Shown here piece by piece: positions 1-64,000 of a stretch of 64,000 nt of DNA. The DNA comes from Betaproteobacteria bacterium (lineage in GTDB: Bacteria > Pseudomonadota > Gammaproteobacteria > Burkholderiales > Burkholderiaceae_D): NCBI GenBank assembly GCA_025356395.1, contig JANXTA010000064.1, forward strand, positions 62,001 to 126,000, in the 5' to 3' direction. Made by a program: the position numbers and the translations under genes. The notes under the pieces are model-generated. The model searched no databases, was not told the DNA's origin, and worked only from the letters and a program-made list of their open reading frames with translations. Within the stretch, counting starts at the first letter, position 1; each line of letters starts with the position of its first letter.

Positions 1-1
1 C

Positions 2-271
2 GGACTGCCGCTCGGCGACACGCGTCGTCATGGCGCGTCCGTGATGCTCAACCTGCTCGGCGACCTGTGGTTCGACCACGACGGCGAACAGCGCGAGCCC
101 GACTGGGTCGCGGTCTGCGGCTTCGCAGGCGCCAACCTCCATCTCTACGGTAAGCGCGAGGCGCGGCGCGGCCGAAAGATGGGCCACGTGACGATCGTGG
201 CGGAACAGGCCACGGAGGCACAGCGCATCGCGCTCGAGATCGCCGATGTGCTCGGCATCGAACGCTGGTGA
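2..271 (+). CDS. purK: N5-carboxyaminoimidazole ribonucleotide synthase, C-terminal part
   Basis: Only the last ~89 codons are in the window, and the gene begins upstream. The visible part reads GLPLGDTRRHGASVMLNLLG and then ends with GHVTIVA and a short helix, as in the C-terminal domain of PurK. That ATP-grasp enzyme carboxylates AIR to N5-CAIR in de novo purine synthesis. The stop codon overlaps the GTG start of the next gene (GTGA), so the two are probably translationally coupled. Family assignment rests on the MLNLLGD and KMGHVT motifs. The ATP-binding domain cannot be checked because it lies outside the window. Confidence 0.85.
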   Translation, partial: GLPLGDTRRHGASVMLNLLGDLWFDHDGEQREPDWVAVCGFAGANLHLYGKREARRGRKMGHVTIVAEQATEAQRIALEIADVLGIERW

Positions 272-1278
272 TCCCGGTCGCGTTCGATGCGACGCTGAAC
301 GACGCGCTCGACGCGGCCGCCGAACGTCTCGACCGTGGCCGGCTGGTGGCCTTCCCGACCGAGACGGTCTACGGGCTCGGCGCCGATGCGAGTCGGACCG
401 ACGCGGTGCATCGCATCTTCGCGGCGAAGGGACGACCGAGCGATCACCCGCTCATCGTCCATCTCGCGATCCGCACCGATCCGCTGCAGTGGGCGCGCGA
501 GATCCCGCCGCTGGCCGCACGCCTGATCGATCGCTTCTGGCCCGGGCCGTTGACGCTGATCCTGCCGAGACGCTCCGGGGTCGGCGAAGTCGCAGCGGGT
601 GGACAGGATTCGATCGGACTGCGCTGTCCCTCGCATCCGGTCGCGCAGGAACTGCTGAGTCGTTACGCAACGCTGCGGCGGACCGGGCCCATCGGCATCG
701 CGGGCCCCTCGGCCAATCGCTTCGGTCATGTCAGCCCGACCAGCGCACGGCACGTGTGCGACGAGTTCGGGGACCTCGCGCATGACCTCGGCGACGCCGG
801 CATCCTGGTCGTCGATGGCGGTGACAGTGCGGTCGGCATCGAATCGACCATCGTCGACTGCACGCGCCTCGACCGCTTCGGTCCCGTGCTGCTGCGACCG
901 GGCAGCGTGACCGCGACGATGATCGCGGAAGAGGTCGGCATCGAACTGCGCGACGCCGATCGCGAAGCGCCTCGTGCGTCCGGCACGCTCGCGTCGCACT
1001 ACGCGCCGAATACGCCGCTGCGTCTGGTCGATGCGAGCGACCTCGGAGCTGCGCCCGACGACGTGGTGGTGTGGGCCCACAGCGCAGCGGCGGCCGGTCA
1101 TCGGCATGAAGCACCATGCGATCCCGTGACCTATGCCCATCGGCTGTACGCGGCCCTGCGAACACTCGACGCGATGGGCGCCCGCGAGATCTGGATCGAG
1201 CGACCTCCGCCCACGGCCGAGTGGGCCGGCATCAACGATCGCCTGATGCGGGCCGCGGCAGCGCGGTCTTTCGACTGA
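268..1278 (+). CDS. tsaC: L-threonylcarbamoyladenylate synthase (Sua5/YwlC/TsaC family)
   Basis: 336 aa. It makes threonylcarbamoyl-AMP from threonine, bicarbonate and ATP for the t6A37 modification of tRNAs. The N-terminal YrdC domain shows FPTETVYGLGADA (about residues 30-42), KGRPSDHPLIVH and SANRFGH, the usual substrate pocket. A C-terminal Sua5 extension follows the SHYAPNTPLRLV linker, so this is the long Sua5 form rather than the short TsaC form. The start is the GTG that overlaps the purK stop, directly preceding IPVAFD. The purK-tsaC pairing suggests one transcript. No damage is seen. Confidence 0.93.
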   Translation: MIPVAFDATLNDALDAAAERLDRGRLVAFPTETVYGLGADASRTDAVHRIFAAKGRPSDHPLIVHLAIRTDPLQWAREIPPLAARLIDRFWPGPLTLILPRRSGVGEVAAGGQDSIGLRCPSHPVAQELLSRYATLRRTGPIGIAGPSANRFGHVSPTSARHVCDEFGDLAHDLGDAGILVVDGGDSAVGIESTIVDCTRLDRFGPVLLRPGSVTATMIAEEVGIELRDADREAPRASGTLASHYAPNTPLRLVDASDLGAAPDDVVVWAHSAAAAGHRHEAPCDPVTYAHRLYAALRTLDAMGAREIWIERPPPTAEWAGINDRLMRAAAARSFD

Positions 1279-1381
1279 CTGGCTCTCAAGCGAATGCTTG
1301 CGAGTTTCTTCGCTCCCCGATGGAAGCGGTCCCGTGCTTTGTCCCCCAGCGTGCGCCACGGAAAGGCGCTGAGCCCAGCGT

Positions 1382-1885
1382 TCAGTCTCGACTTTGCACG
1401 CTGCCCGAGACGACTTCGCCCGTTTGAAAGTCTTCGATCCAGACGGCGGAGTCGACCGGTGAAAGTCGACCGTTCACCCGGTAGACGTGGTCCGGCGCTG
1501 GCGTGGACGAAACCGTCCCGTCGACACTCTGGTTCCTTCCATTGGCGCTCCTGACGATGCTGTCCATGGGTGCCAATTCGAGATATCGACCTGCGATGCG
1601 GACTTGGTACGGCTTGATCTGGACCGTGCGCACAATCATGTACGGGACGATGCCCGCGCCGGCTCCAAAGCCGATTCGTCCCGATTCGAAGACGGCATTC
1701 CTGACGTGCACACCGTCGAGCTCGAGGACCCCGAATGCCCGGGAGTTCGACTCATCGTCATCGGAAGTGACGCGGTTGTTGAGCTGCGCGGCAAGGGCGC
1801 CATTGATTGGCTTGGGGACGATCGACTGATTGGAGCACGCGGCGATGCCGAAGCTGGCGCTGAAGAGCAGAACGAAGCACTTCAT
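1382..1885 (-). CDS. putative lipoprotein, function unknown
   Basis: 167 aa from the ATG at 1885; an in-frame ATG at 1894 is the alternative start. MKCFVLLFSASFGIAACSNQ is a clear type II signal peptide with lipobox IAAC, so the product should be lipid-anchored. The rest is a soluble domain with a glycine-rich piece (GFGAGAGIVP) and predicted beta strands. I recognise no family. The reading frame is open another 25 codons upstream, but that part lacks signal-peptide character. It stands alone between tsaC (convergent) and a toxin-antitoxin pair. Confidence 0.6.
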   Translation of the reverse strand: MKCFVLLFSASFGIAACSNQSIVPKPINGALAAQLNNRVTSDDDESNSRAFGVLELDGVHVRNAVFESGRIGFGAGAGIVPYMIVRTVQIKPYQVRIAGRYLELAPMDSIVRSANGRNQSVDGTVSSTPAPDHVYRVNGRLSPVDSAVWIEDFQTGEVVSGSVQSRD

Positions 1886-1993
1886 CCGCGGCATGACAGT
1901 CGAGGCGTGGTCATCGGAGATGAGTTCAGGGTTGCACAGCGGCAATGCCAATAGCTGCAACGATCTGGTTCGGTACGGTCGAGGACAAGACCA

Positions 1994-2293
1994 TCAGCCG
2001 TCACGTGGAGTCCGTTGCTTCCGCCCTTCGCAGGTTGCTCGGTCCACACTCGAATCCTCACGATCCGCGAGACCGCAGCTGACATATTTGTGCAGGACGC
2101 TGGCGATGAGGGTCTGATACGGCACCCCCTCCTTCATGGCCCGCACCTGGATGTCGTTGAGGTCACCGGAGGAAAGCCGAATATTCACCCGTTGGTCCTT
2201 GATGCCGGTTGCACGAGCAACCGCTTTGAACTTGCCCATCTCTGCCTTGGTCGCCACGGACTTGAGCGACCCCTTGTCGAAGGCAGCGATCAC
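1994..2293 (-). CDS. CopG/BrnA-like antitoxin
   Basis: About 99 aa from the GTG at 2293. IKDQRVNIRLSSGDLNDIQV followed by KEGVPYQTLIASVLHKYV is the ribbon-helix-helix DNA-binding core of antitoxins paired with BrnT-type toxins. The frame continues upstream to a CTG at 2338 and reads KVTPINKTDAYERK, which resembles the normal N-terminus of this family. The true start may therefore be that CTG, inside the end of the toxin gene. After KYVSC the C-terminal tail (GLADREDSS and on) does not look family-like, so a late frameshift is possible. Expected to bind the toxin and autoregulate. Start uncertain. Confidence 0.75.
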   Translation of the reverse strand: MIAAFDKGSLKSVATKAEMGKFKAVARATGIKDQRVNIRLSSGDLNDIQVRAMKEGVPYQTLIASVLHKYVSCGLADREDSSVDRATCEGRKQRTPRDG

Positions 2294-2309
2294 CTTGCGT
2301 TCATATGCG

Positions 2310-2615
2310 TCAGTCTTGTTGATCGGAGTTACCTTCAGTCAAGTATTGCTTCGTGGCCTTTCGACTGGGAATGATGATCTTGAGAAAGAAGAAGCCATCT
2401 TCCTCCACGAAGGAAACCAGGCAAGCAGAGTGGTCGACATCGACATCGACATCGACGACGACGGTTCGCTGGCGAGGGTACTTCGCTTGATTCGGATGCG
2501 CCAGGATGTCGAGCAGACCGCCCGACTCAACCGCGACTACGACGGCCTCTAACGAAATTCCCCTGTCCGCGGTAAGTTCTTCGTTCTTCAGGACGCTCCA
2601 GCGAAACGGCTTCAT
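2310..2615 (-). CDS. BrnT-like ribonuclease toxin
   Basis: 101 aa. FRWSVLKNEELTADRGIS at the N-terminus, then LLDILAHPNQAKYPRQR and FLKIIIPSRKATKQYL near the C-terminus, fit the BrnT/DUF4258-like toxins that sit upstream of CopG-type antitoxins. The toxin comes first and the antitoxin second, as in BrnT/BrnA. A run of alternating Val-Asp (VVVDVDVDVDH, about residues 51-61) is encoded by a hexanucleotide repeat and lengthens a normally short loop, so activity may be altered. The start ATG at 2615 precedes KPFRW. Family membership is likely; RNase activity is inferred from the family. Confidence 0.72.
   Translation of the reverse strand: MKPFRWSVLKNEELTADRGISLEAVVVAVESGGLLDILAHPNQAKYPRQRTVVVDVDVDVDHSACLVSFVEEDGFFFLKIIIPSRKATKQYLTEGNSDQQD
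2433..2459. repeat. GACATC hexanucleotide tandem repeat inside the toxin gene
   Basis: Three head-to-tail copies of GACATC followed by GACGAC units on the plus strand. On the coding (minus) strand this makes an in-frame Val-Asp repeat. Copy-number change by slippage would alter the toxin in steps of two residues without a frameshift. Confidence 0.8.
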
Positions 2616-2654
2616 GCTGCATCATGTGCAACGGTGTCCCTTTTGGCATCAAGG

Positions 2655-2666
2655 GCAGCATGCTGC
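2655..2666. promoter_or_regulatory. 12-bp palindrome upstream of the toxin-antitoxin start
   Basis: GCAGCATGCTGC is a perfect palindrome about 40 bp upstream of the toxin ATG (2615, minus strand). An autoregulatory operator for the CopG-type antitoxin would be expected at this place. There is no binding evidence. Confidence 0.35.
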
Positions 2667-2807
2667 AGCGGATATAGGCAAGGCGTTTCGATAAACGTTT
2701 TTTCCGTCGCGACCGAGTCCATGCGTGCCACTGGACCAGCGCGAGCATAGACTCGTGTCGTTCGCGACCATCACCGCATCGCGCGCAGCCAACCACCCGA
2801 GGCCATC

Positions 2808-3272
2808 ATGAATGTCCACTTCACGCTCAACGGCAAGCCGACCACCGCGAAGGTCGACGATCCGTCCACGCCGCTGCTCTACGTGCTGCGCGACGACCTC
2901 GACCTGCACGGCCCGCGCTTCGGCTGCGGACTCGGCCAGTGCGGCGCCTGCACCGTTCACTTCGAAGGCCGTGCCTTGCGATCCTGCGTGATGCCGATCT
3001 CCGCCGTCGCCGGCAAGAAGGTCGTCACGCTCGAGGGACTCGGCAAGGCAAACCAGCCGCATCCCCTGCAGACCGCGTTCATCGCGGAGCAGGCGGTGCA
3101 GTGCGGCTACTGCATCAACGGGATGATCATGCAGTCTGCGGATCTGCTGCAGACCAACCGCAAGCCGAGCGAAGATCAGATCCGCGAGGCGCTGGCGAAC
3201 AACCTCTGTCGCTGCGGTACGCATGTCCGCATCGTGCGCGCGGTCAAGCGCGCTTCAGAGTCGATGGCCTGA
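2808..3272 (+). CDS. iorA: molybdenum hydroxylase small subunit, two [2Fe-2S] clusters (IorA/XdhC-like)
   Basis: 154 aa electron-transfer subunit of a xanthine-oxidase-family enzyme. The plant-type ferredoxin cluster is bound by CGLGQCGACTVH (about residues 44-55). The second cluster is bound by QCGYC and CRCGT in the C-terminal helical domain. Length and layout match isoquinoline 1-oxidoreductase IorA, nicotinate dehydrogenase NicA and related aldehyde or N-heterocycle oxidoreductases. The stop lies 10 nt before the ATG of the large subunit, so they form an operon. Substrate cannot be read from sequence; the symbol is given for subunit type only. Confidence 0.88.
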   Translation: MNVHFTLNGKPTTAKVDDPSTPLLYVLRDDLDLHGPRFGCGLGQCGACTVHFEGRALRSCVMPISAVAGKKVVTLEGLGKANQPHPLQTAFIAEQAVQCGYCINGMIMQSADLLQTNRKPSEDQIREALANNLCRCGTHVRIVRAVKRASESMA

Positions 3273-3282
3273 GGCGACTGCG

Positions 3283-5511
3283 ATGACCACTTCTCTCAAC
3301 GCCGCCGAAGCACGGCGCCACTTCCTCAAGACCGGCGGTTCGCTGGTCGTGACCTTCGCGGTTGGCGTGCCGGCGATGGCCGATGCGGCCGTGGCTCCGG
3401 CCACGGCACCCGCCAAGTCCGTTGCGCTGGATCAAGTCGACGGCTTCCTCGCGATCGATGCGAAGGGCCTCGTCACCGTGTACTCGGGCAAGGTCGACCT
3501 CGGCACCGGCCTCGAGACCGCGCTGCTGCAGATCGCTGCCGAAGAGCTGTCAATACCCATGGCCCGCGTCACGATCATCCAGGGCGACACGCTGCTGACG
3601 CCCGACCAGGGCGTGACCTTCGGCAGCCTGTCGATCCAGGTCGGCGGCATGCAGATCCGCAAGGCCGCAGCGACAGCGCGCGACGTGCTGCTGACCGAAG
3701 CCGCGAAACGCCTGGGCGTCGACAAGGCGTCGTTGACCGTGAAGGACGGCATCGCGATGGCCAGTACCGGCGGCAAGGGGCTGGCGTATGCCGACCTCGT
3801 GGCCGACCAGGACCTCCACCTGAAGGTCGACCCGAAGGCCGTCAACAAGGACCCCAGGGACTACACGATCGTCGGCAAATCCGTGGCTCGACTCGACATC
3901 CCCGGCAAGGTCGACGGTCGCTTCACGTACATGCAGGACTTCAAGCGGAAGGGCATGGTGCATGCCCGTGTCGTGCGACCGCGCGCGATCAAGGCGACGC
4001 TGCAGGCCTACGACGACAGCGCGTGTCGAAAGATCCCGGGCTTCGTGACCACGGTCCGCAAGGGCAACTTCCTCGCGGTGGTGGCGCGTAACGAATGGGC
4101 CTCGATCCGCGCGTCGCGGGCGATCGTGCCGCAGTGGTCGGATTGGCAGGGGTTGCCTGACCGCGCCAAGCTGTGGGACTACGTGCGCGCCACGAAGATC
4201 GTCAAGGACGAGGATCTGCAGAAGGTGGGCATGAGCGGCGATGCACTCGCCGCCGCGGACGTGAAGCCGATCAGCGCCACTTACGACTTCGCGATCCACA
4301 CGCACGGCTCCATTGGCCCGTCGTGCGCCATCGCCGAGTTCAAAGACGGCAAGCTGACGTCGTGGAGCGCGTCGCAACAGACCCACCTGTTGCGCAAGCA
4401 GCTCGCGAGCATGCTGGCGCTGTCCGCCGAAGACATCCGCTGCATCTACGTCGAAGGCGCGGGCTGCTACGGCCGCAACGGCCACGAGGATGCGGCGGCC
4501 GATGCGGCGCTGATCTCGCGCGCGATCGGCCTGCCGGTGCGCGTGCAGTGGATGCGCGAGGACGAACACGGCTGGGATCCGAAGGGACCGCCGACACTGC
4601 TCGACTTCAAGGGCGCGCTCGATGCGAGCGGCAATATCGTCGCGTGGGAATCCGACGCGTTCATCCCCGATCGCCCGAAGGACATCGTGGTCGCGCTGGT
4701 CGCGGCCGAGCTCGCCGACCTGCCGCATCAGCCCTCGCACCCGGGCAACGTGCAGGCCGCGCTCGCGATCCCGTACACCGTGCCGAACATCCGCGCCACG
4801 GTGCACAGCCTGGCCGAGACGCCGTTCCGGCCATCGTGGATCCGCTCGCCGGGCCGCATGCAGAACACCTTCGGCAACGAGAGCTTCTTCGACGAGATGG
4901 CGATCGTCGCGGGCGTCGATCCGTTTGAGTACCGGCGTCGGCACCTGGCCGATGCACGCGGCCTCGATGCGCTCGCGCGCCTGGAGAAGCTGTCGGCATG
5001 GGTGCCGCGATCGGGACCGCGTGTCGCGCAGACCGGCACCGTCATGAAGGGACGCGGGGTCGCGTACGTGAAGTACGAACTGGTCCGCACCTACGTCGGT
5101 GTCGTGTGCGACGTCGAGGTCGATCGCAGAAGCGGCAAGGTCACGGCGAAGCGCTTCTTCGTCACGCACGACTGTGGCCAGATCATCAACCCCGACGGCC
5201 TGCGCAACCAGATCGAAGGCAACGTGGTGCAGACCGTCAGCCGCACGCTGATCGAGCAGCTCGACTTCGATCGTTCGTCGGTCACGAGCCTCGACTGGGC
5301 GAGCTATCCGATCCTGCACTTCCCCGACGTGCCCGAGGTCGTGATGGAGCTGATCGACCGGCCGGCCGAAGTGCCCTGGGGTGCCGGGGAACCGACCGCG
5401 GCCGTCGTGCCCGCGGCGATCGCGAACGCGGTGTTCGATGCGACCGGCGTGCGATTGAGGTCGGTGCCTTTCCTGCCGGAGAAGGTGCTGGCGGGCTTGA
5501 AGACCGTCTAG
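3283..5511 (+). CDS. iorB: molybdopterin-binding large subunit, IorB type, Tat-exported
   Basis: 742 aa from the ATG at 3283, chosen because it starts MTTSLNAAEARRHFLKTGG, a twin-arginine signal (RRHFLK) followed by a hydrophobic stretch ending AMADA. The protein is therefore likely folded with cofactor and exported with its small subunit. The body matches single-chain MoCo subunits: VDLGTGLETALLQIAAEEL, the IHTHGSIGPSCAIAEF region, and GAGEPTAAVVPAAIANAVFD with the Glu near the C-terminus that acts as general base in this family. No cytochrome c domain is attached, unlike NicB. Probable hydroxylation of an aldehyde or N-heterocycle; substrate unknown. Confidence 0.87.
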   Translation: MTTSLNAAEARRHFLKTGGSLVVTFAVGVPAMADAAVAPATAPAKSVALDQVDGFLAIDAKGLVTVYSGKVDLGTGLETALLQIAAEELSIPMARVTIIQGDTLLTPDQGVTFGSLSIQVGGMQIRKAAATARDVLLTEAAKRLGVDKASLTVKDGIAMASTGGKGLAYADLVADQDLHLKVDPKAVNKDPRDYTIVGKSVARLDIPGKVDGRFTYMQDFKRKGMVHARVVRPRAIKATLQAYDDSACRKIPGFVTTVRKGNFLAVVARNEWASIRASRAIVPQWSDWQGLPDRAKLWDYVRATKIVKDEDLQKVGMSGDALAAADVKPISATYDFAIHTHGSIGPSCAIAEFKDGKLTSWSASQQTHLLRKQLASMLALSAEDIRCIYVEGAGCYGRNGHEDAAADAALISRAIGLPVRVQWMREDEHGWDPKGPPTLLDFKGALDASGNIVAWESDAFIPDRPKDIVVALVAAELADLPHQPSHPGNVQAALAIPYTVPNIRATVHSLAETPFRPSWIRSPGRMQNTFGNESFFDEMAIVAGVDPFEYRRRHLADARGLDALARLEKLSAWVPRSGPRVAQTGTVMKGRGVAYVKYELVRTYVGVVCDVEVDRRSGKVTAKRFFVTHDCGQIINPDGLRNQIEGNVVQTVSRTLIEQLDFDRSSVTSLDWASYPILHFPDVPEVVMELIDRPAEVPWGAGEPTAAVVPAAIANAVFDATGVRLRSVPFLPEKVLAGLKTV

Positions 5512-5515
5512 TCGA

Positions 5516-7432
5516 TCAGGGCATCAGCGCGTCGCCGACCGCCGAGTATTCGCGACGCGGCTCGGCGCCGCCGCTCCAGGCGGGCCGATCGCCGACGGCC
5601 GTCCGCCGCAGCAACGAGATGCCGCTCGACATCGGCACCAGCGACACCGTGTGTCCGAGTCGGCGCAGCCCGATCACCAGCGGGTCGTGCACGCCGCCAT
5701 CCGATGCGTCGACATTCGGATGCTCGCCGCCGACATAGGTTGTCGGGCTGTTGGCCGCGCCGAAGTCGATCAGCGATACCGCCTGCTGCGCATCCAGTCC
5801 CCAATCGAGCGCGCCCACCAGCGTCTTGACGACGAACTGGATGATCACGAAGCCGCCCGCCGAGCCGGTCGCGAGGACGAAGTCGCCACGGCTGCCGTCG
5901 GCCTTCCGCTCGAAGACCAGCACCGGTGCCATCGCGCTGCGCGGCCGCTTGCCACCTGCCACGCGATTCGCGATCGGCAAGCCGCGCGCGTCCGCCGGGT
6001 TGCTCGAGAAGTCGGTGAGCTGGTTGTTGAGCAGGAATCCGCGGACGAAGTGGAACGAACCGAAGCCCGCCTCGACGGTGGTCGTCATCGTCACCACGTT
6101 GCCGTAGCGGTCGCCGATGGTCATGTGCGACGTGCCGTGCTCTTCGCTCGGTGCGACGCCTAGCGGCACCGGGCCGAGGTCACCGGCCTCGGCCCTGCCC
6201 ATGCTGTGCGTCAGGCTGATGAGCTGCGCACGCGACCTCAGGTAGGTCTTGTCGAGCAGCGCGTCGACGGAGCCCCCCGGCAGCGGCACGAAGTCGGTGT
6301 CGGCCACGTACTCGTCGCGGTCGGCATACGCGAGGCGTTCGGCCTCGGCGATCAGGTGGACGCCGATCAGGTCGGGCCGGCCGCCATCGCGATCGAGCAC
6401 GGTCGGTGCGTGCGCCGCGAGATCGAAGTGTTCGAGGATGCCGAGCGTCGCCTCGACCGCGATGCCGCCCGACGACGGCGGCCCCATGCTGCAGATCCAA
6501 TAGATGCGATAGGTCGAGCAGACGGGCTCGCGCCGCTTCGCGCGGTAGTTCGCGACGTCGGCCAGCGTGATGCGGCCCGGCGTCATGCCTTTGCTGGAGT
6601 CGCCGATCCTGTCGACGATGGCAAGGGCGATGTCCCCTTCGTAGAACGCGGAGGCGCCGTGTTTCGCGATGGTCGCGAAGGTGAGAGCGAGCGCTGGGCT
6701 CTTCAGCAAGGTGCCCGCGGCCTTGCCGTTGCCGTCCGCGTCGAGGAAGTACGCGGCAGCTTCGGGATCGCGCGCGAGACCGGCCTTGTCGTGGGCGATC
6801 GATGCTGCCATGCGCGGGCTGATGCGAAAGCCGCGCGTCGCCACCGCGATGGCCGGCTCGAACAGGGAGCGCCACGGACGACGGCCGTGATCGCGATGCG
6901 CCAGCTCCAGCATCCGCAGCACACCGGGCACGCCGATCGATCGACCGCTCATGCGGGCGTTGGGCCTAGGCGTGGTGCGGTCGCGCGTGTCGTCGATCCA
7001 GCGCAGGTAGTTCTCGGTGGCTGCCGCCGGCGCGGTCTCGCGGCCGTCATAGGTCTGCACGGTCTTCTTCGTCGCGTCGTAGACCATCATGAAGGCGCCG
7101 CCGCCGATGCCCGACGACTGCGGCTCGACGAGGTTCAGCACCATCTGCGCGGCGATCGCGGCATCGACGGCGCTGCCGCCCGCGTCGAGCACATCGCAAG
7201 CGGCGCGCGACGCGATCGGGTTTGCGGTGACGGCCATGATGCTGCGCGCGAAGGCTGGTGCCTTGCTCGCGAAGCCCGTGGCGACCTCGGGGCCTACGGA
7301 AGTGGTGGCCTGGCCGCTGCCGACGACCGGGACACCGGAGCATCGTGGCGCTGCCATCACCGTGCCGTGCGAAGCGATCAGCAGCACGACGATCGCCAGT
7401 CCGGCGATGCGGACTCGATCAGCCGACGGCAT
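5516..7432 (-). CDS. ggt: gamma-glutamyltransferase
   Basis: 638 aa. It cleaves or transfers the gamma-glutamyl group of glutathione in the periplasm. The start at 7432 gives MPSADRVRIAGLAIVVLLIA, a secretion signal; the longer open frame upstream lacks this character. The core shows DAGGSAVDAAIAAQMVLNLV, EPQSSGIGGGAFMMVYD and the autoprocessing site EHGTSHMTI, whose Thr becomes the nucleophile of the small subunit. The late SAMAPVLVF motif is also typical. Length is slightly above the family norm. Its stop is 4 bp from the convergent iorB stop. Its start overlaps the end of the upstream putative peptidase gene by 14 nt. Confidence 0.92.
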   Translation of the reverse strand: MPSADRVRIAGLAIVVLLIASHGTVMAAPRCSGVPVVGSGQATTSVGPEVATGFASKAPAFARSIMAVTANPIASRAACDVLDAGGSAVDAAIAAQMVLNLVEPQSSGIGGGAFMMVYDATKKTVQTYDGRETAPAAATENYLRWIDDTRDRTTPRPNARMSGRSIGVPGVLRMLELAHRDHGRRPWRSLFEPAIAVATRGFRISPRMAASIAHDKAGLARDPEAAAYFLDADGNGKAAGTLLKSPALALTFATIAKHGASAFYEGDIALAIVDRIGDSSKGMTPGRITLADVANYRAKRREPVCSTYRIYWICSMGPPSSGGIAVEATLGILEHFDLAAHAPTVLDRDGGRPDLIGVHLIAEAERLAYADRDEYVADTDFVPLPGGSVDALLDKTYLRSRAQLISLTHSMGRAEAGDLGPVPLGVAPSEEHGTSHMTIGDRYGNVVTMTTTVEAGFGSFHFVRGFLLNNQLTDFSSNPADARGLPIANRVAGGKRPRSAMAPVLVFERKADGSRGDFVLATGSAGGFVIIQFVVKTLVGALDWGLDAQQAVSLIDFGAANSPTTYVGGEHPNVDASDGGVHDPLVIGLRRLGHTVSLVPMSSGISLLRRTAVGDRPAWSGGAEPRREYSAVGDALMP

Positions 7433-7802
7433 CGACCGACAATCGGAGGTGCGCTGCGAATGCGAGCACGTGTTGCCGCGTGAACAGGCGCGCCTCGACC
7501 TCGTAACGATTGTTCCGGTAGCCGCGCTGCAAGGACTCGCGCACGTAACGCCAGACCGTGAGCGTCCCGGTGTTCCATTGACGCAGCACATGGAAGTACT
7601 CGTGCAGGACGAGCTCCGGGTCGTTGACGAAACGCCTGCCCGAGCCGGCGAGATAGATCACGCCGGTGCGCGTGGTGGCCGCGACCCGTCGACCGTGGAG
7701 ACGAGCGAAGCGCGATTGCGGAACCAGGCGGACGCGGTCGACGACCCCGGGCGCGATCTCGAAGACCTCGGCCAGCGCATCGCGAAGCGGCACCGGCAAC
7801 AC
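7419..7802 (-). CDS. small HEYFH putative zinc metallopeptidase-like protein
   Basis: About 127 aa from a GTG at 7802; GTGs at 7793 and 7880 are alternatives. ELVLHEYFHVLRQWNTG carries HExxH with a nearby RYEVEAR that could supply a third ligand. The arrangement resembles small DUF4157-like putative metallopeptidases found beside secretion or toxin loci. No signal peptide is seen. It overlaps the ggt start and follows gcdH on the same strand. The part upstream of residue 20 in the longest frame runs through a hairpin and was not taken as coding. Peptidase activity is not shown. Confidence 0.6.
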   Translation of the reverse strand: MLPVPLRDALAEVFEIAPGVVDRVRLVPQSRFARLHGRRVAATTRTGVIYLAGSGRRFVNDPELVLHEYFHVLRQWNTGTLTVWRYVRESLQRGYRNNRYEVEARLFTRQHVLAFAAHLRLSVDAVG

Positions 7803-7824
7803 GAAGCCGCGCCGCGCCGGCTTG

Positions 7825-7841
7825 CTCCCCTTCAAGGGGAG
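7825..7841. terminator. strong hairpin at the end of gcdH
   Basis: CTCCCCTTCAAGGGGAG is an almost perfect stem with a minimal loop, 8 bp past the gcdH stop on the minus strand. There is no U-run, so it is either a Rho-dependent pause or an RNA-stabilising hairpin. Confidence 0.35.
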
Positions 7842-7848
7842 GGCGCTT

Positions 7849-9051
7849 TCACTGGAAGGCTTGAATCCCGGTGATGGCACGACCCAGGATCAGCGCATGG
7901 ATGTCGTGCGTGCCCTCGTAGGTGTTGACCACCTCGAGGTTGACGAGATGTCGCGCCACGCCGTATTCGTCGGAGATGCCGTTGCCGCCCATCATGTCGC
8001 GCGCGAGACGTGCGATATCGAGCGACTTGCCGCACGAATTGCGCTTCATGATCGACGTGATCTCGACCGACGCCGTGCCTTCGTCCTTCATGCGACCGAG
8101 GCGCAGGCAACCCTGCAGTCCCAGCGTGATCTCGGTCTGCATGTCGGCCAGCTTCTTCTGGATCAACTGATTGGCCGCGAGGGGCCGACCGAACTGCTTG
8201 CGATCCATCACGTAGGTACGCGCGCGGAACCAGCAGTCCTCGGCCGCGCCGAGCGCACCCCAGGCGATGCCGTAGCGCGCCGAGTTGAGGCAGGTGAACG
8301 GACCCTTCAGGCCGCGGATATCGGGGAACGCGTTGTCTTCCGGACAGAACACCTCGTCCATCACGATCTCGCCGGTGATGGACGCCTTGAGGCCGACCTT
8401 GCCGTGGATCTTGGGGGCGCTGAGGCCCTTCATGCCCTTGTCGAGGATGAAGCCGCGGATGGCGCCTTCATCGTCCTTGGCCCATACGACGAAGACGTCG
8501 GCGATGGGCGAGTTGGAGATCCACATCTTGGCGCCCGACAACGAGTAGCCGCCCGCGACCTTCCTGGCGCGCGTGACCATCGAGCCAGGATCGGAGCCGT
8601 GGTCGGGCTCGGTCAATCCAAAGCAGCCGATGAACTCGCCGGTCGCCAGCCTGGGCAGGTACTTCTGCTTCTGCGCCTCGGTGCCGAACTCGAAGATGGG
8701 CACCATCACGAGCGACGACTGCACGCTCATCATCGAGCGATAGCCGGAGTCGACACGCTCGACCTCGCGCGCGATGAGCCCGTAGGCGACATAGTTGAGG
8801 CCGGGGCCGCCGTACGCCTCGGGGATGGTCGGGCCGAGCAGGCCTAGTTCGCCCATCTCGCGAAAGATCGATGGGTCGGTGGTCTCGTTGCGGAAGGCCT
8901 CGACGACGCGGGGTGCGAGCTTGTCTTCGCAGTAGCGGCGGGCGGCGTCCTTGATCATGCGTTCGTCGTCGCTCAACTGCGCGTCGAGGAGCAGGGGGTC
9001 GTCCCACTGGAAGCGGGCCTTGAGGCGATGGGAGAGATCGGGTGCGTTCAT
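7849..9051 (-). CDS. gcdH: glutaryl-CoA dehydrogenase
   Basis: 400 aa. It oxidises and decarboxylates glutaryl-CoA to crotonyl-CoA at the end of lysine, tryptophan and aromatic degradation. Typical acyl-CoA dehydrogenase blocks are present: [51 protein letters not shown] and [16 protein letters not shown], where the Glu of YEGT is the catalytic base. [15 protein letters not shown] and the missing internal stretch before TRARK fit the GcdH subgroup. ATG 9051 gives [10 protein letters not shown]; the open frame upstream is noise. Intact. This contrasts with the acyl-CoA-dehydrogenase-like protein at 27371, which lacks the base. Confidence 0.93.
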
Positions 9052-9161
9052 GGATGGCTCTTCGGGAATGCGGCGAGCCACGATTCTAAACTCTCGCCCG
9101 CGTGCGCGGCGCGGGGTCGCGAAGGTCCCCGACTTCGGTGCGAGACGTGACCGGTCGGCGG

Positions 9162-9560
9162 TCAGGGACCATCGAGCGGGCTGCGCACGCCGCGTCCACC
9201 GATGTTCAGCACGTGGGTATAGATCATCGTGGTCTCGACGCTCGCGTGCCCCAGCAACTCCTGCACCGTACGGATGTCGTGGCCCGACTGCAGCAGATGG
9301 GTGGCGAACGAGTGGCGCAGCACGTGCGGCGATACCGGCTTGACGATGCCCGCGCGCCGCGATGCGGCCGCGACGGAGCGCTGGACGGTCTGCTCGCGAA
9401 CGTGATGGCGCCGGATCACGCCGCTGCGCGGATCGGCCGAGCGCGACGTGCGGGGGAACACGTACTGCCATCCCCACTGCCGGCCCGCCTGCGGATACTT
9501 GAGGTCGAGCGCGTAAGGCATCTCCACGTCGCCGTAGCCTTCGGCGAGATCGGACTCGTG
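9162..9560 (-). pseudogene. intI: integron integrase IntI, C-terminal remnant
   Basis: 132 codons of a tyrosine recombinase truncated at its N-terminus by an IS end at 9561. The remnant starts [20 protein letters not shown] and holds [36 protein letters not shown] and [18 protein letters not shown]. These include the HxxR box, the second His and the catalytic Tyr. The DPRSGxxRRHH stretch belongs to the extra domain that separates integron integrases from XerCD. I found no N-terminal half on the far side of the IS remnant. It could not be functional as it stands. Confidence 0.88.
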
Positions 9561-10502
9561 TGAATCGCCCCGGGATTCGTGGAGGCCAGTTGGTTTAAGT
9601 CATGCTGGCACAGCGACCTGCGCGGCGAGATTCCGGTAGTAGTTCGCCTCAGCTTCAGCGGGCGGGATGTAGCCGATGGGCTCCGGCAGCCGGTGGTGGT
9701 TGAATCACGATACCCATTCGAGCGCGGCGAGTTCCAGCGATTCCTTGGTCTTCCAGGGTGCCCGGCGATGGATCGATTCGGCCTTGTAGAGGCCATTGAT
9801 CGTTTCGGCCAGCGCGTTGTCGTAGCTGTCGCCTTTGCTGCCGACCGATGGCTCGACGCCTGCCTCGGCGAGTCGCTCGCTGTAGCGGATGGAAACGTAT
9901 TGCGACCCGCGATCCGAGTGAACGACCAGGCTGCTGTCGCGCTCGGGCTGACGCGCGTAGAGGGCCTGTTCCAACGCATCGAGGACGAAGTCCGTGCGCA
10001 TCGAGCTACTTTGGCGCCCGCCCACGATGCGTCTGGCATACACGTCGATGACGAATGCCACGTATTGCCAGCCCTGCCAGGTGGAGACGTAGGTGAAGTC
10101 CGAGGCCCAGAGCTGGTTCGGTCGCTGGGCTCGGAACTGTCGGTTGACCTTGTCCAGCGGACATGGCGCCTTGCTATCGCTGATCGTGGTGCGCACGACC
10201 TTGCCTCGCATGACGCCACGCAGTCCCAGCCGACGCATCAATCGTTCGACCGTGCATCGAGCCGCCGGCGTCCCTTCGCGCGCCAGTTGCCGCCAGACCT
10301 TGTCGGCGCCGTAGACCTGCATGTTGGCCTGCCAGACACGCTCGATCTGAGGCACCAAGACGTCGTCGCGTCGAGCACGTACGCAGCGGTGTTGCGGGCT
10401 GCGCTGAAGTGCCGCATGTCGTCGATATCCAGACGGGGAGACCTGCGGAACCTTGCAGATCGGCTCGACCCCGAAGGTGTCGCGGTGCGCGTCGACGAAC
10501 GT
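9561..10502 (-). mobile_element. IS3-family insertion sequence remnant
   Basis: The right end is sharp: the plus strand reads TGAATCGCCCCGGG from 9561, like IS3-group terminal inverted repeats. The integrase frame resumes immediately outside it. Inside is an orfB transposase gene. Upstream of about 10502 the sequence no longer resembles orfA or orfB, so orfA and the left terminal repeat are missing. The element is a truncated, immobile copy. Confidence 0.75.
9600..10502 (-). pseudogene. IS3-family transposase OrfB, broken
   Basis: The integrase-core (DDE) domain is recognisable: PNQLWASDFTYVSTWQGWQY with the first Asp, VVHSDRGSQYVSIRY with the second, and SYDNALAETINGLYKAE with the Glu. Upstream in the same frame VDAHRDTFGVEPICKV is the usual N-terminal HTH-like region of OrfB. 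A TGA at 9705-9707 stands where family members have Trp (LEWVS-W-FNHHR). The frame then continues through EPIGYIPPAEAEANYYRNLA to a natural stop at 9600. The OrfA that normally starts the frameshift product is gone. The longest uninterrupted piece is 9705-10358. Confidence 0.85.
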
Positions 10503-10706
10503 CCTCAGAACTTGAATCGAGGTGGTCTGCCACGAACCCGAGGCATGACTCCCGTTGGGGCACGCTTCGAGAATCTCGACGATGACGTTTCCTTCGGCGA
10601 ATTTTCGATCTCTTCGCCGGCGTCGCCTTCACGCGAGCCCGCCTGCTCGCTCGGCGCGCTCGCCTCGGCATAAACTTGCGCGCAACACAGGCCTACGGAG
10701 ATCCGC

Positions 10707-11147
10707 ATGATCGACACCGAGCAACAGGTTCTGCGTTCGGTCGAAACCTATCGATCGGCCGTGCTGGCGAAGAACGTCGACACGTTCATGCACTTGTACG
10801 ATCCCGACGTCCGGGTGTTCGACACCTGGGGTATCTGGTCGTACGAGGGAGCAGGCGCATGGCGGATCGCGATCGAAGCGTGGTTCTCGTCGCTCCAGGA
10901 CGAGAAGTGCCGGGTCGTCTTCGAAGACCTCAGGATCATCGATGCGCCTGGGTTCGCAGCCCTGAGTGGCGTCGCGACCTACACCGCCATCTCGGCGCAG
11001 GGGCAAGAGATCCGCTCCATGCAAAACCGAATGAGCTGGGTACTGAAGACCAGCGCTCATGTGCTGCGTATCGTCCACGAGCACACATCGGCTCCCATCG
11101 GTTTCGACGATGCGAAGGCCATCCTCCATCGCGTCGGCAAGTCGTGA
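10707..11147 (+). CDS. NTF2-like/SnoaL-type domain protein
   Basis: 146 aa, one cone-shaped NTF2-like domain. EQQVLRSVETYRSAVLAKNV then FMHLYDPDVRVFDTW is the usual first helix pair and strand. TYTAISAQGQEIRSMQNRMS followed by HVLRIVHEHTSAPI is the final sheet of DUF4440/SnoaL-like proteins. These are small-molecule binding or isomerase folds with no general function. First intact gene on the plus strand after the broken integrase, so it could be a former gene cassette, though no attC site was recognised. No signal peptide. Confidence 0.75.
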   Translation: MIDTEQQVLRSVETYRSAVLAKNVDTFMHLYDPDVRVFDTWGIWSYEGAGAWRIAIEAWFSSLQDEKCRVVFEDLRIIDAPGFAALSGVATYTAISAQGQEIRSMQNRMSWVLKTSAHVLRIVHEHTSAPIGFDDAKAILHRVGKS

Positions 11148-11265
11148 GCGTTCATCGCCAGGTGCCGCTTTGCCGCTCCCGTCGAGCGCAGCCGCACCGG
11201 TCATTCGAGTCAGGTGCGCCACTGGTTGCCGTACGCCCCGCTTTCGTCCCACCGAGGAAACGCTC

Positions 11266-11652
11266 ATGAAGAGAGTCACAGGTATCGGAGGCATCTTCTT
11301 CAACGCAGTCGATCCCGTCGCCTTGCGCGCCTGGTATCAGCGGCACCTGGGCATCGATGTCCAGGAGTGGGGAGGCACCGCTTTCACTTGGGCGGACGCC
11401 GCAGGCAAAGCGACGAAGGGAACGACCGCGTGGTCCATCGGCGCCGCGGATGGCGACTCCTTCGCACCCGGCAAGGCGACCTTCATGGTCAACTATCGCG
11501 TCGACGACCTGGCCGCCCTGCTTCAGGCGCTGAGGGACGAAGGGTGTGACGTCCTGGAGAAGATGGACGACTCGGCGTACGGCAAGTTCGGCTGGGTCAT
11601 GGACCCCGAGGGCAACAAGGTCGAACTCTGGCAGCCCCCTGCGGGGCAGTAA
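11266..11652 (+). CDS. VOC family (glyoxalase/bleomycin-resistance fold) protein
   Basis: 128 aa. The ATG at 11266 follows a GAGGAAA ribosome-binding site; an open frame upstream is not coding-like. GGIFFNAVDPVALRAWYQRH and FGWVMDPEGNKVELWQPP mark the two beta-alpha-beta-beta-beta modules. The terminal Glu in VELW is a usual metal ligand of the fold. Substrate unknown. Such proteins are common in integron cassettes and stress-response loci. Intact. Confidence 0.85.
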   Translation: MKRVTGIGGIFFNAVDPVALRAWYQRHLGIDVQEWGGTAFTWADAAGKATKGTTAWSIGAADGDSFAPGKATFMVNYRVDDLAALLQALRDEGCDVLEKMDDSAYGKFGWVMDPEGNKVELWQPPAGQ

Positions 11653-11884
11653 CGCCATCTTTGCAAAACCGGATGCCGATGATTCACCGGTCGTTCGTGC
11701 CGACGTCCTGCGAGGAACGGCCCGCGGCGACTCGAAGCATGCGCAGGGCTCGCGGTCGCATCGAATCGCAGACCTTCGCGCGTGCGACAAAGAAGGCTAG
11801 TGTGTTTGTCGGTGGATCGATCAGGTCACGCGAACTCCCACCGCACGCCGCTCGACGCGTGGAGTCAACAGTCCCAAGAAAGCG

Positions 11885-12241
11885 ATGGCCAGCACCATGA
11901 AAAAACTGAGTCTGCCGATCCTCTCGGCGTGTCTGCTGCTGGCGTCGTGCGCGGCCAGCGCACCGGTGACCGGCCAGATGCAGAAGTCGGACGAGACCTT
12001 CAGCGGCACCGTGACCGGATCCGGCTACTCGGGCGGCTCGGGTGAACTCACCATCGTCTCCAGCCGCAAGGCGCAATGCAGAGGTGGCTTCACCTACATC
12101 TCGCGTCGACGGGCGGACGGCGTGCTGAACTGCGATGACGGGCGCACCGGGCCGTTCCACATCGCCGCCGCCGGAGCGACCGGCAACGGCTACGGTGATC
12201 TCAACGGACAGCGATACACGTTCACGTTCGGCCCGCAGTAG
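11885..12241 (+). CDS. small lipoprotein, function unknown
   Basis: 118 aa from ATG 11885, which has an AAGAAAG ribosome-binding site; ATG 11897 would start MKKLSLPILS directly. The lipobox LLASC predicts lipid anchoring. The mature part is glycine- and serine-rich (GTVTGSGYSGGSGELTI) with two later cysteines in KAQCRGG and LNCDDGRTGPF. The second motif recurs in small periplasmic proteins of unknown role. No family name is offered. Confidence 0.65.
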   Translation: MASTMKKLSLPILSACLLLASCAASAPVTGQMQKSDETFSGTVTGSGYSGGSGELTIVSSRKAQCRGGFTYISRRRADGVLNCDDGRTGPFHIAAAGATGNGYGDLNGQRYTFTFGPQ

Positions 12242-12279
12242 CCGGTCGCCACGACGCGCCCCCTTATGCTCACGACGAC

Positions 12280-12771
12280 ATGCCTGCGGTCGTACCGATT
12301 CCCATGAGTGCGGCGGAGTTCGGGGCGTACCTCGCCAGGGCGATTCGCGAATTCGCACAGGACAAGGTCGATTCGGGGCAATGGTCGAGCGACGCTGCGC
12401 TGGAGTTGTCGCGCCAGGGCTTCGAGGAATCGCTTCCCCAGGGCATCGCGAGCCCGGACCACTTTCTGTTCACCGTTCGCGACGCGGTCACGCAGGTGGC
12501 CGTGGGCGTGCTCTGGTTCGGCGTTCAGGAGCGCGCCGGGCCGCCCATCGCGTACCTCTTCGATGTGCTCGTCGAGCGACCCTATCGACGCATGGGGTAT
12601 GGAACGCGCACTCTCGCAGCGTTGCAGATCGAGGTGGAGCCTCGCGGCCTGGGCGGTATCGGCCTGCACGTCTTCGGGCACAACGCGGCGGCCCGCGCCC
12701 GCTATGAAAAAATCGGTTACCACGTCACCAACATCAACATGTTCAAGCAGGTTGCGCGTGCGCGAATCTAG
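12280..12771 (+). CDS. GNAT family N-acetyltransferase
   Basis: 163 aa. The acetyl-CoA binding motif is in VLVERPYRRMGYGTRTLAAL (R-x-x-G-x-G). HNAAARARYEKIGYHVTNIN is the usual motif B helix with the Tyr that protonates CoA. Acceptor substrate unknown. Intact, unlike the second GNAT gene at 15117. The next gene begins about 28 nt downstream on the same strand. Confidence 0.87.
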   Translation: MPAVVPIPMSAAEFGAYLARAIREFAQDKVDSGQWSSDAALELSRQGFEESLPQGIASPDHFLFTVRDAVTQVAVGVLWFGVQERAGPPIAYLFDVLVERPYRRMGYGTRTLAALQIEVEPRGLGGIGLHVFGHNAAARARYEKIGYHVTNINMFKQVARARI

Positions 12772-12799
12772 GTCCTCGGCTGGCCCTCCCCGTTCCACC

Positions 12800-13315
12800 A
12801 TGTCCCTGAACCCATCGTTGAACCGGCCCTCCGTCTCGAAGCAGGCCCTCGGCCTCGCCGGCTGGCTGCTCACGACCTTCGTCACCGGCGGTATCGGCGC
12901 GATCGCTTCGGTGCGGGCCGCTTCGTTCTACGGGCAGCTCTCGCAGCCCGTCTGGGCGCCGCCGGCCTGGCTGTTCGGTCCCGTCTGGTCGGTGCTCTAC
13001 GTCCTCATGGGAATCGCCGCGTGGCTGGTCTGGCGCGAGGGCGTGAGCCGCAACGCGTCCACTGCGTTGAAGCTGTTCGTGGCCCAGCTGCTCGCCAACG
13101 CGCTGTGGACCTGGCTGTTCTTCGTCTGGCACCTCGGGCTGGTGGCGCTCGCCGAGATCGTCGTCCTGTGGTTGCTCATCGCCGCCACCATGGCCTCCTT
13201 CTGGCGGGTACGCCGGGTTGCAGCTCTCCTGCTGGCGCCCTATCTGGCCTGGGTCAGCCTCGCCACCGCGCTCACCTTTTCACTGTTGGAGCTCAACCCC
13301 GCGGTGCTCGGATGA
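12800..13315 (+). CDS. tspO: TspO/MBR family tryptophan-rich sensory protein
   Basis: 171 aa from ATG 12800, which gives MSLNPSLNRP. Five predicted membrane helices. PPAWLFGPVWSVLYVLMGIA is the hallmark TspO loop and helix. ANALWTWLFFVWHLGLVALAE and LAPYLAWVSLATALTFSL complete the Trp-rich pattern. Bacterial TspO proteins bind and photodegrade porphyrins and tune stress responses. Position after a GNAT gene gives no further clue. Confidence 0.9.
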   Translation: MSLNPSLNRPSVSKQALGLAGWLLTTFVTGGIGAIASVRAASFYGQLSQPVWAPPAWLFGPVWSVLYVLMGIAAWLVWREGVSRNASTALKLFVAQLLANALWTWLFFVWHLGLVALAEIVVLWLLIAATMASFWRVRRVAALLLAPYLAWVSLATALTFSLLELNPAVLG

Positions 13316-13340
13316 GGTCCTTCGGACAGCAGCGGATGCC

Positions 13341-13634
13341 ATGACCATCGACCATGCGACGGCGGTCGTGCGGCTCTTGATGACCGATCGGCGCGACTGG
13401 TCGGCCTAACACGAACACCTCCGCGCGCTGCAGGACAAGCTCAACCGCTATCTGGCGTTCGTCGAAGGTGGCGAGCTGGTCGCGCAGTCGCCACATCTGG
13501 CCGAATGCCGGGTCAGGATCGAAGTGACGTTCCGCCATGAGCCCACGCCCCACGCGCGCGAAGGCTTCCTGCTGCCGGCGCAGCAGAGCATTCGCGAGGC
13601 GGGCATGGATTTCGTCTGGACGGTCGGCACCTGA
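13341..13634 (+). pseudogene. DUF6572-like protein, interrupted by TAA
   Basis: The frame from ATG 13341 reads MTIDHATAVVRLLMTDRRDW, then a TAA at 13407-13409, then continues in the same frame as LQDKLNRYLAFVEGGELVAQ and RVRIEVTFRHEPTPHAREGF to a natural stop at 13632. This matches the layout of DUF6572 proteins (about 95-100 aa). A single nonsense change breaks it. Internal restart is possible only from weak codons. Function of the family is unknown. Confidence 0.7.
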
Positions 13635-13682
13635 TTTTCCAGCCGCCATCGAGGCCGTCGGTTGATCCACGAGAGGCATGGC

Positions 13683-14351
13683 ATGCAGACCCCGCAACTG
13701 TCCGACCGCGGGCAACTCGGCAATCCCTATGAGCGTTACGTGGGTCGCTGGAGTCGACGCGTCGCGCCGGCCTTCCTGGACTGGCTCGACGTCGCGCCCG
13801 CGCAGCGCTGGCTCGATGTCGGGTGCGGGACGGGGGCACTCTGCGCCGCGATCGTGCAGCACTGCGAGCCGACTGCGCTGACGGGCGCCGAACCCTCCGC
13901 AGGCTTTCTCGAGGTGGCCCGCGAAACGCTGCCGGTCGCGGTGACGCTCTGCCAGGGCGGCGCGGATACCTTGCCGCTGCCCGATGCCTCGGTGGACGTG
14001 GTCGTGTCCGGGCTCGTCCTGAACTTCGTCCCCGATCCGGCTGCCGCCCCGCTCGACGAGGGTGGAGGCTTCCCGCTGTGTCACCCGGACGCGTTGCTCG
14101 CGCAATTCGACGAAGCCGGACTCCGTGACGCCGAGGTCACCGCGATCGAGATCCTCAAGCGGTTTGCCGGCTTCCAGGATTACTGGGAACCGTCCCTGGG
14201 CGGGCAGGCACCGGCACCGGCCTATGCGATGTCGTTGCCGCAGTCTGCGAGAGACCGGTTGAAGGACCAGTTGAAGGAGGCTTTGCCGCTCGATGCCGAC
14301 GGAGGCATCTCGCTGGTCGCGAGGGCACGGGCCGTCCGCGCGACCGTGTGA
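13683..14351 (+). CDS. class I SAM-dependent methyltransferase with an internal deletion
   Basis: 222 aa from ATG 13683. ERYVGRWSRRVAPAFLDWL leads into WLDVGCGTGALCAAIVQHC, the SAM-binding motif I, and LPLPDASVDVVVSGLVLNFV, motif II/III. After NFVPDPAAA the sequence jumps to PLDEGGGFPLCHPDALLAQF, which in relatives lies about 40 residues further on. The missing piece is the MRRVTRPGG-type strand and following helix. The deletion kept the frame, but the fold lacks a core strand, so I expect an inactive protein. Acceptor unknown. Confidence 0.7.
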   Translation: MQTPQLSDRGQLGNPYERYVGRWSRRVAPAFLDWLDVAPAQRWLDVGCGTGALCAAIVQHCEPTALTGAEPSAGFLEVARETLPVAVTLCQGGADTLPLPDASVDVVVSGLVLNFVPDPAAAPLDEGGGFPLCHPDALLAQFDEAGLRDAEVTAIEILKRFAGFQDYWEPSLGGQAPAPAYAMSLPQSARDRLKDQLKEALPLDADGGISLVARARAVRATV

Positions 14352-14479
14352 GTTGCCTCGAAGCGCCGCGATCCGGGTGTTGGAAAAATGATGCGGTGCT
14401 GTCGTCCCCGAGCATCAATCCGGGGCTGAACGGTGATACGTTGGTAAGGTTATGACCTTGGCAAGACGAGTGGAGCACC

Positions 14480-14647
14480 TTGGATTTGGTTGATCGCGAG
14501 CGCAGGCGCCGAAGTCCCGGTCACCGGAACTATCTCTATCAGGAGCCTCCGGTGTGGGGCATCTTCGCGTTCATCGGGCTGATCGGCGCGGCCGCCGTGA
14601 TCACGCTGGTGTTCCTGTTCGCCGACCACGTTTCGTGGTTCGATTGA
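14480..14647 (+). CDS. small single-pass membrane protein, unknown
   Basis: 55 aa from a TTG at 14480 preceded by TGGAGCACC. The charged N-terminus (DRERRRRSPGHRNYLYQEPP) is followed by one hydrophobic helix, WGIFAFIGLIGAAAVITLVF, and a short tail LFADHVSWFD. No family recognised. The composition is protein-like, and the frame sits in a gap between two plus-strand genes. Confidence 0.45.
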   Translation: MDLVDRERRRRSPGHRNYLYQEPPVWGIFAFIGLIGAAAVITLVFLFADHVSWFD

Positions 14648-14686
14648 TCGGCTTGGGTCGCACATGGCATCGGAACGGTTCGCCCC

Positions 14687-15073
14687 ATGACCCCTGAGGA
14701 ATCCCTTTCCGCGAGCCAGGTCGTCGTTCGCGTCTGCCTCCTGATCGTGGCTGCGATCGCCGTCTTCGGTGGCTCGCTCCAGATGCGTCTCGGCCAGCCC
14801 GAAACGTCGCCGCGCCTCGATAACGTACATCGCTTCATGGCAGGCATCTATCTCGCGACCGGGCTCATCTGCCTGTGGGCCGGGATCACGATCCGCGAGC
14901 AGGGTGCGCTGGTCTACCTGCTCGCCCTCGGCATCTTTCTCGGCGGTTGCGGGCGCCTCGTCTCGATCCGCAGGGTGGGCCTGCCCGAACCGCATGGCGT
15001 GTGGCTCGGCTACCTGATTCCGGAACTCGTGCTTCCGTTGATCATGGCCGGCGCACATTTCGCAAGCCGGTGA
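14687..15073 (+). CDS. DUF4345 domain membrane protein
   Basis: 128 aa with four predicted membrane helices. SPRLDNVHRFMAGIYLATGL, then ALVYLLALGIFLGGCGRLVS, then LGYLIPELVLPLIMAG is the whole DUF4345 pattern. Function unknown. Intact and plus-strand, continuing the run of small accessory genes. Confidence 0.82.
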   Translation: MTPEESLSASQVVVRVCLLIVAAIAVFGGSLQMRLGQPETSPRLDNVHRFMAGIYLATGLICLWAGITIREQGALVYLLALGIFLGGCGRLVSIRRVGLPEPHGVWLGYLIPELVLPLIMAGAHFASR

Positions 15074-15116
15074 GAGAGCGGCGGTCACGGGTGCTCGTCG
15101 TGCCCACGAGCGAAGC

Positions 15117-15596
15117 ATGACGATCCGCAAAGCATCGTTCCCCGACGACCTCGATGCCGTGCGCCGGATTTTCGCCTAGTACGCCGCCAGCCTCGACGTC
15201 GACCTCTGCTTCCAGCGCTTCGCGGACGAGCTTGCCGGACTGCCGGGCGGCCATGCGCGACCCCGGGGCGGGCTCTGGCTGGCGCTGGCCGACGACGTGG
15301 TCGGCTGCGTCGCCCTTCGTCCGCGCGGTGCGGGTCGTTGCGAGATCAAGCGGCTCTACCTGCGTCCGACGATGCGCGGCCTGGGGCTCGGTCGTCGTCT
15401 TGCGGAGACCGCGACCGCCGCGGCAGTCGATGCGGCAGTCGATGCGGAATACGAGCGCCTGTGCCTCGACACCTTGCCGACGATGACCGATGCGACGGCC
15501 CTCTATCGATCACTGGGCTTTCGCGCGATCGATCCGTACTACGGCAGTCCGATCCCGGGCACGCTGTTGCTCGAACTGCGACTACGCCCGGAGTGA
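15117..15596 (+). pseudogene. GNAT acetyltransferase interrupted by TAG
   Basis: MTIRKASFPDDLDAVRRIFA is followed by TAG at 15177-15179, where relatives carry Glu or Gln, then YAASLDVDLCFQRFADELAG continues in frame. IKRLYLRPTMRGLGLGRRLA is the acetyl-CoA motif, and MTDATALYRSLGFRAIDPYY is motif B. A 12-bp tandem duplication (AVDAAVDA) lies in the helix between them. The only open piece is 15297-15596, which lacks the N-terminal half. Likely a recent nonsense pseudogene. Confidence 0.78.
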
Positions 15597-15615
15597 GGGA
15601 TGGCCGCTGGTGACG

Positions 15616-16008
15616 TCAGTCGGGAACCACGGCGGTCGCTTCGATTTCTAGCTTCGCGCGGTCCTCGATCAGCGCCACCACCTGAACCGCGGTCATCGCG
15701 GGGAAGTGCTTGCCGATGAGCTCGCGATACGCCGCACCGATGGCCGGGTAGGCATCCACGTACTCGCGCTTGTCCAGCACGTACCAGGTCATGCGGACGA
15801 GGTGCTCCGGCCGGCCGCCGGCCTCGACCAGCACCGCGACGATGTTGGCGAGCGCCTGTCGCGCCTGTACCGCGAAGTCGTCGCTCTCGAACACGCACTG
15901 CGCGTTCCAGCCGATCTGTCCCGCGATCGACACGACCGTGCCGCGCGCAGCGATGCCGTTGGAGTAGCCGCGCGGCTTGGTCCAGCCATCGGGTTGCAGA
16001 ATCTTCAT
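15616..16008 (-). CDS. RidA family (YjgF) protein
   Basis: 130 aa. WTKPRGYSNGIAARGTVVSI, then QARQALANIVAVLVEAGG and VRMTWYVLDKREY, end in LIEDRAKLEIEATAVVPD. This is the RidA trimer fold with the Arg in the EDRAKLEIEA strand that binds carboxylates. RidA proteins deaminate reactive enamines or imines; a subgroup acts on 2-aminomuconate. It follows kynA by 22 nt on the same strand, so a role in clearing an imine made during kynurenine or anthranilate breakdown is plausible but inferred. Confidence 0.87.
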   Translation of the reverse strand: MKILQPDGWTKPRGYSNGIAARGTVVSIAGQIGWNAQCVFESDDFAVQARQALANIVAVLVEAGGRPEHLVRMTWYVLDKREYVDAYPAIGAAYRELIGKHFPAMTAVQVVALIEDRAKLEIEATAVVPD

Positions 16009-16030
16009 CGCTAGTCCCTCGCCATTTTTC

Positions 16031-16819
16031 TTAGAGATCCGTCCTGACTTTCCACAACTCGGGAAACAGGACGATATCCAGCATCTTGCGCAGATAGCTC
16101 ACGCCGCCGGTGCCACCGGTGCCGGGCTTGAAACCGATGATGCGTTCCACCGTCGTCACGTGCCGGAAGCGCCACTGCCGGAAGGCGTCCTCGAGATCGA
16201 TCAGCTCTTCGGCGAGTTCGTACAGGCGCCAGTGGTGCTCGGGGTCGCGATAGACGGTGAGCCAGGCGTCGGCGATGGCTTCGTCGAAGAGACGTGGCAC
16301 GGTCGGATCCGCTGGCGCGGGATTCACCGCGAAGCCGGAGCGTGCCAGCAGGCCGATCGCCTCGTCGTAGATGCTCGCGCTGCGCAACACGCGGCCGAGG
16401 TGCTCGCGCATGTCGGGCACGTGCACCTCGACGCGGGCCGCGTTCTTGTTGCCGAGCAGGAACTCGATCTCGCGATACTGCGGCGACTGGAAGCCCGACG
16501 AGCTACCCAGGTAGGGACGCACGCCGCTGTACTCGGTCGGCGTCATCGTCGCCAGCACGGTCCACGCGGACACCAACTGCTCCATGATCCGCGACACGCG
16601 CGCCAGCATCTTGAAAGCCGCCGGCAACGCGTCGTCGTGCAGGTTCTGCACGGCTGCGCGCAACTCGTGGAGCATCAGCTTCATCCACAGCTCGCTGGTC
16701 TGGTGCTGAATGATGAACAGCATTTCGTTGTGATCCGGCGAGCGCGGATGCTGCGAAGACAACAACGTGTCGAGCGACAGGTAGTCGCTGTAGGTCAGGC
16801 TGCGAGGCGCCTCGGACAT
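16031..16819 (-). CDS. kynA: tryptophan 2,3-dioxygenase
   Basis: 262 aa haem enzyme that opens the indole ring of tryptophan to N-formylkynurenine. The substrate and haem pocket is intact: [38 protein letters not shown], and [20 protein letters not shown], with the axial His in FRHV and the GTGGTGG loop. Length fits the bacterial family. The start lies 1 nt past the kynU stop (TGACATG), so translation is coupled to kynU. A kynurenine formamidase gene is not in this window. Confidence 0.95.
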
Positions 16820-16820
16820 G

Positions 16821-18170
16821 TCAGGTTACCGCGGCGCGCACGTCGAAGCGCGCGTCGCGGAAGCTGCCGCTCGCGACCACGTCAGCGATGGTCGTGACCG
16901 CGTCGAACACGTCGACGTAGCGCAGATAAGCCGGCGTGAAGCCGAAGCGCAGAATGTCCTCGTCGTCGGTCGCGCCCTTGCGGAAGTCGCCCACCACGCC
17001 GCGATCGATCAGGGCCTGCATCACCGCATAACCACGTCCCGCGATCGCACCGCGTGCATGGAACGAGACCTGGCTGCCGCGCAGCGCCGGATCGCGCGGC
17101 GTCGCCAGCAACATGGCGTCACCGCAGTGGGCCTCGACGAGCTCGATGAACAACGCGGTCATCGCGATCGACTTCGCACGCAGGCCGCGCATCGGGTTCG
17201 CGTCGCCGTCCTTCAATGAGGCGATGCCGCACTCCAGCGCGGCCATCGACAGGATCGGCGGTGTGCCGCACAGGAAGCGATCGACGCCCGTGGCGGGCTG
17301 GTAACCCGACACGAACGCGAAGGGCGCCGCGTGACCCATCCAGCCCGACAGCGGTTGCCGGAAGCGCTCGACATGACGCGGGTGCGCCCACAGGAAGGCC
17401 GGCGCGCCCGGGCCACCGTTGAGGTACTTGTAGCCGCAGCCGATCGCGAAGTCGGCATCGGCGTCGTGCAGGTCGACCGGGACGGCGCCGACCGAATGCG
17501 CGAGGTCCCAGATCACCAGCACGCCGGACTCGTGGGCGATGCGCGTGAGCCGCTTCATGTCGTGCATCGCACCGCTGCGGTAGTTGACGTGCGTCAGCAT
17601 CAGCACCGCGACCGACGGGTCGAGCGCGGCGACGATCGCCGCGGCACGCGCGTCGCTGGCGGTGGCCGGCACGAGCTTCAACGCGGCCCCGTCGCCGCAT
17701 TGCTCGACGACGCCTTCGGCGATGTAGAGATCGGTCGGGAAGTTGTCGGCTTCGCTGACGACGAGCTTGCGACCCGTGTCCTCGTGCGCGATCCGCAGCG
17801 CGACCGTCAACACCTTGAACAGGTTGACCGAGGTCGAGTCGGCCACGGCCACCTCGCCGAAACGGGCGCCGATCAACGGGGCCAGCGCATCGCCGACGCG
17901 ACGCGGCGCCGCGATCCATCCGGCGCTGTTCCAGCTCTCGATCAGGTCTTGTCCCCACTCGCGCGTGACGACGTCGGCGACGCGTGCGGCGGTCGCGCGC
18001 GGCAAGGCGCCCAGCGAGTTGCCGTCGAGATAGATCGTGCCGTCGGGCAGGCTGAAACGTTCACGCAGCGCGGCCAGCGGATCGTGTTCGTCGAGATCGA
18101 CGCAATGCGCGCGGGCCGCGCTGCTGGGAGGCGTGGGAAGGGCGTCGTGACGAACGGTTTGCGAGGGCAT
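16821..18170 (-). CDS. kynU: kynureninase
   Basis: 449 aa PLP enzyme that splits kynurenine to anthranilate and alanine. [15 protein letters not shown], then [40 protein letters not shown], the Asp of [17 protein letters not shown], and [15 protein letters not shown] with the Schiff-base Lys are all present. First gene of the kynU-kynA-ridA operon. It is transcribed divergently from the aryl-CoA hydroxylase 72 bp away, which makes anthranilate the natural link between the two transcripts. Confidence 0.95.
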
Positions 18171-18187
18171 GGATTTATTTTAGACTT

Positions 18188-18197
18188 AAAGTACTTT
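18188..18197. promoter_or_regulatory. palindrome in the kynU / aryl-CoA hydroxylase divergent promoter
   Basis: AAAGTACTTT, a perfect 10-bp palindrome, lies in an AT-rich patch within the 72-bp gap between two divergent start codons. That is a suitable place for an operator controlling both transcripts, for example for a MarR or Lrp-type (KynR) regulator. No regulator gene is adjacent; the nearest is the MarR gene at 23655. Confidence 0.45.
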
Positions 18198-18242
18198 TGC
18201 ACCAACGCGAACAACCGGCGGACAACCCATGCGCATCGAACC

Positions 18243-20654
18243 ATGAACATCCACATCGTGGGCGCCGGTCCGGCCGGCCTCTATTTTTCGATCCTGGCCA
18301 AGAAGACCTTTCCCGACGCGCACATCGAGGTCGCCGAGCGCAACCGCGCCGACGACACCTTCGGCTTCGGCATCGTGCTGTCTGACGAGACGCTCGGCAA
18401 CCTCAGGCACGCCGACGAGGCGACCTATCGCCAGATCGCCGCCAATTTTGCGTACTGGGACGACATCTACACGCACTTCCGCGGCTCGGTCAGCCGATCG
18501 AGCGGCCACGGTTTCTCGGGTATCCGTCGACTGACGCTGCTGCAGATCCTGCAGCGTCGCGCCGTCGAGCTCGGCGTCGAGCTGCGTTACGGCGTCGATG
18601 ACCAGGGCGTCGCAGCGCATGCCGACGCGGACCTCGTCGTCGCGGCCGACGGCATTAACAGCCAGATCCGCGAGACGTTCAAGACCTCGTTCGCGCCCGA
18701 GGTCGACCTGCGCACAAATCGCTTCACGTGGCTGGGCGCGCGCATGAACCTGCCTGGCTTCACGTACAGCTTTCGCGAGGACATGATCAGTCCGACCGAT
18801 GGGCCGCATAAGCCGGGCATCTGGAATATGCATGCGTACGAGTACACCGCTCGCGATCGCAGCGACCCGGATGCGCCGACCGGCGAATGCACGATCGTCA
18901 TCGAGACTACCGACGAAGCCTTCAGGGCCTCGGGCCTGTCGGCGACCGACGAGGTCGCGACGGTGCGTTTCGTCGAGCAGTTGTTCGCGGACGACCTGCA
19001 GGGTCATGCAGTGCTCACCAACCGTTCGCACTGGCGCCAGTTCCCGACCATCCGCTGCAAGACCTGGCATCACGCGGTCAAGCAGGCGAACGGTCGCACC
19101 ACGCAGGTCGTGCTGCTCGGCGATGCGGCGCACACCGCGCACTTCTCGATCGGCTCCGGAACCAAGCTCGCGCTCGAAGACGCGATCGCGCTGCATGCGG
19201 CCGTCGTGGCGCAGCCCGACGACCTCAGGCATGCGCTCGCGCATTACGAGGCGGGGCGGCGCGACGAGGTCGGTCGCATCCAGCATTCGGCCAACGTCAG
19301 CCTCGTGTGGTTCGAGAACGTGCAGCGCTTCTGGGACATGGAGCCGATCCAGTTCAACTACTCGCTGCTGTCGCGCTCGAAGCAGATCACGCACGAGAAT
19401 CTGCGCGTGCGCGATGCCGGGCTGGTCGACGAGGTCGAAGACTGGTGGAACCGCGGCCGGGCCGCCGAGTTCGGTGTCGCGTTGCCCGCCGACTTCAAAG
19501 CGCCGCCGCTGTTCTCGCCGCTGATGCTGCGCGGCATGCAGCTGAAGAACCGCGTGGTGGTATCGCCGATGGCGCAGTACTCGGCGGTCGACGGCCTGCC
19601 CAACGACTGGCATTTCGTCCACTACACGACGCGTGCGCTAGGCGGTGCGGGGCTGGTGTTCATCGAGATGACCTGCCCGTCATCGGACGCGCGCATCACG
19701 CCGGGATGCACGGGGATCTGGACGCATGCGCAGGCCGTCGCGTGGCAGCGCATCGTCGACTTCAGCCACCGTCACAGCGACGCCAAGCTGTGCCTGCAGC
19801 TCGGGCACGCGGGTCGCAAGGGCTCCACGCAGGTCGGTTGGGAAAAGATGGACCGGCCGCTCGACGAGGTGCTGCACGGACCCAACTGGGGACTCTTCGC
19901 GCCGTCGCCGATCGCGTATCGCGAGGGCGTCAATGCGATGCCGCGCGTGATGACGCCGAAGGACATGGACCGTATCCGCGACCAGTTCGTGGCATCGGCG
20001 CGGCTCGCCGACGAGGCCGGCTTCGACATGCTCGAGCTGCACATGGCGCACGGCTACCTGCTCGCGAGCTTCATCTCGCCGATCACCAACCAGCGCGACG
20101 ATGCCTACGGCGGCTGCCTCGCCAACCGCCTGCGCTGGCCTCTCGAGGTGTGGGACGCGGTGCGCGCCGCGTGGCCGCAACACAAGCCGATGAGCGTTCG
20201 CCTCTCGGCCACCGACTGGATCGCAGGCGGTACCAGCGCGGCCGATACGGTCGAAATCGCCCGGACCTTCAAGGCTCACGGCTGCGATCTGATCGACGTG
20301 TCGACCGGGCAGACCGATCCGGCCGCGAAGCCGGTTTACGGGCGCATGTATCAGGCAACCTTCGCCGAGCAGGTGCGGCTCGAGGCCGGCATCGCGACGA
20401 TGGCGGTCGGTGCGGTGACGACTGCGGACCAGGTCAACACGCTGCTGGCCTCGGGTCGTGCGGACCTCGTGGCGCTCGCGCGGCCGCATCTCGCGGACCC
20501 CTATTTCACGCTGCACGCGGCGACCGAGGCCGGTTACGAGGGCGCGACCTGGCCCGCACAGTACGTGCCGGGCGCGCAGCAGGCCTACGCGTTGGCGAAG
20601 CGTGCCCGCGAGGACGCGGCGAAGAAGGCGGCCGATGCAAGGAGGCCGATCTGA
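18243..20654 (+). CDS. bifunctional salicylyl-CoA/2-aminobenzoyl-CoA 5-hydroxylase and OYE-like reductase
   Basis: 803 aa with two domains. Residues 1 to ~390 form a class A FAD monooxygenase: MNIHIVGAGPAGLYFSILAK, VVAADGINSQIRE, and LLGDAAHTAHFSIGSGTKLA. Residues ~405-800 form an old-yellow-enzyme-like FMN domain: FSPLMLRGMQLKNRVVVSPM, then HGYLLASFISPITNQRDDAY and LVALARPHLADPYFT. This architecture is known for 2-aminobenzoyl-CoA monooxygenase/reductase, which hydroxylates and dearomatises anthraniloyl-CoA, and for salicylyl-CoA 5-hydroxylase. Divergence from kynU favours the anthraniloyl-CoA role. The much longer frame upstream of ATG 18243 is antisense to kynU. Intact. Confidence 0.93.
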   Translation: MNIHIVGAGPAGLYFSILAKKTFPDAHIEVAERNRADDTFGFGIVLSDETLGNLRHADEATYRQIAANFAYWDDIYTHFRGSVSRSSGHGFSGIRRLTLLQILQRRAVELGVELRYGVDDQGVAAHADADLVVAADGINSQIRETFKTSFAPEVDLRTNRFTWLGARMNLPGFTYSFREDMISPTDGPHKPGIWNMHAYEYTARDRSDPDAPTGECTIVIETTDEAFRASGLSATDEVATVRFVEQLFADDLQGHAVLTNRSHWRQFPTIRCKTWHHAVKQANGRTTQVVLLGDAAHTAHFSIGSGTKLALEDAIALHAAVVAQPDDLRHALAHYEAGRRDEVGRIQHSANVSLVWFENVQRFWDMEPIQFNYSLLSRSKQITHENLRVRDAGLVDEVEDWWNRGRAAEFGVALPADFKAPPLFSPLMLRGMQLKNRVVVSPMAQYSAVDGLPNDWHFVHYTTRALGGAGLVFIEMTCPSSDARITPGCTGIWTHAQAVAWQRIVDFSHRHSDAKLCLQLGHAGRKGSTQVGWEKMDRPLDEVLHGPNWGLFAPSPIAYREGVNAMPRVMTPKDMDRIRDQFVASARLADEAGFDMLELHMAHGYLLASFISPITNQRDDAYGGCLANRLRWPLEVWDAVRAAWPQHKPMSVRLSATDWIAGGTSAADTVEIARTFKAHGCDLIDVSTGQTDPAAKPVYGRMYQATFAEQVRLEAGIATMAVGAVTTADQVNTLLASGRADLVALARPHLADPYFTLHAATEAGYEGATWPAQYVPGAQQAYALAKRAREDAAKKAADARRPI

Positions 20655-20852
20655 AGCGATCGCGACACGCCGTGTAAGAACGCACGAACTTTGTGACAGC
20701 TTTTCCCCCCGCTCGCCCGCTGCGCCGACAGAACGCCGCTGCTGCGGCCAGGTAAGCTTCCTCGGATTGCGATTTTCGTGCCGAGACTGGCCATTCCGGC
20801 CGAAACGTCCGGTTCAGCAGCCTCCTTTCGAACGCTTGCCCGCGGAGCCGCC

Positions 20853-21458
20853 GTGTCCTCCTTGACCTTCCGCAACAGCCTTGGCGAACTGGTCGATATC
20901 CCGAGCACCGCCTCGACCGACGTCAAGAACGCCTTCGGCACCATGCTCGACCGCGTCGCGGGTGGCGAGCCGGTCGCGATCACGCGCCACGACGCGCCGC
21001 GCGTCGTGCTGCTGTCGTTCGCGGAGTTCCAGTCGCTTGCGCAGTCGCGGATGCAGGCGCTCGACGTGCCCGATGCTGAGTTCGATGGCCTGGTCGAGCG
21101 CTTGCAGACCCGCAAGGGCCTGGCAGCGGCGTTCGACGCCAAACCGGCGGTGCTCGGTTGTGCCGCGGTCAAGGCAGCAGGTGCCAAGCCTGCTACCTCG
21201 CACACCGCTGCGCGCGCAAGGTGTCGACTCTTTCGATCCGGTCGATGCCGCGCTGCGCCTGATGCACGCCGATTCGAGGCTGGGGCGCAGCCAGGCCGAC
21301 GCACTCGCTGGTCAGCAGAACGAACGCCTGCTCCAGCGCGCGATCGCCGGAGGCCGGACCCACGCGTTCGAGTCGAAACTCGACGCGCACCACCTGCCGG
21401 GTATGCTGGTTGGCGCTGCCCCCAGCGGGATCGCCGAAACGGAGATCAGGCGCCGTGA
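20853..21458 (+). CDS. Phd/YefM-type antitoxin with an aberrant fused tail
   Basis: From GTG 20853 the product begins VSSLTFRNSLGELVDIPSTA. DVKNAFGTMLDRVAGGEPVA then ITRHDAPRVVLLSFAEFQSL is the Phd/YefM fold. The C-terminal part to LGCAAVKAAG is the toxin-binding region, so the normal protein would end near 21195. Here the stop is gone and the frame runs on for about 85 arginine-rich residues out of frame over the toxin remnant. A deletion at the antitoxin-toxin junction explains both. Antitoxin function may persist. Confidence 0.65.
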   Translation: MSSLTFRNSLGELVDIPSTASTDVKNAFGTMLDRVAGGEPVAITRHDAPRVVLLSFAEFQSLAQSRMQALDVPDAEFDGLVERLQTRKGLAAAFDAKPAVLGCAAVKAAGAKPATSHTAARARCRLFRSGRCRAAPDARRFEAGAQPGRRTRWSAERTPAPARDRRRPDPRVRVETRRAPPAGYAGWRCPQRDRRNGDQAP

Positions 21459-21678
21459 CCGGCGCAGCCGTCTCAACCTGATCGAACTCCTGCCGAGTCT
21501 TGCGGCCTCACGGCTCTACGACAACAGCCCCGAGGCCGACCCCGCAAAAGGTGTTGCGCCGCACCCTCGCTTGTTGCTGCACCTGCATCGTGCAGAGGTC
21601 GTCGGACCCGATAATCTGTCCGCGACGCCCGATCGGGCGCGCCCGATCGCCGTCGCCGCGCTGAAAACCGCCTCCTGA
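21205..21678 (+). pseudogene. zeta toxin family kinase remnant
   Basis: In the frame one base off the antitoxin, the sequence reads DPVDAALRLMHADSRLGRSQ, RTHAFESKLDAHHLPGMLVG, DRRSRLNLIELLPSLAASRL, YDNSPEADPAKG and ATPDRARPIAVAALK. These are the middle and C-terminal blocks of zeta toxins (UDP-GlcNAc kinases). The Walker A GxxGxGK(S/T) segment is missing at the 5' end. The stretch between LVGAA and PSGIAE is also deleted (normally about 20-25 residues with the RVRxRV helix). Dead toxin beside a surviving antitoxin. Confidence 0.75.
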
Positions 21679-21703
21679 ACCTCTCTCAGCTGGAACTCCG
21701 CCT

Positions 21704-22687
21704 TTGAAGGTCCTCGCTTTTCCCGGTCCCAAACACAACCCTTCCCCGGACGCCGAGGAAGAGGTCGTCGTACCGCCGTCGCCCGAGCCTGCGCTCGACG
21801 GCGAGGGACCGAAGCACTATGACCGCATCACGATCCGGGCGATCTCGGTCGCCGTGGTGTTGTCGCTGTTCGTCCACTTCGCGCTCCTGTTCGTGCCGAT
21901 GATGAGCAAGGTTGACCAGGAACTGAAGGCGCCGGCCGACGAGATCGGCCCGCTCTCGGTGACCATCGCGCAGTCGAATCCGCAGCCGCCGGCGCCGCAG
22001 CAGAAGCAGGAGGCCGCGGTCGATACGCCGAGACCCACACCGCCCAAGCCCGCCCCCAAGACGCGGCCCTCGCCGCCGCGATCGCAGTCGCAGATCGCGA
22101 TCACCAACGGGCGCACGCCGCCGTTCGTGATCCCGCCGCCGACGACCGTGCAGCCGCCGACGCCGGAGGCCGCGCAGACACCCCAGCCGGTCGTGCCGAC
22201 CACCGACGACTTCGCCGAGCGTCTCGCCGCGAATCAGCGAGCGCGTCGCGCCGCGAACGGCGGCGCTCCGGACGAAGTGCTCGAGAGCGACGACCAGCGT
22301 GCCAGTCGCATCGCGAAGGCCAACATCGCTGCCCAGCAGCGCTCGTCGAGCCCGGGCCAGGACCAGAGCGAGGCGGGCGGCATCTTCGAGATGAAGCGCA
22401 CCGGCTCGAGCGATGCCGAGTTCGTGTTCAACGGCTGGAACCGCGACTTCCGTCGCAAGCTCGGCAAGACCTACGAGGTCAAGATCGGCAACAACCCGAC
22501 GATCCAGCTCGCCGTGATCCGTCAGATGATTGAGATCATCCGCGAGCAGCAGCCCGGCGACTTCGAGTGGTACTCGTATCGACTCAAGGGCAAGAGCATC
22601 ATCATGTCGGCGCGCCCCAAGGACCAGAAGGAGCTCGAGGCCTTCCTGCTGCAGGAGTTCTACGGGAACGATCCGCGCCTGCGGTGA
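21704..22687 (+). CDS. TonB-like membrane-anchored proline-rich protein, unknown C-terminal domain
   Basis: 327 aa from a TTG at 21704 (MKVLAFPGPK). Residues ~45-65 (RAISVAVVLSLFVHFALLFV) form one membrane helix. A long periplasmic linker of Pro, Gln and Lys follows (NPQPPAPQQKQ, PTPPKPAPKTRPSPP), as in TonB or TolA. The last ~90 residues (FVFNGWNRDFRRKLGKTYEV, then LAVIRQMIEIIREQQPGDFE) form a compact domain without the TonB C-terminal motif. It may link inner and outer membranes. I know no name for it. It follows the decayed zeta module and precedes an EamA transporter. Confidence 0.7.
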   Translation: MKVLAFPGPKHNPSPDAEEEVVVPPSPEPALDGEGPKHYDRITIRAISVAVVLSLFVHFALLFVPMMSKVDQELKAPADEIGPLSVTIAQSNPQPPAPQQKQEAAVDTPRPTPPKPAPKTRPSPPRSQSQIAITNGRTPPFVIPPPTTVQPPTPEAAQTPQPVVPTTDDFAERLAANQRARRAANGGAPDEVLESDDQRASRIAKANIAAQQRSSSPGQDQSEAGGIFEMKRTGSSDAEFVFNGWNRDFRRKLGKTYEVKIGNNPTIQLAVIRQMIEIIREQQPGDFEWYSYRLKGKSIIMSARPKDQKELEAFLLQEFYGNDPRLR

Positions 22688-22741
22688 TGGGGCTCGAAGG
22701 GCGGTTGCTATAGTCGCGCGCCTTTCCCATCCGGTCCTGTC

Positions 22742-23665
22742 ATGCAGCGTCAGGCACGCTTCGACGCCACCACCCTCGCCCTGCTCGTCCTGCCGCCGCT
22801 GTTCTGGGCCGGCAACGCCGTCGTCGGACGCTACGCAGCCGGACTGATCGCGCCGATGGCGCTCAACGCTCTGCGCTGGTTGCTGGCCGGCCTGTTGCTG
22901 CTGCCGTTCGTGTGGCGCGACCTGCGTCCGCACGCCGCCGTGATGCGGCGCGAATGGCTCGTGATCGCCGTCCTCGGCGTCTGCGGCATGGGCACCTACA
23001 ACGCGCTGCAGTACCTCGCGCTCACCACGTCCACCGCGCCCAACGTCACGCTGATCGCGGCGTCGGCGCCGATCTTCGCGCTGGGCTTCGGAGCCCTGTT
23101 CTTCGGACAGCGCATCGACCGGCGCCGCTCGCTCGGCGCCGCGGTCTCGATCGTCGGGGTGCTGCTGGTGCTGGTCCACGGCGACTTTGCGCGCCTGCTG
23201 ACGCTGACCTTCGTGCCCGGCGATCTGTTCATGCTCGTGGCTTCAGCCCTGTGGAGCGTCTACACCTGGCTGCTCCGCACGCGCCGGCCGCCGCTGCCGC
23301 CGATGGTCCTGCTGTTCGCGCAGATCGCTCTCGGATCGATCTTCTGCGTGGCGTGCGCGCTGGTCGAGTGGCAGGTCTTCGGCAAGATGTCGCGCTTCGA
23401 CACGCCCGCCGCCGCGTGGGTGCTGGCCTACGTGGCGGTGCTGCCGTCGCTGGTCGGCTACCTGATGTGGGATCGCGGCGTCGCACGGACCGGCGCCACG
23501 CTGCCGATCTTCTTCGCCAATCTCGCGCCGGTGTTCGCGGCGATCCTGTCGGCGCTGCTGCTGTCCGAGTGGCCGCAGTGGTATCACGCGGCGGGTCTGG
23601 CCTTCATCCTGCTCGGCATCCACCTGGCCAGTCGACCGGCGCGGGGCTCGGGCTTCAACCGCTAG
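22742..23665 (+). CDS. EamA/DMT superfamily transporter
   Basis: 307 aa with ten predicted membrane helices in two EamA repeats. LLVLPPLFWAGNAVVGRYAA opens repeat one, GDLFMLVASALWSVYTWLLR opens repeat two, and NLAPVFAAILSALLLSEWPQ and FILLGIHLASR close it. Substrate unknown; relatives export amino acids or metabolites. The end overlaps the convergent MarR gene by 11 nt. Confidence 0.9.
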   Translation: MQRQARFDATTLALLVLPPLFWAGNAVVGRYAAGLIAPMALNALRWLLAGLLLLPFVWRDLRPHAAVMRREWLVIAVLGVCGMGTYNALQYLALTTSTAPNVTLIAASAPIFALGFGALFFGQRIDRRRSLGAAVSIVGVLLVLVHGDFARLLTLTFVPGDLFMLVASALWSVYTWLLRTRRPPLPPMVLLFAQIALGSIFCVACALVEWQVFGKMSRFDTPAAAWVLAYVAVLPSLVGYLMWDRGVARTGATLPIFFANLAPVFAAILSALLLSEWPQWYHAAGLAFILLGIHLASRPARGSGFNR

Positions 23666-24110
23666 AGATCAACTTTCGCAAGGCGCTCTTCAGCGCCGCC
23701 GCCTCACACGCATCGAGACGCTCGACCGCCGAACGCTCGTGACGCTTCGAGCGCGACAGCAGCGTGCCGAGCGCGTGGCGGCCGGTCGCAGTGATGCGCA
23801 CCAGCGACTGCCGCCGATCGACCTCGCCATCGCTGCGCGCGATGCGGCCCTCGGCCCCCATGCGCTTGAGCAGCTTTGTGACGGTGGACTGCTGCGCCAG
23901 CGCGATCGACGCGAGTTCGCCGACGCTGTGCGGCCGACCATCGGCGAGCGTCGCCAGCACGCGCCACTCGAGCACCGTCAGCCCGGCGGCCCGCACCTCA
24001 AGATGGAACTCCGAAGCGACGATGTGGCTCGCGCGGGCGAGCAGATAGGAGAGGTAGTCGTCGACCGCCCACGCATCCGCTCGGGGCATCTTGCGGGCCG
24101 ACCCAGTCAC
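23655..24110 (-). CDS. MarR family transcriptional regulator
   Basis: 151 aa from a GTG at 24110 that overlaps the previous gene's stop (GTGA); ATG 24089 (MPRADAWAVDDYLSYLLARA) is the alternative start. Winged helix: LTVLEWRVLATLADGRPHSV, ELASIALAQQSTVTKLLKRM, and the wing RIARSDGEVDRRQSLVRITA. MarR proteins repress catabolic operons and release DNA on binding an aromatic acid or its CoA thioester. Last gene of the minus-strand arm of the 23.7-30.2 kb cluster; likely operator at 25292-25311. Confidence 0.9.
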   Translation of the reverse strand: MTGSARKMPRADAWAVDDYLSYLLARASHIVASEFHLEVRAAGLTVLEWRVLATLADGRPHSVGELASIALAQQSTVTKLLKRMGAEGRIARSDGEVDRRQSLVRITATGRHALGTLLSRSKRHERSAVERLDACEAAALKSALRKLISSG

Positions 24111-24637
24111 TCGGGCTCGATGCCGAGCGCGACTAGGAAGCGCGACACCATGTTGTAGGCGGCGACGACGCCGACCAATTCGACGGTCTGTGCGCTACCG
24201 AGCAGTCGATGGAGCGTCGCGAAGGTCGTGTCCTCGACCTCGACGATGCGGGTCATCTGCATGCTCAACGCGATCGTCGCGTTCTCGAGCTCGTCGAACA
24301 GCGACGGGTCGATCGCCACCGACTCCATGTGCTTGACCGCGAGGATCTGCGCCTCGCTGCCGCCGGCCTTTACGAACTCGGGCGCGTGATGGATGTACTC
24401 GTACTCGGCCGTGTTCATGATGGCGACGACGCACATCGCCAGCTCACGCAGCTTGGGGTCGACGGTGAGGCCAGTCCGTACTGCGCCGAGCATCGCGTTC
24501 CATCCCTGCGCGAACGCGGGGCTGTGCAGCAGTTGTCGATCGAGGTTCAGCAGGCCGCCGCCGCGTCGCTGCCTGATCGCGGCCACCAGCGGCGTATCGC
24601 CGGCCTGTTCATCGGTGATGTAGGGAATGCGGGGCAT
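24107..24637 (-). CDS. carboxymuconolactone decarboxylase/AhpD-like protein
   Basis: 176 aa from ATG 24637 (MPRIPYITDEQAGDTPLVAA). An all-helical CMD fold: LLHSPAFAQGWNAMLGAVRT, LRELAMCVVAIMNTAEYEYI, HHAPEFVKAGGSEAQILAVK and LVGVVAAYNMVSRFLVALGI. The peroxidase motif ExxxCxxC is not complete (AMCVVAIMNTAEYEYIHH has one Cys), so AhpD-type peroxidase activity is doubtful and a lactone or decarboxylation role is possible. Lies between the flavin reductase and marR genes, all on one strand. Confidence 0.85.
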   Translation of the reverse strand: MPRIPYITDEQAGDTPLVAAIRQRRGGGLLNLDRQLLHSPAFAQGWNAMLGAVRTGLTVDPKLRELAMCVVAIMNTAEYEYIHHAPEFVKAGGSEAQILAVKHMESVAIDPSLFDELENATIALSMQMTRIVEVEDTTFATLHRLLGSAQTVELVGVVAAYNMVSRFLVALGIEPE

Positions 24638-24669
24638 GGAGATTCCGGAAGAAGCGTCGGACCGGTGCG

Positions 24670-25242
24670 TTACCGATCGGGATGCGGTTGGGTCATGTGA
24701 TAGTTGCCGCCCTGGAACACGAGCGGCTCGCGCGTGCTGAAGTCGCAGCGTTCGACCTCGCCGACGAAGATGACGTGATCGCCTTCCTCGTAGCGGCTGC
24801 GGTTGAAACACTCGAACCAGGCGCAACAGCCGTCGAGGATCGGCGCCCCGCGAAATCCCTCGCGCCAGGCGATGCCGTCGAAGCGGCTGGCCAGGCTCGC
24901 GATGCTGGTGCTGCTGCGCGTGCTGAAGCGACGCGACAACTCGATCTGGTCGGAGGCCAGAACGTTGACCGCGTAGTGCGAGTTGTCGAGGAACACCGCG
25001 AGGCTCGCCGCGGCGAGGGCGAGACTCCACAGCACGAGCGGTGGATCGAGCGACACCGAGTTGAACGAGTTGGCCGTGAAGCCGAGCAGCTGCGGATTTC
25101 CGTCGCGATCGATGGCGTGCGTCGTGATGATGGTGACGCCGGTGGCGAACTGCCCGAGCGCGCCGCGGAAGTGGCTGCTGTCGAAGTCGGGCCGCCGCGC
25201 GACCTCACCTTCGTTCGGCTGGGCGATCAGCGACGTGGTCAT
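24670..25242 (-). CDS. flavin reductase domain protein
   Basis: 190 aa, a single flavin-reductase-like FMN-binding split barrel: FRGALGQFATGVTIITTHAI, LLGFTANSFNSVSLDPPLVL, then YAVNVLASDQIELSRRFSTR and GDHVIFVGEVERCDFSTREP. Such proteins supply reduced FMN or FAD to two-component monooxygenases. The only oxygenase-like flavoprotein close by is the acyl-CoA-dehydrogenase-fold protein at 27371, so the two may form a pair (inference). First gene of the minus-strand arm. Confidence 0.9.
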   Translation of the reverse strand: MTTSLIAQPNEGEVARRPDFDSSHFRGALGQFATGVTIITTHAIDRDGNPQLLGFTANSFNSVSLDPPLVLWSLALAAASLAVFLDNSHYAVNVLASDQIELSRRFSTRSSTSIASLASRFDGIAWREGFRGAPILDGCCAWFECFNRSRYEEGDHVIFVGEVERCDFSTREPLVFQGGNYHMTQPHPDR

Positions 25243-25291
25243 CGCGGGTCCCCGGCGAAGACCGTCTTCGTGTTCGGCATGAACATTGGAT

Positions 25292-25311
25292 TTATATGAA
25301 AATTCATCTAA
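25292..25311. promoter_or_regulatory. inverted repeat, probable MarR operator between the two arms
   Basis: TTATATGAA and TTCATCTAA face each other around two A residues (16 of 18 arm bases pair). The site is AT-rich in a GC-rich region and lies 50 bp upstream of the flavin reductase start and 200 bp upstream of the dioxygenase start. Size and symmetry suit a MarR dimer. Confidence 0.6.
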
Positions 25312-25338
25312 TATCGATCAGGATAGAGCGGTGGAATG

Positions 25339-25355
25339 AGGCACGTAAGGTGCCT
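25339..25355. other. short hairpin in the leader of the dioxygenase operon
   Basis: AGGCAC and GTGCCT separated by five bases. The rest of the 25312-25509 leader holds no convincing gene. The hairpin could be part of a leader structure or a second protein-binding site; nothing more can be said. Confidence 0.3.
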
Positions 25356-25509
25356 GATATTGCGGTCGTCCCCACCGCGGGCGTATCGTTCCCGGGCACC
25401 GATGATCAACCTTCGCGAGCGATGAGAAGACCGGCGACCATGGATGCGCGACCAGCGACTTTACGCCTGAGTAGAAAAGTCACTGCGAGAGTGCCTGCGG
25501 AAGCAACCG

Positions 25510-26574
25510 ATGCTCGTTGAGCGCGTCGAGGCGCGCTGGGTCGCGGCCTTCGTCGCGGTGTTGCGGCGCTGCGCGATCGGTCCCGGCGACGTCGTCGCGA
25601 TCCTGTCCGAATCGCAATCGCGCGCAGTGCTGGTCGAGCTCGCCGAACTCGCCGCGGGACAGCTCAGTGCCCGCGTCTTCCGCATCGTCATGCCCACCCC
25701 CGCGTCGACGGGATCGATCCCCATCCGCTCGACCGGTGCGTCCGACGCGATCGGTCACCTGGCACCTGTCGTCGCCGCGCTTGCGACGTCGACGCTGGTG
25801 GTCGACTGCACGGTCGAAGGCATGCTCCACGCGCCCGAACTACCGGCCATCCTCGCGGGTGGCGCGCGTCTGCTGATGATCTCGAACGAGCACCCCGAGA
25901 TCCTCGAGCGCTGCATGCCCGACGATGCGATCGAGGCCGCCGTCCGCGCGGACATGAAGCGCCTTCGCGCCGCGTCCGAAATGCGGGTCACGTCGGAGGC
26001 CGGCAGCGACCTCACCGTCCGCCTCGCAGGAGCGAAGGTCGGTGGCGTGTGGGGCTATTGCGCGAAGCCGGGCCAGGTCTCGCACTGGCCGGGCGGCCTG
26101 TGCCTCGCCTTCCCCGCGGCCCACACGATCGCCGGCACGCTGGTGCTCGCACCCGGCGACATCAACCTCGCCTTCAAGTCCTATCTGCGTGACCGCATTG
26201 TGTTGGCGATCGAGGACGACGGCATCGTCGCGATCGAGGGCGACGGCGTCGACGCGGATCTGATGCGCGGCTACTGGCGCTCGTGGGAAAAGCTCGAAGG
26301 CAACCGCAACGCCTACGCCGTCTCGCATGTCGGCTGGGGCCTCAACCGCAACGCACGCTGGGACTCGCTCGCCTTCTACGACAAGCGAGACTGCAACGGC
26401 ACCGAGCTGCGGGCGTTCGCCGGCAACTTCCTGTTCTCGACCGGCGCCAACGAAGTGGCGGGTCGCCCTACGCTCGCGCACTTCGACCTGCCGATGCGTC
26501 ACTGCACGATCACGCTCGACGGCCGGGTCGTGGTCGAGCGCGGCAACCTGGTGGACCACGAGGTGACGACATGA
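25510..26574 (+). CDS. NicX-like 2,5-dihydroxypyridine 5,6-dioxygenase family protein
   Basis: 354 aa of the M29-peptidase-like fold used by NicX, the Fe(II) enzyme that opens 2,5-dihydroxypyridine to N-formylmaleamate. The metal ligands of NicX have counterparts: AVSHVGWGLN (His273) and AHFDLPMRHC (His324, Asp326). TSEAGSDL, QVSHWPGGLCLAFP, GDINLAFKSYLRDRIVL and FAGNFLFSTGANE also match from memory of NicX. The stop overlaps the next start (ATGA). Substrate here may differ because the downstream genes include a CoA ligase. It could also be an aminopeptidase relative, but the His/His-x-Asp pattern argues against that. Confidence 0.8.
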   Translation: MLVERVEARWVAAFVAVLRRCAIGPGDVVAILSESQSRAVLVELAELAAGQLSARVFRIVMPTPASTGSIPIRSTGASDAIGHLAPVVAALATSTLVVDCTVEGMLHAPELPAILAGGARLLMISNEHPEILERCMPDDAIEAAVRADMKRLRAASEMRVTSEAGSDLTVRLAGAKVGGVWGYCAKPGQVSHWPGGLCLAFPAAHTIAGTLVLAPGDINLAFKSYLRDRIVLAIEDDGIVAIEGDGVDADLMRGYWRSWEKLEGNRNAYAVSHVGWGLNRNARWDSLAFYDKRDCNGTELRAFAGNFLFSTGANEVAGRPTLAHFDLPMRHCTITLDGRVVVERGNLVDHEVTT

Positions 26575-27374
26575 TGCTGACCCCGGTAACGGCCGTGCCC
26601 TACTTCGAAGAGCGGGGCGGCGGCGCGACCACGGTGCTGATGCTGCACGGCATCGGCGGCGGTCGTCAGGCGTTCGCCCATCAGATGCAGCCGCTGGCGG
26701 AAGCGGGCTTCCATGCGGTCGCGTGGGACATGCCGGGCTACGGCCATTCATCGATCGTCGATCCGTACACGTTCGAGACGCTCGCCGAGGAGTGCATCGA
26801 ACTGATAGCCGTGCTCGATCCGGAGCGGCTGGTGCTGGTAGGTCACAGCATGGGCGGCATGGTCGCGCAGGAGGTCGCGGCGCGAGCGCCCGGACGGATT
26901 GCCGCACTGGTGCTGGCAGGCACCAGTCCGGCCTTCGGCAAGGCCGACGGCGACTGGCAGCGTCGCTTCGTCGAGGAGCGCACCGCGTCGCTCGATGCGG
27001 GACGATCGATGACCGAGCTCGCGACGCAACTGGTCGCGCTGATGGTGGCGAGCGAGGCTTCCGACAGCGCGCGCAAGGAGGCGATCGACGTGATGTCGCT
27101 TGTCCCGCCGCAGAGCTATCGACAGGCGTTGCAGGCATTGATGGGCTTCGACCGTCGCGCCCATCTTCCTGCGCTGACGATGCCGGTCCTGCTGGTCGCC
27201 GGCAGCGACGACCGCAACGCGCCGCCGTCGGTGATGAAGGGCATGGCCGAGCGCATCCCGCTGGCCGACTACGTGTGCCTCGAGCGCTGCGGGCACCTGA
27301 TGACGTTCGAGCGGCCCGCCGCTTTCAACGATGTGCTGCTCGCCTTTCTGCGCCGGGTGGCGACGACGTCATGA
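26571..27374 (+). CDS. alpha/beta hydrolase
   Basis: 267 aa. The oxyanion loop LMLHGIGGGRQAF, the nucleophile elbow LVGHSMGGMVAQEVAARAPG (Ser), the acid in LLVAGSDDRNAPPSVMK and the His in ERCGHLMTFERP form a full triad. Coupled by ATGA overlaps to both neighbours. Behind a NicX-like dioxygenase, the expected step is deformylation, as done by NicD on N-formylmaleamate, or hydrolysis of a ring-opened CoA ester or lactone. The choice between these is inference. Intact. Confidence 0.87.
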   Translation: MMLTPVTAVPYFEERGGGATTVLMLHGIGGGRQAFAHQMQPLAEAGFHAVAWDMPGYGHSSIVDPYTFETLAEECIELIAVLDPERLVLVGHSMGGMVAQEVAARAPGRIAALVLAGTSPAFGKADGDWQRRFVEERTASLDAGRSMTELATQLVALMVASEASDSARKEAIDVMSLVPPQSYRQALQALMGFDRRAHLPALTMPVLLVAGSDDRNAPPSVMKGMAERIPLADYVCLERCGHLMTFERPAAFNDVLLAFLRRVATTS

Positions 27375-28645
27375 GCGATCTCTCCTTCGTACCGGCCATC
27401 GGGGTCACGCCGCTGACCGACCGTCAACGGCATCTCCTCTCGATCGCGCACGAACTCGGTCGCACGAAGTTCGCGCCGCGCGCCCACCAATGGGACGACA
27501 CCGCGACCTTCCCCTTCGTCAACTACCAGGACCTGCGCGAGGCCGGCCTGCTCGCGCTCTGCATCCCCGAGTCGCAAGGCGGGCAGGGCGCCGACTATGC
27601 GACCTATTGCATGGTCGCCGCCGAGCTCGGCCGCTTCTGCGGCGCGACGGCACTGACCTTCAACATGCACAGCTGCTCGACGCTGTGGATCGGCTCGCTG
27701 GCCGAGGCGCTGACGATGGATGGCGACCAGCGTGCCGAACACGAGCGGCGTCGCGACCGGCACTTCGCACGCGTCGTCGAGCGGGGCCAGCTCTACGCAC
27801 AGCCGTTCTCCGAAGGCAGCGCCGCCGCCGCGGGTCGCGCGCCGTTCGGGACCACCGCGCGCCGCGAGACGCGCGACGGTGTCTCGGGATGGGTCATCGA
27901 CGGCCGCAAGATCTGGGCGAGCCTGTCCGGTGCCGCCGACTACTACGGGATCCTCTGCACCGAGGCGATCGACGACGCGAGCACGCACGAGACCAAACCG
28001 CTCGACATGCGCGACACGCTCTACATCGCTGTGCCTGCGACCAGCGAGGGCCTGACGATCGAAGGTACGTGGGATCCGATGGGCATGCGCGGCACGGTCT
28101 CGCGCAACATCACGTTCAAGGACGTGTTCGTGCCCGACGAAGAGCAGCTCCTGCCACGCGGGCTCTACTACCGCGCCGCCCAGACCTGGCCGCACATGTT
28201 CTTCACGCTGTCGCCGACCTATCTGGGCGTGGCCAACGCGGCCTACGACTTCACCGTGAAGTACCTGCGCGGCGAGGTCGAGGGCGAGCCGCCGGTCAAG
28301 CGTCGTCAGTACCCGACCAAGCAGATCGCGGTCGCGCAGATGCGCATCCAGCTCGAGGCGATGCGCTCGATGTTCTGGCGCACGATCCTCGAAGCGAAGC
28401 CCAATCCGTCGAAGGACGAACGCCTGCGCCTCTATGCCGCGCACTACACGGTGATGGAAGGCGCCAACGACATCGCGCGTCTGGCGCTGCGGACCTGCGG
28501 CGGCCAGTCGATGCTCAAGCACCTGCCGCTCGAACGCCTCTATCGCGACAGCCGCTGCGGGTCGCTGATGTTGCCGTGGACCGCCGAGCTGTGCATGGAC
28601 CGCATCGGCCGCGAGGCGTTGTACGAGCCCGGCGAGAAGGACTGA
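27371..28645 (+). CDS. acyl-CoA dehydrogenase-fold flavoprotein without the catalytic Glu
   Basis: 424 aa with N-terminal helices (REAGLLALCIPESQGGQGAD), a middle barrel (GWVIDGRKIWASLSGAADYY, GTWDPMGMRGTVSRNITFKD) and C-terminal helices (RRQYPTKQIAVAQMRIQLEA, ARLALRTCGGQSMLKHLPLE). At the place of the catalytic YEGT motif it has LPWT (residues 401-404), so the base Glu is Pro402. The gap between the first helical domain and the barrel is long and Arg-rich. Loss of the base suits a flavin monooxygenase of the HpaB/HsaA fold or an atypical dehydrogenase rather than a normal one. A flavin reductase is encoded nearby. Confidence 0.82.
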   Translation: MSDLSFVPAIGVTPLTDRQRHLLSIAHELGRTKFAPRAHQWDDTATFPFVNYQDLREAGLLALCIPESQGGQGADYATYCMVAAELGRFCGATALTFNMHSCSTLWIGSLAEALTMDGDQRAEHERRRDRHFARVVERGQLYAQPFSEGSAAAAGRAPFGTTARRETRDGVSGWVIDGRKIWASLSGAADYYGILCTEAIDDASTHETKPLDMRDTLYIAVPATSEGLTIEGTWDPMGMRGTVSRNITFKDVFVPDEEQLLPRGLYYRAAQTWPHMFFTLSPTYLGVANAAYDFTVKYLRGEVEGEPPVKRRQYPTKQIAVAQMRIQLEAMRSMFWRTILEAKPNPSKDERLRLYAAHYTVMEGANDIARLALRTCGGQSMLKHLPLERLYRDSRCGSLMLPWTAELCMDRIGREALYEPGEKD

Positions 28646-28655
28646 GCGCTTCGCG

Positions 28656-30155
28656 ATGAACCTCGCCGCTGCGCTCGACGCTATCGCCGAGGGGGACCCG
28701 GGACGAGTCGCGATCCATGTCGAAGGCGCGACCCTGACGCGCGGCGAGCTGAGGACCGCGATCTTCGCCGCGACGCGAACGTTGCGAGGCGCCTGGTCGG
28801 TACGCCGTGGCGATCGGGTCGGCTATCTCGGCCTGAATCGCGTCGAAGAACTGATGCTGCTGTTCGCGCTGGCCCGCATCGGCGCCGTGTTCGTGCCCCT
28901 CAACACGCGCCTCGCCGTCACGGAACTGGTCCACATCGCGACGCACGCGCAACTCCATACACTGGTCACCGACGCCGGCCACCGCGACATCGGCACGGCG
29001 GTCATCGAAGGAGTGTCGGTCGCCGTCGATCTGCGCGCCATCGATGACCTCGTCGCGGACGCGCCGTTGGTCGACACGGACGTCGAGCCGGTCGGACCCG
29101 ACGTGCCGCTGCTGCTGATCTACACCTCCGGCACGACCGGCGCGCCGAAGGGTGCGCTGCACACGCACGGCGCCTTGCTGGCCAACGCCAGTGCCGCCAT
29201 CGCCGCACACGACATGGATCGCCACGACCGCGTGCTGACTGTCCTGCCGCTGTTCCATGTCGGGGGTCTCTGCATCCAGACTTTGCCGGCGTTGCTGGTC
29301 GGTGCCTCGCTGGTGCTGCATCCGCGCTTCGATGCCAAGGCGTGGCTCGAAGCGATCGCCACGATGCGACCGACGTTGACGCTGATGGTCCCGGCGACGC
29401 TGCGTGCGGCCATCGCGCATCGCGACTGGGGGAATTCCAACCTGTCGTGCCTGCGCATCCTGATGACGGGCTCGTCGACCATCCCGCGCAAGCTGATCGA
29501 TGCCGTTCACGCGCGCCACGTGCCGCTCGGCCAGATCTACGGCAGCACCGAGACCGGTCCGGTCACGGTCGCGCTGAAGGCCGTCGATGCGCGCCGCAAG
29601 CCCGGCTTCGCGGGCTGGCCATGCTTTCCAGACTCGGTGCGGCTGATCGATGCGGACGGCGCCGACGTGGCTACGGGAGCGGTCGGCGAGATCGCCGTGC
29701 GCGCACCCAACCTGATGCAGGGCTACTGGCGTGAGCCCGTGAGCACGGGCTTTCGCGAGGGCTGGTTCGCGACCGGCGACCTCGGCCGCTTCGATGCCGA
29801 CGGTTGCCTCGAGGTGGTCGGTCGCAACCGGGACTTGATCATCACCGGCGGCGAAAATGTCTACCCCGTGGAGATCGAGGACGTGCTGCTGTCCATCGCA
29901 GGCGTGGGCGACGCGGCCGTCGTGGGAACGCCCGACGAGCAATGGGGCGAGGTTCCTGCGGCGTTCGTCGTGCGCGGGAGCAGTACCGAGGGCGCTCGAC
30001 TCGACGAGGCCACGATCGCCGCGGCGTTCACCGACCGGCTGGCTCGCTTCAAGCATCCGAAGCGCATCGTGTTCATCGACGGCCTGCCGCGCAACGCGAT
30101 GGGCAAGGTGCAGGTGCATCTCCTGCACGAGCGGCTGGCCGCGAACGAGGGTTGA
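28656..30155 (+). CDS. class I adenylate-forming acyl/aryl-CoA ligase
   Basis: 499 aa. LLIYTSGTTGAPKGALHTHG (P-loop A3), IYGSTETGPVT (A5), GWFATGDLGRFDADG with the ribose-binding Asp, VVGRNRDLIITGGENVYPVE (hinge A8) and PRNAMGKVQVH with the catalytic Lys are intact. It adenylates a carboxylic acid and passes it to CoA. Ten nt after the preceding gene, so it closes the operon. Candidate acids are the operon's own substrate or anthranilate, which needs activation for the 18243 enzyme and has no other ligase here. Specificity cannot be read. Confidence 0.9.
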   Translation: MNLAAALDAIAEGDPGRVAIHVEGATLTRGELRTAIFAATRTLRGAWSVRRGDRVGYLGLNRVEELMLLFALARIGAVFVPLNTRLAVTELVHIATHAQLHTLVTDAGHRDIGTAVIEGVSVAVDLRAIDDLVADAPLVDTDVEPVGPDVPLLLIYTSGTTGAPKGALHTHGALLANASAAIAAHDMDRHDRVLTVLPLFHVGGLCIQTLPALLVGASLVLHPRFDAKAWLEAIATMRPTLTLMVPATLRAAIAHRDWGNSNLSCLRILMTGSSTIPRKLIDAVHARHVPLGQIYGSTETGPVTVALKAVDARRKPGFAGWPCFPDSVRLIDADGADVATGAVGEIAVRAPNLMQGYWREPVSTGFREGWFATGDLGRFDADGCLEVVGRNRDLIITGGENVYPVEIEDVLLSIAGVGDAAVVGTPDEQWGEVPAAFVVRGSSTEGARLDEATIAAAFTDRLARFKHPKRIVFIDGLPRNAMGKVQVHLLHERLAANEG

Positions 30156-30183
30156 AAGCTGGAGCGAGTTCCGCTAGGTCCGG

Positions 30184-30864
30184 TCAGGGCGCAAGACGCG
30201 TGACGGTCCAGCGCCCGTCGCCGCCCGTGAACACGATGCGGTCGTGCAGCCGCGACGGCCGGCCCTGCCAGAACTCGATCAGCGTCGGCACGAGTCGATA
30301 GCCGCCCCAGTGCGGCGGCCGCGGGAAGGTGGCCTCCTTCGCGTCGGCCGGCACGTCGAAGCGTTCGCGGATCTCCCGCTCGCGCGCTTCGAGCGCTTCA
30401 CGCGAGGCGACGACCTCGCTCTGCGGCGAGGCCCATGCGCCGAGCCGTGAGCCGACCGGCCGCGACGCGAAGTAATCGTCCGATTCCTGGGTCGTCGCCT
30501 TCTCGACGCGGCCTTCGATGCGCGCCTGGCGTTCGAGCTCGGGCCAGAAGAAGCACAGCGCGGCGTCTGCGTGACTCGCGAGGTCGTGCCCCTTGTGGCT
30601 GTCGTAGTTGGTGAACCAGACGAAGCCGCGCCCCGATGCGCCCGCGGGCGGCTGTTGCACGTCGAGACCTTTCAGCAACACGACGCGGGCCGAGGGCCGG
30701 CTGTTCGCATCGACGGTAGCCAGCGTCATCGCGGTGGGTTCGAGCGCCTGCGCGGCGATCGCCTGGTCGAGCCATCCCTGGAACTGCACGAAGGGATCGG
30801 CATCGACATCGCCTTCACTCAGCGTGGCGCGGCGATAGACGGTGCGGAGGTCGGCGATGTTCAT
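30184..30864 (-). CDS. pdxH: pyridoxamine/pyridoxine 5'-phosphate oxidase
   Basis: 226 aa from ATG 30864 ([20 protein letters not shown]). FMN enzyme making [23 protein letters not shown] with the Arg-Val-Val-Leu-Lys substrate loop, [40 protein letters not shown] and the closing [20 protein letters not shown] and RLHDRIVF are all present. The first in-frame ATG ten codons upstream adds a tail not typical of the family. Convergent with the CoA ligase. Confidence 0.94.
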
Positions 30865-30912
30865 GGGGCGGGAAGTGGATAGCGGGGCCGCCACTGTGCC
30901 ACGCGCCCGTGA

Positions 30913-31743
30913 TCAGCGATCGAGCTGTCGATAGACGCGACTTGCGAGTGCGGTCATCTCGTTGCGCGTCAGCTTGCCGGTCAGCGCATAGGCGTAGTCG
31001 GCGTCGGTCCAGTAGAAGACCGTGCTGCCGTTCTCTTCGGCGATGCGGAACGCCGCCGGCGGCGGCGTTGGATTCGAAGGCGCGGACTTGCCGGCCACGC
31101 TCTTCGACACCGCCAGCGTCATGCGCCGACCGTCGTGGTCCTGGTACATGAACTGCGCGACCGGTCCGCTCTGCTCGGGCAGCAATCGTCCGCCGAGCAG
31201 GTCCCAGCCCACGTCGCCGAGATGCGGCACCACTAGCGGCGCGTTGAGACGCTTCGACAGCCACATGACGAGATGCGCCTCGTCGGCCGCCGCGACCTCG
31301 ACCGGATGACGGATCTCGGGCACGAAGACCGCATGCGAGACGGTCGCGGTCCGCACGAAGGCTTGCAGTCGTCCCTCGGTCGCGAGGGTGTCGTTCGAGC
31401 GATTCGCGAGAGCCGCACCCTGGTCGGACTGCCCGCGCACGATCCATCCGGCACCGAGCCCGATGGCGAGCAGGACCGTAGCCGCCATCGCCCAGCCGAC
31501 CCGCCCACCAGACGGCATGGCCCAGCCGCCGCGACGCAGACGTGTGATCGTCGGGTCGGGAACCGCCGTGAGCAGCTCGTCGTAGCGGGCGTGCATCGCG
31601 TGGTTCTGGGCGCGCAGCGCGGCGACTTCGGCCATCGCCTCCGGGTCCTTCGCGAGCAGCCGCTCGAAGTCTGCGACCTCGTCGGGCGTCAGTTCGCCGT
31701 CGACGTAGGCATGCAGGCGGAAGCGGTCGTAGGTGAGATTCAT
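30913..31743 (-). CDS. anti-sigma factor
   Basis: 276 aa from ATG 31743. The N-terminus (FRLHAYVDGELTPDEVADFE) is a zinc-less anti-sigma domain with the usual YVDGEL signature. GWAMAATVLLAIGLGAGWIV (about residues 80-100) is one membrane helix, and the rest is a periplasmic domain. It lies 8 nt after an ECF sigma gene on the same strand and would hold that sigma factor at the inner membrane. The longer frame upstream is antisense-like noise across the sigma gene. Confidence 0.87.
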   Translation of the reverse strand: MNLTYDRFRLHAYVDGELTPDEVADFERLLAKDPEAMAEVAALRAQNHAMHARYDELLTAVPDPTITRLRRGGWAMPSGGRVGWAMAATVLLAIGLGAGWIVRGQSDQGAALANRSNDTLATEGRLQAFVRTATVSHAVFVPEIRHPVEVAAADEAHLVMWLSKRLNAPLVVPHLGDVGWDLLGGRLLPEQSGPVAQFMYQDHDGRRMTLAVSKSVAGKSAPSNPTPPPAAFRIAEENGSTVFYWTDADYAYALTGKLTRNEMTALASRVYRQLDR

Positions 31744-31751
31744 GGTCGAGG

Positions 31752-32312
31752 TCAGCATACGATTTTGAGCGATGCGGTGGGGTCGCCGGTCTGGGTTACG
31801 TCGCGACGGGGCGACTGGATTCCGTCCATCAGTTCGCGCAGCCGCGCACGACCGCGCGACAACCGCGACATCACGGTGCCGACCGGAATGCCCAGCACCT
31901 CCGCGGCCTCGCGATACGACAGGTCCTCGAGCCCGACCAGCAGGACCACGGCGCGCTGCTCGACCGGCAGCGCCGCGAGGGCGCGCTCGATGTCGAGCAT
32001 CACGCCGACCTGGCTGTTGACGCTCTCGGCGACCGGGATCTTCGACGCGGCCTGGTCGGTGCCGTCGATCGTGTCGGCGTCGTAGCCGCGGACGGTGAAG
32101 CGCCGCAGTTCGCTGATGAAAGTGTTGTGGAGGATGGTGAACAGCCAGGCCCGCAGGTCGGTGCCCGGCTGCCACTGGCGACGTCGCGACCAAGCCTTCT
32201 CGAGCGCGTCCTGCACCAGGTCGTCGGCGCGCACCGGATGTCGCGCCAGCGCGTGCGCATAGCGGCGCAGGCGCGGGATCAGCGCCTCCAATTCTTCGCC
32301 GCTGAAGCTCAC
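31752..32312 (-). CDS. ECF-type RNA polymerase sigma factor
   Basis: 186 aa. Region 2 reads RYAHALARHPVRADDLVQDA then LRAWLFTILHNTFISELRRF. Region 4 reads LPVEQRAVVLLVGLEDLSYR then EAAEVLGIPVGTVMSRLSRG, the DNA-binding helix. Coupled to the anti-sigma gene. The lipoprotein gene 13 nt upstream on the same strand may be in the same transcript. The inducing signal is unknown. Confidence 0.93.
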   Translation of the reverse strand: MSFSGEELEALIPRLRRYAHALARHPVRADDLVQDALEKAWSRRRQWQPGTDLRAWLFTILHNTFISELRRFTVRGYDADTIDGTDQAASKIPVAESVNSQVGVMLDIERALAALPVEQRAVVLLVGLEDLSYREAAEVLGIPVGTVMSRLSRGRARLRELMDGIQSPRRDVTQTGDPTASLKIVC

Positions 32313-32325
32313 GGAGTGGACGCGA

Positions 32326-32724
32326 TCAGGGCTTGGCGACGTGCCAGATGTTGCCGGCGAAGCCGTCGCCGGTCTTGTCGCCCGGCTTCGTGTCCTTGGC
32401 GAACGTGTACAGCGGCTTGCCCTTCAAGGCCCACTGCTTGCCACCGTCGTCGCGCGTCACGACCGTGTAGTCGCCCGAAGCGGCGGCATCGGCCGGCGCG
32501 GTGAAGGCAGGCCAGTTGGCGATGCACGGTCCGTTGCAGACGCTCTTGCCGCTGGACGCGACATCCTTGTCGAAAGTGTAGAGCGTCTTGCCGGAGGCAT
32601 CGGTCAGCGCGCCGTCGGCGATCTTGGCGGGCATGCCCGCGCAGGCGGCGAGGACGAGCGACGCCGACAGCATGGCGACGAGGCGCGAGGTGTTTCGGGC
32701 GAGACCGATTGCATGAATTTTCAT
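32326..32724 (-). CDS. COG4315-type lipoprotein with YxFxxD repeats
   Basis: 132 aa. The signal peptide ends in lipobox LAAC. Two copies of the secreted repeat: LYTFDKDVASSGKSVCNGPC with IANWPAF, and LYTFAKDTKPGDKTGDGF ending NIWHVAKP. The Yx(FWY)xxD motif is typical of this widespread lipoprotein family, often next to ECF sigma/anti-sigma pairs, as here. Function unknown; probably an envelope sensor or target of the sigma factor. Confidence 0.9.
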   Translation of the reverse strand: MKIHAIGLARNTSRLVAMLSASLVLAACAGMPAKIADGALTDASGKTLYTFDKDVASSGKSVCNGPCIANWPAFTAPADAAASGDYTVVTRDDGGKQWALKGKPLYTFAKDTKPGDKTGDGFAGNIWHVAKP

Positions 32725-32826
32725 ATTTTCCTCTGGAGACGGGATGTGCCCGAAGCGGGACTATGAAGCGAACGCCTTCAGAGCGTGCTTCATTCCCGGC
32801 CGACGCCAGAAGAAAGACCGTGCCGC

Positions 32827-34134
32827 TCAGTGCACCAGCAGGACGTTGATGCGCACGAGGTCGGCTTCGGTCAGCGTGCCGGCCGCCGACTTGAGCCGCA
32901 GGCCGTTGAGGATCGTGTCGTAGCGAGCGCGCGCCAGGTCGCGCTGCGTGGAATAGAGCTGCTGCTGCGCGTTCAGCACGTCGATGTTGGTCCGCACACC
33001 CACCTGGTACCCGAGCCGGTTGGAGTCCAGCGCGCTCTTGCTCGAGAACTCGGCCGCCCGCAGCGCCTTGATCTGCGCGAGGCCGCTAGTCACGCCGAAG
33101 TAGGCCGTGCGTGCGCTCTGGGCCGCCGAGCGCCGCGAGAAGTCGAGGTCGTTCTCGGCCTTGTCCTTCAGGGCGATGCCTTCGCGGACCTTCGACGACG
33201 TGTAGCCCCCCGAGAAGATCGGAACGCTGAGCTGCACCCCGATCGCGTTGTTGGTCTGCGAGCTGACCGACGAGACGATCGGCGGTGTGTAGTTGTAGGT
33301 GCGCGAGGCGACCAGGTCCACGGTGGGGAAGTGGCCGGAGCGATTGACCTCGATCTGGCGCCGCGCGATCTCGAGGTTCGCCTGGTTCTGTGCGACGACG
33401 TAGTTCTGCTGCTCGGCCGACGACACCCACGGATCCATCGTGCTCGGCTCGGGCTGGAACAGGTCCAGGTCGGGCATCAGCGGCGCGAGGTTGGCCGGCG
33501 TCCGTCCGATGATCTGCTGGAGCGCCGCCAGCGCGATGTCGAGGTTGCTGCGCGAAAGGATCTCCTGCGCAACCGCGAGATCGAACTTCGCCTGCGCCTC
33601 GTTGGTGTCGGTGATGGTCGACGTGCCGACGTCGAAGTTGCGCTTGGCCGCGGCGAGCTGCTCGGTGACGGCGGCCTTCTGCGCGACGATATACGCGATG
33701 CTGTCCTGCGCGTAGAGCACGTCGGTGTAGGCCTGCACCACGCGCACGATCAGGTCCTGCTGGGCCTGCGCGAACTGCGCTTCGGACAGCAGCACGCTGA
33801 GCTTGCTCTGCTGGTACTGCTGGTAGTTGCTCCAGCGGAACAGCGGCTGCGTCAGCGACACCGAATAGGCGCGCTGGTTGTAGGTCGCGCTGAAGCCTCC
33901 GAACGGCTGCGGCTGGTTGATCTCGGTGTTGGCCCGCGACCAGGACCCGCCGGCACTGATCTGCGGCAGCAGCAGCGACAGGCCCTGCGGCATCCGTTCG
34001 CGGCCGGCGAGCAGCGCGTTGCGGGCCGACGCGAACTGGGCGTCGTTGGAGGCCGCGTCGCGATAGGTCTGGATCAGGTCCGCGGCGTGCGCACTGCCGG
34101 CGGTCAGCAGCGCCGCGATGACGATGAGACGCAT
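32827..34134 (-). CDS. tolC: TolC family outer membrane channel
   Basis: 435 aa from ATG 34134 with a GAGGG ribosome-binding site, giving MRLIVIAALLTAGSAHA as signal peptide. Starts 21 to 22 codons upstream (34194 and 34197) would bury it. Two structural repeats typical of TolC: SNDAQFASARNALLAGRERM, SVSLTQPLFRWSNYQQYQQS in the first, and GVQLSVPIFSGGYTSSKVRE with NRLGYQVGVRTNIDVLNAQQ in the second. Trimeric exit duct for type I secretion and tripartite pumps. No pump gene is adjacent. Intact, unlike the RND outer membrane gene at 41847. Confidence 0.92.
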   Translation of the reverse strand: MRLIVIAALLTAGSAHAADLIQTYRDAASNDAQFASARNALLAGRERMPQGLSLLLPQISAGGSWSRANTEINQPQPFGGFSATYNQRAYSVSLTQPLFRWSNYQQYQQSKLSVLLSEAQFAQAQQDLIVRVVQAYTDVLYAQDSIAYIVAQKAAVTEQLAAAKRNFDVGTSTITDTNEAQAKFDLAVAQEILSRSNLDIALAALQQIIGRTPANLAPLMPDLDLFQPEPSTMDPWVSSAEQQNYVVAQNQANLEIARRQIEVNRSGHFPTVDLVASRTYNYTPPIVSSVSSQTNNAIGVQLSVPIFSGGYTSSKVREGIALKDKAENDLDFSRRSAAQSARTAYFGVTSGLAQIKALRAAEFSSKSALDSNRLGYQVGVRTNIDVLNAQQQLYSTQRDLARARYDTILNGLRLKSAAGTLTEADLVRINVLLVH

Positions 34135-34237
34135 CGCAGGGGCCCTCGTGGCGCGGGATCGCACTAGCGGATTTCGAAACAGGTCTGAGGGCATCACGCA
34201 GCCAGGAGGGTCATCGGGAACGGAAGCATCGTCGTGC

Positions 34238-34567
34238 TCAGTAAGTCGGGAAGTTCGGGTCGACCTGATGCGCCCACGCGGCGACGCCGCCGGTGAGGTT
34301 GTGGACGTCGGAGGCGCCGCGGGCGGACAGGAAAGCCGCGACCTGCATGCTGCGCGAGCCGTGATGACAGATGCAGACGATCGGCGTGTCGAGATCGAGC
34401 TCGGCGAGGCGCGCGGGCACGTCGTTCATCGGGATCGACTGCGATCCGTCGAGACGACAGGTGGTGAACTCCCACGGCTCGCGCACGTCGAGCAGCAGCG
34501 GCCTGGCGCGGTTCTGGTCGGCGAGCCACTCGGCCAGCGCGGGCGCGTTCAGGGATTGGATGTTCAT
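34238..34567 (-). CDS. rhodanese-like domain protein
   Basis: 109 aa single-domain sulfurtransferase. [20 protein letters not shown], then IVCICHHGSRSMQVAAFLSA with the active-site loop CHHGSRS. The catalytic position aligned with the loop start is Cys followed by His-His-Gly-Ser-Arg, and HNLTGGVAAWAHQVDP closes the domain. Twenty nt after the Pcm-like gene on the same strand; this pcm-rhodanese-tolC order is common in betaproteobacteria. Cytoplasmic. Confidence 0.9.
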   Translation of the reverse strand: MNIQSLNAPALAEWLADQNRARPLLLDVREPWEFTTCRLDGSQSIPMNDVPARLAELDLDTPIVCICHHGSRSMQVAAFLSARGASDVHNLTGGVAAWAHQVDPNFPTY

Positions 34568-34586
34568 CGCGTCGAACGAGCCGTCA

Positions 34587-35279
34587 TCAGAACTCGAAGT
34601 GCGAGACGTGCGGGGCCTCGCGCAGCCGCTTGACCACGGTCTCGAAGATCGTGACGGTCTTCCACGCCTGCTCGCCGGTGCGATGGCAGACGACCAGCGT
34701 CATGGCGGGTGCATCGCCGACGATCGCGGCGATGCGGCCGCCGATGCGGACCTGCTCCATCAGCGACTTCGGCAGCGCGTGCAGCGAGCCCGACACGATC
34801 ACCACGTCCACCTCGCCAGCGAGCGGCCAGCCATTCGCACCGTTGCCGAGGTCGACACGCACGTTCTTCACGCCGGCGCGCTGCAGGTTGGCGTCGGCGA
34901 AAGCCTTAAGCCGCGGATCGATCTCGACGCTGACCACGCTGGTCGCGCAACAGCCGAGCAGCGCGGCCATGTGGCCGGAGCCCGTGCCGATCTCGAGCAC
35001 GGTCTCACTACGCAGGATGGCCACTTCCTGCAGGACGCGCGCCTCGAACTTGGGCTGCAGCATCGTCTCGCCGGTTTCTTCGCCGTCGATGACCAGCGGG
35101 ATCTCGGTATCGACGAAGGCCAGCGCCCGATAGGGCTCGGGCACGAAGCGTTCGCGGTGGACCAGTTGCAGCAGGTCGAGCACGTCCTGGGACAGCACGT
35201 CCCAGGTGCGGATCTGCTGCGCGATCATGTTCGTGCGGGCGCGTTCGACCGCGTTGTCGCTGAGCGGATGTGGGTTCAT
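34587..35279 (-). CDS. protein-L-isoaspartate O-methyltransferase family protein
   Basis: 230 aa. NMIAQQIRTWDVLSQDVLDL, VHRERFVPEPYRALAFVDTE and VLEIGTGSGHMAALLGCCAT (SAM motif) match the PCMT family. The usual ISQP motif is replaced by GETMLQPKFEARVLQEVAIL, as in the TolC-associated subgroup, so true repair of isoaspartate is uncertain. First gene of the pcm-rhodanese-tolC group on the minus strand. Confidence 0.85.
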   Translation of the reverse strand: MNPHPLSDNAVERARTNMIAQQIRTWDVLSQDVLDLLQLVHRERFVPEPYRALAFVDTEIPLVIDGEETGETMLQPKFEARVLQEVAILRSETVLEIGTGSGHMAALLGCCATSVVSVEIDPRLKAFADANLQRAGVKNVRVDLGNGANGWPLAGEVDVVIVSGSLHALPKSLMEQVRIGGRIAAIVGDAPAMTLVVCHRTGEQAWKTVTIFETVVKRLREAPHVSHFEF

Positions 35280-35794
35280 TGCCTGGGTCTTCTGGGTACT
35301 TGCGGTGTGCTTCTGTAGCGGCCGCGGGTTCTTCGAAAGCGCCGTTGTTCAAAACAGCGCCGGATTGTCGCCTCGCGTGCAATGCGCTCGCAAGCCTCGC
35401 GCGACGAAGCGCATGTCGGCCGGACGAAACGCGCCTCTCCGGGGATATGCGTCATTCGGAGTCTGCCGACGGCGGTTCGAGACGAAGGATAGGCGGAAGC
35501 GCCTGCGCGACCAAACCATTGAGGCGTCCCGACAACGATCGCCCATGCCGGTGGTCACTGCCATCCTGTGGAGATGGGCCGGGCGTGCGGGATGAGGACG
35601 CGCCAGGCAGCGCTCCAGCACCGTCATTCTCGCGCGCGCGGGAACCCGGCGGCGTGCGCACGCATCGGCACCGAGCAAAGACACTGGTCTCCCGCGTATG
35701 CGGGCGCGACGGGGGTATCAGCGACCCAGCGCGCCACGATCGGAACGGCAACTGCCGGCGGCTTGCTATTTGAAAGGCGAACGCCTACCTTTCG
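35280..35794. other. intergenic region without a supported gene
   Basis: 515 bp between the divergent Pcm-like and thiC genes. Several frames are open but none shows a domain, a good start or protein-like composition. It holds a palindromic repeat element at 35622-35715. The promoter of thiC and its riboswitch should lie near the right end. Confidence 0.6.
35622..35715. repeat. REP/MITE-like inverted repeat element
   Basis: The left unit CGTCATTCTCGCGCGCGCGG and the right unit CTCCCGCGTATGCGGGCGCG are imperfect inverted copies about 40 bp apart. Each contains its own CGCG...GCGGG stem. The pattern resembles the dispersed GTCATTCCCGCG...GCGGGAAT intergenic repeats of many proteobacteria. Only one copy is in this window. 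Confidence 0.55.
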
Positions 35795-35797
35795 GTG

Positions 35798-37965
<2,168 letters not shown>

Positions 37966-38194
37966 TCGAGGCGTAAAGGCATCGTTCATAACGCGCAATG
38001 TCTTCTTTAATTCCGGCATATCAATATTTCATCGCGGGTGGAATAAAAAAACGTCTCGTGCGTACGGAGAAAACGATATAAACCATTGATCTGTCGATTG
38101 TTTTTACACTTCGTGCTTAAAGGGAAAGCGCTCGGCCCGCTAACTGTCTGTATACAAGACTTCTTCTGAAAGCGGCACGCATCGTGCTGTAGGC

Positions 38195-38223
38195 GTGGTC
38201 CCTTCGTGCGTCGGAGGGACCAC
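38195..38223 (+). promoter_or_regulatory. 9-bp stem-loop just ahead of the PEP-CTERM gene start
   Basis: GTGGTCCCT and AGGGACCAC pair perfectly around an 11-nt loop, ending a few bases before the GAAGGAG ribosome-binding site of the gene at 38240. It could control translation or protect the mRNA. The remaining gap 37966-38194 is AT-rich and holds no gene. Confidence 0.45.
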
Positions 38224-38239
38224 CCATGAAGGAGCGAAC

Positions 38240-39370
38240 ATGAAGCAGCCGCATCGCATCGCCTTGGTCGTCGGGACGTTCATCGCGTCCGCATTGCTCT
38301 CATCCGCCGTCCTGGCGACGCCCTACTCGCAGACCAATCTCGTGTCGGACGTGGCGGGTCTCGCGCAGATCACCGACCCCAACCTCAAGAACCCCTGGGG
38401 CATGTCGTTCAGCGCGACCGGCCCGTTCTGGATATCCGACCAGGGGACGGGTACATCGACCCTCTATCGCGTCGTCAACGGCGTCGTCACGAAAGTCGCC
38501 CTGACGGTCTCCATTCCGACCACGGCGACCGGTCCCCAGGGCCCGACCGGGCAGGTCAACAACAGCACCACGGCGTTCATCGTCGGCTCCACGCCGGCGT
38601 CGTTTATCTTCGCCAACCTGAACGGGACCATCTCGGCCTGGAACGGCCCAGCCGGCACGACCGCACTGGTCAAGGCGACGACCATTGGCGCCGTGTACAC
38701 CGGCCTCGCAATCTCCAACGTCGGCGGCACGCCCCGGCTCTACGCGGCGAACGGTGCCCAGAACCGGATCGACGTCTTTGATGGCAACTTCAACCTGATC
38801 AGCTCGACGAGCTTCGTCAACCACGATCCGGCGGTGGCCGGCCTCGTGCCGTTCAACGTCCAGACCATCGGTGCGAACGTCTACGTGACCTACGCGGCAC
38901 CCGGTCGCAATGCGCAGCTCTCGGCTGCCGAGGGATCGGGCGCGGTCGCGATCTTCAATGCGGCCGGCGTGCTGCAGGAAACGTTGATCGCCGGCGGCAA
39001 GCTGGCCTCGCCGTGGGGAATCACCGTCGCGCCGTCGACCTTCGGCGGCTTCGGCGGCGCGCTCCTGGTCGGCAACTTCAGCTTCGCGGTCGCGGAGATC
39101 AATGCCTTCAACCCGTTGACCGGTACCTATCTCGGAACGATCGCGGACCAGCTCGGCAATCCGTTCATCAACTCCGGGCTGTGGGGCATCGCGTTCGGCA
39201 ATGGCGTCGGTGGTGATGCCAACACGTTGTACTTCAACGCCGGCATCAACAACGAGGCCAACGGACTGTTCGGTGCGATCAAGGCGATTCCCGAACCCGA
39301 GACCCTGGCGTTGTTCGCAACGGGCCTCGGTGGCCTCGCATTCGGACTGCGTCGCCGACGCGCCGTCTGA
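38240..39370 (+). CDS. TIGR03118-type protein with PEP-CTERM sorting signal
   Basis: 376 aa from ATG 38240 (RBS GAAGGAG). N-terminal signal peptide (MKQPHRIALVVGTFIASALL). The body has repeated beta-propeller-like segments: LKNPWGMSFSATGPFWISDQ, LYAANGAQNRIDVFDGNFNL and ASPWGITVAPSTFGGFGGAL. The C-terminus is IPEPETLALFATGLGGLAFG plus an Arg cluster, a PEP-CTERM signal processed by an exosortase. The protein is thus exported and released or anchored at the surface, usually with exopolysaccharide production. Exosortase is not in the window. Confidence 0.9.
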   Translation: MKQPHRIALVVGTFIASALLSSAVLATPYSQTNLVSDVAGLAQITDPNLKNPWGMSFSATGPFWISDQGTGTSTLYRVVNGVVTKVALTVSIPTTATGPQGPTGQVNNSTTAFIVGSTPASFIFANLNGTISAWNGPAGTTALVKATTIGAVYTGLAISNVGGTPRLYAANGAQNRIDVFDGNFNLISSTSFVNHDPAVAGLVPFNVQTIGANVYVTYAAPGRNAQLSAAEGSGAVAIFNAAGVLQETLIAGGKLASPWGITVAPSTFGGFGGALLVGNFSFAVAEINAFNPLTGTYLGTIADQLGNPFINSGLWGIAFGNGVGGDANTLYFNAGINNEANGLFGAIKAIPEPETLALFATGLGGLAFGLRRRRAV

Positions 39371-39601
39371 CGATCGTGACTCCAGGACGCCGCCATGGCG
39401 TTCTGATGCAATCTTGATGTCAGGGACCATCAATTTGTCACCGTCTAGACGCGCGACGACCTGATCTTCCGCCGACTTTCGAAGATCGGGCCCCGTCCGC
39501 GCTGCGTCGGAGCCCGTCTTGCCGGCCTCTCTGCGAAGTGACGACGAGGGCCGGCATCCGCTCGCCAGTACGACCCAGTACCCGATCAAGTCGGATCCGT
39601 C

Positions 39602-40715
39602 ATGAATCACAAGTCCACGAACGCCATGCGTTTCCTGGTCGCGTCGATCGCGATCGTTATCGTCGTGGCCTGGTGGCTGTTCGGTCCGAAAGCCAGGGGT
39701 GTCGATGCCGATGCCGCGGCGCGTCCCGTCCTGACGCACGACGGCATCCGCATCGTGGTGCCGGACGGCGCGTCGATGCGCGTCGACACGGTCGCGACGC
39801 GTCGCGTCGAGATCCCGTTCTCGCTGCCGGCCGTCGTCGAGGTCGACCCCGCGAAGCTCTGCAAGGCCTTGCCGCCGCTGGTGGTTCGCGTCACGCGGCT
39901 GGGCAGGAACATCGGCGATGGCGTCGAGCTCGGCGACGTGCTCTACGCGCTCGAATCGCCCGGCCTGGTGCAGGCCGTCAGTGATGCGCAAAAGGCCAAG
40001 GCTGCGGTCGCTCTCGCACAGGCAGCCTTCGATCGACAGCGCGCGCTCGGTACCTCCGAGATCGCGGCGCGTCGCGATGACGAGCAGGCGGAGAGCGACT
40101 TCGCGCAGGCGCGAGCCGACACGCGACTGACGTAGCTCGGGACGGGTCGCACGATCGACGGATCGCGTCTCGATCGTCCGCTCGCCGATCGCCGGTACCG
40201 TGGTCGAGCAGAACGCCACCGCCGGCGCCTACTGGAACGACCTCACCGCACCGTTGATGACCGTGGCCGACCTGTCGAGCGTCTTCGTTTCGGCCAGCAC
40301 CGACGAGCACGACCTCGCGCAGGTCTTCGTCGGTCAGTCGGTGCCGGTCGCGCTCGATGCCTACCCCGGCCAATCGTCCGCCGCGAAGGTCCGCTCGATC
40401 GGTCCGCTACTCGACGCCGATACCCGCCGCGTCAAGGTCCGCATGCTGTTCGCGAATGGCGACGGCCGCATGAGGCCGGGCATGTTCGCCAACGCGACGT
40501 TCGCCGGCAAGGCCCACGACGATTCACTGGTCCGGGTCACCGCCGTGGTCCAGAGCGGCTTCGACAGCCGTGTGTTCGTCGAGGTCCAGCCGTGGGTCTT
40601 CGAGCCGCGCGTCGTGCAACTCGGTCAGCGCGTCGGCGGCGACATCGAGATCCGGAAGGGCCTCGCGCCTGATGTGCGCGTGGTCGTCAAGGACGGCGTC
40701 TTGTTGAACGACTGA
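39602..40715 (+). pseudogene. CusB/CzcB-type RND periplasmic adaptor, decayed
   Basis: The first part (39602-40135) carries a membrane anchor and VEVDPAKLCKALPPLVVRVT, GVELGDVLYALESPGLVQAV, ending in TAG after RADTRLT. The second part is in another frame from about 40170: RSPIAGTVVEQNATAGAYWN, LSSVFVSASTDEHDLAQVFV, then DSRVFVEVQPWVFEPRVVQL to a natural end. A stop plus a frameshift separate the hairpin and barrel domains, and a short piece before VVQSGFDSRV seems lost. Not translatable as one adaptor. Confidence 0.85.
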
Positions 40716-40718
40716 TCC

Positions 40719-41850
40719 ATGATCGATCGGCTCGTTACCGTCTGCTTCAAGCGACGCGGCATTGCGTGGCTGGTGTTCGCGGTCGCCGCGCTCTACGGCG
40801 CGTACTGCTAGACCCAGTTGCCGCTCTAGGCCTATCCCGACATCGCCGATACGAACTCGCAGGTCATCACGCAGGTGCCGAGCCTGGCGACCGAGGAGGT
40901 CGAGAAGCAGATCACGATCCCCCTCGAGCGCGAGATCATGGGCACGCCGGGCATGTACGTGATGCGCGCGAAGAGCACCTTCGGGCTGTCGCCGATCACG
41001 GTGGTGTTCCAGGACGGCGCCGAGGACTACTGGTCGCGCCAGCGGCTGGAGGAACGCATCGGCGGCGTGACGCTGCCTTACGGCGCGCAGTCCGGACTCG
41101 ATCCGCTGACGTCGCCGATCGGCGAGATCTACTGCTACACGCTCGAATCGAAGACGCGCTCGCTGCGGGATCCCTCGGCGCTGCAGTTCTGGAAGGTGAT
41201 CCTGCGGCTCAAGCAGGTGCCTGGGCTCGCGGACGTGTCCAACTTCGGCGGCATCACGACCCCGTTCATCCTTCAGCTCGATCCGCAGAAGCTGATCAAG
41301 TACAACGTCACGCTGGCGCAGATCACGGCGGCACGCGCGAGATGAGCAAGCGGCATCTGACCGTGCGGCTGAACCTGCGCGGCCGCGATCTCGCGTGGGC
41401 GGGCAGTTCGAGAACCAGCAGCGCGCGCAGGCCCGGCTGCTGCTGATCATGCCGCTGTTGCTGGTGCTCATGTTCGTGCTGCTGTTCGCACAGTTCGGCA
41501 ACATGCGACACCCTGCGCTGATCCTGCTCGCGGCGCCGCTCGGTGCGCTCGGGGGGCTGGTGGTGCTGCATCTGCGTGGCATGACGCTGAACGTGTCGAG
41601 CGCGGTCGGCTTCATCGCGTTGTTCGGGGTGGGCGTCATGAACGGAATCATCATGGTCTCCAACCTGACGCGGCTGCGGATCGAGGAGAACCTGCCGTTG
41701 AAGGAGTCGGTGGTGCGCGGTGCGAGCGAGCGCTTCCGGCCGGTGCTGATGACGGCGACCGGTCTCACGCTCGTGTGGTTGCCGGCGTTTTATTACCTGA
41801 TCGAGCGCTGGCACGAGAGGAAGTTGCGCGAGCCGGAGAAAGCGACATGA
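40719..41850 (+). pseudogene. CusA/CzcA-type RND pump, decayed
   Basis: MIDRLVTVCFKRRGIAWLVF starts normally, but TAG codons stand at 40809 and 40827 within YAYTQLP-x-AYPD. The porter region VEKQITIPLEREIMGTPGMY and GLADVSNFGGITTPFILQLD follows. Near 41345 the frame breaks and jumps to the last transmembrane block: LLLIMPLLLVLMFVLLFAQF, GVGVMNGIIMVSNLTRLRIE. About 500 residues of the normal 1000+ are missing. The pump is dead. Confidence 0.88.
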
Positions 41851-43061
41851 AGGCGCTGCTGTTGACGTTGCTGCTCGCGGGCTGCGCCGTGGGACCGGAC
41901 TTCGAGGCGCCGAAGGCTCCTGCGACCGATCGCTATCTGCCGGAGGCAGCACCGACGCCCGCTGCGCTCGCCAGCAGCCCCGACCTGCAGGCGGCCGAGG
42001 CCGCGCTGCGTTCCGCGCGCGAGGCGGTGCTTGCGCAGCGCGGGGCCTTCTTCCCCATGGTCGAGGCGGGGTTGAGCCCGATCCGGCAGTCGGTTGCAGG
42101 GACATTCGCGAGCCCGCTCGATTCGAACGGCTACATCTCTAACCTGCACACGACGCAGCTGACGATCGGCCATGCGCCCGACGTCTTCGGCCTCAATCGT
42201 CGACAGGTCGAGTCGCTGACGGCGCAAGCGGACGGCCGCACAGGACATGATCGCGGCCGCCGGTCTTCAGCTGGATCTCTTCCGGCGGGGCCAGGAACTC
42301 GGCCAGTTCGGCGCCGCCGACGTGGCCGCGCAGGAGACGGTGCTCGCGCAGGCCGAGGCGTTACTGCCGCCGCTCGACAAGCAGGTCGCGCAGCAGATCG
42401 ATCTCGTCGCGGTGCTGACCGGTCACCTACCGAGCGAGGCGCAGTCCTCGACGATGGCACTGCAGTTGCCCGCCGAATTGCCGCTCAGCCTGCCGTCGCA
42501 TCTGGTCGAGCAGCGCCCAGATATCCGCACCGCGACCGAGCAGTTGCATGCGGCAAATGCACGGATCGGCGTCGCCATCGCGAATCGCTTGCCGACCCTC
42601 ACGTTGACCGCCGGTGGCGGCAGCGCCGCGTTGCGCTTCGCCGACCTGTTCGCAGCGGGCACCGGTTTTTGGAGTCTGGGTACCAACCTCACGCAGCCAC
42701 TGTTCGATGGCGGTGCCCTGCTGCATCGCGAGCGTGCCGCCCGCGCGAACGACGACCAGGCCGCCGCGCAGTACCGCCGCACGGTGCTGCTCGCGTTCGG
42801 CAACGTGGCCGATACGCTGGGCGCCATCGAGGCCGACCGTCGCACGCTGGTGACCGCCCTCGCATCGGAACGCGCCGCGCGTCGCAGCCTCGACGTCAGC
42901 GACGCGCAGCGCAACGCGGGTTGGTCGGGGTGCTGCCGGTAGTCACCGCCGAGCGGGCGTATCGCCAGGCCGTGATGACCCGCATCCAGGCCGAGGCCGC
43001 CCGCCTCACCGATTCGGTCGCGCTGTTCCAGGCGCTAGGCGGGTGGTGGAACGAGCGCTAG
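41847..43061 (+). pseudogene. CusC/NodT-type RND outer membrane lipoprotein, decayed
   Basis: MKALLLTLLLAGCAVGPDFE has a lipobox and the family's CAVGPDF start. The frame is lost after QVESLTAQADG (about 42235) and resumes one base over as AAGLQLDLFRRGQELGQFGA, PSHLVEQRPDIRTATEQLHA and NLTQPLFDGGALLHRERAAR, ending in a stop at 42942. The last piece VLPVVTAERAYRQAV is back in the first frame. Two frameshifts and an internal gap. Start overlaps the cusA-like stop by ATGA, so this was one operon. Convergent 4-bp overlap with corA. Confidence 0.86.
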
Positions 43062-44038
43062 ATCCAACCGGTCTTCTGCAGTCGGCGGTAGAGCAGCACG
43101 CAGACCACGACGGTGAAGCCCACCGCAGTCGGATAGCCGTATTGCCAGCTGAGTTCGGGCATGGTCTTGAAGTTCATGCCATAAAGACTGAAGACCACCG
43201 TGGGCACTGCCAGGATGGCGCCCCAGCCGGCGAGTCGCTTGACCACTTCGTTCTGGCTCACGCCGACCAGCGCCAGGTTGACCTGCATCGCGGAGTTGAG
43301 CATCTCGCGCATGTTGTCGGCCACCCCGACCAGGCGCGCCACGTGGTCCTTGACGTCGCGGAAGTAGGCACGCAGTTCCTTCGGGATCAGCTCGTCGTGG
43401 AAGCGCATCAGCTCGCTGGCGATGTCGCCGACCGGCAATGCCGCATTGCGAAGCTCGAGCAGTTGACGCTTGAGTTCATAAATGCGGCCGATCACGAGAC
43501 GATCGAAGTCGCTCTTAAAGATGCCTTCCTCGAGCTTGTCGAAGTCGTCCTCGAACTGCTCGATGATCGGCTGGTAGTTGTCGGTCACGAAGTCGAGGAT
43601 CGCGTAGAGCGCGAAGCCCGGTCCCTTCGACAGCAGGCCCGCCGTTTCCTCGCAGCGTTCGCGGACCACCGAGTACCCGGCCGACTCGCCGTTACGCACC
43701 GACACGAGGAAGTTGGGACCGACGAACAGGTGGGTCTCGCCGTACACCACCTGGCGCTCCTTCATGTTCGCGGTCTTGAGCACGATGAACAGCGAGCCGC
43801 CGTAGGTCTCGATCTTCGGGCGCTGGTGCGCGTTGCGCGCGTCCTCGACGGCGAGCTCGTGCAGGCCGAACTCTTCCTGCATCTTCGACAGCAGCGCCTC
43901 GTCGGGCTCGTACAGCCCGACCCAGACGAAGGTCTGCGGTCGCGCCAGGACTTCGCTGATCTCGTCGACCGTGATGTCGCCCAGCCGCTTGCCGCCTTCG
44001 TAGGCGCTGACGTTGACGACCATCGGCTTGTGTTGCAT
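43058..44038 (-). CDS. corA: CorA family magnesium/cobalt transporter
   Basis: 326 aa. ATG 44038 is chosen because a perfect GAGGAG lies just upstream; ATG 44050 is less well placed. A long cytoplasmic funnel domain (TVDEISEVLARPQTFVWVGL, YGGSLFIVLKTANMKERQVV) is followed by two C-terminal membrane helices. The signature YGMNF is at the pore entrance (VVFSLYGMNFKTMPELSWQY). The last helix and a basic tail are complete. Pentameric Mg2+ channel of the inner membrane. Confidence 0.94.
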   Translation of the reverse strand: MQHKPMVVNVSAYEGGKRLGDITVDEISEVLARPQTFVWVGLYEPDEALLSKMQEEFGLHELAVEDARNAHQRPKIETYGGSLFIVLKTANMKERQVVYGETHLFVGPNFLVSVRNGESAGYSVVRERCEETAGLLSKGPGFALYAILDFVTDNYQPIIEQFEDDFDKLEEGIFKSDFDRLVIGRIYELKRQLLELRNAALPVGDIASELMRFHDELIPKELRAYFRDVKDHVARLVGVADNMREMLNSAMQVNLALVGVSQNEVVKRLAGWGAILAVPTVVFSLYGMNFKTMPELSWQYGYPTAVGFTVVVCVLLYRRLQKTGWI

Positions 44039-44075
44039 GTCTCCTCGCATCGCTTTCCCTTTTGCGTATCACACG

Positions 44076-44103
44076 ATAAAAAAGGCCGCTTGCAAGCGGC
44101 CTT
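44076..44103 (-). terminator. Rho-independent terminator of the S9 peptidase gene
   Basis: On the minus strand AAGGCCGCTTGCAAGCGGCC folds into a tight stem and is followed by a run of six or seven T. It begins about 20 nt after the stop of the gene at 44124 and ahead of the corA start, so it insulates corA from the peptidase transcript. Confidence 0.88.
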
Positions 44104-44123
44104 CCTCCTCATCTGTTTCGAGA

Positions 44124-46235
44124 TTAGTGCAGCAGGAACTGCTGCATGAACAGCACCTGCACATAGAACTGGAAGTCCGCGTTGGGCTTCCGCGCGAAGC
44201 CGTGGCCTTCGTTGTCGGCCAGCAGATACCAGACCGGGATGTGGTTGGCGCGCACCTTCTCGACGATCTGGACCGCCTCCTGATACGGCACGCGCGGATC
44301 GTTGAGACCCTGCACGACGAACAGCGGCTTCCTGATGTTCGACGCCTTCGACAACGGCGAGATTCTGTCGAAGAACGCGCGCATCGCCGGGTCGCGCTCG
44401 TCACCGTATTCGACGCGACGCAGGTCGCGGCGATAGGTCTCGGTGCGCTCCAGGAAGCTCGTGAAGTTAGAGATGCCGACGACGTCGATCGAGGCTGCGA
44501 TGCGGTCCGAATAGGTCGTGGCGACCGCGAGGCTCATGTAGCCGCCGTAGCTGCCACCGGTGACCATGATGCGGTTCGCATCAAGGTCCGGCTGGGTCGC
44601 GACCCAGTCGAGCAGCGCGCCGATGTCCTTGACCGAGTCCTCGCGCTTCATGCCGTCGTCGAGCGAGATGTAGGTCTTGCCGTAGCCGCTCGAGCCGCGC
44701 ACGTTTGGCTGGATCAGGGCGATGCCGAGTTCGTCGATGAAGTAGTTGCTGCGTCCCAGGAAGCCGATGCCGGCCTGGCCTTCGGGGCCGCCGTGGATGT
44801 TGATCAGCACCGGGCGCTTGCCGGCGAAGCGTGCCGGCGCACGGTTGATCAGACCGCTGATCTCGAGTCCGTCGAAGCTCTTCCACTTGATGATCTCGGC
44901 CTCGCGGAACGGCGTCGTGTCGATGCCGTCGACCAAGGCCCGCGTCCATTGCTGGACCTTGCCGCCGTGCAGGTCGAGCGTGTAGACGTCGCCCGGGCTC
45001 TGTGCTGAATTGACGGTGAAGGCGATCTCGTCGTGGTTGCCCGACTTGGCGAAGCGCAGCCGCGCGATGCTGCCGGAGCCGGCAGCGGCGGGTAGCGCCG
45101 GCAGCGCGATCTGCTTGCCGGTCGCGAGGTCGATGACGCGCATCTCGCGACGGCCGGCCACGTTGACGACGATGCAGGCCAGGTCACGGCGGCCGACGGT
45201 GTCGTCACCGGCGGCATCCTCGCCGTGCATCACGATCGAGTCGACGTCCCAGGGGATGTCGCGCGTCAACGCGCGGCGCTTGCCGGTGGCCAGGTCCATC
45301 ACCATCATCTGCGCGAACTCGCCATCCTCGTCGCTGGTGTAGACCAGGTGCTTGCCGTCGCGCGTGAGATGGATGTCGCCGAGGTTGACCTTCTTCGCGG
45401 CCGCGCCTTTCGCATTCACGATCGGCAGCACCGCGGGCAGAACCTGTACGCGCGCGCCGTCGGCCACGGCGATCTTCCAGATCACGCTCTCGTTGGCCGA
45501 GCGGTACTCGCGGGCGTACAGCGTCTTGTCGCCCTTGGCCCAGCGTAACTCGCCCCAGCCACCGCCAGGCAGGCTGACGATCTTGCGCTTGGCCTCGGGC
45601 TTGAGCGGGTCGAGCACGAAAACGTCGGTGGTCACCGCGTCGCGCTTGGCCGTCTTGTCGAGCTGGGTCGATTCCATCAGCAGCGCGTTGCCCGCGTGGT
45701 TCCACGAGCCGATGCCGTGCTTCTCGGTCGGGTCGGTCAGCAGCGTCGTCTGCTTCGTCGCGAAGTCGTAGCGATAGAGCTGTGCGGCCTCGTTGCCGCC
45801 GGTGTCGCGCGAGTACACGAGGTAGTCGCCGCGCTTCGGCTCGAAGCTGGCGTTGCCGACCGGATCGGGGAAGTCGGTGAGCGGCTCGAGCGTGCCCATC
45901 GGCTGGTCGAGCAGATGCAGCTGGGTCGTCGCATCGCGGCGATACGCGACCAATATCGCGCGCTTCGTCGGATGCCAGGCGATCACGCTGACCGCCTTGA
46001 AGTCGGTGTACTTGCCTATGCGGTCGGCGAGCGCCTTCGGCACGTCGGGAATGCCCTCCGCCTTGAGGTGCTCGTTGGGCCTGATCACGTCGGCCGCGAC
46101 GACCTTCATCGGCTCGGGCGGCGGCGGGGTCGCGCTCTGCATCGGCGCCTGGGTCGGTGCGCAGGCTGCGAGGCTCAGGGCGAGTGCGGCGGACGTCGAG
46201 GCGAGAAAGGCGGACTGGGTCGTGAAGGGGCGCAT
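44124..46235 (-). CDS. prolyl oligopeptidase family (S9) serine peptidase lipoprotein
   Basis: 703 aa from ATG 46235 (MRPFTTQSAFLASTSAALAL). Lipobox LAAC suggests a lipid-anchored envelope enzyme. A beta-propeller of about 400 residues (AWHPTKRAILVAYRRDATTQ, GDIHLTRDGKHLVYTSDEDG) is followed by the hydrolase domain. The nucleophile is in VTGGSYGGYMSLAVATT, the acid in QGLNDPRVPYQEAVQ and the His in DNEGHGFARKPN. Cleaves short peptides after Pro or other residues. Longer upstream frame is antisense-like. Intact. Confidence 0.9.
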   Translation of the reverse strand: MRPFTTQSAFLASTSAALALSLAACAPTQAPMQSATPPPPEPMKVVAADVIRPNEHLKAEGIPDVPKALADRIGKYTDFKAVSVIAWHPTKRAILVAYRRDATTQLHLLDQPMGTLEPLTDFPDPVGNASFEPKRGDYLVYSRDTGGNEAAQLYRYDFATKQTTLLTDPTEKHGIGSWNHAGNALLMESTQLDKTAKRDAVTTDVFVLDPLKPEAKRKIVSLPGGGWGELRWAKGDKTLYAREYRSANESVIWKIAVADGARVQVLPAVLPIVNAKGAAAKKVNLGDIHLTRDGKHLVYTSDEDGEFAQMMVMDLATGKRRALTRDIPWDVDSIVMHGEDAAGDDTVGRRDLACIVVNVAGRREMRVIDLATGKQIALPALPAAAGSGSIARLRFAKSGNHDEIAFTVNSAQSPGDVYTLDLHGGKVQQWTRALVDGIDTTPFREAEIIKWKSFDGLEISGLINRAPARFAGKRPVLINIHGGPEGQAGIGFLGRSNYFIDELGIALIQPNVRGSSGYGKTYISLDDGMKREDSVKDIGALLDWVATQPDLDANRIMVTGGSYGGYMSLAVATTYSDRIAASIDVVGISNFTSFLERTETYRRDLRRVEYGDERDPAMRAFFDRISPLSKASNIRKPLFVVQGLNDPRVPYQEAVQIVEKVRANHIPVWYLLADNEGHGFARKPNADFQFYVQVLFMQQFLLH

Positions 46236-46297
46236 GGCAACCTGGAACAATTTTCGGAAGCCGGATTCTACAAGCAGCATCCGCTGCTGCCGCGCCT

Positions 46298-47095
46298 TCA
46301 GCGCGAGGTCTTCAACGCCTTCCAGTCCATGCCTTCGCTCGGCCGCAAGGTCAGCACCTCGCAGCCCTCGGTCGTCACCAGCACCGTGTGTTCCCACTGC
46401 GCCGACAGCGACCGGTCGCGCGTCACGACGGTCCATCCGTCGTCCAGTGCCTCGACGTCGCACCCGCCTGCGTTGAGCATCGGCTCGATGGTGAAGGTCA
46501 TGCCCGGCATCAGGTGCACGCCGGTGCCGCGCTGGCCGAAGTGCACGACCTGTGGCGGCTCATGCATGGCGGCGCCGATGCCATGGCCACAGAAGTCGCG
46601 CACGACGCTGTAGCCGTGGGTCCGCGCGTGCGCCTGGATGGCGGCACCCACGTCGCCGAGCGTCTTGCCCGCGCGCACTTCGAGGATGCCGAGATAGAGG
46701 CTCTCCTGCGTGACCCGCATCAGCCGCGCCGCTTCGTTCGACGCGGTGCCCGCGACATACATCGCGCTGGTGTCGCCATGCATGCCCTTGCGCTGCACGA
46801 CGACGTCGATGTTCAGCACGTCGCCGTCCGTCAGCGTGCGGTCGTCGGGGACCCCGTGGCATACGACCTCGTTGACCGAGATGCACGTCGCGTGGCGATA
46901 ACCGAGGTAGCCGACGCAGGCCGGCACGCCGCCGTGGTCGACGATGTGGTCGTGGCACAGGCGATCGAGCGTGGCGGTGGTGACGCCTGGACGCACGTAC
47001 GACCCGATCATCTCGAGGACGCCGACGGCGATGTCCGAAGCCTCGCGCATCGCGGCGAGCATCGGTTCGGATTTGGCGTGGGTGACTTTGAGCAT
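46298..47095 (-). CDS. map: type I methionine aminopeptidase
   Basis: 265 aa. Removes the initiator Met. Metal-site motifs are complete: HATCISVNEVVCHGVPDDRT, DVLNIDVVVQRKGMHGDTSA with the two Asp, DFCGHGIGAAMHEPPQVVHF with the His, MTFTIEPMLNAGG with the Glu, and SAQWEHTVLVTTEG with the last Glu neighbourhood. Not next to rpsB, where the main copy often is, so this may be a second map gene. Confidence 0.94.
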   Translation of the reverse strand: MLKVTHAKSEPMLAAMREASDIAVGVLEMIGSYVRPGVTTATLDRLCHDHIVDHGGVPACVGYLGYRHATCISVNEVVCHGVPDDRTLTDGDVLNIDVVVQRKGMHGDTSAMYVAGTASNEAARLMRVTQESLYLGILEVRAGKTLGDVGAAIQAHARTHGYSVVRDFCGHGIGAAMHEPPQVVHFGQRGTGVHLMPGMTFTIEPMLNAGGCDVEALDDGWTVVTRDRSLSAQWEHTVLVTTEGCEVLTLRPSEGMDWKALKTSR

Positions 47096-47115
47096 GTGAA
47101 CGATTCAGTACAGGT

Positions 47116-48183
47116 TCAGGGGGCGTCCCAGAACTCGGCGTTGGGACTGGTGGAGGGAGCCGACAGGCCGAAGTGTCGATAGGCGGTCAGCGTGGCGACG
47201 CGACCGCGTGGCGTGCGATGCAGGAAGCCCTGCTGGATCAGGAAGGGCTCGATGACGTCCTCGATGGTGTCGCGCTCCTCGCCGATCGCGGACGCCAGGT
47301 TGTCGAGGCCGACCGGGCCGCCGTCGAACTTGTGGAGGATCGCTTCGAGCAGTTTGCGGTCCATCACGTCGAGGCCGAGCGCGTCGACGTCGAGCATCTT
47401 CAAAGCCGTGTCGGCCACGGCCGATGTGACGCGGCCGTCCGCGCGCATGTCCGCGTAGTCGCGCACGCGACGCAGCAACCGGTTGGCGATGCGCGGCGTG
47501 CCACGGGAACGCTTGGCGAGCTCCATCGCGCCTTCGGCGTCGATCGGCGTGCCGAGCAGCGCGGCGGAGCGCAGCACGATGCGCTGCACTTCGTCGGGCG
47601 TGTAGAACTCGAGCCGCGCGACGATGCCGAAGCGGTCGCGCAGCGGGTTGGTCAGCATGCCGGCGCGCGTGGTCGCACCGACCAGCGTGAAAGGCTGCAG
47701 GTCGAGCTTGACGCTGCGGGCCGCTGGGCCCTCGCCGATCATGATGTCGATCTGGAAGTCCTCGAGCGCGGGGTAGAGGATCTCCTCGACGACCGGCGAC
47801 AGCCGATGGATCTCGTCGATGAACAGCACGTCGTTCTTCTCGAGATTGGTCAGCAGCGCGGCGAGATCGCCCGGCCGCTCGAGCACCGGGCCCGACGTTT
47901 GGCGCATGTGCACGCCCATCTCGCGCGCAACGATGTGCGCGAGCGTGGTCTTGCCGAGGCCCGGCGGGCCGAACAGCAGCACGTGGTCTAGTGACTCGCC
48001 GCGCTTGCGAGCGGCGCCGATGAAGATCTCGAGTTGCTCGCGGATCTTGACCTGGCCGATGTATTCGTCGAGCGCCTTCGGACGCAGCGCGCGTTCGAAG
48101 ACCTCCTCGTTGGGCGAGGCGGGCGCCGAGGAGATGACGCGCGGTTCGGCACGTTCGGAGGTGAGGCGGTCGGACTCGATCAT
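47116..48183 (-). CDS. ruvB: Holliday junction branch migration helicase RuvB
   Basis: 355 aa from ATG 48183 ([20 protein letters not shown]). Walker [21 protein letters not shown], Walker [18 protein letters not shown], sensor 1 [20 protein letters not shown] and the C-terminal winged helix [20 protein letters not shown] with [16 protein letters not shown] are present. AAA+ motor that drives RuvA-bound junctions. In this genome ruvB is separated from ruvA by about 4.2 kb of other genes. Confidence 0.97.
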
Positions 48184-48232
48184 GGGGCGACTACTTATAT
48201 GCGGGACAGGACATGGCACACGCTGGCCGCCG

Positions 48233-48649
48233 TCACCACTGCACCGCTACGTCGTACGCGGACAGCGCGGCGTGGTTGGACAGGATGGTCAGCCCCTCGA
48301 CGCGTGCCTGAGCGACCAGCATGCGATCGAAGGGATCGCGATGATGCTGCGCGAGGGCAGCGTGTTCCGTGACATGGTCGATCTCGATCGGCAACATGTC
48401 GATGTCGTTGTCGCGCTGTTGTCGCTGCAGCAGTCGGTCCACCGGCAAGGTCAGAATCAACTTACCCGTGATGCATTTGATTTGGATTTCCCAAAGGCTC
48501 GCGATGCTGACGAAGAGCCGATTGCGTGTATCCGCGACCAGCAAACGAATGGCCTCGGGTAGCCGCTGGGGTGCCTGGTCCATGAACAGAAGCGCATGCG
48601 TATCGAGCAGGAAGCGGCCCGTTGCAGGGACGTGTACCGGTTTTTTCAT
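48233..48649 (-). CDS. vapC: VapC-type PIN domain toxin
   Basis: 138 aa. [20 protein letters not shown] holds the first Asp, [17 protein letters not shown] the Glu, and [20 protein letters not shown] the second pair of Asp of the PIN ribonuclease site, so the active centre is intact. The start overlaps the antitoxin stop (ATGA). The N-terminal extension before RFLLDT is about ten residues. Expected to cut tRNA or rRNA when free. Confidence 0.88.
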
Positions 48650-48921
48650 CGGCTCCGACGCGCGCGCGCCTTCTTCGATGGTTCGATGGCTTCGCCGTAC
48701 CAGGCCGCCTCGTCCGGCATCGGCGCGTCGAAATCGTCGGCCATCCAGAATGCGGGGCCTTCGTGAAGCCCGAGAACTCTTGCCGCTGGACGCGCCTGCA
48801 CGGCAACCAAGCGGACGACGGGCTTGTTGGCCCGCGCGATCACGACCTCTTCACCGGCCTCGGCGCGCGCGATCAATTCGGATAGCGTGGTCTTCGCTTC
48901 GTGGACGTTGACGGTGGTCAT
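48646..48921 (-). CDS. Phd/YefM family antitoxin
   Basis: 91 aa from ATG 48921. MTTVNVHEAKTTLSELIARA then EAGEEVVIARANKPVVRLVA is a complete Phd-type DNA-binding fold. The C-terminal segment (PAFWMADDFDAPMPDEAAWY) is the usual toxin-wrapping tail paired with PIN toxins. Antitoxin-first order with ATGA overlap ensures coupled translation. A palindrome at 48954 is the likely operator. Confidence 0.88.
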   Translation of the reverse strand: MTTVNVHEAKTTLSELIARAEAGEEVVIARANKPVVRLVAVQARPAARVLGLHEGPAFWMADDFDAPMPDEAAWYGEAIEPSKKARARRSR

Positions 48922-48953
48922 CAGGTCGGCTCGGGGAATGGGGTTAGTCCATA

Positions 48954-48965
48954 TGTTAGCTAACA
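48954..48965. promoter_or_regulatory. operator palindrome for the phd/vapC module
   Basis: TGTTAGCTAACA, a perfect 12-bp palindrome 33 bp upstream of the antitoxin ATG; an additional GGTTAG lies next to it. Autoregulation by the antitoxin-toxin complex would be expected here. Confidence 0.6.
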
Positions 48966-48987
48966 CGGCTTCGGCTTGCAAGGTGAA

Positions 48988-50597
48988 TCAAGGAGAAGCG
49001 GCTGCGCGTTCGCCGACACACCCCACTCGGTCGGTGGGCGTCAGATCGCTTCGCAGCGCTACGTGCTGCCTGCGGACCGGCTTGCCGAGCGGCAGGTACT
49101 CGACGACGCGAACCGGATCGTCCTTCGTGTCCTGCACGCCAACCGTGGCCGGCGTATCGGTGCGTCGCGTGACATTGATGCTGCGCAGGATCTGGCCATC
49201 GCGGATGCCCAGGACATACGCCGGGCCGTCGGGGTCGACTCCGACGATCTTCCGCGTCTTCAGCGACGCTTCGAAATCGAAGCCCACATCGAATGGCCGG
49301 TCCTCGATCGCCTCGATGCCGATGCAGCGGGTCAGGTCGCCGTCGACGAGCGACAACCGTTGACCGCGATCGATATACCGCGCGATGTCCTTGGCGGCGT
49401 TCGGGACGCCGTGCGGATCTGCCAATCCCAGCGGGCCGCGAGCAGCATGCCGCGCCAGTAGGGCAGCTTGCCGATCGTGTTGCCTTCGGAGAAGTAGCGA
49501 GGACCGATCTCTGCGTTGGGCATTTCGTTTTCGTGTGGGCCCGCGAGAGCACGAAGCACGTCGTCGTAGGCATTCGCGTACTACGCGAGATCGATCAGGT
49601 GCCATCGCAATCGCAGCAGGTGGGTGTAGTAGTCGGTGAATCCTTCGCCGAACCATTTGCCGAGCGCCTCCGGCTCGGGCGAGGTGCCGAGACCCAACGG
49701 ATTCCAGGTGTAGAAATACTCGTGCGTGAACAATGCATCGAGTTCTTCGAGCGACTGGATCGGCGTGGTCCAGGTCGCGAAGCTGCGCGTCAGACCCGTG
49801 CTACCGGTCGATCGCTGGCGCCGCGTCGCACGGATCGGCGTCGACGTGACGAGGAAGTCGGGCTGGTCGTCGTCCCGCCAGAAGTCGCGCGTGCCATCGA
49901 CGATGGCGGCCACCCGATCCGCGAGCTCGCTGTCACGAAAGGGCCAGTCGCCGCGGATGGCCGTGACGAGTCGGCCGCCACGCACGGAGCGTGATCGCAA
50001 CCGGAAGTCGCCGCCGATGAAGATCGATGCCCTGAAAAGGTCCGCCGGCCCGGCGAATTCGACGTGCTCGCGATCGAGGCCGAAGCTCGATGCGAAGTTC
50101 CACTCGGCAGGCAGGCCGGAGAAGCGGACGCGCACATGCACCCGCGCTTGGTTGGACGTCGGCACGACCCAGGTCGTCCAGCCGATCCACTCGAAATAGG
50201 CTGGCTGGATCAGCGGCAGGTATTCGGTCCGCCACGGCACGCTCGGCTCGCCGTCCTCGATCTGCCTGAGCCGGTAGCGGACCTGCAGCATCGCGCCGGG
50301 TCGATGAACGACGCGCTTGAGCTGCGCATCGTCCGTGCCCTCGAGCTTCGCTCCCGGCGTGAAGATTTCAAGTCCTTCGAGACTGCGCTCGGCGTGCTCC
50401 GCGCTCGCCCATGTGCCCGGGATGTGCAAAGTCGAACGACCGCTGCGGTCACCCTTGAATCGCAGCGTGATCGCGTAGCGATCGACCGAGACTTTGCGCA
50501 CTTCGGAGTCGACGGCGGTCGGGGTCGCACCCACAGCGATCGACGTCATCGCTGCCAACAGCAGCGACAAAAGGATGCGGAGCGCTTTCATGCGCAA
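48988..50597 (-). pseudogene. M61 family glycyl-aminopeptidase-like protein, broken
   Basis: Signal peptide (MRMKALRILLSLLLAAMTSI) and N-terminal domain are readable, then LFTHEYFYTWNPLGLGTSPE and WFGEGFTDYYTHLLRLRWHL. The zinc motif HExxH is changed to HEYFY. A TAG at 49581 follows HLIDLA; the frame continues as YYANAYDDVLRALAG, KLPYWRGMLLAARWDWQIRT, then shifts near 49440 into AAKDIARYIDRGQRLSLVDG and a PDZ-like end (GVDPDGPAYVLGIRDGQILR). A stop, a frameshift and a lost ligand make it inactive. The longest open part is 49581-50597. Confidence 0.75.
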
Positions 50598-50602
50598 TGC
50601 CC

Positions 50603-51550
50603 TCAGGCCGTGCGCTCCATGACGACCCGATTCCGCCCGGTCTGCTTGGCGCGATACAGCCGCATGTCGACCTCCTCGATGAAGTCGAGCACCACATCGG
50701 TATGCGTCGGCACGAGGGTACCGACCCCGACGCTGATCGTGAGGATCTGGCTAATCGGCGAGTCGGCGTGCGCGATCTGCTCCTCGAAGATCAGGTCGCG
50801 GCAACGCTCGGCGACGGTCGCTGCGGCGGTTTCGTCGGACTCGGGCAGCACCAGCACGAACTCCTCGCCGCCGAAGCGTGCGAAGAAGTCCTTCGGTCGC
50901 GTGCCTGCCTGGCTCAGCCGCTTGCCGACGCGCTTCAGGCACTCGTCGCCCTGCAGGTGCCCGTAGTGATCGTTGAACTGCTTGAAATAGTCGATGTCCA
51001 GCAGCACCAGCGACAGCGGCTGTCGATTGCGCAGCGCGTTGTTCCACTCGAGCTCAATCACCGAGTCGAACATGCGCCGGTTGGCGACACCGGTCAGGCC
51101 GTCCTTGAACGACCACTCCTCGAGTTCCTTCTGCAGGCCGGCGAGCTGCTCCTCGGTCTTCTTGCGGTCGCTGATGTCGAACATGAATCCGATCAGCGAC
51201 TCGACCTCGCCGTCGTCCTTGCGCACGACGTGCACCACGTCGCGGATCCACACGTAGCCACCGTCGCTGCGCAGCGCGCGATAGTCGGCTTCGTGGTCGA
51301 CACCCGCCAGCGACTGCGAGATGCAGAACTCGAACACGCGATCGCGATCGTCCGCGTGCATGCGGTCCACCCAGTCCTGCGCGCTCACCCAGCTCGACGG
51401 CGACCAACCCAACAACGTCTCGATCTGCGGACCGATGTACGCGAAGGTCTTGGTCGCCCAGTCGATCTTCCAGGGGATGGCCAGGGTCGATTCGAGCAGC
51501 GTCTTGTAGACGGCGTGGTCGGGTGCCATCCCGATCGTCGGGTCGTTCAT
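50603..51550 (-). CDS. PAS-GGDEF diguanylate cyclase
   Basis: 315 aa from ATG 51550. A PAS domain (residues ~20-135: YIGPQIETLLGWSPSSWVSA, EADYRALRSDGGYVWIRDVV) is followed by a GGDEF domain: SLVLLDIDYFKQFNDHYGHL and FARFGGEEFVLVLPESDE. The GGEEF site is active-type. RPKD five residues before it is an inhibitory I-site, so product feedback is likely. No membrane segment. Makes c-di-GMP. Start overlaps the upstream hypothetical gene stop (ATGA). Confidence 0.92.
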   Translation of the reverse strand: MNDPTIGMAPDHAVYKTLLESTLAIPWKIDWATKTFAYIGPQIETLLGWSPSSWVSAQDWVDRMHADDRDRVFEFCISQSLAGVDHEADYRALRSDGGYVWIRDVVHVVRKDDGEVESLIGFMFDISDRKKTEEQLAGLQKELEEWSFKDGLTGVANRRMFDSVIELEWNNALRNRQPLSLVLLDIDYFKQFNDHYGHLQGDECLKRVGKRLSQAGTRPKDFFARFGGEEFVLVLPESDETAAATVAERCRDLIFEEQIAHADSPISQILTISVGVGTLVPTHTDVVLDFIEEVDMRLYRAKQTGRNRVVMERTA

Positions 51551-52353
51551 CGCGGACTGCCCCTGAAGCCGGCGAGGTTGGAGAGAAGGTTGGGCAACTG
51601 CGCCGCCGCCGCATCCATCAGGCGCTCGCCGAGCCGCTGCGTCAGGCGTTCGCCGATCGCGTCCGACGGCGCCGTCGTCACCGACTCCAGCAGGCGCTGC
51701 AGCCGCTTCGTGCGTTCGGGGTCGGTCGCGCGCAGGGGCAACAGCATCAACGACGCATCGCCGAACTGCGACGCGGCGCGGGCATCGAGTTCGGTGAACG
51801 CTCCCGCGATGCCCGCACCACCCGGGCCGACGGCCACGCGACGCTTGAGCGTGTGGATCGCCTGTTGCGCGGCCCGCGCATCGATCGCACGCTGCGCCTG
51901 ACGCCCGAGCTCGGTGTCGATGGTGCTGGCGATGAACGCGATGTCGTCCTGGGTCCACGGGATGTTGACCGCGTAGAGCAGGTCGCTGTGTTCGAGCTTG
52001 AGCAGCGGTCCGTTGCGTGCTTCCTCGTCGGCGAGCGCCGCATCGACCTGCCGCAGCGCTTCGTCGAACCACGGGTTGCCGCGCTTCCATTGCGGCCCGA
52101 GGTTGGCCTGCTGGCCGATGACGTCGACGAAGTAGGGTGGCAGCGTGCGCCGCAACTGCTTCGAGAAGACGGCGACGGTCTCTTCGACCAGGGGTAGGTC
52201 GAGCCGGTTGGCGAGCGCGCGCAGCGATGCGTCACGCGTGGCGCTGGTCGCGATCGGCGCGGTCCGGATCTGTGCCCTGGCCGATAGCGGTACGGCGACC
52301 AGCAGGCTCGTGAAGATGGCCAGGGTCGCGAGTGTCCGCGAGCCACCCTTCAC
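51547..52353 (-). CDS. secreted protein of unknown function
   Basis: 268 aa from a GTG at 52353 that overlaps the ruvA stop (GTGA). The signal peptide is [20 protein letters not shown]. The rest is helical and charged ([40 protein letters not shown]). No family recognised. Coupled by overlapping codons to ruvA before and to the GGDEF gene after, so one transcript ruvA-unknown-GGDEF is likely. A possible sensor partner for the cyclase, but this is only from position. Confidence 0.65.
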
Positions 52354-52937
52354 GACTTCGACAACGCCTTCAGCGCTTGGCGGATGCCGTCCGACACGCT
52401 GCTGTTCGCGCTTACCTGCTTGATCGCGAACAGCGCTTCCTTGTCGGAATAACCGAGGGCCTGCAGCGCCTTGAGGATGTCGGGTCCGGCGTCGCCGGCA
52501 TCCATCGAAGACAGGCCCGCAGGTACCGCGAGGTCGGCGCCGAGCTTGCCCTTGAGTTCGAGCAGCAGCCGTTCGGCGGTCTTCTTGCCGATGCCGGGGA
52601 TCTGGATCATCCGCGCCGCGTCCTGCAGCGTGATGGCCTGCGCGAGATCGCCGATCGACAGGCCGGACAACACCGCGAGCGCGATGCGCGGACCGACGCC
52701 GGAAATCTTGATCAGCTCACGAAACGCGGCCCGCTCGGCTTGCGTGCCGAAGCCGTACAGCAGTTGCGCGTCCTCGCGCACCACGAGATGCGCCAACAGC
52801 ATGACGCGCTCGCCGACGGCGGGCAGGTTGTAGAGCGTGCTCATCGGGACGTCGAGCTCGTAGCCCACGCCGCCACAGTCGATCAGAACCTGCGGCGGTG
52901 TCTTGTCGAGCAGGGTTCCTGCGATGCGGCCGATCAC
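52350..52937 (-). CDS. ruvA: Holliday junction DNA-binding protein RuvA
   Basis: 195 aa. [20 protein letters not shown] and [20 protein letters not shown] form the OB domain; [20 protein letters not shown] and [20 protein letters not shown] are the two HhH motifs that hold the junction; the C-terminal domain [20 protein letters not shown] binds RuvB. Intact. Separated from ruvC by a peroxiredoxin gene. Confidence 0.96.
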
Positions 52938-52968
52938 GCGGTGAACCGACGGTTGCGACTCAAGCGAC

Positions 52969-53475
52969 TCAGCCGAGTTGCTTGAGCAGCGTGGCCGCGT
53001 CGCTGATTTCGAACTTGCCGCCCATGTCGACGTTGAGCTGCTTCACGACGCCGTCGTCGACCACCATCGAATAGCGTTGCGAGCGAATGCCCATGCCGCG
53101 CGCGGTGAGGTCGAGTTCGAGGCCCATCTTCTTCGTCAGGTCGCCCGAGCCGTCGCCCATCATGTGGACCTTGCCGCCGGTGTGTTGGTCGCGGCCCCAC
53201 GCGCCCATCACGAACGCGTCGTTGACCGAGATGCACCAGATCTCGTCGATGCCCTTGGCCTTGAAGGCATCGTGATGCTCGATGTAGCCGGGTACGTGCT
53301 TGGCCGAACAGGTCGGCGTGAACGCGCCGGGCAGACCGAAGATCGCGAGCTTCTTGCCGCGAATGGCCTCTTCGACGTGGAAGCTTTTGGGACCGATGCT
53401 GCAATCGTTGCCTTCGATCTCGATGAATTCCTGCAGGGTCGCGTCAGGGAGGCGTTCGCCGATGGTGATCGTCAT
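52969..53475 (-). CDS. Prx5-type peroxiredoxin
   Basis: 168 aa from ATG 53475 ([20 protein letters not shown]). [20 protein letters not shown] carries the peroxidatic Cys with the usual Thr two before it, and [20 protein letters not shown] the second conserved Cys region. Prx5-family proteins reduce hydroperoxides, in proteobacteria often with glutathione/glutaredoxin. Unusual position inside a ruvC-ruvA pair. The longer frame upstream lies on ruvC and is noise. Confidence 0.93.
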
Positions 53476-53533
53476 GGTCTGGAAGACTGGGATGGGTCGA
53501 GGATTTACGATGATACGTGACCGATGCCGTCGA

Positions 53534-54094
53534 TCAGGCCCTGCCGCTGACCCGGCCGCGCCGCACGCGCAGGCGGCCGAGCGTGAGTTGCGCCTGTAGT
53601 TCCGGCGCGACCGCGGCGAGTGCGGCGATGCCGGCGCCCGCATGCGCGTGGCAGATCGCGCAGGCCAGCGCGTCGGCCGCGTCGGCGCCCGGCAGGCCCG
53701 ACAGGCGCAGCAGTCGCTTGACCATCTCCTGCACCTGCACCTTGCTGGCCTTGCCGTAGCCGACCGTGGCCTGCTTGGTCTGCAGCGCGGTGTATTCCGA
53801 TACGCCGATGCCACCGGTCATCAGCGCGCAGATCGCGGCGCCGCGGGCCTGTCCGAGCAGCAGCGTGGATTGCGGGTTGACGTTGACGAAGACCTTCTCG
53901 ATCGCGGCACAGGTGGGCCGATGCGTCGCGACGACTTCGCGCACGCTCTCGAAGATGACGTGCAGGCGTTCGGGTAGATCCGCATCGGGCGTCCGCACGA
54001 CGCCGCTCGCGACATACGAAAGCCGCGGTCCGTCGACGTCGATGACGCCGAAGCCGGTGAGGCGGAGGCCGGGGTCGATGCCGAGGATGCGCAC
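53534..54094 (-). CDS. ruvC: Holliday junction resolvase RuvC
   Basis: 186 aa from GTG 54094 ([20 protein letters not shown]). Acidic residues of the RNase H-like centre: the first Asp in LGIDPG, the Glu in [20 protein letters not shown] and the Asp in [15 protein letters not shown]. The region [11 protein letters not shown] is typical. A short Arg-rich tail ends the protein. Cuts junctions moved by RuvAB. Lies 2 nt after the Doc toxin gene. Confidence 0.95.
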
Positions 54095-54095
54095 G

Positions 54096-54500
54096 TCAAG
54101 GCTTCGAGGCGATTTGACGCGTCGTCTGCAATCGAAGCCAGTCGGCAAAGTCCGATTCCGACCATGTGTCATCCGCCAACGTGAGCACGGCACTGATGGT
54201 CTCGGCCTGGCCCGCTTCGAGGCGCCAGCCATTGGCAATGAGGAAGAGACCGGTCGCGAGCAGCCCCGCGCGTCGATTCCCGTCCACGAACTCGTGGTTC
54301 TTCACGAAACCGTAGGCGTACGCGGCAGCGAGTTCGTGAATATCCGGATCACCGTACTCGAACTTGTGGCGGGCACGCATCAACGCGGACTCGAGCAGTC
54401 CTTCGTCACGCACTCCGGCCGCGCCTCCATGTTCGGCAAGGCTTTCGCCGTGCAACAGGAGCAGTGCACGGCGCTCGACGCAGACCGGCGACATCGCCAT
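54096..54500 (-). CDS. doc: Doc (death on curing) family toxin
   Basis: 134 aa. The Fic-fold motif [20 protein letters not shown] (His69 within HxFxDGN) is the phosphotransfer site; the second-position Pro of the usual HPF is Glu. The N-terminal [20 protein letters not shown] and [20 protein letters not shown] match type II Doc proteins that inactivate EF-Tu by phosphorylation. Starts 2 nt after the antitoxin stop. Site complete, so likely active. Confidence 0.88.
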
Positions 54501-54502
54501 TC

Positions 54503-54727
54503 CTACTTCGCCAGTTCGTGAAGCGCGTCGCGATAGTCGCGCATGAACTGGCGACCCCCTTCCACCTGCGCGGCGACCGCTGGATCGTACGGAGTCAAGA
54601 CGAAGCCGTCAGGCGTTTCGGTCACGTAGATCGAGTCGCCTTTCTCGCCGCGTAGCTTGGCCAGGAGTTCCTCAGGGAGGACGCCCCCGATTGAATTGCC
54701 GATTTGAGTCAGCTTGAGCCTTTGCAT
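54503..54727 (-). CDS. AbrB/MazE-type antitoxin
   Basis: 74 aa. [20 protein letters not shown] and [20 protein letters not shown] form a swapped-hairpin SpoVT/AbrB domain. The C-terminal [20 protein letters not shown] would neutralise the Doc toxin. AbrB-Doc pairs are known as one of several Doc partner types. Inverted repeat 54744-54759 upstream is the likely autoregulation site. Confidence 0.86.
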
Positions 54728-54743
54728 CGTGAACCTCGCGCGC

Positions 54744-54759
54744 TATTACAGACGTAATA
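54744..54759. promoter_or_regulatory. inverted repeat upstream of the abrB-doc module
   Basis: TATTAC and GTAATA, perfect arms separated by four bases, 17 bp ahead of the antitoxin ATG. AT-rich in a GC-rich surrounding; probable operator and promoter region. Confidence 0.6.
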
Positions 54760-54796
54760 CAGTACGACGCGCGCATCCGCTCGTCGCAAGCCCTGT

Positions 54797-56398
54797 TCAG
54801 TGCCTGAAGTGCCGCACGCCCGTCAACACCATCGCGATGCCGCGCTCGTCGGCGGCGGCGATGACCTCGGCATCGCGGAGGCTGCCGCCGGGCTGGATCA
54901 CGCACGCCGCGCCCGCGTCGGCGACCACATCGAGGCCGTCACGGAACGGGAAGAACGCGTCCGACGCGACAGCCGAGCCCTTGAGCGACAAGCCTGCATG
55001 CTCGGCCTTGATCGACGCGATGCGCGCCGAGTCGATGCGGCTCATCTGGCCCGCGCCGACGCCGAGCGTGCGGCCGTCCGCACAGAACACGATCGCGTTC
55101 GACTTGACGAACTTGGCGACGCGCCAAGCGAAAAGCAGGTCGTCGATCTGTAACTCCGTCGGATGCTTCTGCGTGACCACGCGCATCGCATCGCGCGACA
55201 GGCGGTGATCGTCGATCGACTGGACCAGCAGGCCCGAACCGATGCGCTTCACGTCCAGTCCCGACCATCCGCTCGTGACTTCTTCCACGGCCTTTGTGTC
55301 GGAGCGATACGAGTCGACCTGCATGACCCGCAGGTTGGTCTTGCCCTTGAGCAGCGCGAGCGCTTCGGGTGAATACGCAGGCGCAATCAGCACCTCGACG
55401 AACTGCTTCGAGACAGCTTCGATCGTCATCGCATCGACGGGCCGGTTGAACGCGATGATGCCGCCGAAGGACGACGTGGGATCGGTCGCGAACGCCTTGG
55501 CGTAAGCCTCGGCCGTCGACGCGCCGACCGCCACGCCGCAGGGGTTGGCGTGCTTGACGATCACGCAGGCACAGTCGTCGAAACTCTTGACGCATTCCCA
55601 TGCGGCGTCCGCATCGGCGAGGTTGTTGTACGACAGCTCCTTGCCTTGCAGCTGCTGCGCGGTCACCAGCGTGCCGGGCAGCGGCGACGGATCGCGATAC
55701 AACGCGGCGCGCTGATGCGGGTTTTCGCCGTAACGCAGGTCCTGGACCTTGATGAAGCCGGGGTTCGACTGCGCGGGGAACGCATCGCGTGCGACGGTTG
55801 CATCGCCCGCGGGGATCGCGCTGATCGACGACAGGTAGTCGCTGATCGCGGCGTCGTAGCGGGCGATGCGGTCGAACGCGGCCACGGCCAGCCTGAAGTG
55901 AGTCGCCTCGCTGAGCTCGCTCACGGTTAGCTCCTCGATCACTGCCGCGTATTGCGACGCGTCGGTGAGCACGGCGACATGCTTCCAGTTCTTGGCCGCC
56001 GACCGGACCATCGCAGGCCCGCCGATGTCGATGTTCTCGATGGCATCGTCGAGCGTGCAGCCGGGCTTCGCGACCGTGGCTTCGAACGGATAGAGATTGA
56101 CGACCAGCAGGTCGATCGGTCCGATGCCGTGCTTGTCGATCGCCGCGATGTGCGCGGCCATGTCGCGACGCGCGAGCAGGCCGCCGTGGACCTTCGGGTG
56201 CAGCGTCTTGACGCGGCCGTCGAGCATCTCGGGGAAGCCGGTGTAGTCCGCGACCTCGATCACGGCGAGCCCCGCATCGGACAGCAGCTTCGCCGTGCCA
56301 CCGGTCGAGAGCAGTTCGACGCCGCGGTCGGCCAGCACGCGGGCGAGAGCGACGACACCGGTCTTTTCGGAGACGGACAGCAGGGCGCGACGGATCAT
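54797..56398 (-). CDS. purH: bifunctional AICAR transformylase/IMP cyclohydrolase
   Basis: 533 aa. The N-terminal IMP cyclohydrolase domain is an MGS-like fold ([60 protein letters not shown]). The C-terminal transformylase domain has [40 protein letters not shown] with the Lys-His of the active site, and [20 protein letters not shown]. Last two steps of de novo IMP synthesis. Downstream of fis on the same strand, as in other betaproteobacteria. Confidence 0.97.
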
Positions 56399-56450
56399 GG
56401 ATCGAATCGAAAGAGGGTGATGAAGGGAGAGGCCGCGACGGCCCGCGGGC

Positions 56451-56684
56451 TTACAGCAGGCCGTGTTCGCCGAGCTTCTTGCGCAGGGTATTCCGATTGA
56501 TGCCGAGCATCGTGGCGGCCTGCGACTGGTTGTGTGCGGCGTGTTGCATCACGACCTCGAGCACCGGCTTCTCGACGGTGCGCATAACCATCTCGTAGAG
56601 ATTCGTCGCCGACTCGCCGTCGAGGTCGCTGAGATATTTTTCGAGACTGTGCCGGACGCACTCTTCGATCGATGGACGGCTCAT
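56451..56684 (-). CDS. fis: Fis family nucleoid/transcription regulator
   Basis: 77 aa, a short betaproteobacterial Fis. [20 protein letters not shown] leads to [20 protein letters not shown] and the helix-turn-helix [20 protein letters not shown]. Lies between dusB and purH on one strand, 12 nt after dusB. Fis in this place is the conserved dusB-fis arrangement. Confidence 0.95.
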
Positions 56685-56696
56685 GGGGCGTCGGGT

Positions 56697-57794
56697 TCAG
56701 GCGGCTTCGAGGAACGGTTCAGGGGACACTTTGGCCGGCAGCAGGTCCGCATCGGAGCCGAGCCCGACCAGGTAACGATCGACCGCCGCATGTTGCGCAT
56801 CGCAGTCCTCGATGGTGTTTATGCGCGCGCGGAATAGCGCGCCGCCAGGCAGCGCCGCGACGTACCAGCCGATGTGCTTGCGCGCGGTGCGCAGGCCGGT
56901 CAGTGCACCGTAGAACGCGTAGTGGTCTTCGAGGTGCGCGCCGAGAAGCGACCGCACTTCGCCGATCGTGGGGCCGTCGCGATGCGTGCCGTGCTGCAGG
57001 TAGTGCGTGACCTCGCGAAAGATCCACGGACGCCCCTGGGCCGCGCGGCCGATCATCACAGCATCGGCGCCGGTTGTCGCGAGCACCTGCGCCGCGCGCT
57101 CTGGCGTGTCGATGTCGCCGTTGGCCACGACCGGGATGCGCACCGCGGCCTTGACCGCGGCGATGGTGTCGTACTCTGCGTACCCGTTGAAGCCGTCGGC
57201 GCGCGTACGGCCGTGCAGCGTCAGCATCGCGATACCCGACCGCTCGGCGATGGCTGCGATGGCCAGCGCGTTGCGGGCCATGCGATTGGGTCCCGTGCGG
57301 AACTTGAGCGTCACCGGGACCGGCACGGCCGCAACCACCGCATCGAGGATGCGGGCGACTAGATCCTCGTCGGCGAGCAGCGCGGAACCTGCGGCCGCGT
57401 TGCAGACTTTCTTCGCTGGACAGCCCATGTTGATGTCAATGATCTGCGCGCCGCGATCGACGTTGAAGCGCGCGCATTCGGCGAGCATGGCCGCGTCGCC
57501 GCCGGCGATCTGCACCGTCTTCGGCTCGGACTCTCCGGTGTGATCGATGCGTCGTGAACTCTTCACCGTCGCCCACAGCTTCGGGTTCGATGCGGCCATC
57601 TCGGAGACGGCGTGACCGGCGCCGAGCTGCTTGCAGAGCTTGCGGAACGGACGATCGGTGACGCCGGCCATCGGCGCGACGAACACGCGATTGGCGAGGC
57701 GATAGGGACCGACTCTGGGTCCACCATTCAGCGCATCGTCGTCGGTCTTGGCCGGCAGACCATCGTGGCAGGTGGCGAGGTGAGCCTCGTGCAT
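56697..57794 (-). CDS. dusB: tRNA-dihydrouridine synthase DusB
   Basis: 365 aa FMN enzyme reducing U17 in tRNA. VFVAPMAGVTDRPFRKLCKQ, AQIIDINMGCPAKKVCNAAA with the catalytic Cys, and GADAVMIGRAAQGRPWIFRE are typical. The N-terminus before VGPYRLANR is about 30 residues longer than E. coli DusB, so the real start could be a later codon. The frame shows no break. Confidence 0.94.
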   Translation of the reverse strand: MHEAHLATCHDGLPAKTDDDALNGGPRVGPYRLANRVFVAPMAGVTDRPFRKLCKQLGAGHAVSEMAASNPKLWATVKSSRRIDHTGESEPKTVQIAGGDAAMLAECARFNVDRGAQIIDINMGCPAKKVCNAAAGSALLADEDLVARILDAVVAAVPVPVTLKFRTGPNRMARNALAIAAIAERSGIAMLTLHGRTRADGFNGYAEYDTIAAVKAAVRIPVVANGDIDTPERAAQVLATTGADAVMIGRAAQGRPWIFREVTHYLQHGTHRDGPTIGEVRSLLGAHLEDHYAFYGALTGLRTARKHIGWYVAALPGGALFRARINTIEDCDAQHAAVDRYLVGLGSDADLLPAKVSPEPFLEAA

Positions 57795-58018
57795 GAACGC
57801 GGTCCGACTTGGATGAAGAGCGTCGACTCGTGGTCTCTGCCCGGGCCCCGACCGCGGAGGTACACGCGTTAAATCAGGTTGCGATGGCTCGGAGGGTGCA
57901 CGAACCAGACGCGCATTCTACTGGCAAGGGTGTGCGCGCCGCTCGCCTCGTCGTGCAAAAAAATAGTTTTGGCCCGTGCTTGCGGCCTCGCGTTCGTCGT
58001 GGCAGCACGCCCCCTGAA

Positions 58019-59251
58019 TCAGCGTCGGCCGTTCATCATCTGACGCGCGAAGAGACCTCGCAGCGGCGGCACCACATCGAGCAACGCGAGCGTCAGTCCT
58101 CTGCCGAACACGAGCGGTTCGAATGCGCTTGCGAAGAGGCGCGGCATCGCGTCGGTGAGATTGACCGTCGCGGCCCGGTCGATGCGTCGCGCGGCGGCAT
58201 GTCGCTTCACCAGCGCCCCTGCGTCGGACGCGGGGTCGCGAAGGGCCTGCGCCACCAACGCGGCGAGATCGTGGGCATCGCGCAGCCCGAGATTGAGTCC
58301 CTGGCCGGCCACCGGATGCAGCGTCTGAGCGGCATTGCCGATCGCGAACTCGGCGGCGGTCTGCGAGCGCAGCCGCGCCGGTGTATCGACCGCGTTCAGG
58401 CCGAGCGGATAAGCGCGACGCGCGCCCACCGTCGCGAACGGGCCGAGCCGATCGCCGAAGGCCGCATGCAACGCGACCAGGAAGGCCTCGTCGCCCAGCG
58501 CGACGCGGGCGGCTGCATCGTCGGGCTTGCCGCACCACACCAGCGAGTAGCCGTCACGGGTCGCACCCCTCGCATCCGTTTCGGCGGCCGGCAGCAACGC
58601 GATCGGACCGTCGTCGGTGAAGCGCTCGAACGCCGTCGCCGCGAGCGCATCGGCGGGCCGGTCGCGCAGCGTGACGAAGGCGGTCACCGCACTCTGTTCG
58701 TAGTCGCGGTGGATCGCACGACGCTGCTGCAGATCGAAAAGACCACCTTCGGCATGCACGGCGTGACGCGCGACGAGGCTCCTCGTCCCGCCGTCGGTCG
58801 ACGTCATCGTCACGCGCAGGTTGTCGCCTGCCACGTCGATGCCCGCGATTCGCAGCGGCCGCAGGACCTCGACCCCGCGCCGTGCGAGTGCGGCGGCCAG
58901 GGCCTGCGTGAGGTCGCCGTGACGAATCACATGACCGAGTGCCGGCACGCCGTAGTCTTGTCGGTCGATCACCGTACGACCGAAACGACCGCGGTGCGAG
59001 ACGTGGATGGCGTCGATGGCCGTGGCGCGCGGCTCGATGCCGGGCCGCCACGCACCGAGGCGCGCCAACAGCGTGGCGCTGCCATGCGAGATGGCGATCA
59101 TGCGATGGTCGGCGGCTGCGGCCTCGGCCGTGCGCGCGTCGATCAGCGCGATGCGATCGGCCTCGACGCCACGTTCGCGCAGGAAGAGGGCGAAGGCCGC
59201 GCCGATCGGGCCTGCGCCGCAGATCGCGAGGTCGACGTCGCGGTCAGGCAT
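58019..59251 (-). CDS. ubiH: UbiH-family FAD monooxygenase of ubiquinone synthesis
   Basis: 410 aa. FAD-binding LAICGAGPIGAAFALFLRER, the middle GHVIRHGDLTQALAAALARR and the C-terminal AIGNAAQTLHPVAGQGLNLG with LRDAHDLAALV are the UbiH/UbiF/COQ6 motifs. Aromatic-ring hydroxylase acting at the membrane. First ADHRM motif and GxGxxG variant GAGPIG are intact. Overlaps the murU gene by 8 nt. Which ring position it hydroxylates cannot be set from sequence. Confidence 0.9.
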   Translation of the reverse strand: MPDRDVDLAICGAGPIGAAFALFLRERGVEADRIALIDARTAEAAAADHRMIAISHGSATLLARLGAWRPGIEPRATAIDAIHVSHRGRFGRTVIDRQDYGVPALGHVIRHGDLTQALAAALARRGVEVLRPLRIAGIDVAGDNLRVTMTSTDGGTRSLVARHAVHAEGGLFDLQQRRAIHRDYEQSAVTAFVTLRDRPADALAATAFERFTDDGPIALLPAAETDARGATRDGYSLVWCGKPDDAAARVALGDEAFLVALHAAFGDRLGPFATVGARRAYPLGLNAVDTPARLRSQTAAEFAIGNAAQTLHPVAGQGLNLGLRDAHDLAALVAQALRDPASDAGALVKRHAAARRIDRAATVNLTDAMPRLFASAFEPLVFGRGLTLALLDVVPPLRGLFARQMMNGRR

Positions 59252-59951
59252 CGGGGTCGATGGTGTTCAGCCGGCGATCGAGTGCGGCGAGTTGTTCGGG
59301 CGTGCCGACGTTGTTCCACGCACCTTCGTGGATCGTGCCGGTCATGCGATGCGCGTCGGCCAGTTCGTAGGCCCACGGGAACAGCTTGAGCACGCGATTG
59401 GGGACGAGGTCGTCGAAGCAGCGCGGATGGAACACGGCGATGTTCGCGAAGGTCAGCAGCGGCTCCACGCCGTCGCGCACGACGAAGCCGTGGATCAGCG
59501 CCATGTCGCCACGCGGATGCCACGGCGGGTTGTCGATCAGCACGAGATGGGCGGCATGGGCCGGGAAACGCGTGCGGATCGACGCGACGATCGGCGCGAG
59601 TCGCGTGTAGTCGTAGTCACTGTGGATGTCGGCGCTGACCACGATGAAGGGTTCGTCGGGCGCGCCGCTCTCGATCAGCGACAGCGCGGTCGCGATGCCG
59701 CCCGCGGTCTCGAGCGCGATGGATTCGCGCGACCACGCGATGCGGATGCCCCAGTGCGTGCCGTCGCCCACGGCCTGCTCGAGCTGGTCGCCGAGCCACG
59801 CGTGATTGATGACGATGCGATTGACGCCGGCCGCGACCAGCGCCTCGATCTGCCAGACGATCAGCGCCTTGCCACCGACCGCGACGAGCGGCTTCGGGAC
59901 CTTGTCGGTAAGTGGGCGCAGGCGCTCGCCGCGACCGGCCGCCAGGATCAT
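59244..59951 (-). CDS. murU: N-acetylmuramate-1-phosphate uridylyltransferase (MurU type)
   Basis: 235 aa from ATG 59951. MILAAGRGERLRPLTDKVPK is the nucleotidyltransferase signature, then PLVAVGGKALIVWQIEALVA and ALETAGGIATALSLI. Next to amgK, the anomeric sugar kinase gene, which makes the substrate MurNAc-1-P. Together they return MurNAc to UDP-MurNAc, bypassing fosfomycin-sensitive MurA. A GTG a few codons upstream is a possible alternative start. Confidence 0.9.
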   Translation of the reverse strand: MILAAGRGERLRPLTDKVPKPLVAVGGKALIVWQIEALVAAGVNRIVINHAWLGDQLEQAVGDGTHWGIRIAWSRESIALETAGGIATALSLIESGAPDEPFIVVSADIHSDYDYTRLAPIVASIRTRFPAHAAHLVLIDNPPWHPRGDMALIHGFVVRDGVEPLLTFANIAVFHPRCFDDLVPNRVLKLFPWAYELADAHRMTGTIHEGAWNNVGTPEQLAALDRRLNTIDPDA

Positions 59952-59973
59952 CGCTCTCAAGCGAACCACCGCA

Positions 59974-61050
59974 TCAGAACGTGTACCCGACCTCGACGAC
60001 CCGACCTTCGAGCGCATCGAGCAGTTTCAGCAACGGACCGAGCGCGCGATAGCGATCGGCGCTCTTGCGGACGTAGCCGATGAAGCGCGGTGTATCGGCG
60101 AGGTAGTGCGGCTTGCCGTCGCGATAGTTGATGCGTGCAAAGATGCCGAGCACCTTGAGATGCCGCTGCAACCCCATCCACTCGACGTCGCGATAGAACA
60201 GGCCGAAGTCGTCGGGCACCGGCAGCCCCGCCTTCTTCGCGCGTTCCCAGTAACGGATGGTCCAGTCGAGCAGCGGCTCCTCGTCCCATGACAGGAAGGC
60301 GTCCTTGAACAGCGAGGCCACGTCGTAGCTGATCGGTCCGTACACCGCATCCTGGAAGTCGAGGATGCCCGGGTTCTTGCCCGCTTCACCGAGCATCAGG
60401 TTGCGCGGCATGTAGTCGCGATGTACGAAGACGCGGGCTTCGGCGAGGTTGTTGACGACGATCGCGTCGAAGGCCGTCGCGAGCACCTTGGCCTGCGCTG
60501 CGTCGAGCGTGAGGCCGAGATGGCGTCCGACGTACCAGTCGGGGAACAGCGCGAGTTCGCGGCGCAGCAGCGCGTCGTCGTAGGGCGGCAATACGCCGGG
60601 CCGTGAGGCGAGTTGCCACGCGATCAGCGCATCGATCGCATCGAGCATCAACGGCGCGGCCGCTTGCGGGTCGGCGGGGTCCAGGACCGACAGGTAGGTG
60701 CGGGTGCCGAGGTCGGTCAGCAGCAGGAAGCCCTGCGCGAGATCCTGTTCGAGGATGTGCGGTACGTGGAGGCCGGCCGCGGCCATCAGTCTGGCGACGT
60801 GGACGAACGCAACCGAGTTCTCGCGACCGGGCGGTGCGTCCATCACGATCGCGCTGCCGTTCCCTGCAGCGACCCGGAAATAGCGCCGGAAGCTCGCGTC
60901 GGCCGATGCCGGCACCAAGCTGTCGAGGACGAGCGCGTGGCATCCCGCGATCGTCGCCAACCATACCCGCAGCGCTTCGAGGCGGCTGTCGATGGAGATC
61001 TCGGCGGAGGGCGATTCGCCGGATGTTGCTGAGGGGGGAAGGGCGGACAT
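59974..61050 (-). CDS. amgK: N-acetylmuramate/N-acetylglucosamine kinase (AmgK type)
   Basis: 358 aa from ATG 61050; an ATG four codons upstream is possible. Aminoglycoside-phosphotransferase fold: SFRRYFRVAAGNGSAIVMDA, RVFVHRDYMPRNLMLGEAGK with the catalytic Asp, and NPGILDFQDAVYGPISYDVA with the metal-binding Asp. The following LFKDAFLSWDEEPLLDWTIR is typical of AmgK. Precedes murU with 22 nt between. Divergent from lptD. Confidence 0.91.
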   Translation of the reverse strand: MSALPPSATSGESPSAEISIDSRLEALRVWLATIAGCHALVLDSLVPASADASFRRYFRVAAGNGSAIVMDAPPGRENSVAFVHVARLMAAAGLHVPHILEQDLAQGFLLLTDLGTRTYLSVLDPADPQAAAPLMLDAIDALIAWQLASRPGVLPPYDDALLRRELALFPDWYVGRHLGLTLDAAQAKVLATAFDAIVVNNLAEARVFVHRDYMPRNLMLGEAGKNPGILDFQDAVYGPISYDVASLFKDAFLSWDEEPLLDWTIRYWERAKKAGLPVPDDFGLFYRDVEWMGLQRHLKVLGIFARINYRDGKPHYLADTPRFIGYVRKSADRYRALGPLLKLLDALEGRVVEVGYTF

Positions 61051-61104
61051 CGGGTAGGACAACTGGGCCGTGCGAGACGCTCGGAGCCGGGTGGGGTGTG
61101 CCCC

Positions 61105-61110
61105 TATAAT
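61105..61110 (+). promoter_or_regulatory. probable -10 box for lptD
   Basis: TATAAT, exact consensus, in the 166-bp gap between divergent amgK and lptD, 107 bp ahead of the lptD ATG. No good -35 box is visible at the right distance. Confidence 0.5.
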
Positions 61111-61216
61111 ACGCGACGTTCACGCCGGCATTCCAATCGAGTGGAGCCTCGAAGCGTGACGCGAACTGCGCTCACGAACCTCCCATTCAGCGACTCCAGC
61201 AACCCGCGCCGTACCC

Positions 61217-63649
61217 ATGCGTCCGACCGCGATCCGGCTTCTTCTGCTCATCCTGATTCGTCCTTCGCCCGTCGCCCAGCCGCCATCGCGTTTCTTCGTG
61301 AGGCGTCTGGTCGGGCTGTTGCTGGCCCTGTCGGTCGGTGGCGGCATGGCCCATGCGCAGGAGTCGCTGCAGTTGCGTCTGCAGAACGATTTGCTCGACC
61401 CCGCCAAGAAGACGCGCGTCGGCGCCGTGTCGTTCGCCAGCGCCAACCGCGTCGAGGGCACGACCGACACCGATCTCGTGCTGACGGGAGAAGCGGAATT
61501 GCGGCGTGCCGGGGGCGATGTGTTCAAGGCGGACCGCATGCGTTACGTGCAGGTCGACGACGAACTGTTCGCGAACGGCGCGGTGCGCATCGTGCGCGAC
61601 GGCAACGTCTACATCGGCCCCGAACTGCGCCTCAAGCTCGACGACTACAGCGGCTACTTCGTCAAGCCCGAATACACGCTGACGGGCACGCGCAACCGCA
61701 ATGCACTGGCCGGGACGCAGATCCTCACGTCGGCGAACGACCCGCTGTATGCGTATCGCAATCCGGTGGCCGGCAACCGCTCGGGCTTCCCCGGCCACGG
61801 CAGCGCGGAGCGTGCGCTGTTCATCGATCGCGACCACGTGGACCTCGACGACCCGACCTACACGACCTGCCGCGCCGACGGCGTGCAGGGACCGTACGAC
61901 TGGTACATCAAGGCCGACTCGATGTCGCTCGACCAGACGACGCAGATCGGCGAGGCGCGCAACGCCCGCATCATCTTCAAGGGCGTGCCGATCCTGGCCT
62001 CGCCGTACATTAGTTTTCCGCTCGACGACAGCCGCAAGTCCGGCTTCCTGCCGCCGACCCTGTCGGTCACGTCGCGCAACGGCTTCGAATACCTGCAGCC
62101 GTATTACCTGAACCTCGCGCCGAACTACGACCTGACGCTCTATCCGAAACTGATCACGGCACGCGGCCTGCAACTCGGCGGCGATGCACGCTATCTGTCG
62201 CCGATCTTCAACGGCGACCTGCGCGCCGAAGGCTTGGCCAACGACGCGCTTGCCGGAGGCAGGGGGCGATATGCCGTGTCGACGGTGAACACGTACACGA
62301 ACGGTGCGTGGTCCGCCTACGCCAACGGCAGCAAGGTCTCGGACGACAACTACTTCGTCGACTATTCGCGCACCATCGCGCTGTCGTCGCAGCGCGTCCT
62401 GCCGCGCGAGGCGGCCGTCACGTACAGCCAGCCTTACTGGTTCGCGACGGTGCACGAACTGCGCTATCAGACGCTGCAGGATCCGGCCTCGCCGATCACA
62501 CCCCCTTACGAGAAGTCGCCGCAGGTCCTGTTCCATGGCGCGCGCCTCGACGTACTCGGCGGTTTCGATTTCAACGTCGACATCGACGCGACGCGTTTCA
62601 TCCACCCCTCGCTCGCGAGCGGCGATCGCTACGTGTTCAACCCGAGCGTCTCGTATCCGATCCTGCGGCCGGGCTGGTTTATCACGCCGAAGCTGTCGTA
62701 CAACGCCACGCACTACAGCGTCGCGGACACGGCTCCCGGCGTGAAGCACGAGTTCAACCGCACGCTGCCGACCGGGTCGGTGGACTCGGGCATGGTGTTC
62801 GAGCGCGACACGTCGCTGTTCGGTCGGGCGCTGCACCAGACCCTCGAGCCGCGCCTGTTCTACGTCCGCACGCCGTATCGCAACCAGGTCGCGCTGCCCA
62901 ACTACGACAGCGGTATCACCGACTTTAACTTCTCGCAGCTGTTCGCCGAGAACCCGTTCGGGGGCTACGACCGCATCGCCGACGCCAACCAGCTGACGGC
63001 CGCCGTGTCGACGCGCTTCATCAACAACGACGACGGCGCCGAGATCTTCCGCGCGTCGCTGGGGCAGCGCTATTACCTGTCGCCGCAGAAGGTGACGTTG
63101 CCGGGCCAGTTGCCGGTCGACGACAAGCGGTCGGACGTGCTGGCCGAGGTGCAGGGGCGGATCACGCGCGCCATTTCGGTCGATGCCGGCGTGCAGTACA
63201 GCACGGTGACGCGCGGCTTCATCCGTTCCAACCTGGGCGTGTCGTACCGGCCCGAGCCGACCAAGGTGATCAACGCCGAATACCGCTTCCAGCAGGCCAC
63301 GGCCACGCAGCCGATCGGGCTCGAGCAGGTCGACCTCTCGGCGCAGTGGCCGCTCTTCCGCAATATCTACGCGGTCGGGCGCGTAAACTATTCGACGCGC
63401 GACCGCAAGGCGATCGAGACGCTGGCCGGTTTCGAATACAGCGGATGCTGCTGGGTGGTGCGGGCCGTGGCCAGCCGCTACGTGACCGGTCTGCAGACTG
63501 CGACGAGCACGTTGTTCCTGCAGCTCGAATTGAACGGTCTGGCCCGACTCGGCTCCAACCCGCTCGAATCGCTGAAGCGGAACGTGCCAGGTTACCAGCT
63601 CGTCAACCCGCCCCCGCCGGTCGGTTCGCCGTACCGCAACTATCAGTAG
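61217..63649 (+). CDS. lptD: LPS-assembly outer membrane protein LptD
   Basis: 810 aa. N-terminal signal region, an OstA/LptA-like jellyroll (VEGTTDTDLVLTGEAELRRA, FKADRMRYVQVDDELFANGA), then a long beta-barrel (FPLDDSRKSGFLPPTLSVTS, LEPRLFYVRTPYRNQVALPN). A Cys in TTCRAD and a Cys pair in SGCCWVVRA remain; the first N-terminal Cys of the E. coli type is not present, so disulfide pairing is simpler. Inserts LPS into the outer leaflet. Followed by surA. Confidence 0.95.
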   Translation: MRPTAIRLLLLILIRPSPVAQPPSRFFVRRLVGLLLALSVGGGMAHAQESLQLRLQNDLLDPAKKTRVGAVSFASANRVEGTTDTDLVLTGEAELRRAGGDVFKADRMRYVQVDDELFANGAVRIVRDGNVYIGPELRLKLDDYSGYFVKPEYTLTGTRNRNALAGTQILTSANDPLYAYRNPVAGNRSGFPGHGSAERALFIDRDHVDLDDPTYTTCRADGVQGPYDWYIKADSMSLDQTTQIGEARNARIIFKGVPILASPYISFPLDDSRKSGFLPPTLSVTSRNGFEYLQPYYLNLAPNYDLTLYPKLITARGLQLGGDARYLSPIFNGDLRAEGLANDALAGGRGRYAVSTVNTYTNGAWSAYANGSKVSDDNYFVDYSRTIALSSQRVLPREAAVTYSQPYWFATVHELRYQTLQDPASPITPPYEKSPQVLFHGARLDVLGGFDFNVDIDATRFIHPSLASGDRYVFNPSVSYPILRPGWFITPKLSYNATHYSVADTAPGVKHEFNRTLPTGSVDSGMVFERDTSLFGRALHQTLEPRLFYVRTPYRNQVALPNYDSGITDFNFSQLFAENPFGGYDRIADANQLTAAVSTRFINNDDGAEIFRASLGQRYYLSPQKVTLPGQLPVDDKRSDVLAEVQGRITRAISVDAGVQYSTVTRGFIRSNLGVSYRPEPTKVINAEYRFQQATATQPIGLEQVDLSAQWPLFRNIYAVGRVNYSTRDRKAIETLAGFEYSGCCWVVRAVASRYVTGLQTATSTLFLQLELNGLARLGSNPLESLKRNVPGYQLVNPPPPVGSPYRNYQ

Positions 63650-63712
63650 CGTCGCCGCGCAGGCCTCGCCCCGCGTCGATCGCGGAACCGCTCAACTGGA
63701 TGGATGTCATCT

Positions 63713-64000
63713 ATGAATAGCCTGAACACGAGGCATTGCCTGTTCGCCGTTTCCATCGTCGCCGCGGCGCTGTGCGCCTCGTCGGCGTTCGCGCAGGGGG
63801 TAGACCCGTCGCCCCGCGGCCGCACGCCCGGTCCCGCGGGACGCACCGCGCCGCCGCGTCCGCAGCCGAAGTCCGCGGATGTCGCGCCGGCCAACGCGGT
63901 CCCGGTGGCGACGCCGACCGAAACCCAGAAGACCCTCGATCAGATCGCCGCCGTCGTCAACGGCGAGGTGATCACGCGGCTCGAGGTCAAGGATCGCATC
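63713..64000 (+). CDS. surA: SurA periplasmic peptidyl-prolyl isomerase/chaperone, N-terminal part
   Basis: 96 codons, running off the window end. MNSLNTRHCLFAVSIVAAAL is a signal peptide. A Pro/Ala-rich linker (GRTPGPAGRTAPPRPQPKSA) is followed by KTLDQIAAVVNGEVITRLEV, the start of the SurA N-terminal domain. Downstream of lptD, as in most Proteobacteria; it folds barrels such as LptD. The linker before the chaperone domain is longer than in E. coli. Confidence 0.88.
   Translation, partial: MNSLNTRHCLFAVSIVAAALCASSAFAQGVDPSPRGRTPGPAGRTAPPRPQPKSADVAPANAVPVATPTETQKTLDQIAAVVNGEVITRLEVKDRI

Follow-up and report, generated by a model that had tools for sequence, protein, structure and literature searches.

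An acyl-CoA dehydrogenase-like protein without the dehydrogenase residue, most likely the O2-dependent first enzyme of an undescribed ring-cleaving pathway

The protein encoded at positions 27371-28645 (+) of the window, a stretch of 64,000 nucleotides from a Betaproteobacteria bacterium (contig JANXTA010000064.1), looks like an acyl-CoA dehydrogenase (ACAD) but lacks the residue that makes a dehydrogenase. It most likely uses oxygen and stands at the start of an undescribed pathway of ring cleavage. On computational evidence, it is very probably the oxygenase of a flavin monooxygenase with two components. We lean towards a substrate on the tryptophan/anthranilate branch, because genes of kynurenine metabolism and of the 2-aminobenzoyl-CoA pathway are linked to the conserved gene unit of which it is part. 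With a similar degree of confidence we favor the full explanation, in which a group D-type oxygenase would hydroxylate an aromatic compound of this branch for a NicX-type ring cleavage.

The open reading frame is exact, encodes 424 amino acids and begins with an ATG that overlaps the stop of the upstream gene. The sequence-only reading had drawn attention to the motif LPWT (with Pro402) at the place where the window's own glutaryl-CoA dehydrogenase GcdH (7849-9051, -) has YEGT, and this was confirmed. Within an alignment of 39 rows (11 family and 28 non-family), the column of Pro402, which we take to be the position of the MCAD-type base, contains Glu in 7 of the 28 non-family rows (GcdH included), and column 276, presumably the position of the isovaleryl/long-chain-type base, contains Glu in 11; 10 non-family rows have Glu at neither column. 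All 11 family rows combine Pro402 with Met276, and neither residue varies among the 114 distinct sequences of the family, the window copy among them; a Dolichospermum copy outside this set has the same Pro and Met. An alternative base Glu of the isovaleryl/long-chain type, the observation that had been named as contradicting the reading, is therefore absent, and an ordinary dehydrogenase was rejected, both base positions being non-acidic throughout the family. Position 275, next to Met276, is His in 79, Ala in 34 and Tyr in one of the 114 sequences. By itself, Pro at position 402 is not diagnostic, because an ACAD from the same genome (L008) pairs it with Glu at 276. The invariant acidic residues Glu148 and Glu406, or similar ones, may act as alternative bases in three dimensions, which counts against a base-less interpretation. 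RxxFG, the flavin motif of dehydrogenases, is lost in the aligned family, LPWT comes with a one-residue insertion, and R311, R312, T316 and K317 are invariant. The spacer between the helical and barrel domains had been described as enlarged and Arg-rich. The enlargement holds throughout (all 11 family rows have 42 residues, the 28 others 29-33), whereas the Arg-richness applies to the window copy (7 Arg) and is weaker in the other family rows (3-6).

The predicted structure (pLDDT 86.3, pTM 0.89) shows a complete three-domain ACAD fold, and comparison of the model with known structures gave Z scores of up to 39.3 to ACADs. When a profile of the family (A1) was compared with the PDB, 5gj7 (7.9e-47) and 5z8t (1e-46) came out on top ('Acyl-CoA dehydrogenase type 2 domain protein'), followed by 8i4p (1.2e-38) and human SCAD (about 4e-34). 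The title of 5z8t reads 'flavin-containing monooxygenase', and its function is taken from that title alone; a search of the open-licence PMC literature retrieved no paper on 5Z8T or 5GJ7. Both share the Pro at the base column with the family, but they are 26% identical over the aligned model and their spacer has a normal length. A second profile (A2) was uninformative, since it also holds GcdH and other ACAD rows that were added for the structure prediction. In a tree made without the rows L195_9 and L188_2 (the latter also without Glu at both columns), the family clusters with seven base-less relatives (5gj7 and six rows) with a support of 1.0. Among these relatives, L190 and L191 are located near a flavin reductase and L192 and L194 near an LLM flavin oxidoreductase. 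Two other rows without Glu in either column, L007 and L196, group with the dehydrogenases, so that a lack of both Glu residues also occurs outside the monooxygenase part of the tree. Single-sequence phmmer and Foldseek searches put SCAD-type dehydrogenases first, and the VIA Z scores for dehydrogenases and monooxygenases lie close to each other, both of which speak against a monooxygenase.

The family resembles the group D two-component flavin monooxygenases (HpaB/HsaA/DszC/KijD3/IacA type) in its ACAD fold, its missing base Glu and its flavin reductase partner, the latter as seen from gene linkage only. As had been noted, a flavin reductase gene (24670-25242, -; HpaC/HsaB type, Pfam Flavin_Reduct 1.2e-37) lies in the same cluster, in divergent orientation and at a distance of 2.1 kb, although its best NCBIfam score was under the cut-off (169.7 of 340 bits). 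Unlike the group D enzymes, the family has the LPWT motif with its insertion, a spacer that is about 10 residues longer and the four invariant Arg, Thr and Lys residues, and its gene adjoins that of a NicX-type dioxygenase. None of the NCBIfam monooxygenase models matched the protein at the cut-off, and the scores stayed far under those required for HsaA (56.3 of 450 bits), DszC (50.1 of 850) and HPA hydroxylase (29.5 of 650). At least 62 of the 93 loci contain a recognized flavin reductase; its absence from the other 31 stretches, which is an upper bound, argues against the monooxygenase. Pfam gave no sign of a further protein in the core unit that would use flavin. Taken with the 114 sequences that lack Glu at both positions, the loss of RxxFG, the closest profile matches and the tree, these data support that part of the sequence-only reading which proposed a two-component monooxygenase. 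Its other part, a non-classical reaction on a CoA thioester, does not share this support: a CoA ligase gene is present in most operons but is missing from a whole sub-clade.

Two alternatives would retain the chemistry of other ACAD-fold enzymes. A flavin-dependent acyl-CoA dehydrogenase or oxidase that uses another base, with ETF or O2 as acceptor, would agree with the fold, the SCAD matches, the adjoining CoA ligase gene and the position of L007 and L196 among the dehydrogenases. Nevertheless, we consider it very improbable in view of the non-acidic residues at both known base positions, the lost RxxFG, the conserved flavin reductase and ring-cleaving dioxygenase partners and the absence of the ligase from a sub-clade. 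A non-redox enzyme like 3-sulfinopropionyl-CoA desulfinase is more improbable still: the corresponding NCBIfam model was the second-best for the protein and the VIA Z score was 35.5, but the 110.7 bits obtained compare with a cut-off of 600, the conserved unit contains no sulfur gene according to Pfam and the partner is a flavin reductase.

In the conserved unit, MarR and flavin reductase genes share one strand, and the opposite strand carries the genes for a NicX-type dioxygenase, an alpha/beta hydrolase, the ACAD-fold protein and, in most cases, a CoA ligase. Within the window the unit comprises a MarR-type regulator (23655-24110, -; Pfam MarR), the flavin reductase, a NicX-type Fe(II) ring-cleavage dioxygenase (25510-26574, +; phmmer to 7cn3 E 3.8e-56, no match in Pfam or NCBIfam), an alpha/beta hydrolase (26571-27374, +; Pfam Abhydrolase_1) that could act on the ring-cleavage product as a deformylase or C-C hydrolase, the ACAD-fold protein and an AMP-dependent acid-CoA ligase (28656-30155, +; Pfam AMP-binding). 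The PDB relatives of the hydrolase include esterases, 3-oxoadipate enol-lactonase and BphD, and those of the ligase feruloyl-CoA synthetase. A carboxymuconolactone-decarboxylase-like gene (24107-24637, -; Pfam CMD) appears to be accessory, as it occurs in one of the 93 loci (L152, from the same genus). Relatives at E 1e-3, not every one an orthologue, are encoded on at least 585 stretches, and as the best 80 of these were kept, close relatives are over-represented and the loci are not independent. The 93 loci are distinct and at least 15 kb each (L029 left out, L159 included), with duplicate fetches counted once (L153=L056, L156=L099, L162=L107). The NicX-type gene was found in 82, the hydrolase in 85, the CoA ligase in 66 and MarR in 58 of them. 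Absences in these counts are upper bounds, because genes were called by a codon-usage script and labeled by BLAST thresholds, which for instance missed the flavin reductase of L061. The unit was found in Cupriavidus, Pandoraea, Limnohabitans, Hydrogenophaga, Ramlibacter and alphaproteobacteria; of 249 genomes sampled from the order of Roseibium, 29 have the gene for the ACAD-fold protein. Annotated records call this protein acyl-CoA dehydrogenase and its neighbor peptidase M29, and both names are probably misleading. A PADLOC search for defence systems gave zero matches, and a partial search of the open-licence PMC literature yielded no description of an operon that combines an ACAD-fold monooxygenase with a NicX-type gene.

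The order of reactions in the nic pathway is hydroxylation by NicC, ring cleavage by NicX and hydrolysis by NicD. The unit would follow the same order, and the NicX-like partners have the residues His105, His189, Ser302, His318 and Asp320 in 88 of 88 cases and His265 in 87 of 88; all four iron ligands (His265, Ser302, His318 and Asp320) are present in the window's copy. On the other hand, the oxygenase here is an ACAD-fold protein with a reductase, most operons have a CoA ligase and Glu177 of NicX is lost: none of the 88 partners has it, residue 177 being Val in 65 (including the window's copy), Asn in 16, Thr in five, Gly in one and Ile in one. According to an excerpt of PMC7910607, Glu177 holds N1 and O1 of 2,5-dihydroxypyridine, and the substrate of the partners that lack it should therefore be something else. 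The residue follows the type of operon: it is Val, Gly or Ile in 62 of 62 operons with a CoA ligase, Asn in 16 of 16 without one (each with at least 6.3 kb of sequence beyond the gene) and Thr in five of five with a glutamine-synthetase-like gene, a pattern that needs no more than about two changes on the tree. Five more Val loci show no ligase. In four of these (L048, L088, L093 and L095) the contig ends at most 0.8 kb from the gene; the fifth (L158), in which 1.7 kb containing another gene shows no ligase, does not clearly fit the pattern.

The window also contains genes of a linked pathway, namely a RidA-type protein (15616-16008, -; Pfam Ribonuc_L-PSP), tryptophan 2,3-dioxygenase (TDO; 16031-16819, -; Pfam PF03301, 225.8 bits with a cut-off of 34.9), kynureninase (16821-18170, -; NCBIfam TIGR01814, 293.8 bits with a cut-off of 246.4) and, outside the unit, a 2-aminobenzoyl-CoA monooxygenase/reductase-like protein (18243-20654, +, start computed; Pfam Oxidored_FMN and FAD_binding_3), whose relative in L056 passes NCBIfam NF006101 'salicylyl-CoA 5-hydroxylase/oxidoreductase'. 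TDO or kynureninase lies on the same stretch as the unit in 21 of the 93 loci, and the 2-aminobenzoyl-CoA monooxygenase does so in 14. In L177, TDO is followed by a gene that resembles a kynureninase by eye but was not counted as one, since Pfam assigned it to Aminotran_5 only and NCBIfam had no match at 1e-30. Among the genomes of 49 of the best 80 loci, two of which (L034 and L035) have the gene but no other part of the unit, 46 possess TDO and 46 a full-length 2-aminobenzoyl-CoA monooxygenase (49 of 49 at 1e-60, with half-length matches in G353, G356 and G358 and a match split in two adjoining pieces in G325, G334 and G357). The ligase of this route was found at 53% identity or higher in 36 of 37 gene-bearing genomes (37 of 37 at 1e-60, the best match of G358 being just 36% identical and that of G001 covering half of the query). 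As both co-occur, the unit is ruled out as a replacement of the 2-aminobenzoyl-CoA route. The co-occurrence is partly background, because within one family 17 of 27 gene-negative genomes have the monooxygenase too, versus 18 of 19 gene-bearing ones (Fisher, p 0.016, kinship ignored; one-family tally 37 of 46, G291 and G308 with the reductase half only left out, partial matches G294 and G300 kept). For TDO, the difference was 8 of 19 versus 2 of 27 (p 0.009, kinship again ignored).

In the mechanism that we propose, the divergent flavin reductase would supply reduced flavin to the ACAD-fold oxygenase, which would bind it, react with O2 and hydroxylate an aromatic ring. By analogy to NicX and NicD, the NicX-like Fe(II) dioxygenase would open the ring adjacent to the new hydroxyl and the alpha/beta hydrolase would take off a one-carbon (formyl) or similar fragment. 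Our first choice of substrate is anthranilate. It would be hydroxylated at C5, in operons with the ligase after conversion to anthraniloyl-CoA. The reason for this choice is that 5-hydroxyanthraniloyl corresponds to 2,5-dihydroxypyridine with a carbocyclic ring and would place its carboxyl carbon where residue 177 of NicX touches N1. The 5-hydroxylation of anthranilate as such is put forward tentatively, and it counts against it that two routes for one compound would lie side by side. The unit shares linked genes, genomes and the anthranilate branch with the 2-aminobenzoyl-CoA pathway of Azoarcus evansii, in which, unlike here, a non-aromatic ring is formed and beta-oxidation comes next (excerpt of PMC4539516). 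Nocardia opaca also has a route with a 5-hydroxylated anthranilate (Cain 1968, cited in the same excerpt), which, however, proceeds via gentisate.

Other substrates would change the place of the unit in metabolism. The NicX-like and hydrolase genes could suggest part of the ordinary nicotinate/2,5-dihydroxypyridine pathway, which is very unlikely and was rejected because Glu177 is lost and because the same genome encodes, at another place, a NicX relative that is closer (52% to P. putida NicX), retains Glu177 and adjoins an isochorismatase-domain gene. The same enzymes could also form an upper pathway from an indole-type compound to anthranilate, a reading that we regard as less likely. Hydroxylation at C3, e.g. 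decarboxylative on indole-3-carboxylate, would give indoxyl; C2-C3 cleavage by the NicX-like enzyme, like that of HO-C=CH-NH by NicX, would give N-formylanthranilate; the hydrolase would deformylate this and the ligase would make 2-aminobenzoyl-CoA. Such a pathway would account for the near-constant 2-aminobenzoyl-CoA route and for the dispensable ligase. Its bond logic is that of NicX as given in the excerpt of PMC7910607, and there is precedent for ACAD-fold monooxygenases with indole substrates, as IacA oxidises IAA and indole (PMC7225977) and several ACAD-like proteins produce indigo (PMC6221969; both in excerpt). However, the link between residue 177 and the ligase would be left unexplained, no indole-specific gene was recognized among the gene lists read by eye, and the TctC- and DctP-type organic-acid transporters beside some operons (Pfam for one example each, others by eye or BLAST) argue against free indole. 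The known iif/ind indole cluster is ruled out, IifC/GS-C being of the styrene-monooxygenase type in the partial descriptions consulted and not of the ACAD fold.

More broadly, and only tentatively, the data may reveal an undescribed family of aerobic ring-cleavage operons, in which a core of base-less ACAD monooxygenase and NicX-type dioxygenase has been retuned to an aromatic amine acid in the form of a CoA thioester, free acid or glutamyl conjugate, with residue 177 tracking the conjugating enzyme (CoA ligase, none or glutamine-synthetase-like). If so, it may be possible to predict from this residue which form the substrate takes, and NicX-type dioxygenases would have a second substrate class. 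In its anthranilate form, the route would run via 5-hydroxyanthranilate(-CoA) and direct ring cleavage, with neither ring reduction nor gentisate. The proposal would provide a testable assignment for a pathway linked to tryptophan and anthranilate, and it would mean that the genera listed above and the alphaproteobacteria possess an unrecognised ring-cleaving catabolic unit.

The gene at 27371-28645 (+), which overlaps the stop codon of the preceding gene, encodes a protein of 424 residues with acyl-CoA dehydrogenase (ACAD) domains (Pfam); all NCBIfam models that it matched stayed far under their cut-off (best FadE16, 121.2 versus a cut-off of 600). The sequence-only reading had noted that the YEGT motif of the window's glutaryl-CoA dehydrogenase (GcdH, 7849-9051, -) is LPWT in this protein, and the alignment agrees. 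A base Glu at the alternative, isovaleryl-type column, which that reading had named as refuting it, was looked for as well, and Met276 was found there throughout. Family members were collected from related genomes, plasmids, a species-genome scan (best 80 kept) and later one alphaproteobacterial order; with the scan thus limited, Pro402 and Met276 were invariant in all 114 distinct sequences, the window's included. The same holds for Arg311, Arg312, Thr316, Lys317 and Glu406, whereas residue 275 varies (79 His, 34 Ala, 1 Tyr). Asn98, Met99, His100, Trp106, Arg392 and Asp393 were invariant in 117 family rows, a count that predates the removal of duplicates. The RxxFG motif of acyl-CoA dehydrogenases is absent from the family alignment. 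The loss of the base is a property of the whole family. Among 28 non-family rows, Glu occupied the 402 column in 7, the 276 column in 11 and neither in 10, and one of the 11, an ACAD of the window's own genome (L008), has Pro at the 402 column yet Glu at the 276 column, so that only loss at both columns is informative. The enlarged spacer between the helical and barrel domains was borne out (42 residues in 11/11 family rows versus 29-33 in 28/28 others); its richness in Arg holds for the window copy (7 Arg, the most), the other family rows having 3-6.

A solitary homologue (58%) was found on a conjugative plasmid of Dolichospermum, a cyanobacterial MAG (L029, 11992-13239), where a Tn3 transposase lies within less than 6 kb and the annotation shows none of the partner genes close by; it may be read as a recent transfer or a misbinned sequence.

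When a profile of nine family members was compared with solved structures, 5gj7 (E 7.9e-47) and 5z8t (1e-46) came out on top, followed by a match at 1.2e-38. In both, Pro occupies the base column, and the PDB title of 5z8t reads 'flavin-containing monooxygenase'; a literature search found no paper on either structure. When a tree was built from 37 rows, two others having been dropped, the family clustered with 5gj7 and six base-less rows with a support of 1.0 under midpoint rooting. Of these six, L190 and L191 have a flavin reductase in their vicinity, L192 and L194 an LLM flavin oxidoreductase. L007 and L196, which lack the base as well, fall among the dehydrogenases, so the match between lost base and this clade is imperfect. 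The AlphaFold model (pLDDT 86.3, pTM 0.89) has a complete ACAD fold, and its structure-comparison Z scores (dehydrogenases from 39.3 down, 5z8t 36.7, DnmZ 35.6, desulfinase 35.5) fail to part dehydrogenases from monooxygenases or desulfinase; the fold alone therefore decides nothing. Against a monooxygenase speaks the first rank of SCAD in both single-sequence phmmer and Foldseek. The two-component monooxygenase proposed earlier is supported by the base loss, the 5gj7/5z8t profile matches, the base-less clade and the flavin reductase in the unit, and we predict with considerable confidence that the protein is a monooxygenase.

The flavin reductase reported in the cluster is indeed present, on the minus strand together with a MarR regulator; the plus strand carries a NicX-like dioxygenase, an alpha/beta hydrolase, the ACAD-fold gene and a CoA ligase. 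The first three of these overlap, and the ligase starts 10 bases downstream of the third. Gene content was counted over 93 distinct loci, each 15 kb or longer and drawn partly from the species-genome scan (best 80 kept): we found the NicX-like gene in 82, the hydrolase in 85, the reductase in 62, MarR in 58 and the ligase in 66. As the ACAD-fold protein is the sole flavin consumer seen in the core unit, it was taken as the partner of the reductase. The ligase is missing from the Hydrogenophaga and Ramlibacter loci, and five loci (four Hyphomicrobiales and one other genome) carry in its stead a glutamine-synthetase-like gene together with an APC permease, their flavin reductase being of a different type. 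In the window, a carboxymuconolactone-decarboxylase-like gene (24107-24637) lies between MarR and the reductase; elsewhere it turned up in just one of the 93 loci, from the same genus. Unit versions in L030 (10131-19562) and L164 (5842-15325) lie near gentisate 1,2-dioxygenase-related cupin, fumarylacetoacetase-family, nitrilase-family and glutamine-synthetase-like genes. Around the oxygenase copies of L034 and L035 (76%), no NicX-like, hydrolase or reductase genes were recognised within 10 kb.

The NicX-like protein matches Pseudomonas putida NicX (7cn3) with E 3.8e-56. In 88 distinct copies, Ser302, His318, Asp320, His105 and His189 are fully conserved and His265 is kept in 87, whereas Glu177, which according to PMC7910607 hydrogen-bonds N1 and O1 of 2,5-dihydroxypyridine, is kept in none. 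A second NicX homologue of the window's genome (contig C72, 4968-8080) is 52% identical to the P. putida enzyme and has Glu177; it adjoins an isochorismatase-domain gene, maleamate-amidase-like by our reading, with a Rieske ring-hydroxylating oxygenase gene close by. Given the retained iron ligands, the lost Glu177 and its presence in the second homologue, the operon's enzyme probably cleaves the ring of a substrate other than 2,5-dihydroxypyridine. Residue 177 is Val, Gly or Ile in 62/62 copies that occur with a CoA ligase, Asn in 16/16 from operons without one and Thr in 5/5 with the glutamine-synthetase-like gene; five more Val177 copies show no ligase, but four of these lie where the contig ends, which is less clear for the fifth (L158). 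In the NicX tree about two changes account for this pattern, and each coincides with a branch where the accessory gene switches; this suggests, but does not prove, that conjugation comes before ring cleavage.

The surroundings point to tryptophan and anthranilate. A tryptophan dioxygenase (TDO) or kynureninase occurs within the same stretch in 21 of the 93 loci and a 2-aminobenzoyl-CoA monooxygenase/reductase homologue in 14; the linked loci include Cupriavidus, Pandoraea, two relatives of the window (L056, L152), Shinella and the alphaproteobacterial L177, L167, L169 and L170. In L056, RidA-kynA-kynU-kynB, the 2-aminobenzoyl-CoA monooxygenase, an EamA-type transporter and the entire unit are contiguous. 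The window has this set minus kynB and with some other genes interspersed, RidA, TDO, kynureninase and the monooxygenase/reductase-like gene lying at 15616-20654, some 5-10 kb upstream of the unit. The ACAD-fold gene was present in 49 genomes, two of which lack the remainder of the unit; of the 49, 46 have TDO and 46 a full-length 2-aminobenzoyl-CoA monooxygenase; the ligase of this route was present in 36/37 gene-positive genomes, including the window's. Contig C147 of that genome carries enoyl-CoA hydratase, acyl-CoA dehydrogenase and 2-aminobenzoate-type CoA ligase homologues (4625-9143) and a gene read as dienelactone-hydrolase-like, and these are probably its lower 2-aminobenzoyl-CoA genes. 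The background co-occurrence is not negligible: in 46 genomes of one family the monooxygenase was found in 18/19 gene-positive versus 17/27 gene-negative genomes, and TDO in 8/19 versus 2/27. The ACAD-fold protein itself occurred in 8/250 sampled genomes of the window's order and 29/249 of Roseibium's.

Our first choice of substrate, by analogy, would be anthranilate or anthraniloyl-CoA, hydroxylated at C5. Since C5 is para to the amine, the product would resemble 2,5-dihydroxypyridine but have a carbocyclic ring, its carboxyl carbon taking the position of N1, the atom touched by NicX residue 177. 5-Hydroxyanthraniloyl-CoA is also reported to be formed by 2-aminobenzoyl-CoA monooxygenase under NADH limitation (PMC3534580, citing Langkau 1990). 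The chief rival, an indole-type precursor cleaved to N-formylanthranilate, accounts better for the co-occurring downstream 2-aminobenzoyl-CoA route and has a precedent in indole-acting ACAD-fold monooxygenases such as IacA (PMC7225977), but accounts worse for the residue-177 pattern. With anthranilate or its CoA ester as substrate, the reductase would provide reduced flavin, with which the ACAD-fold oxygenase would activate oxygen and hydroxylate the ring; the Fe(II) enzyme would then cleave the ring beside the new hydroxyl, and the cleavage product would be hydrolyzed.
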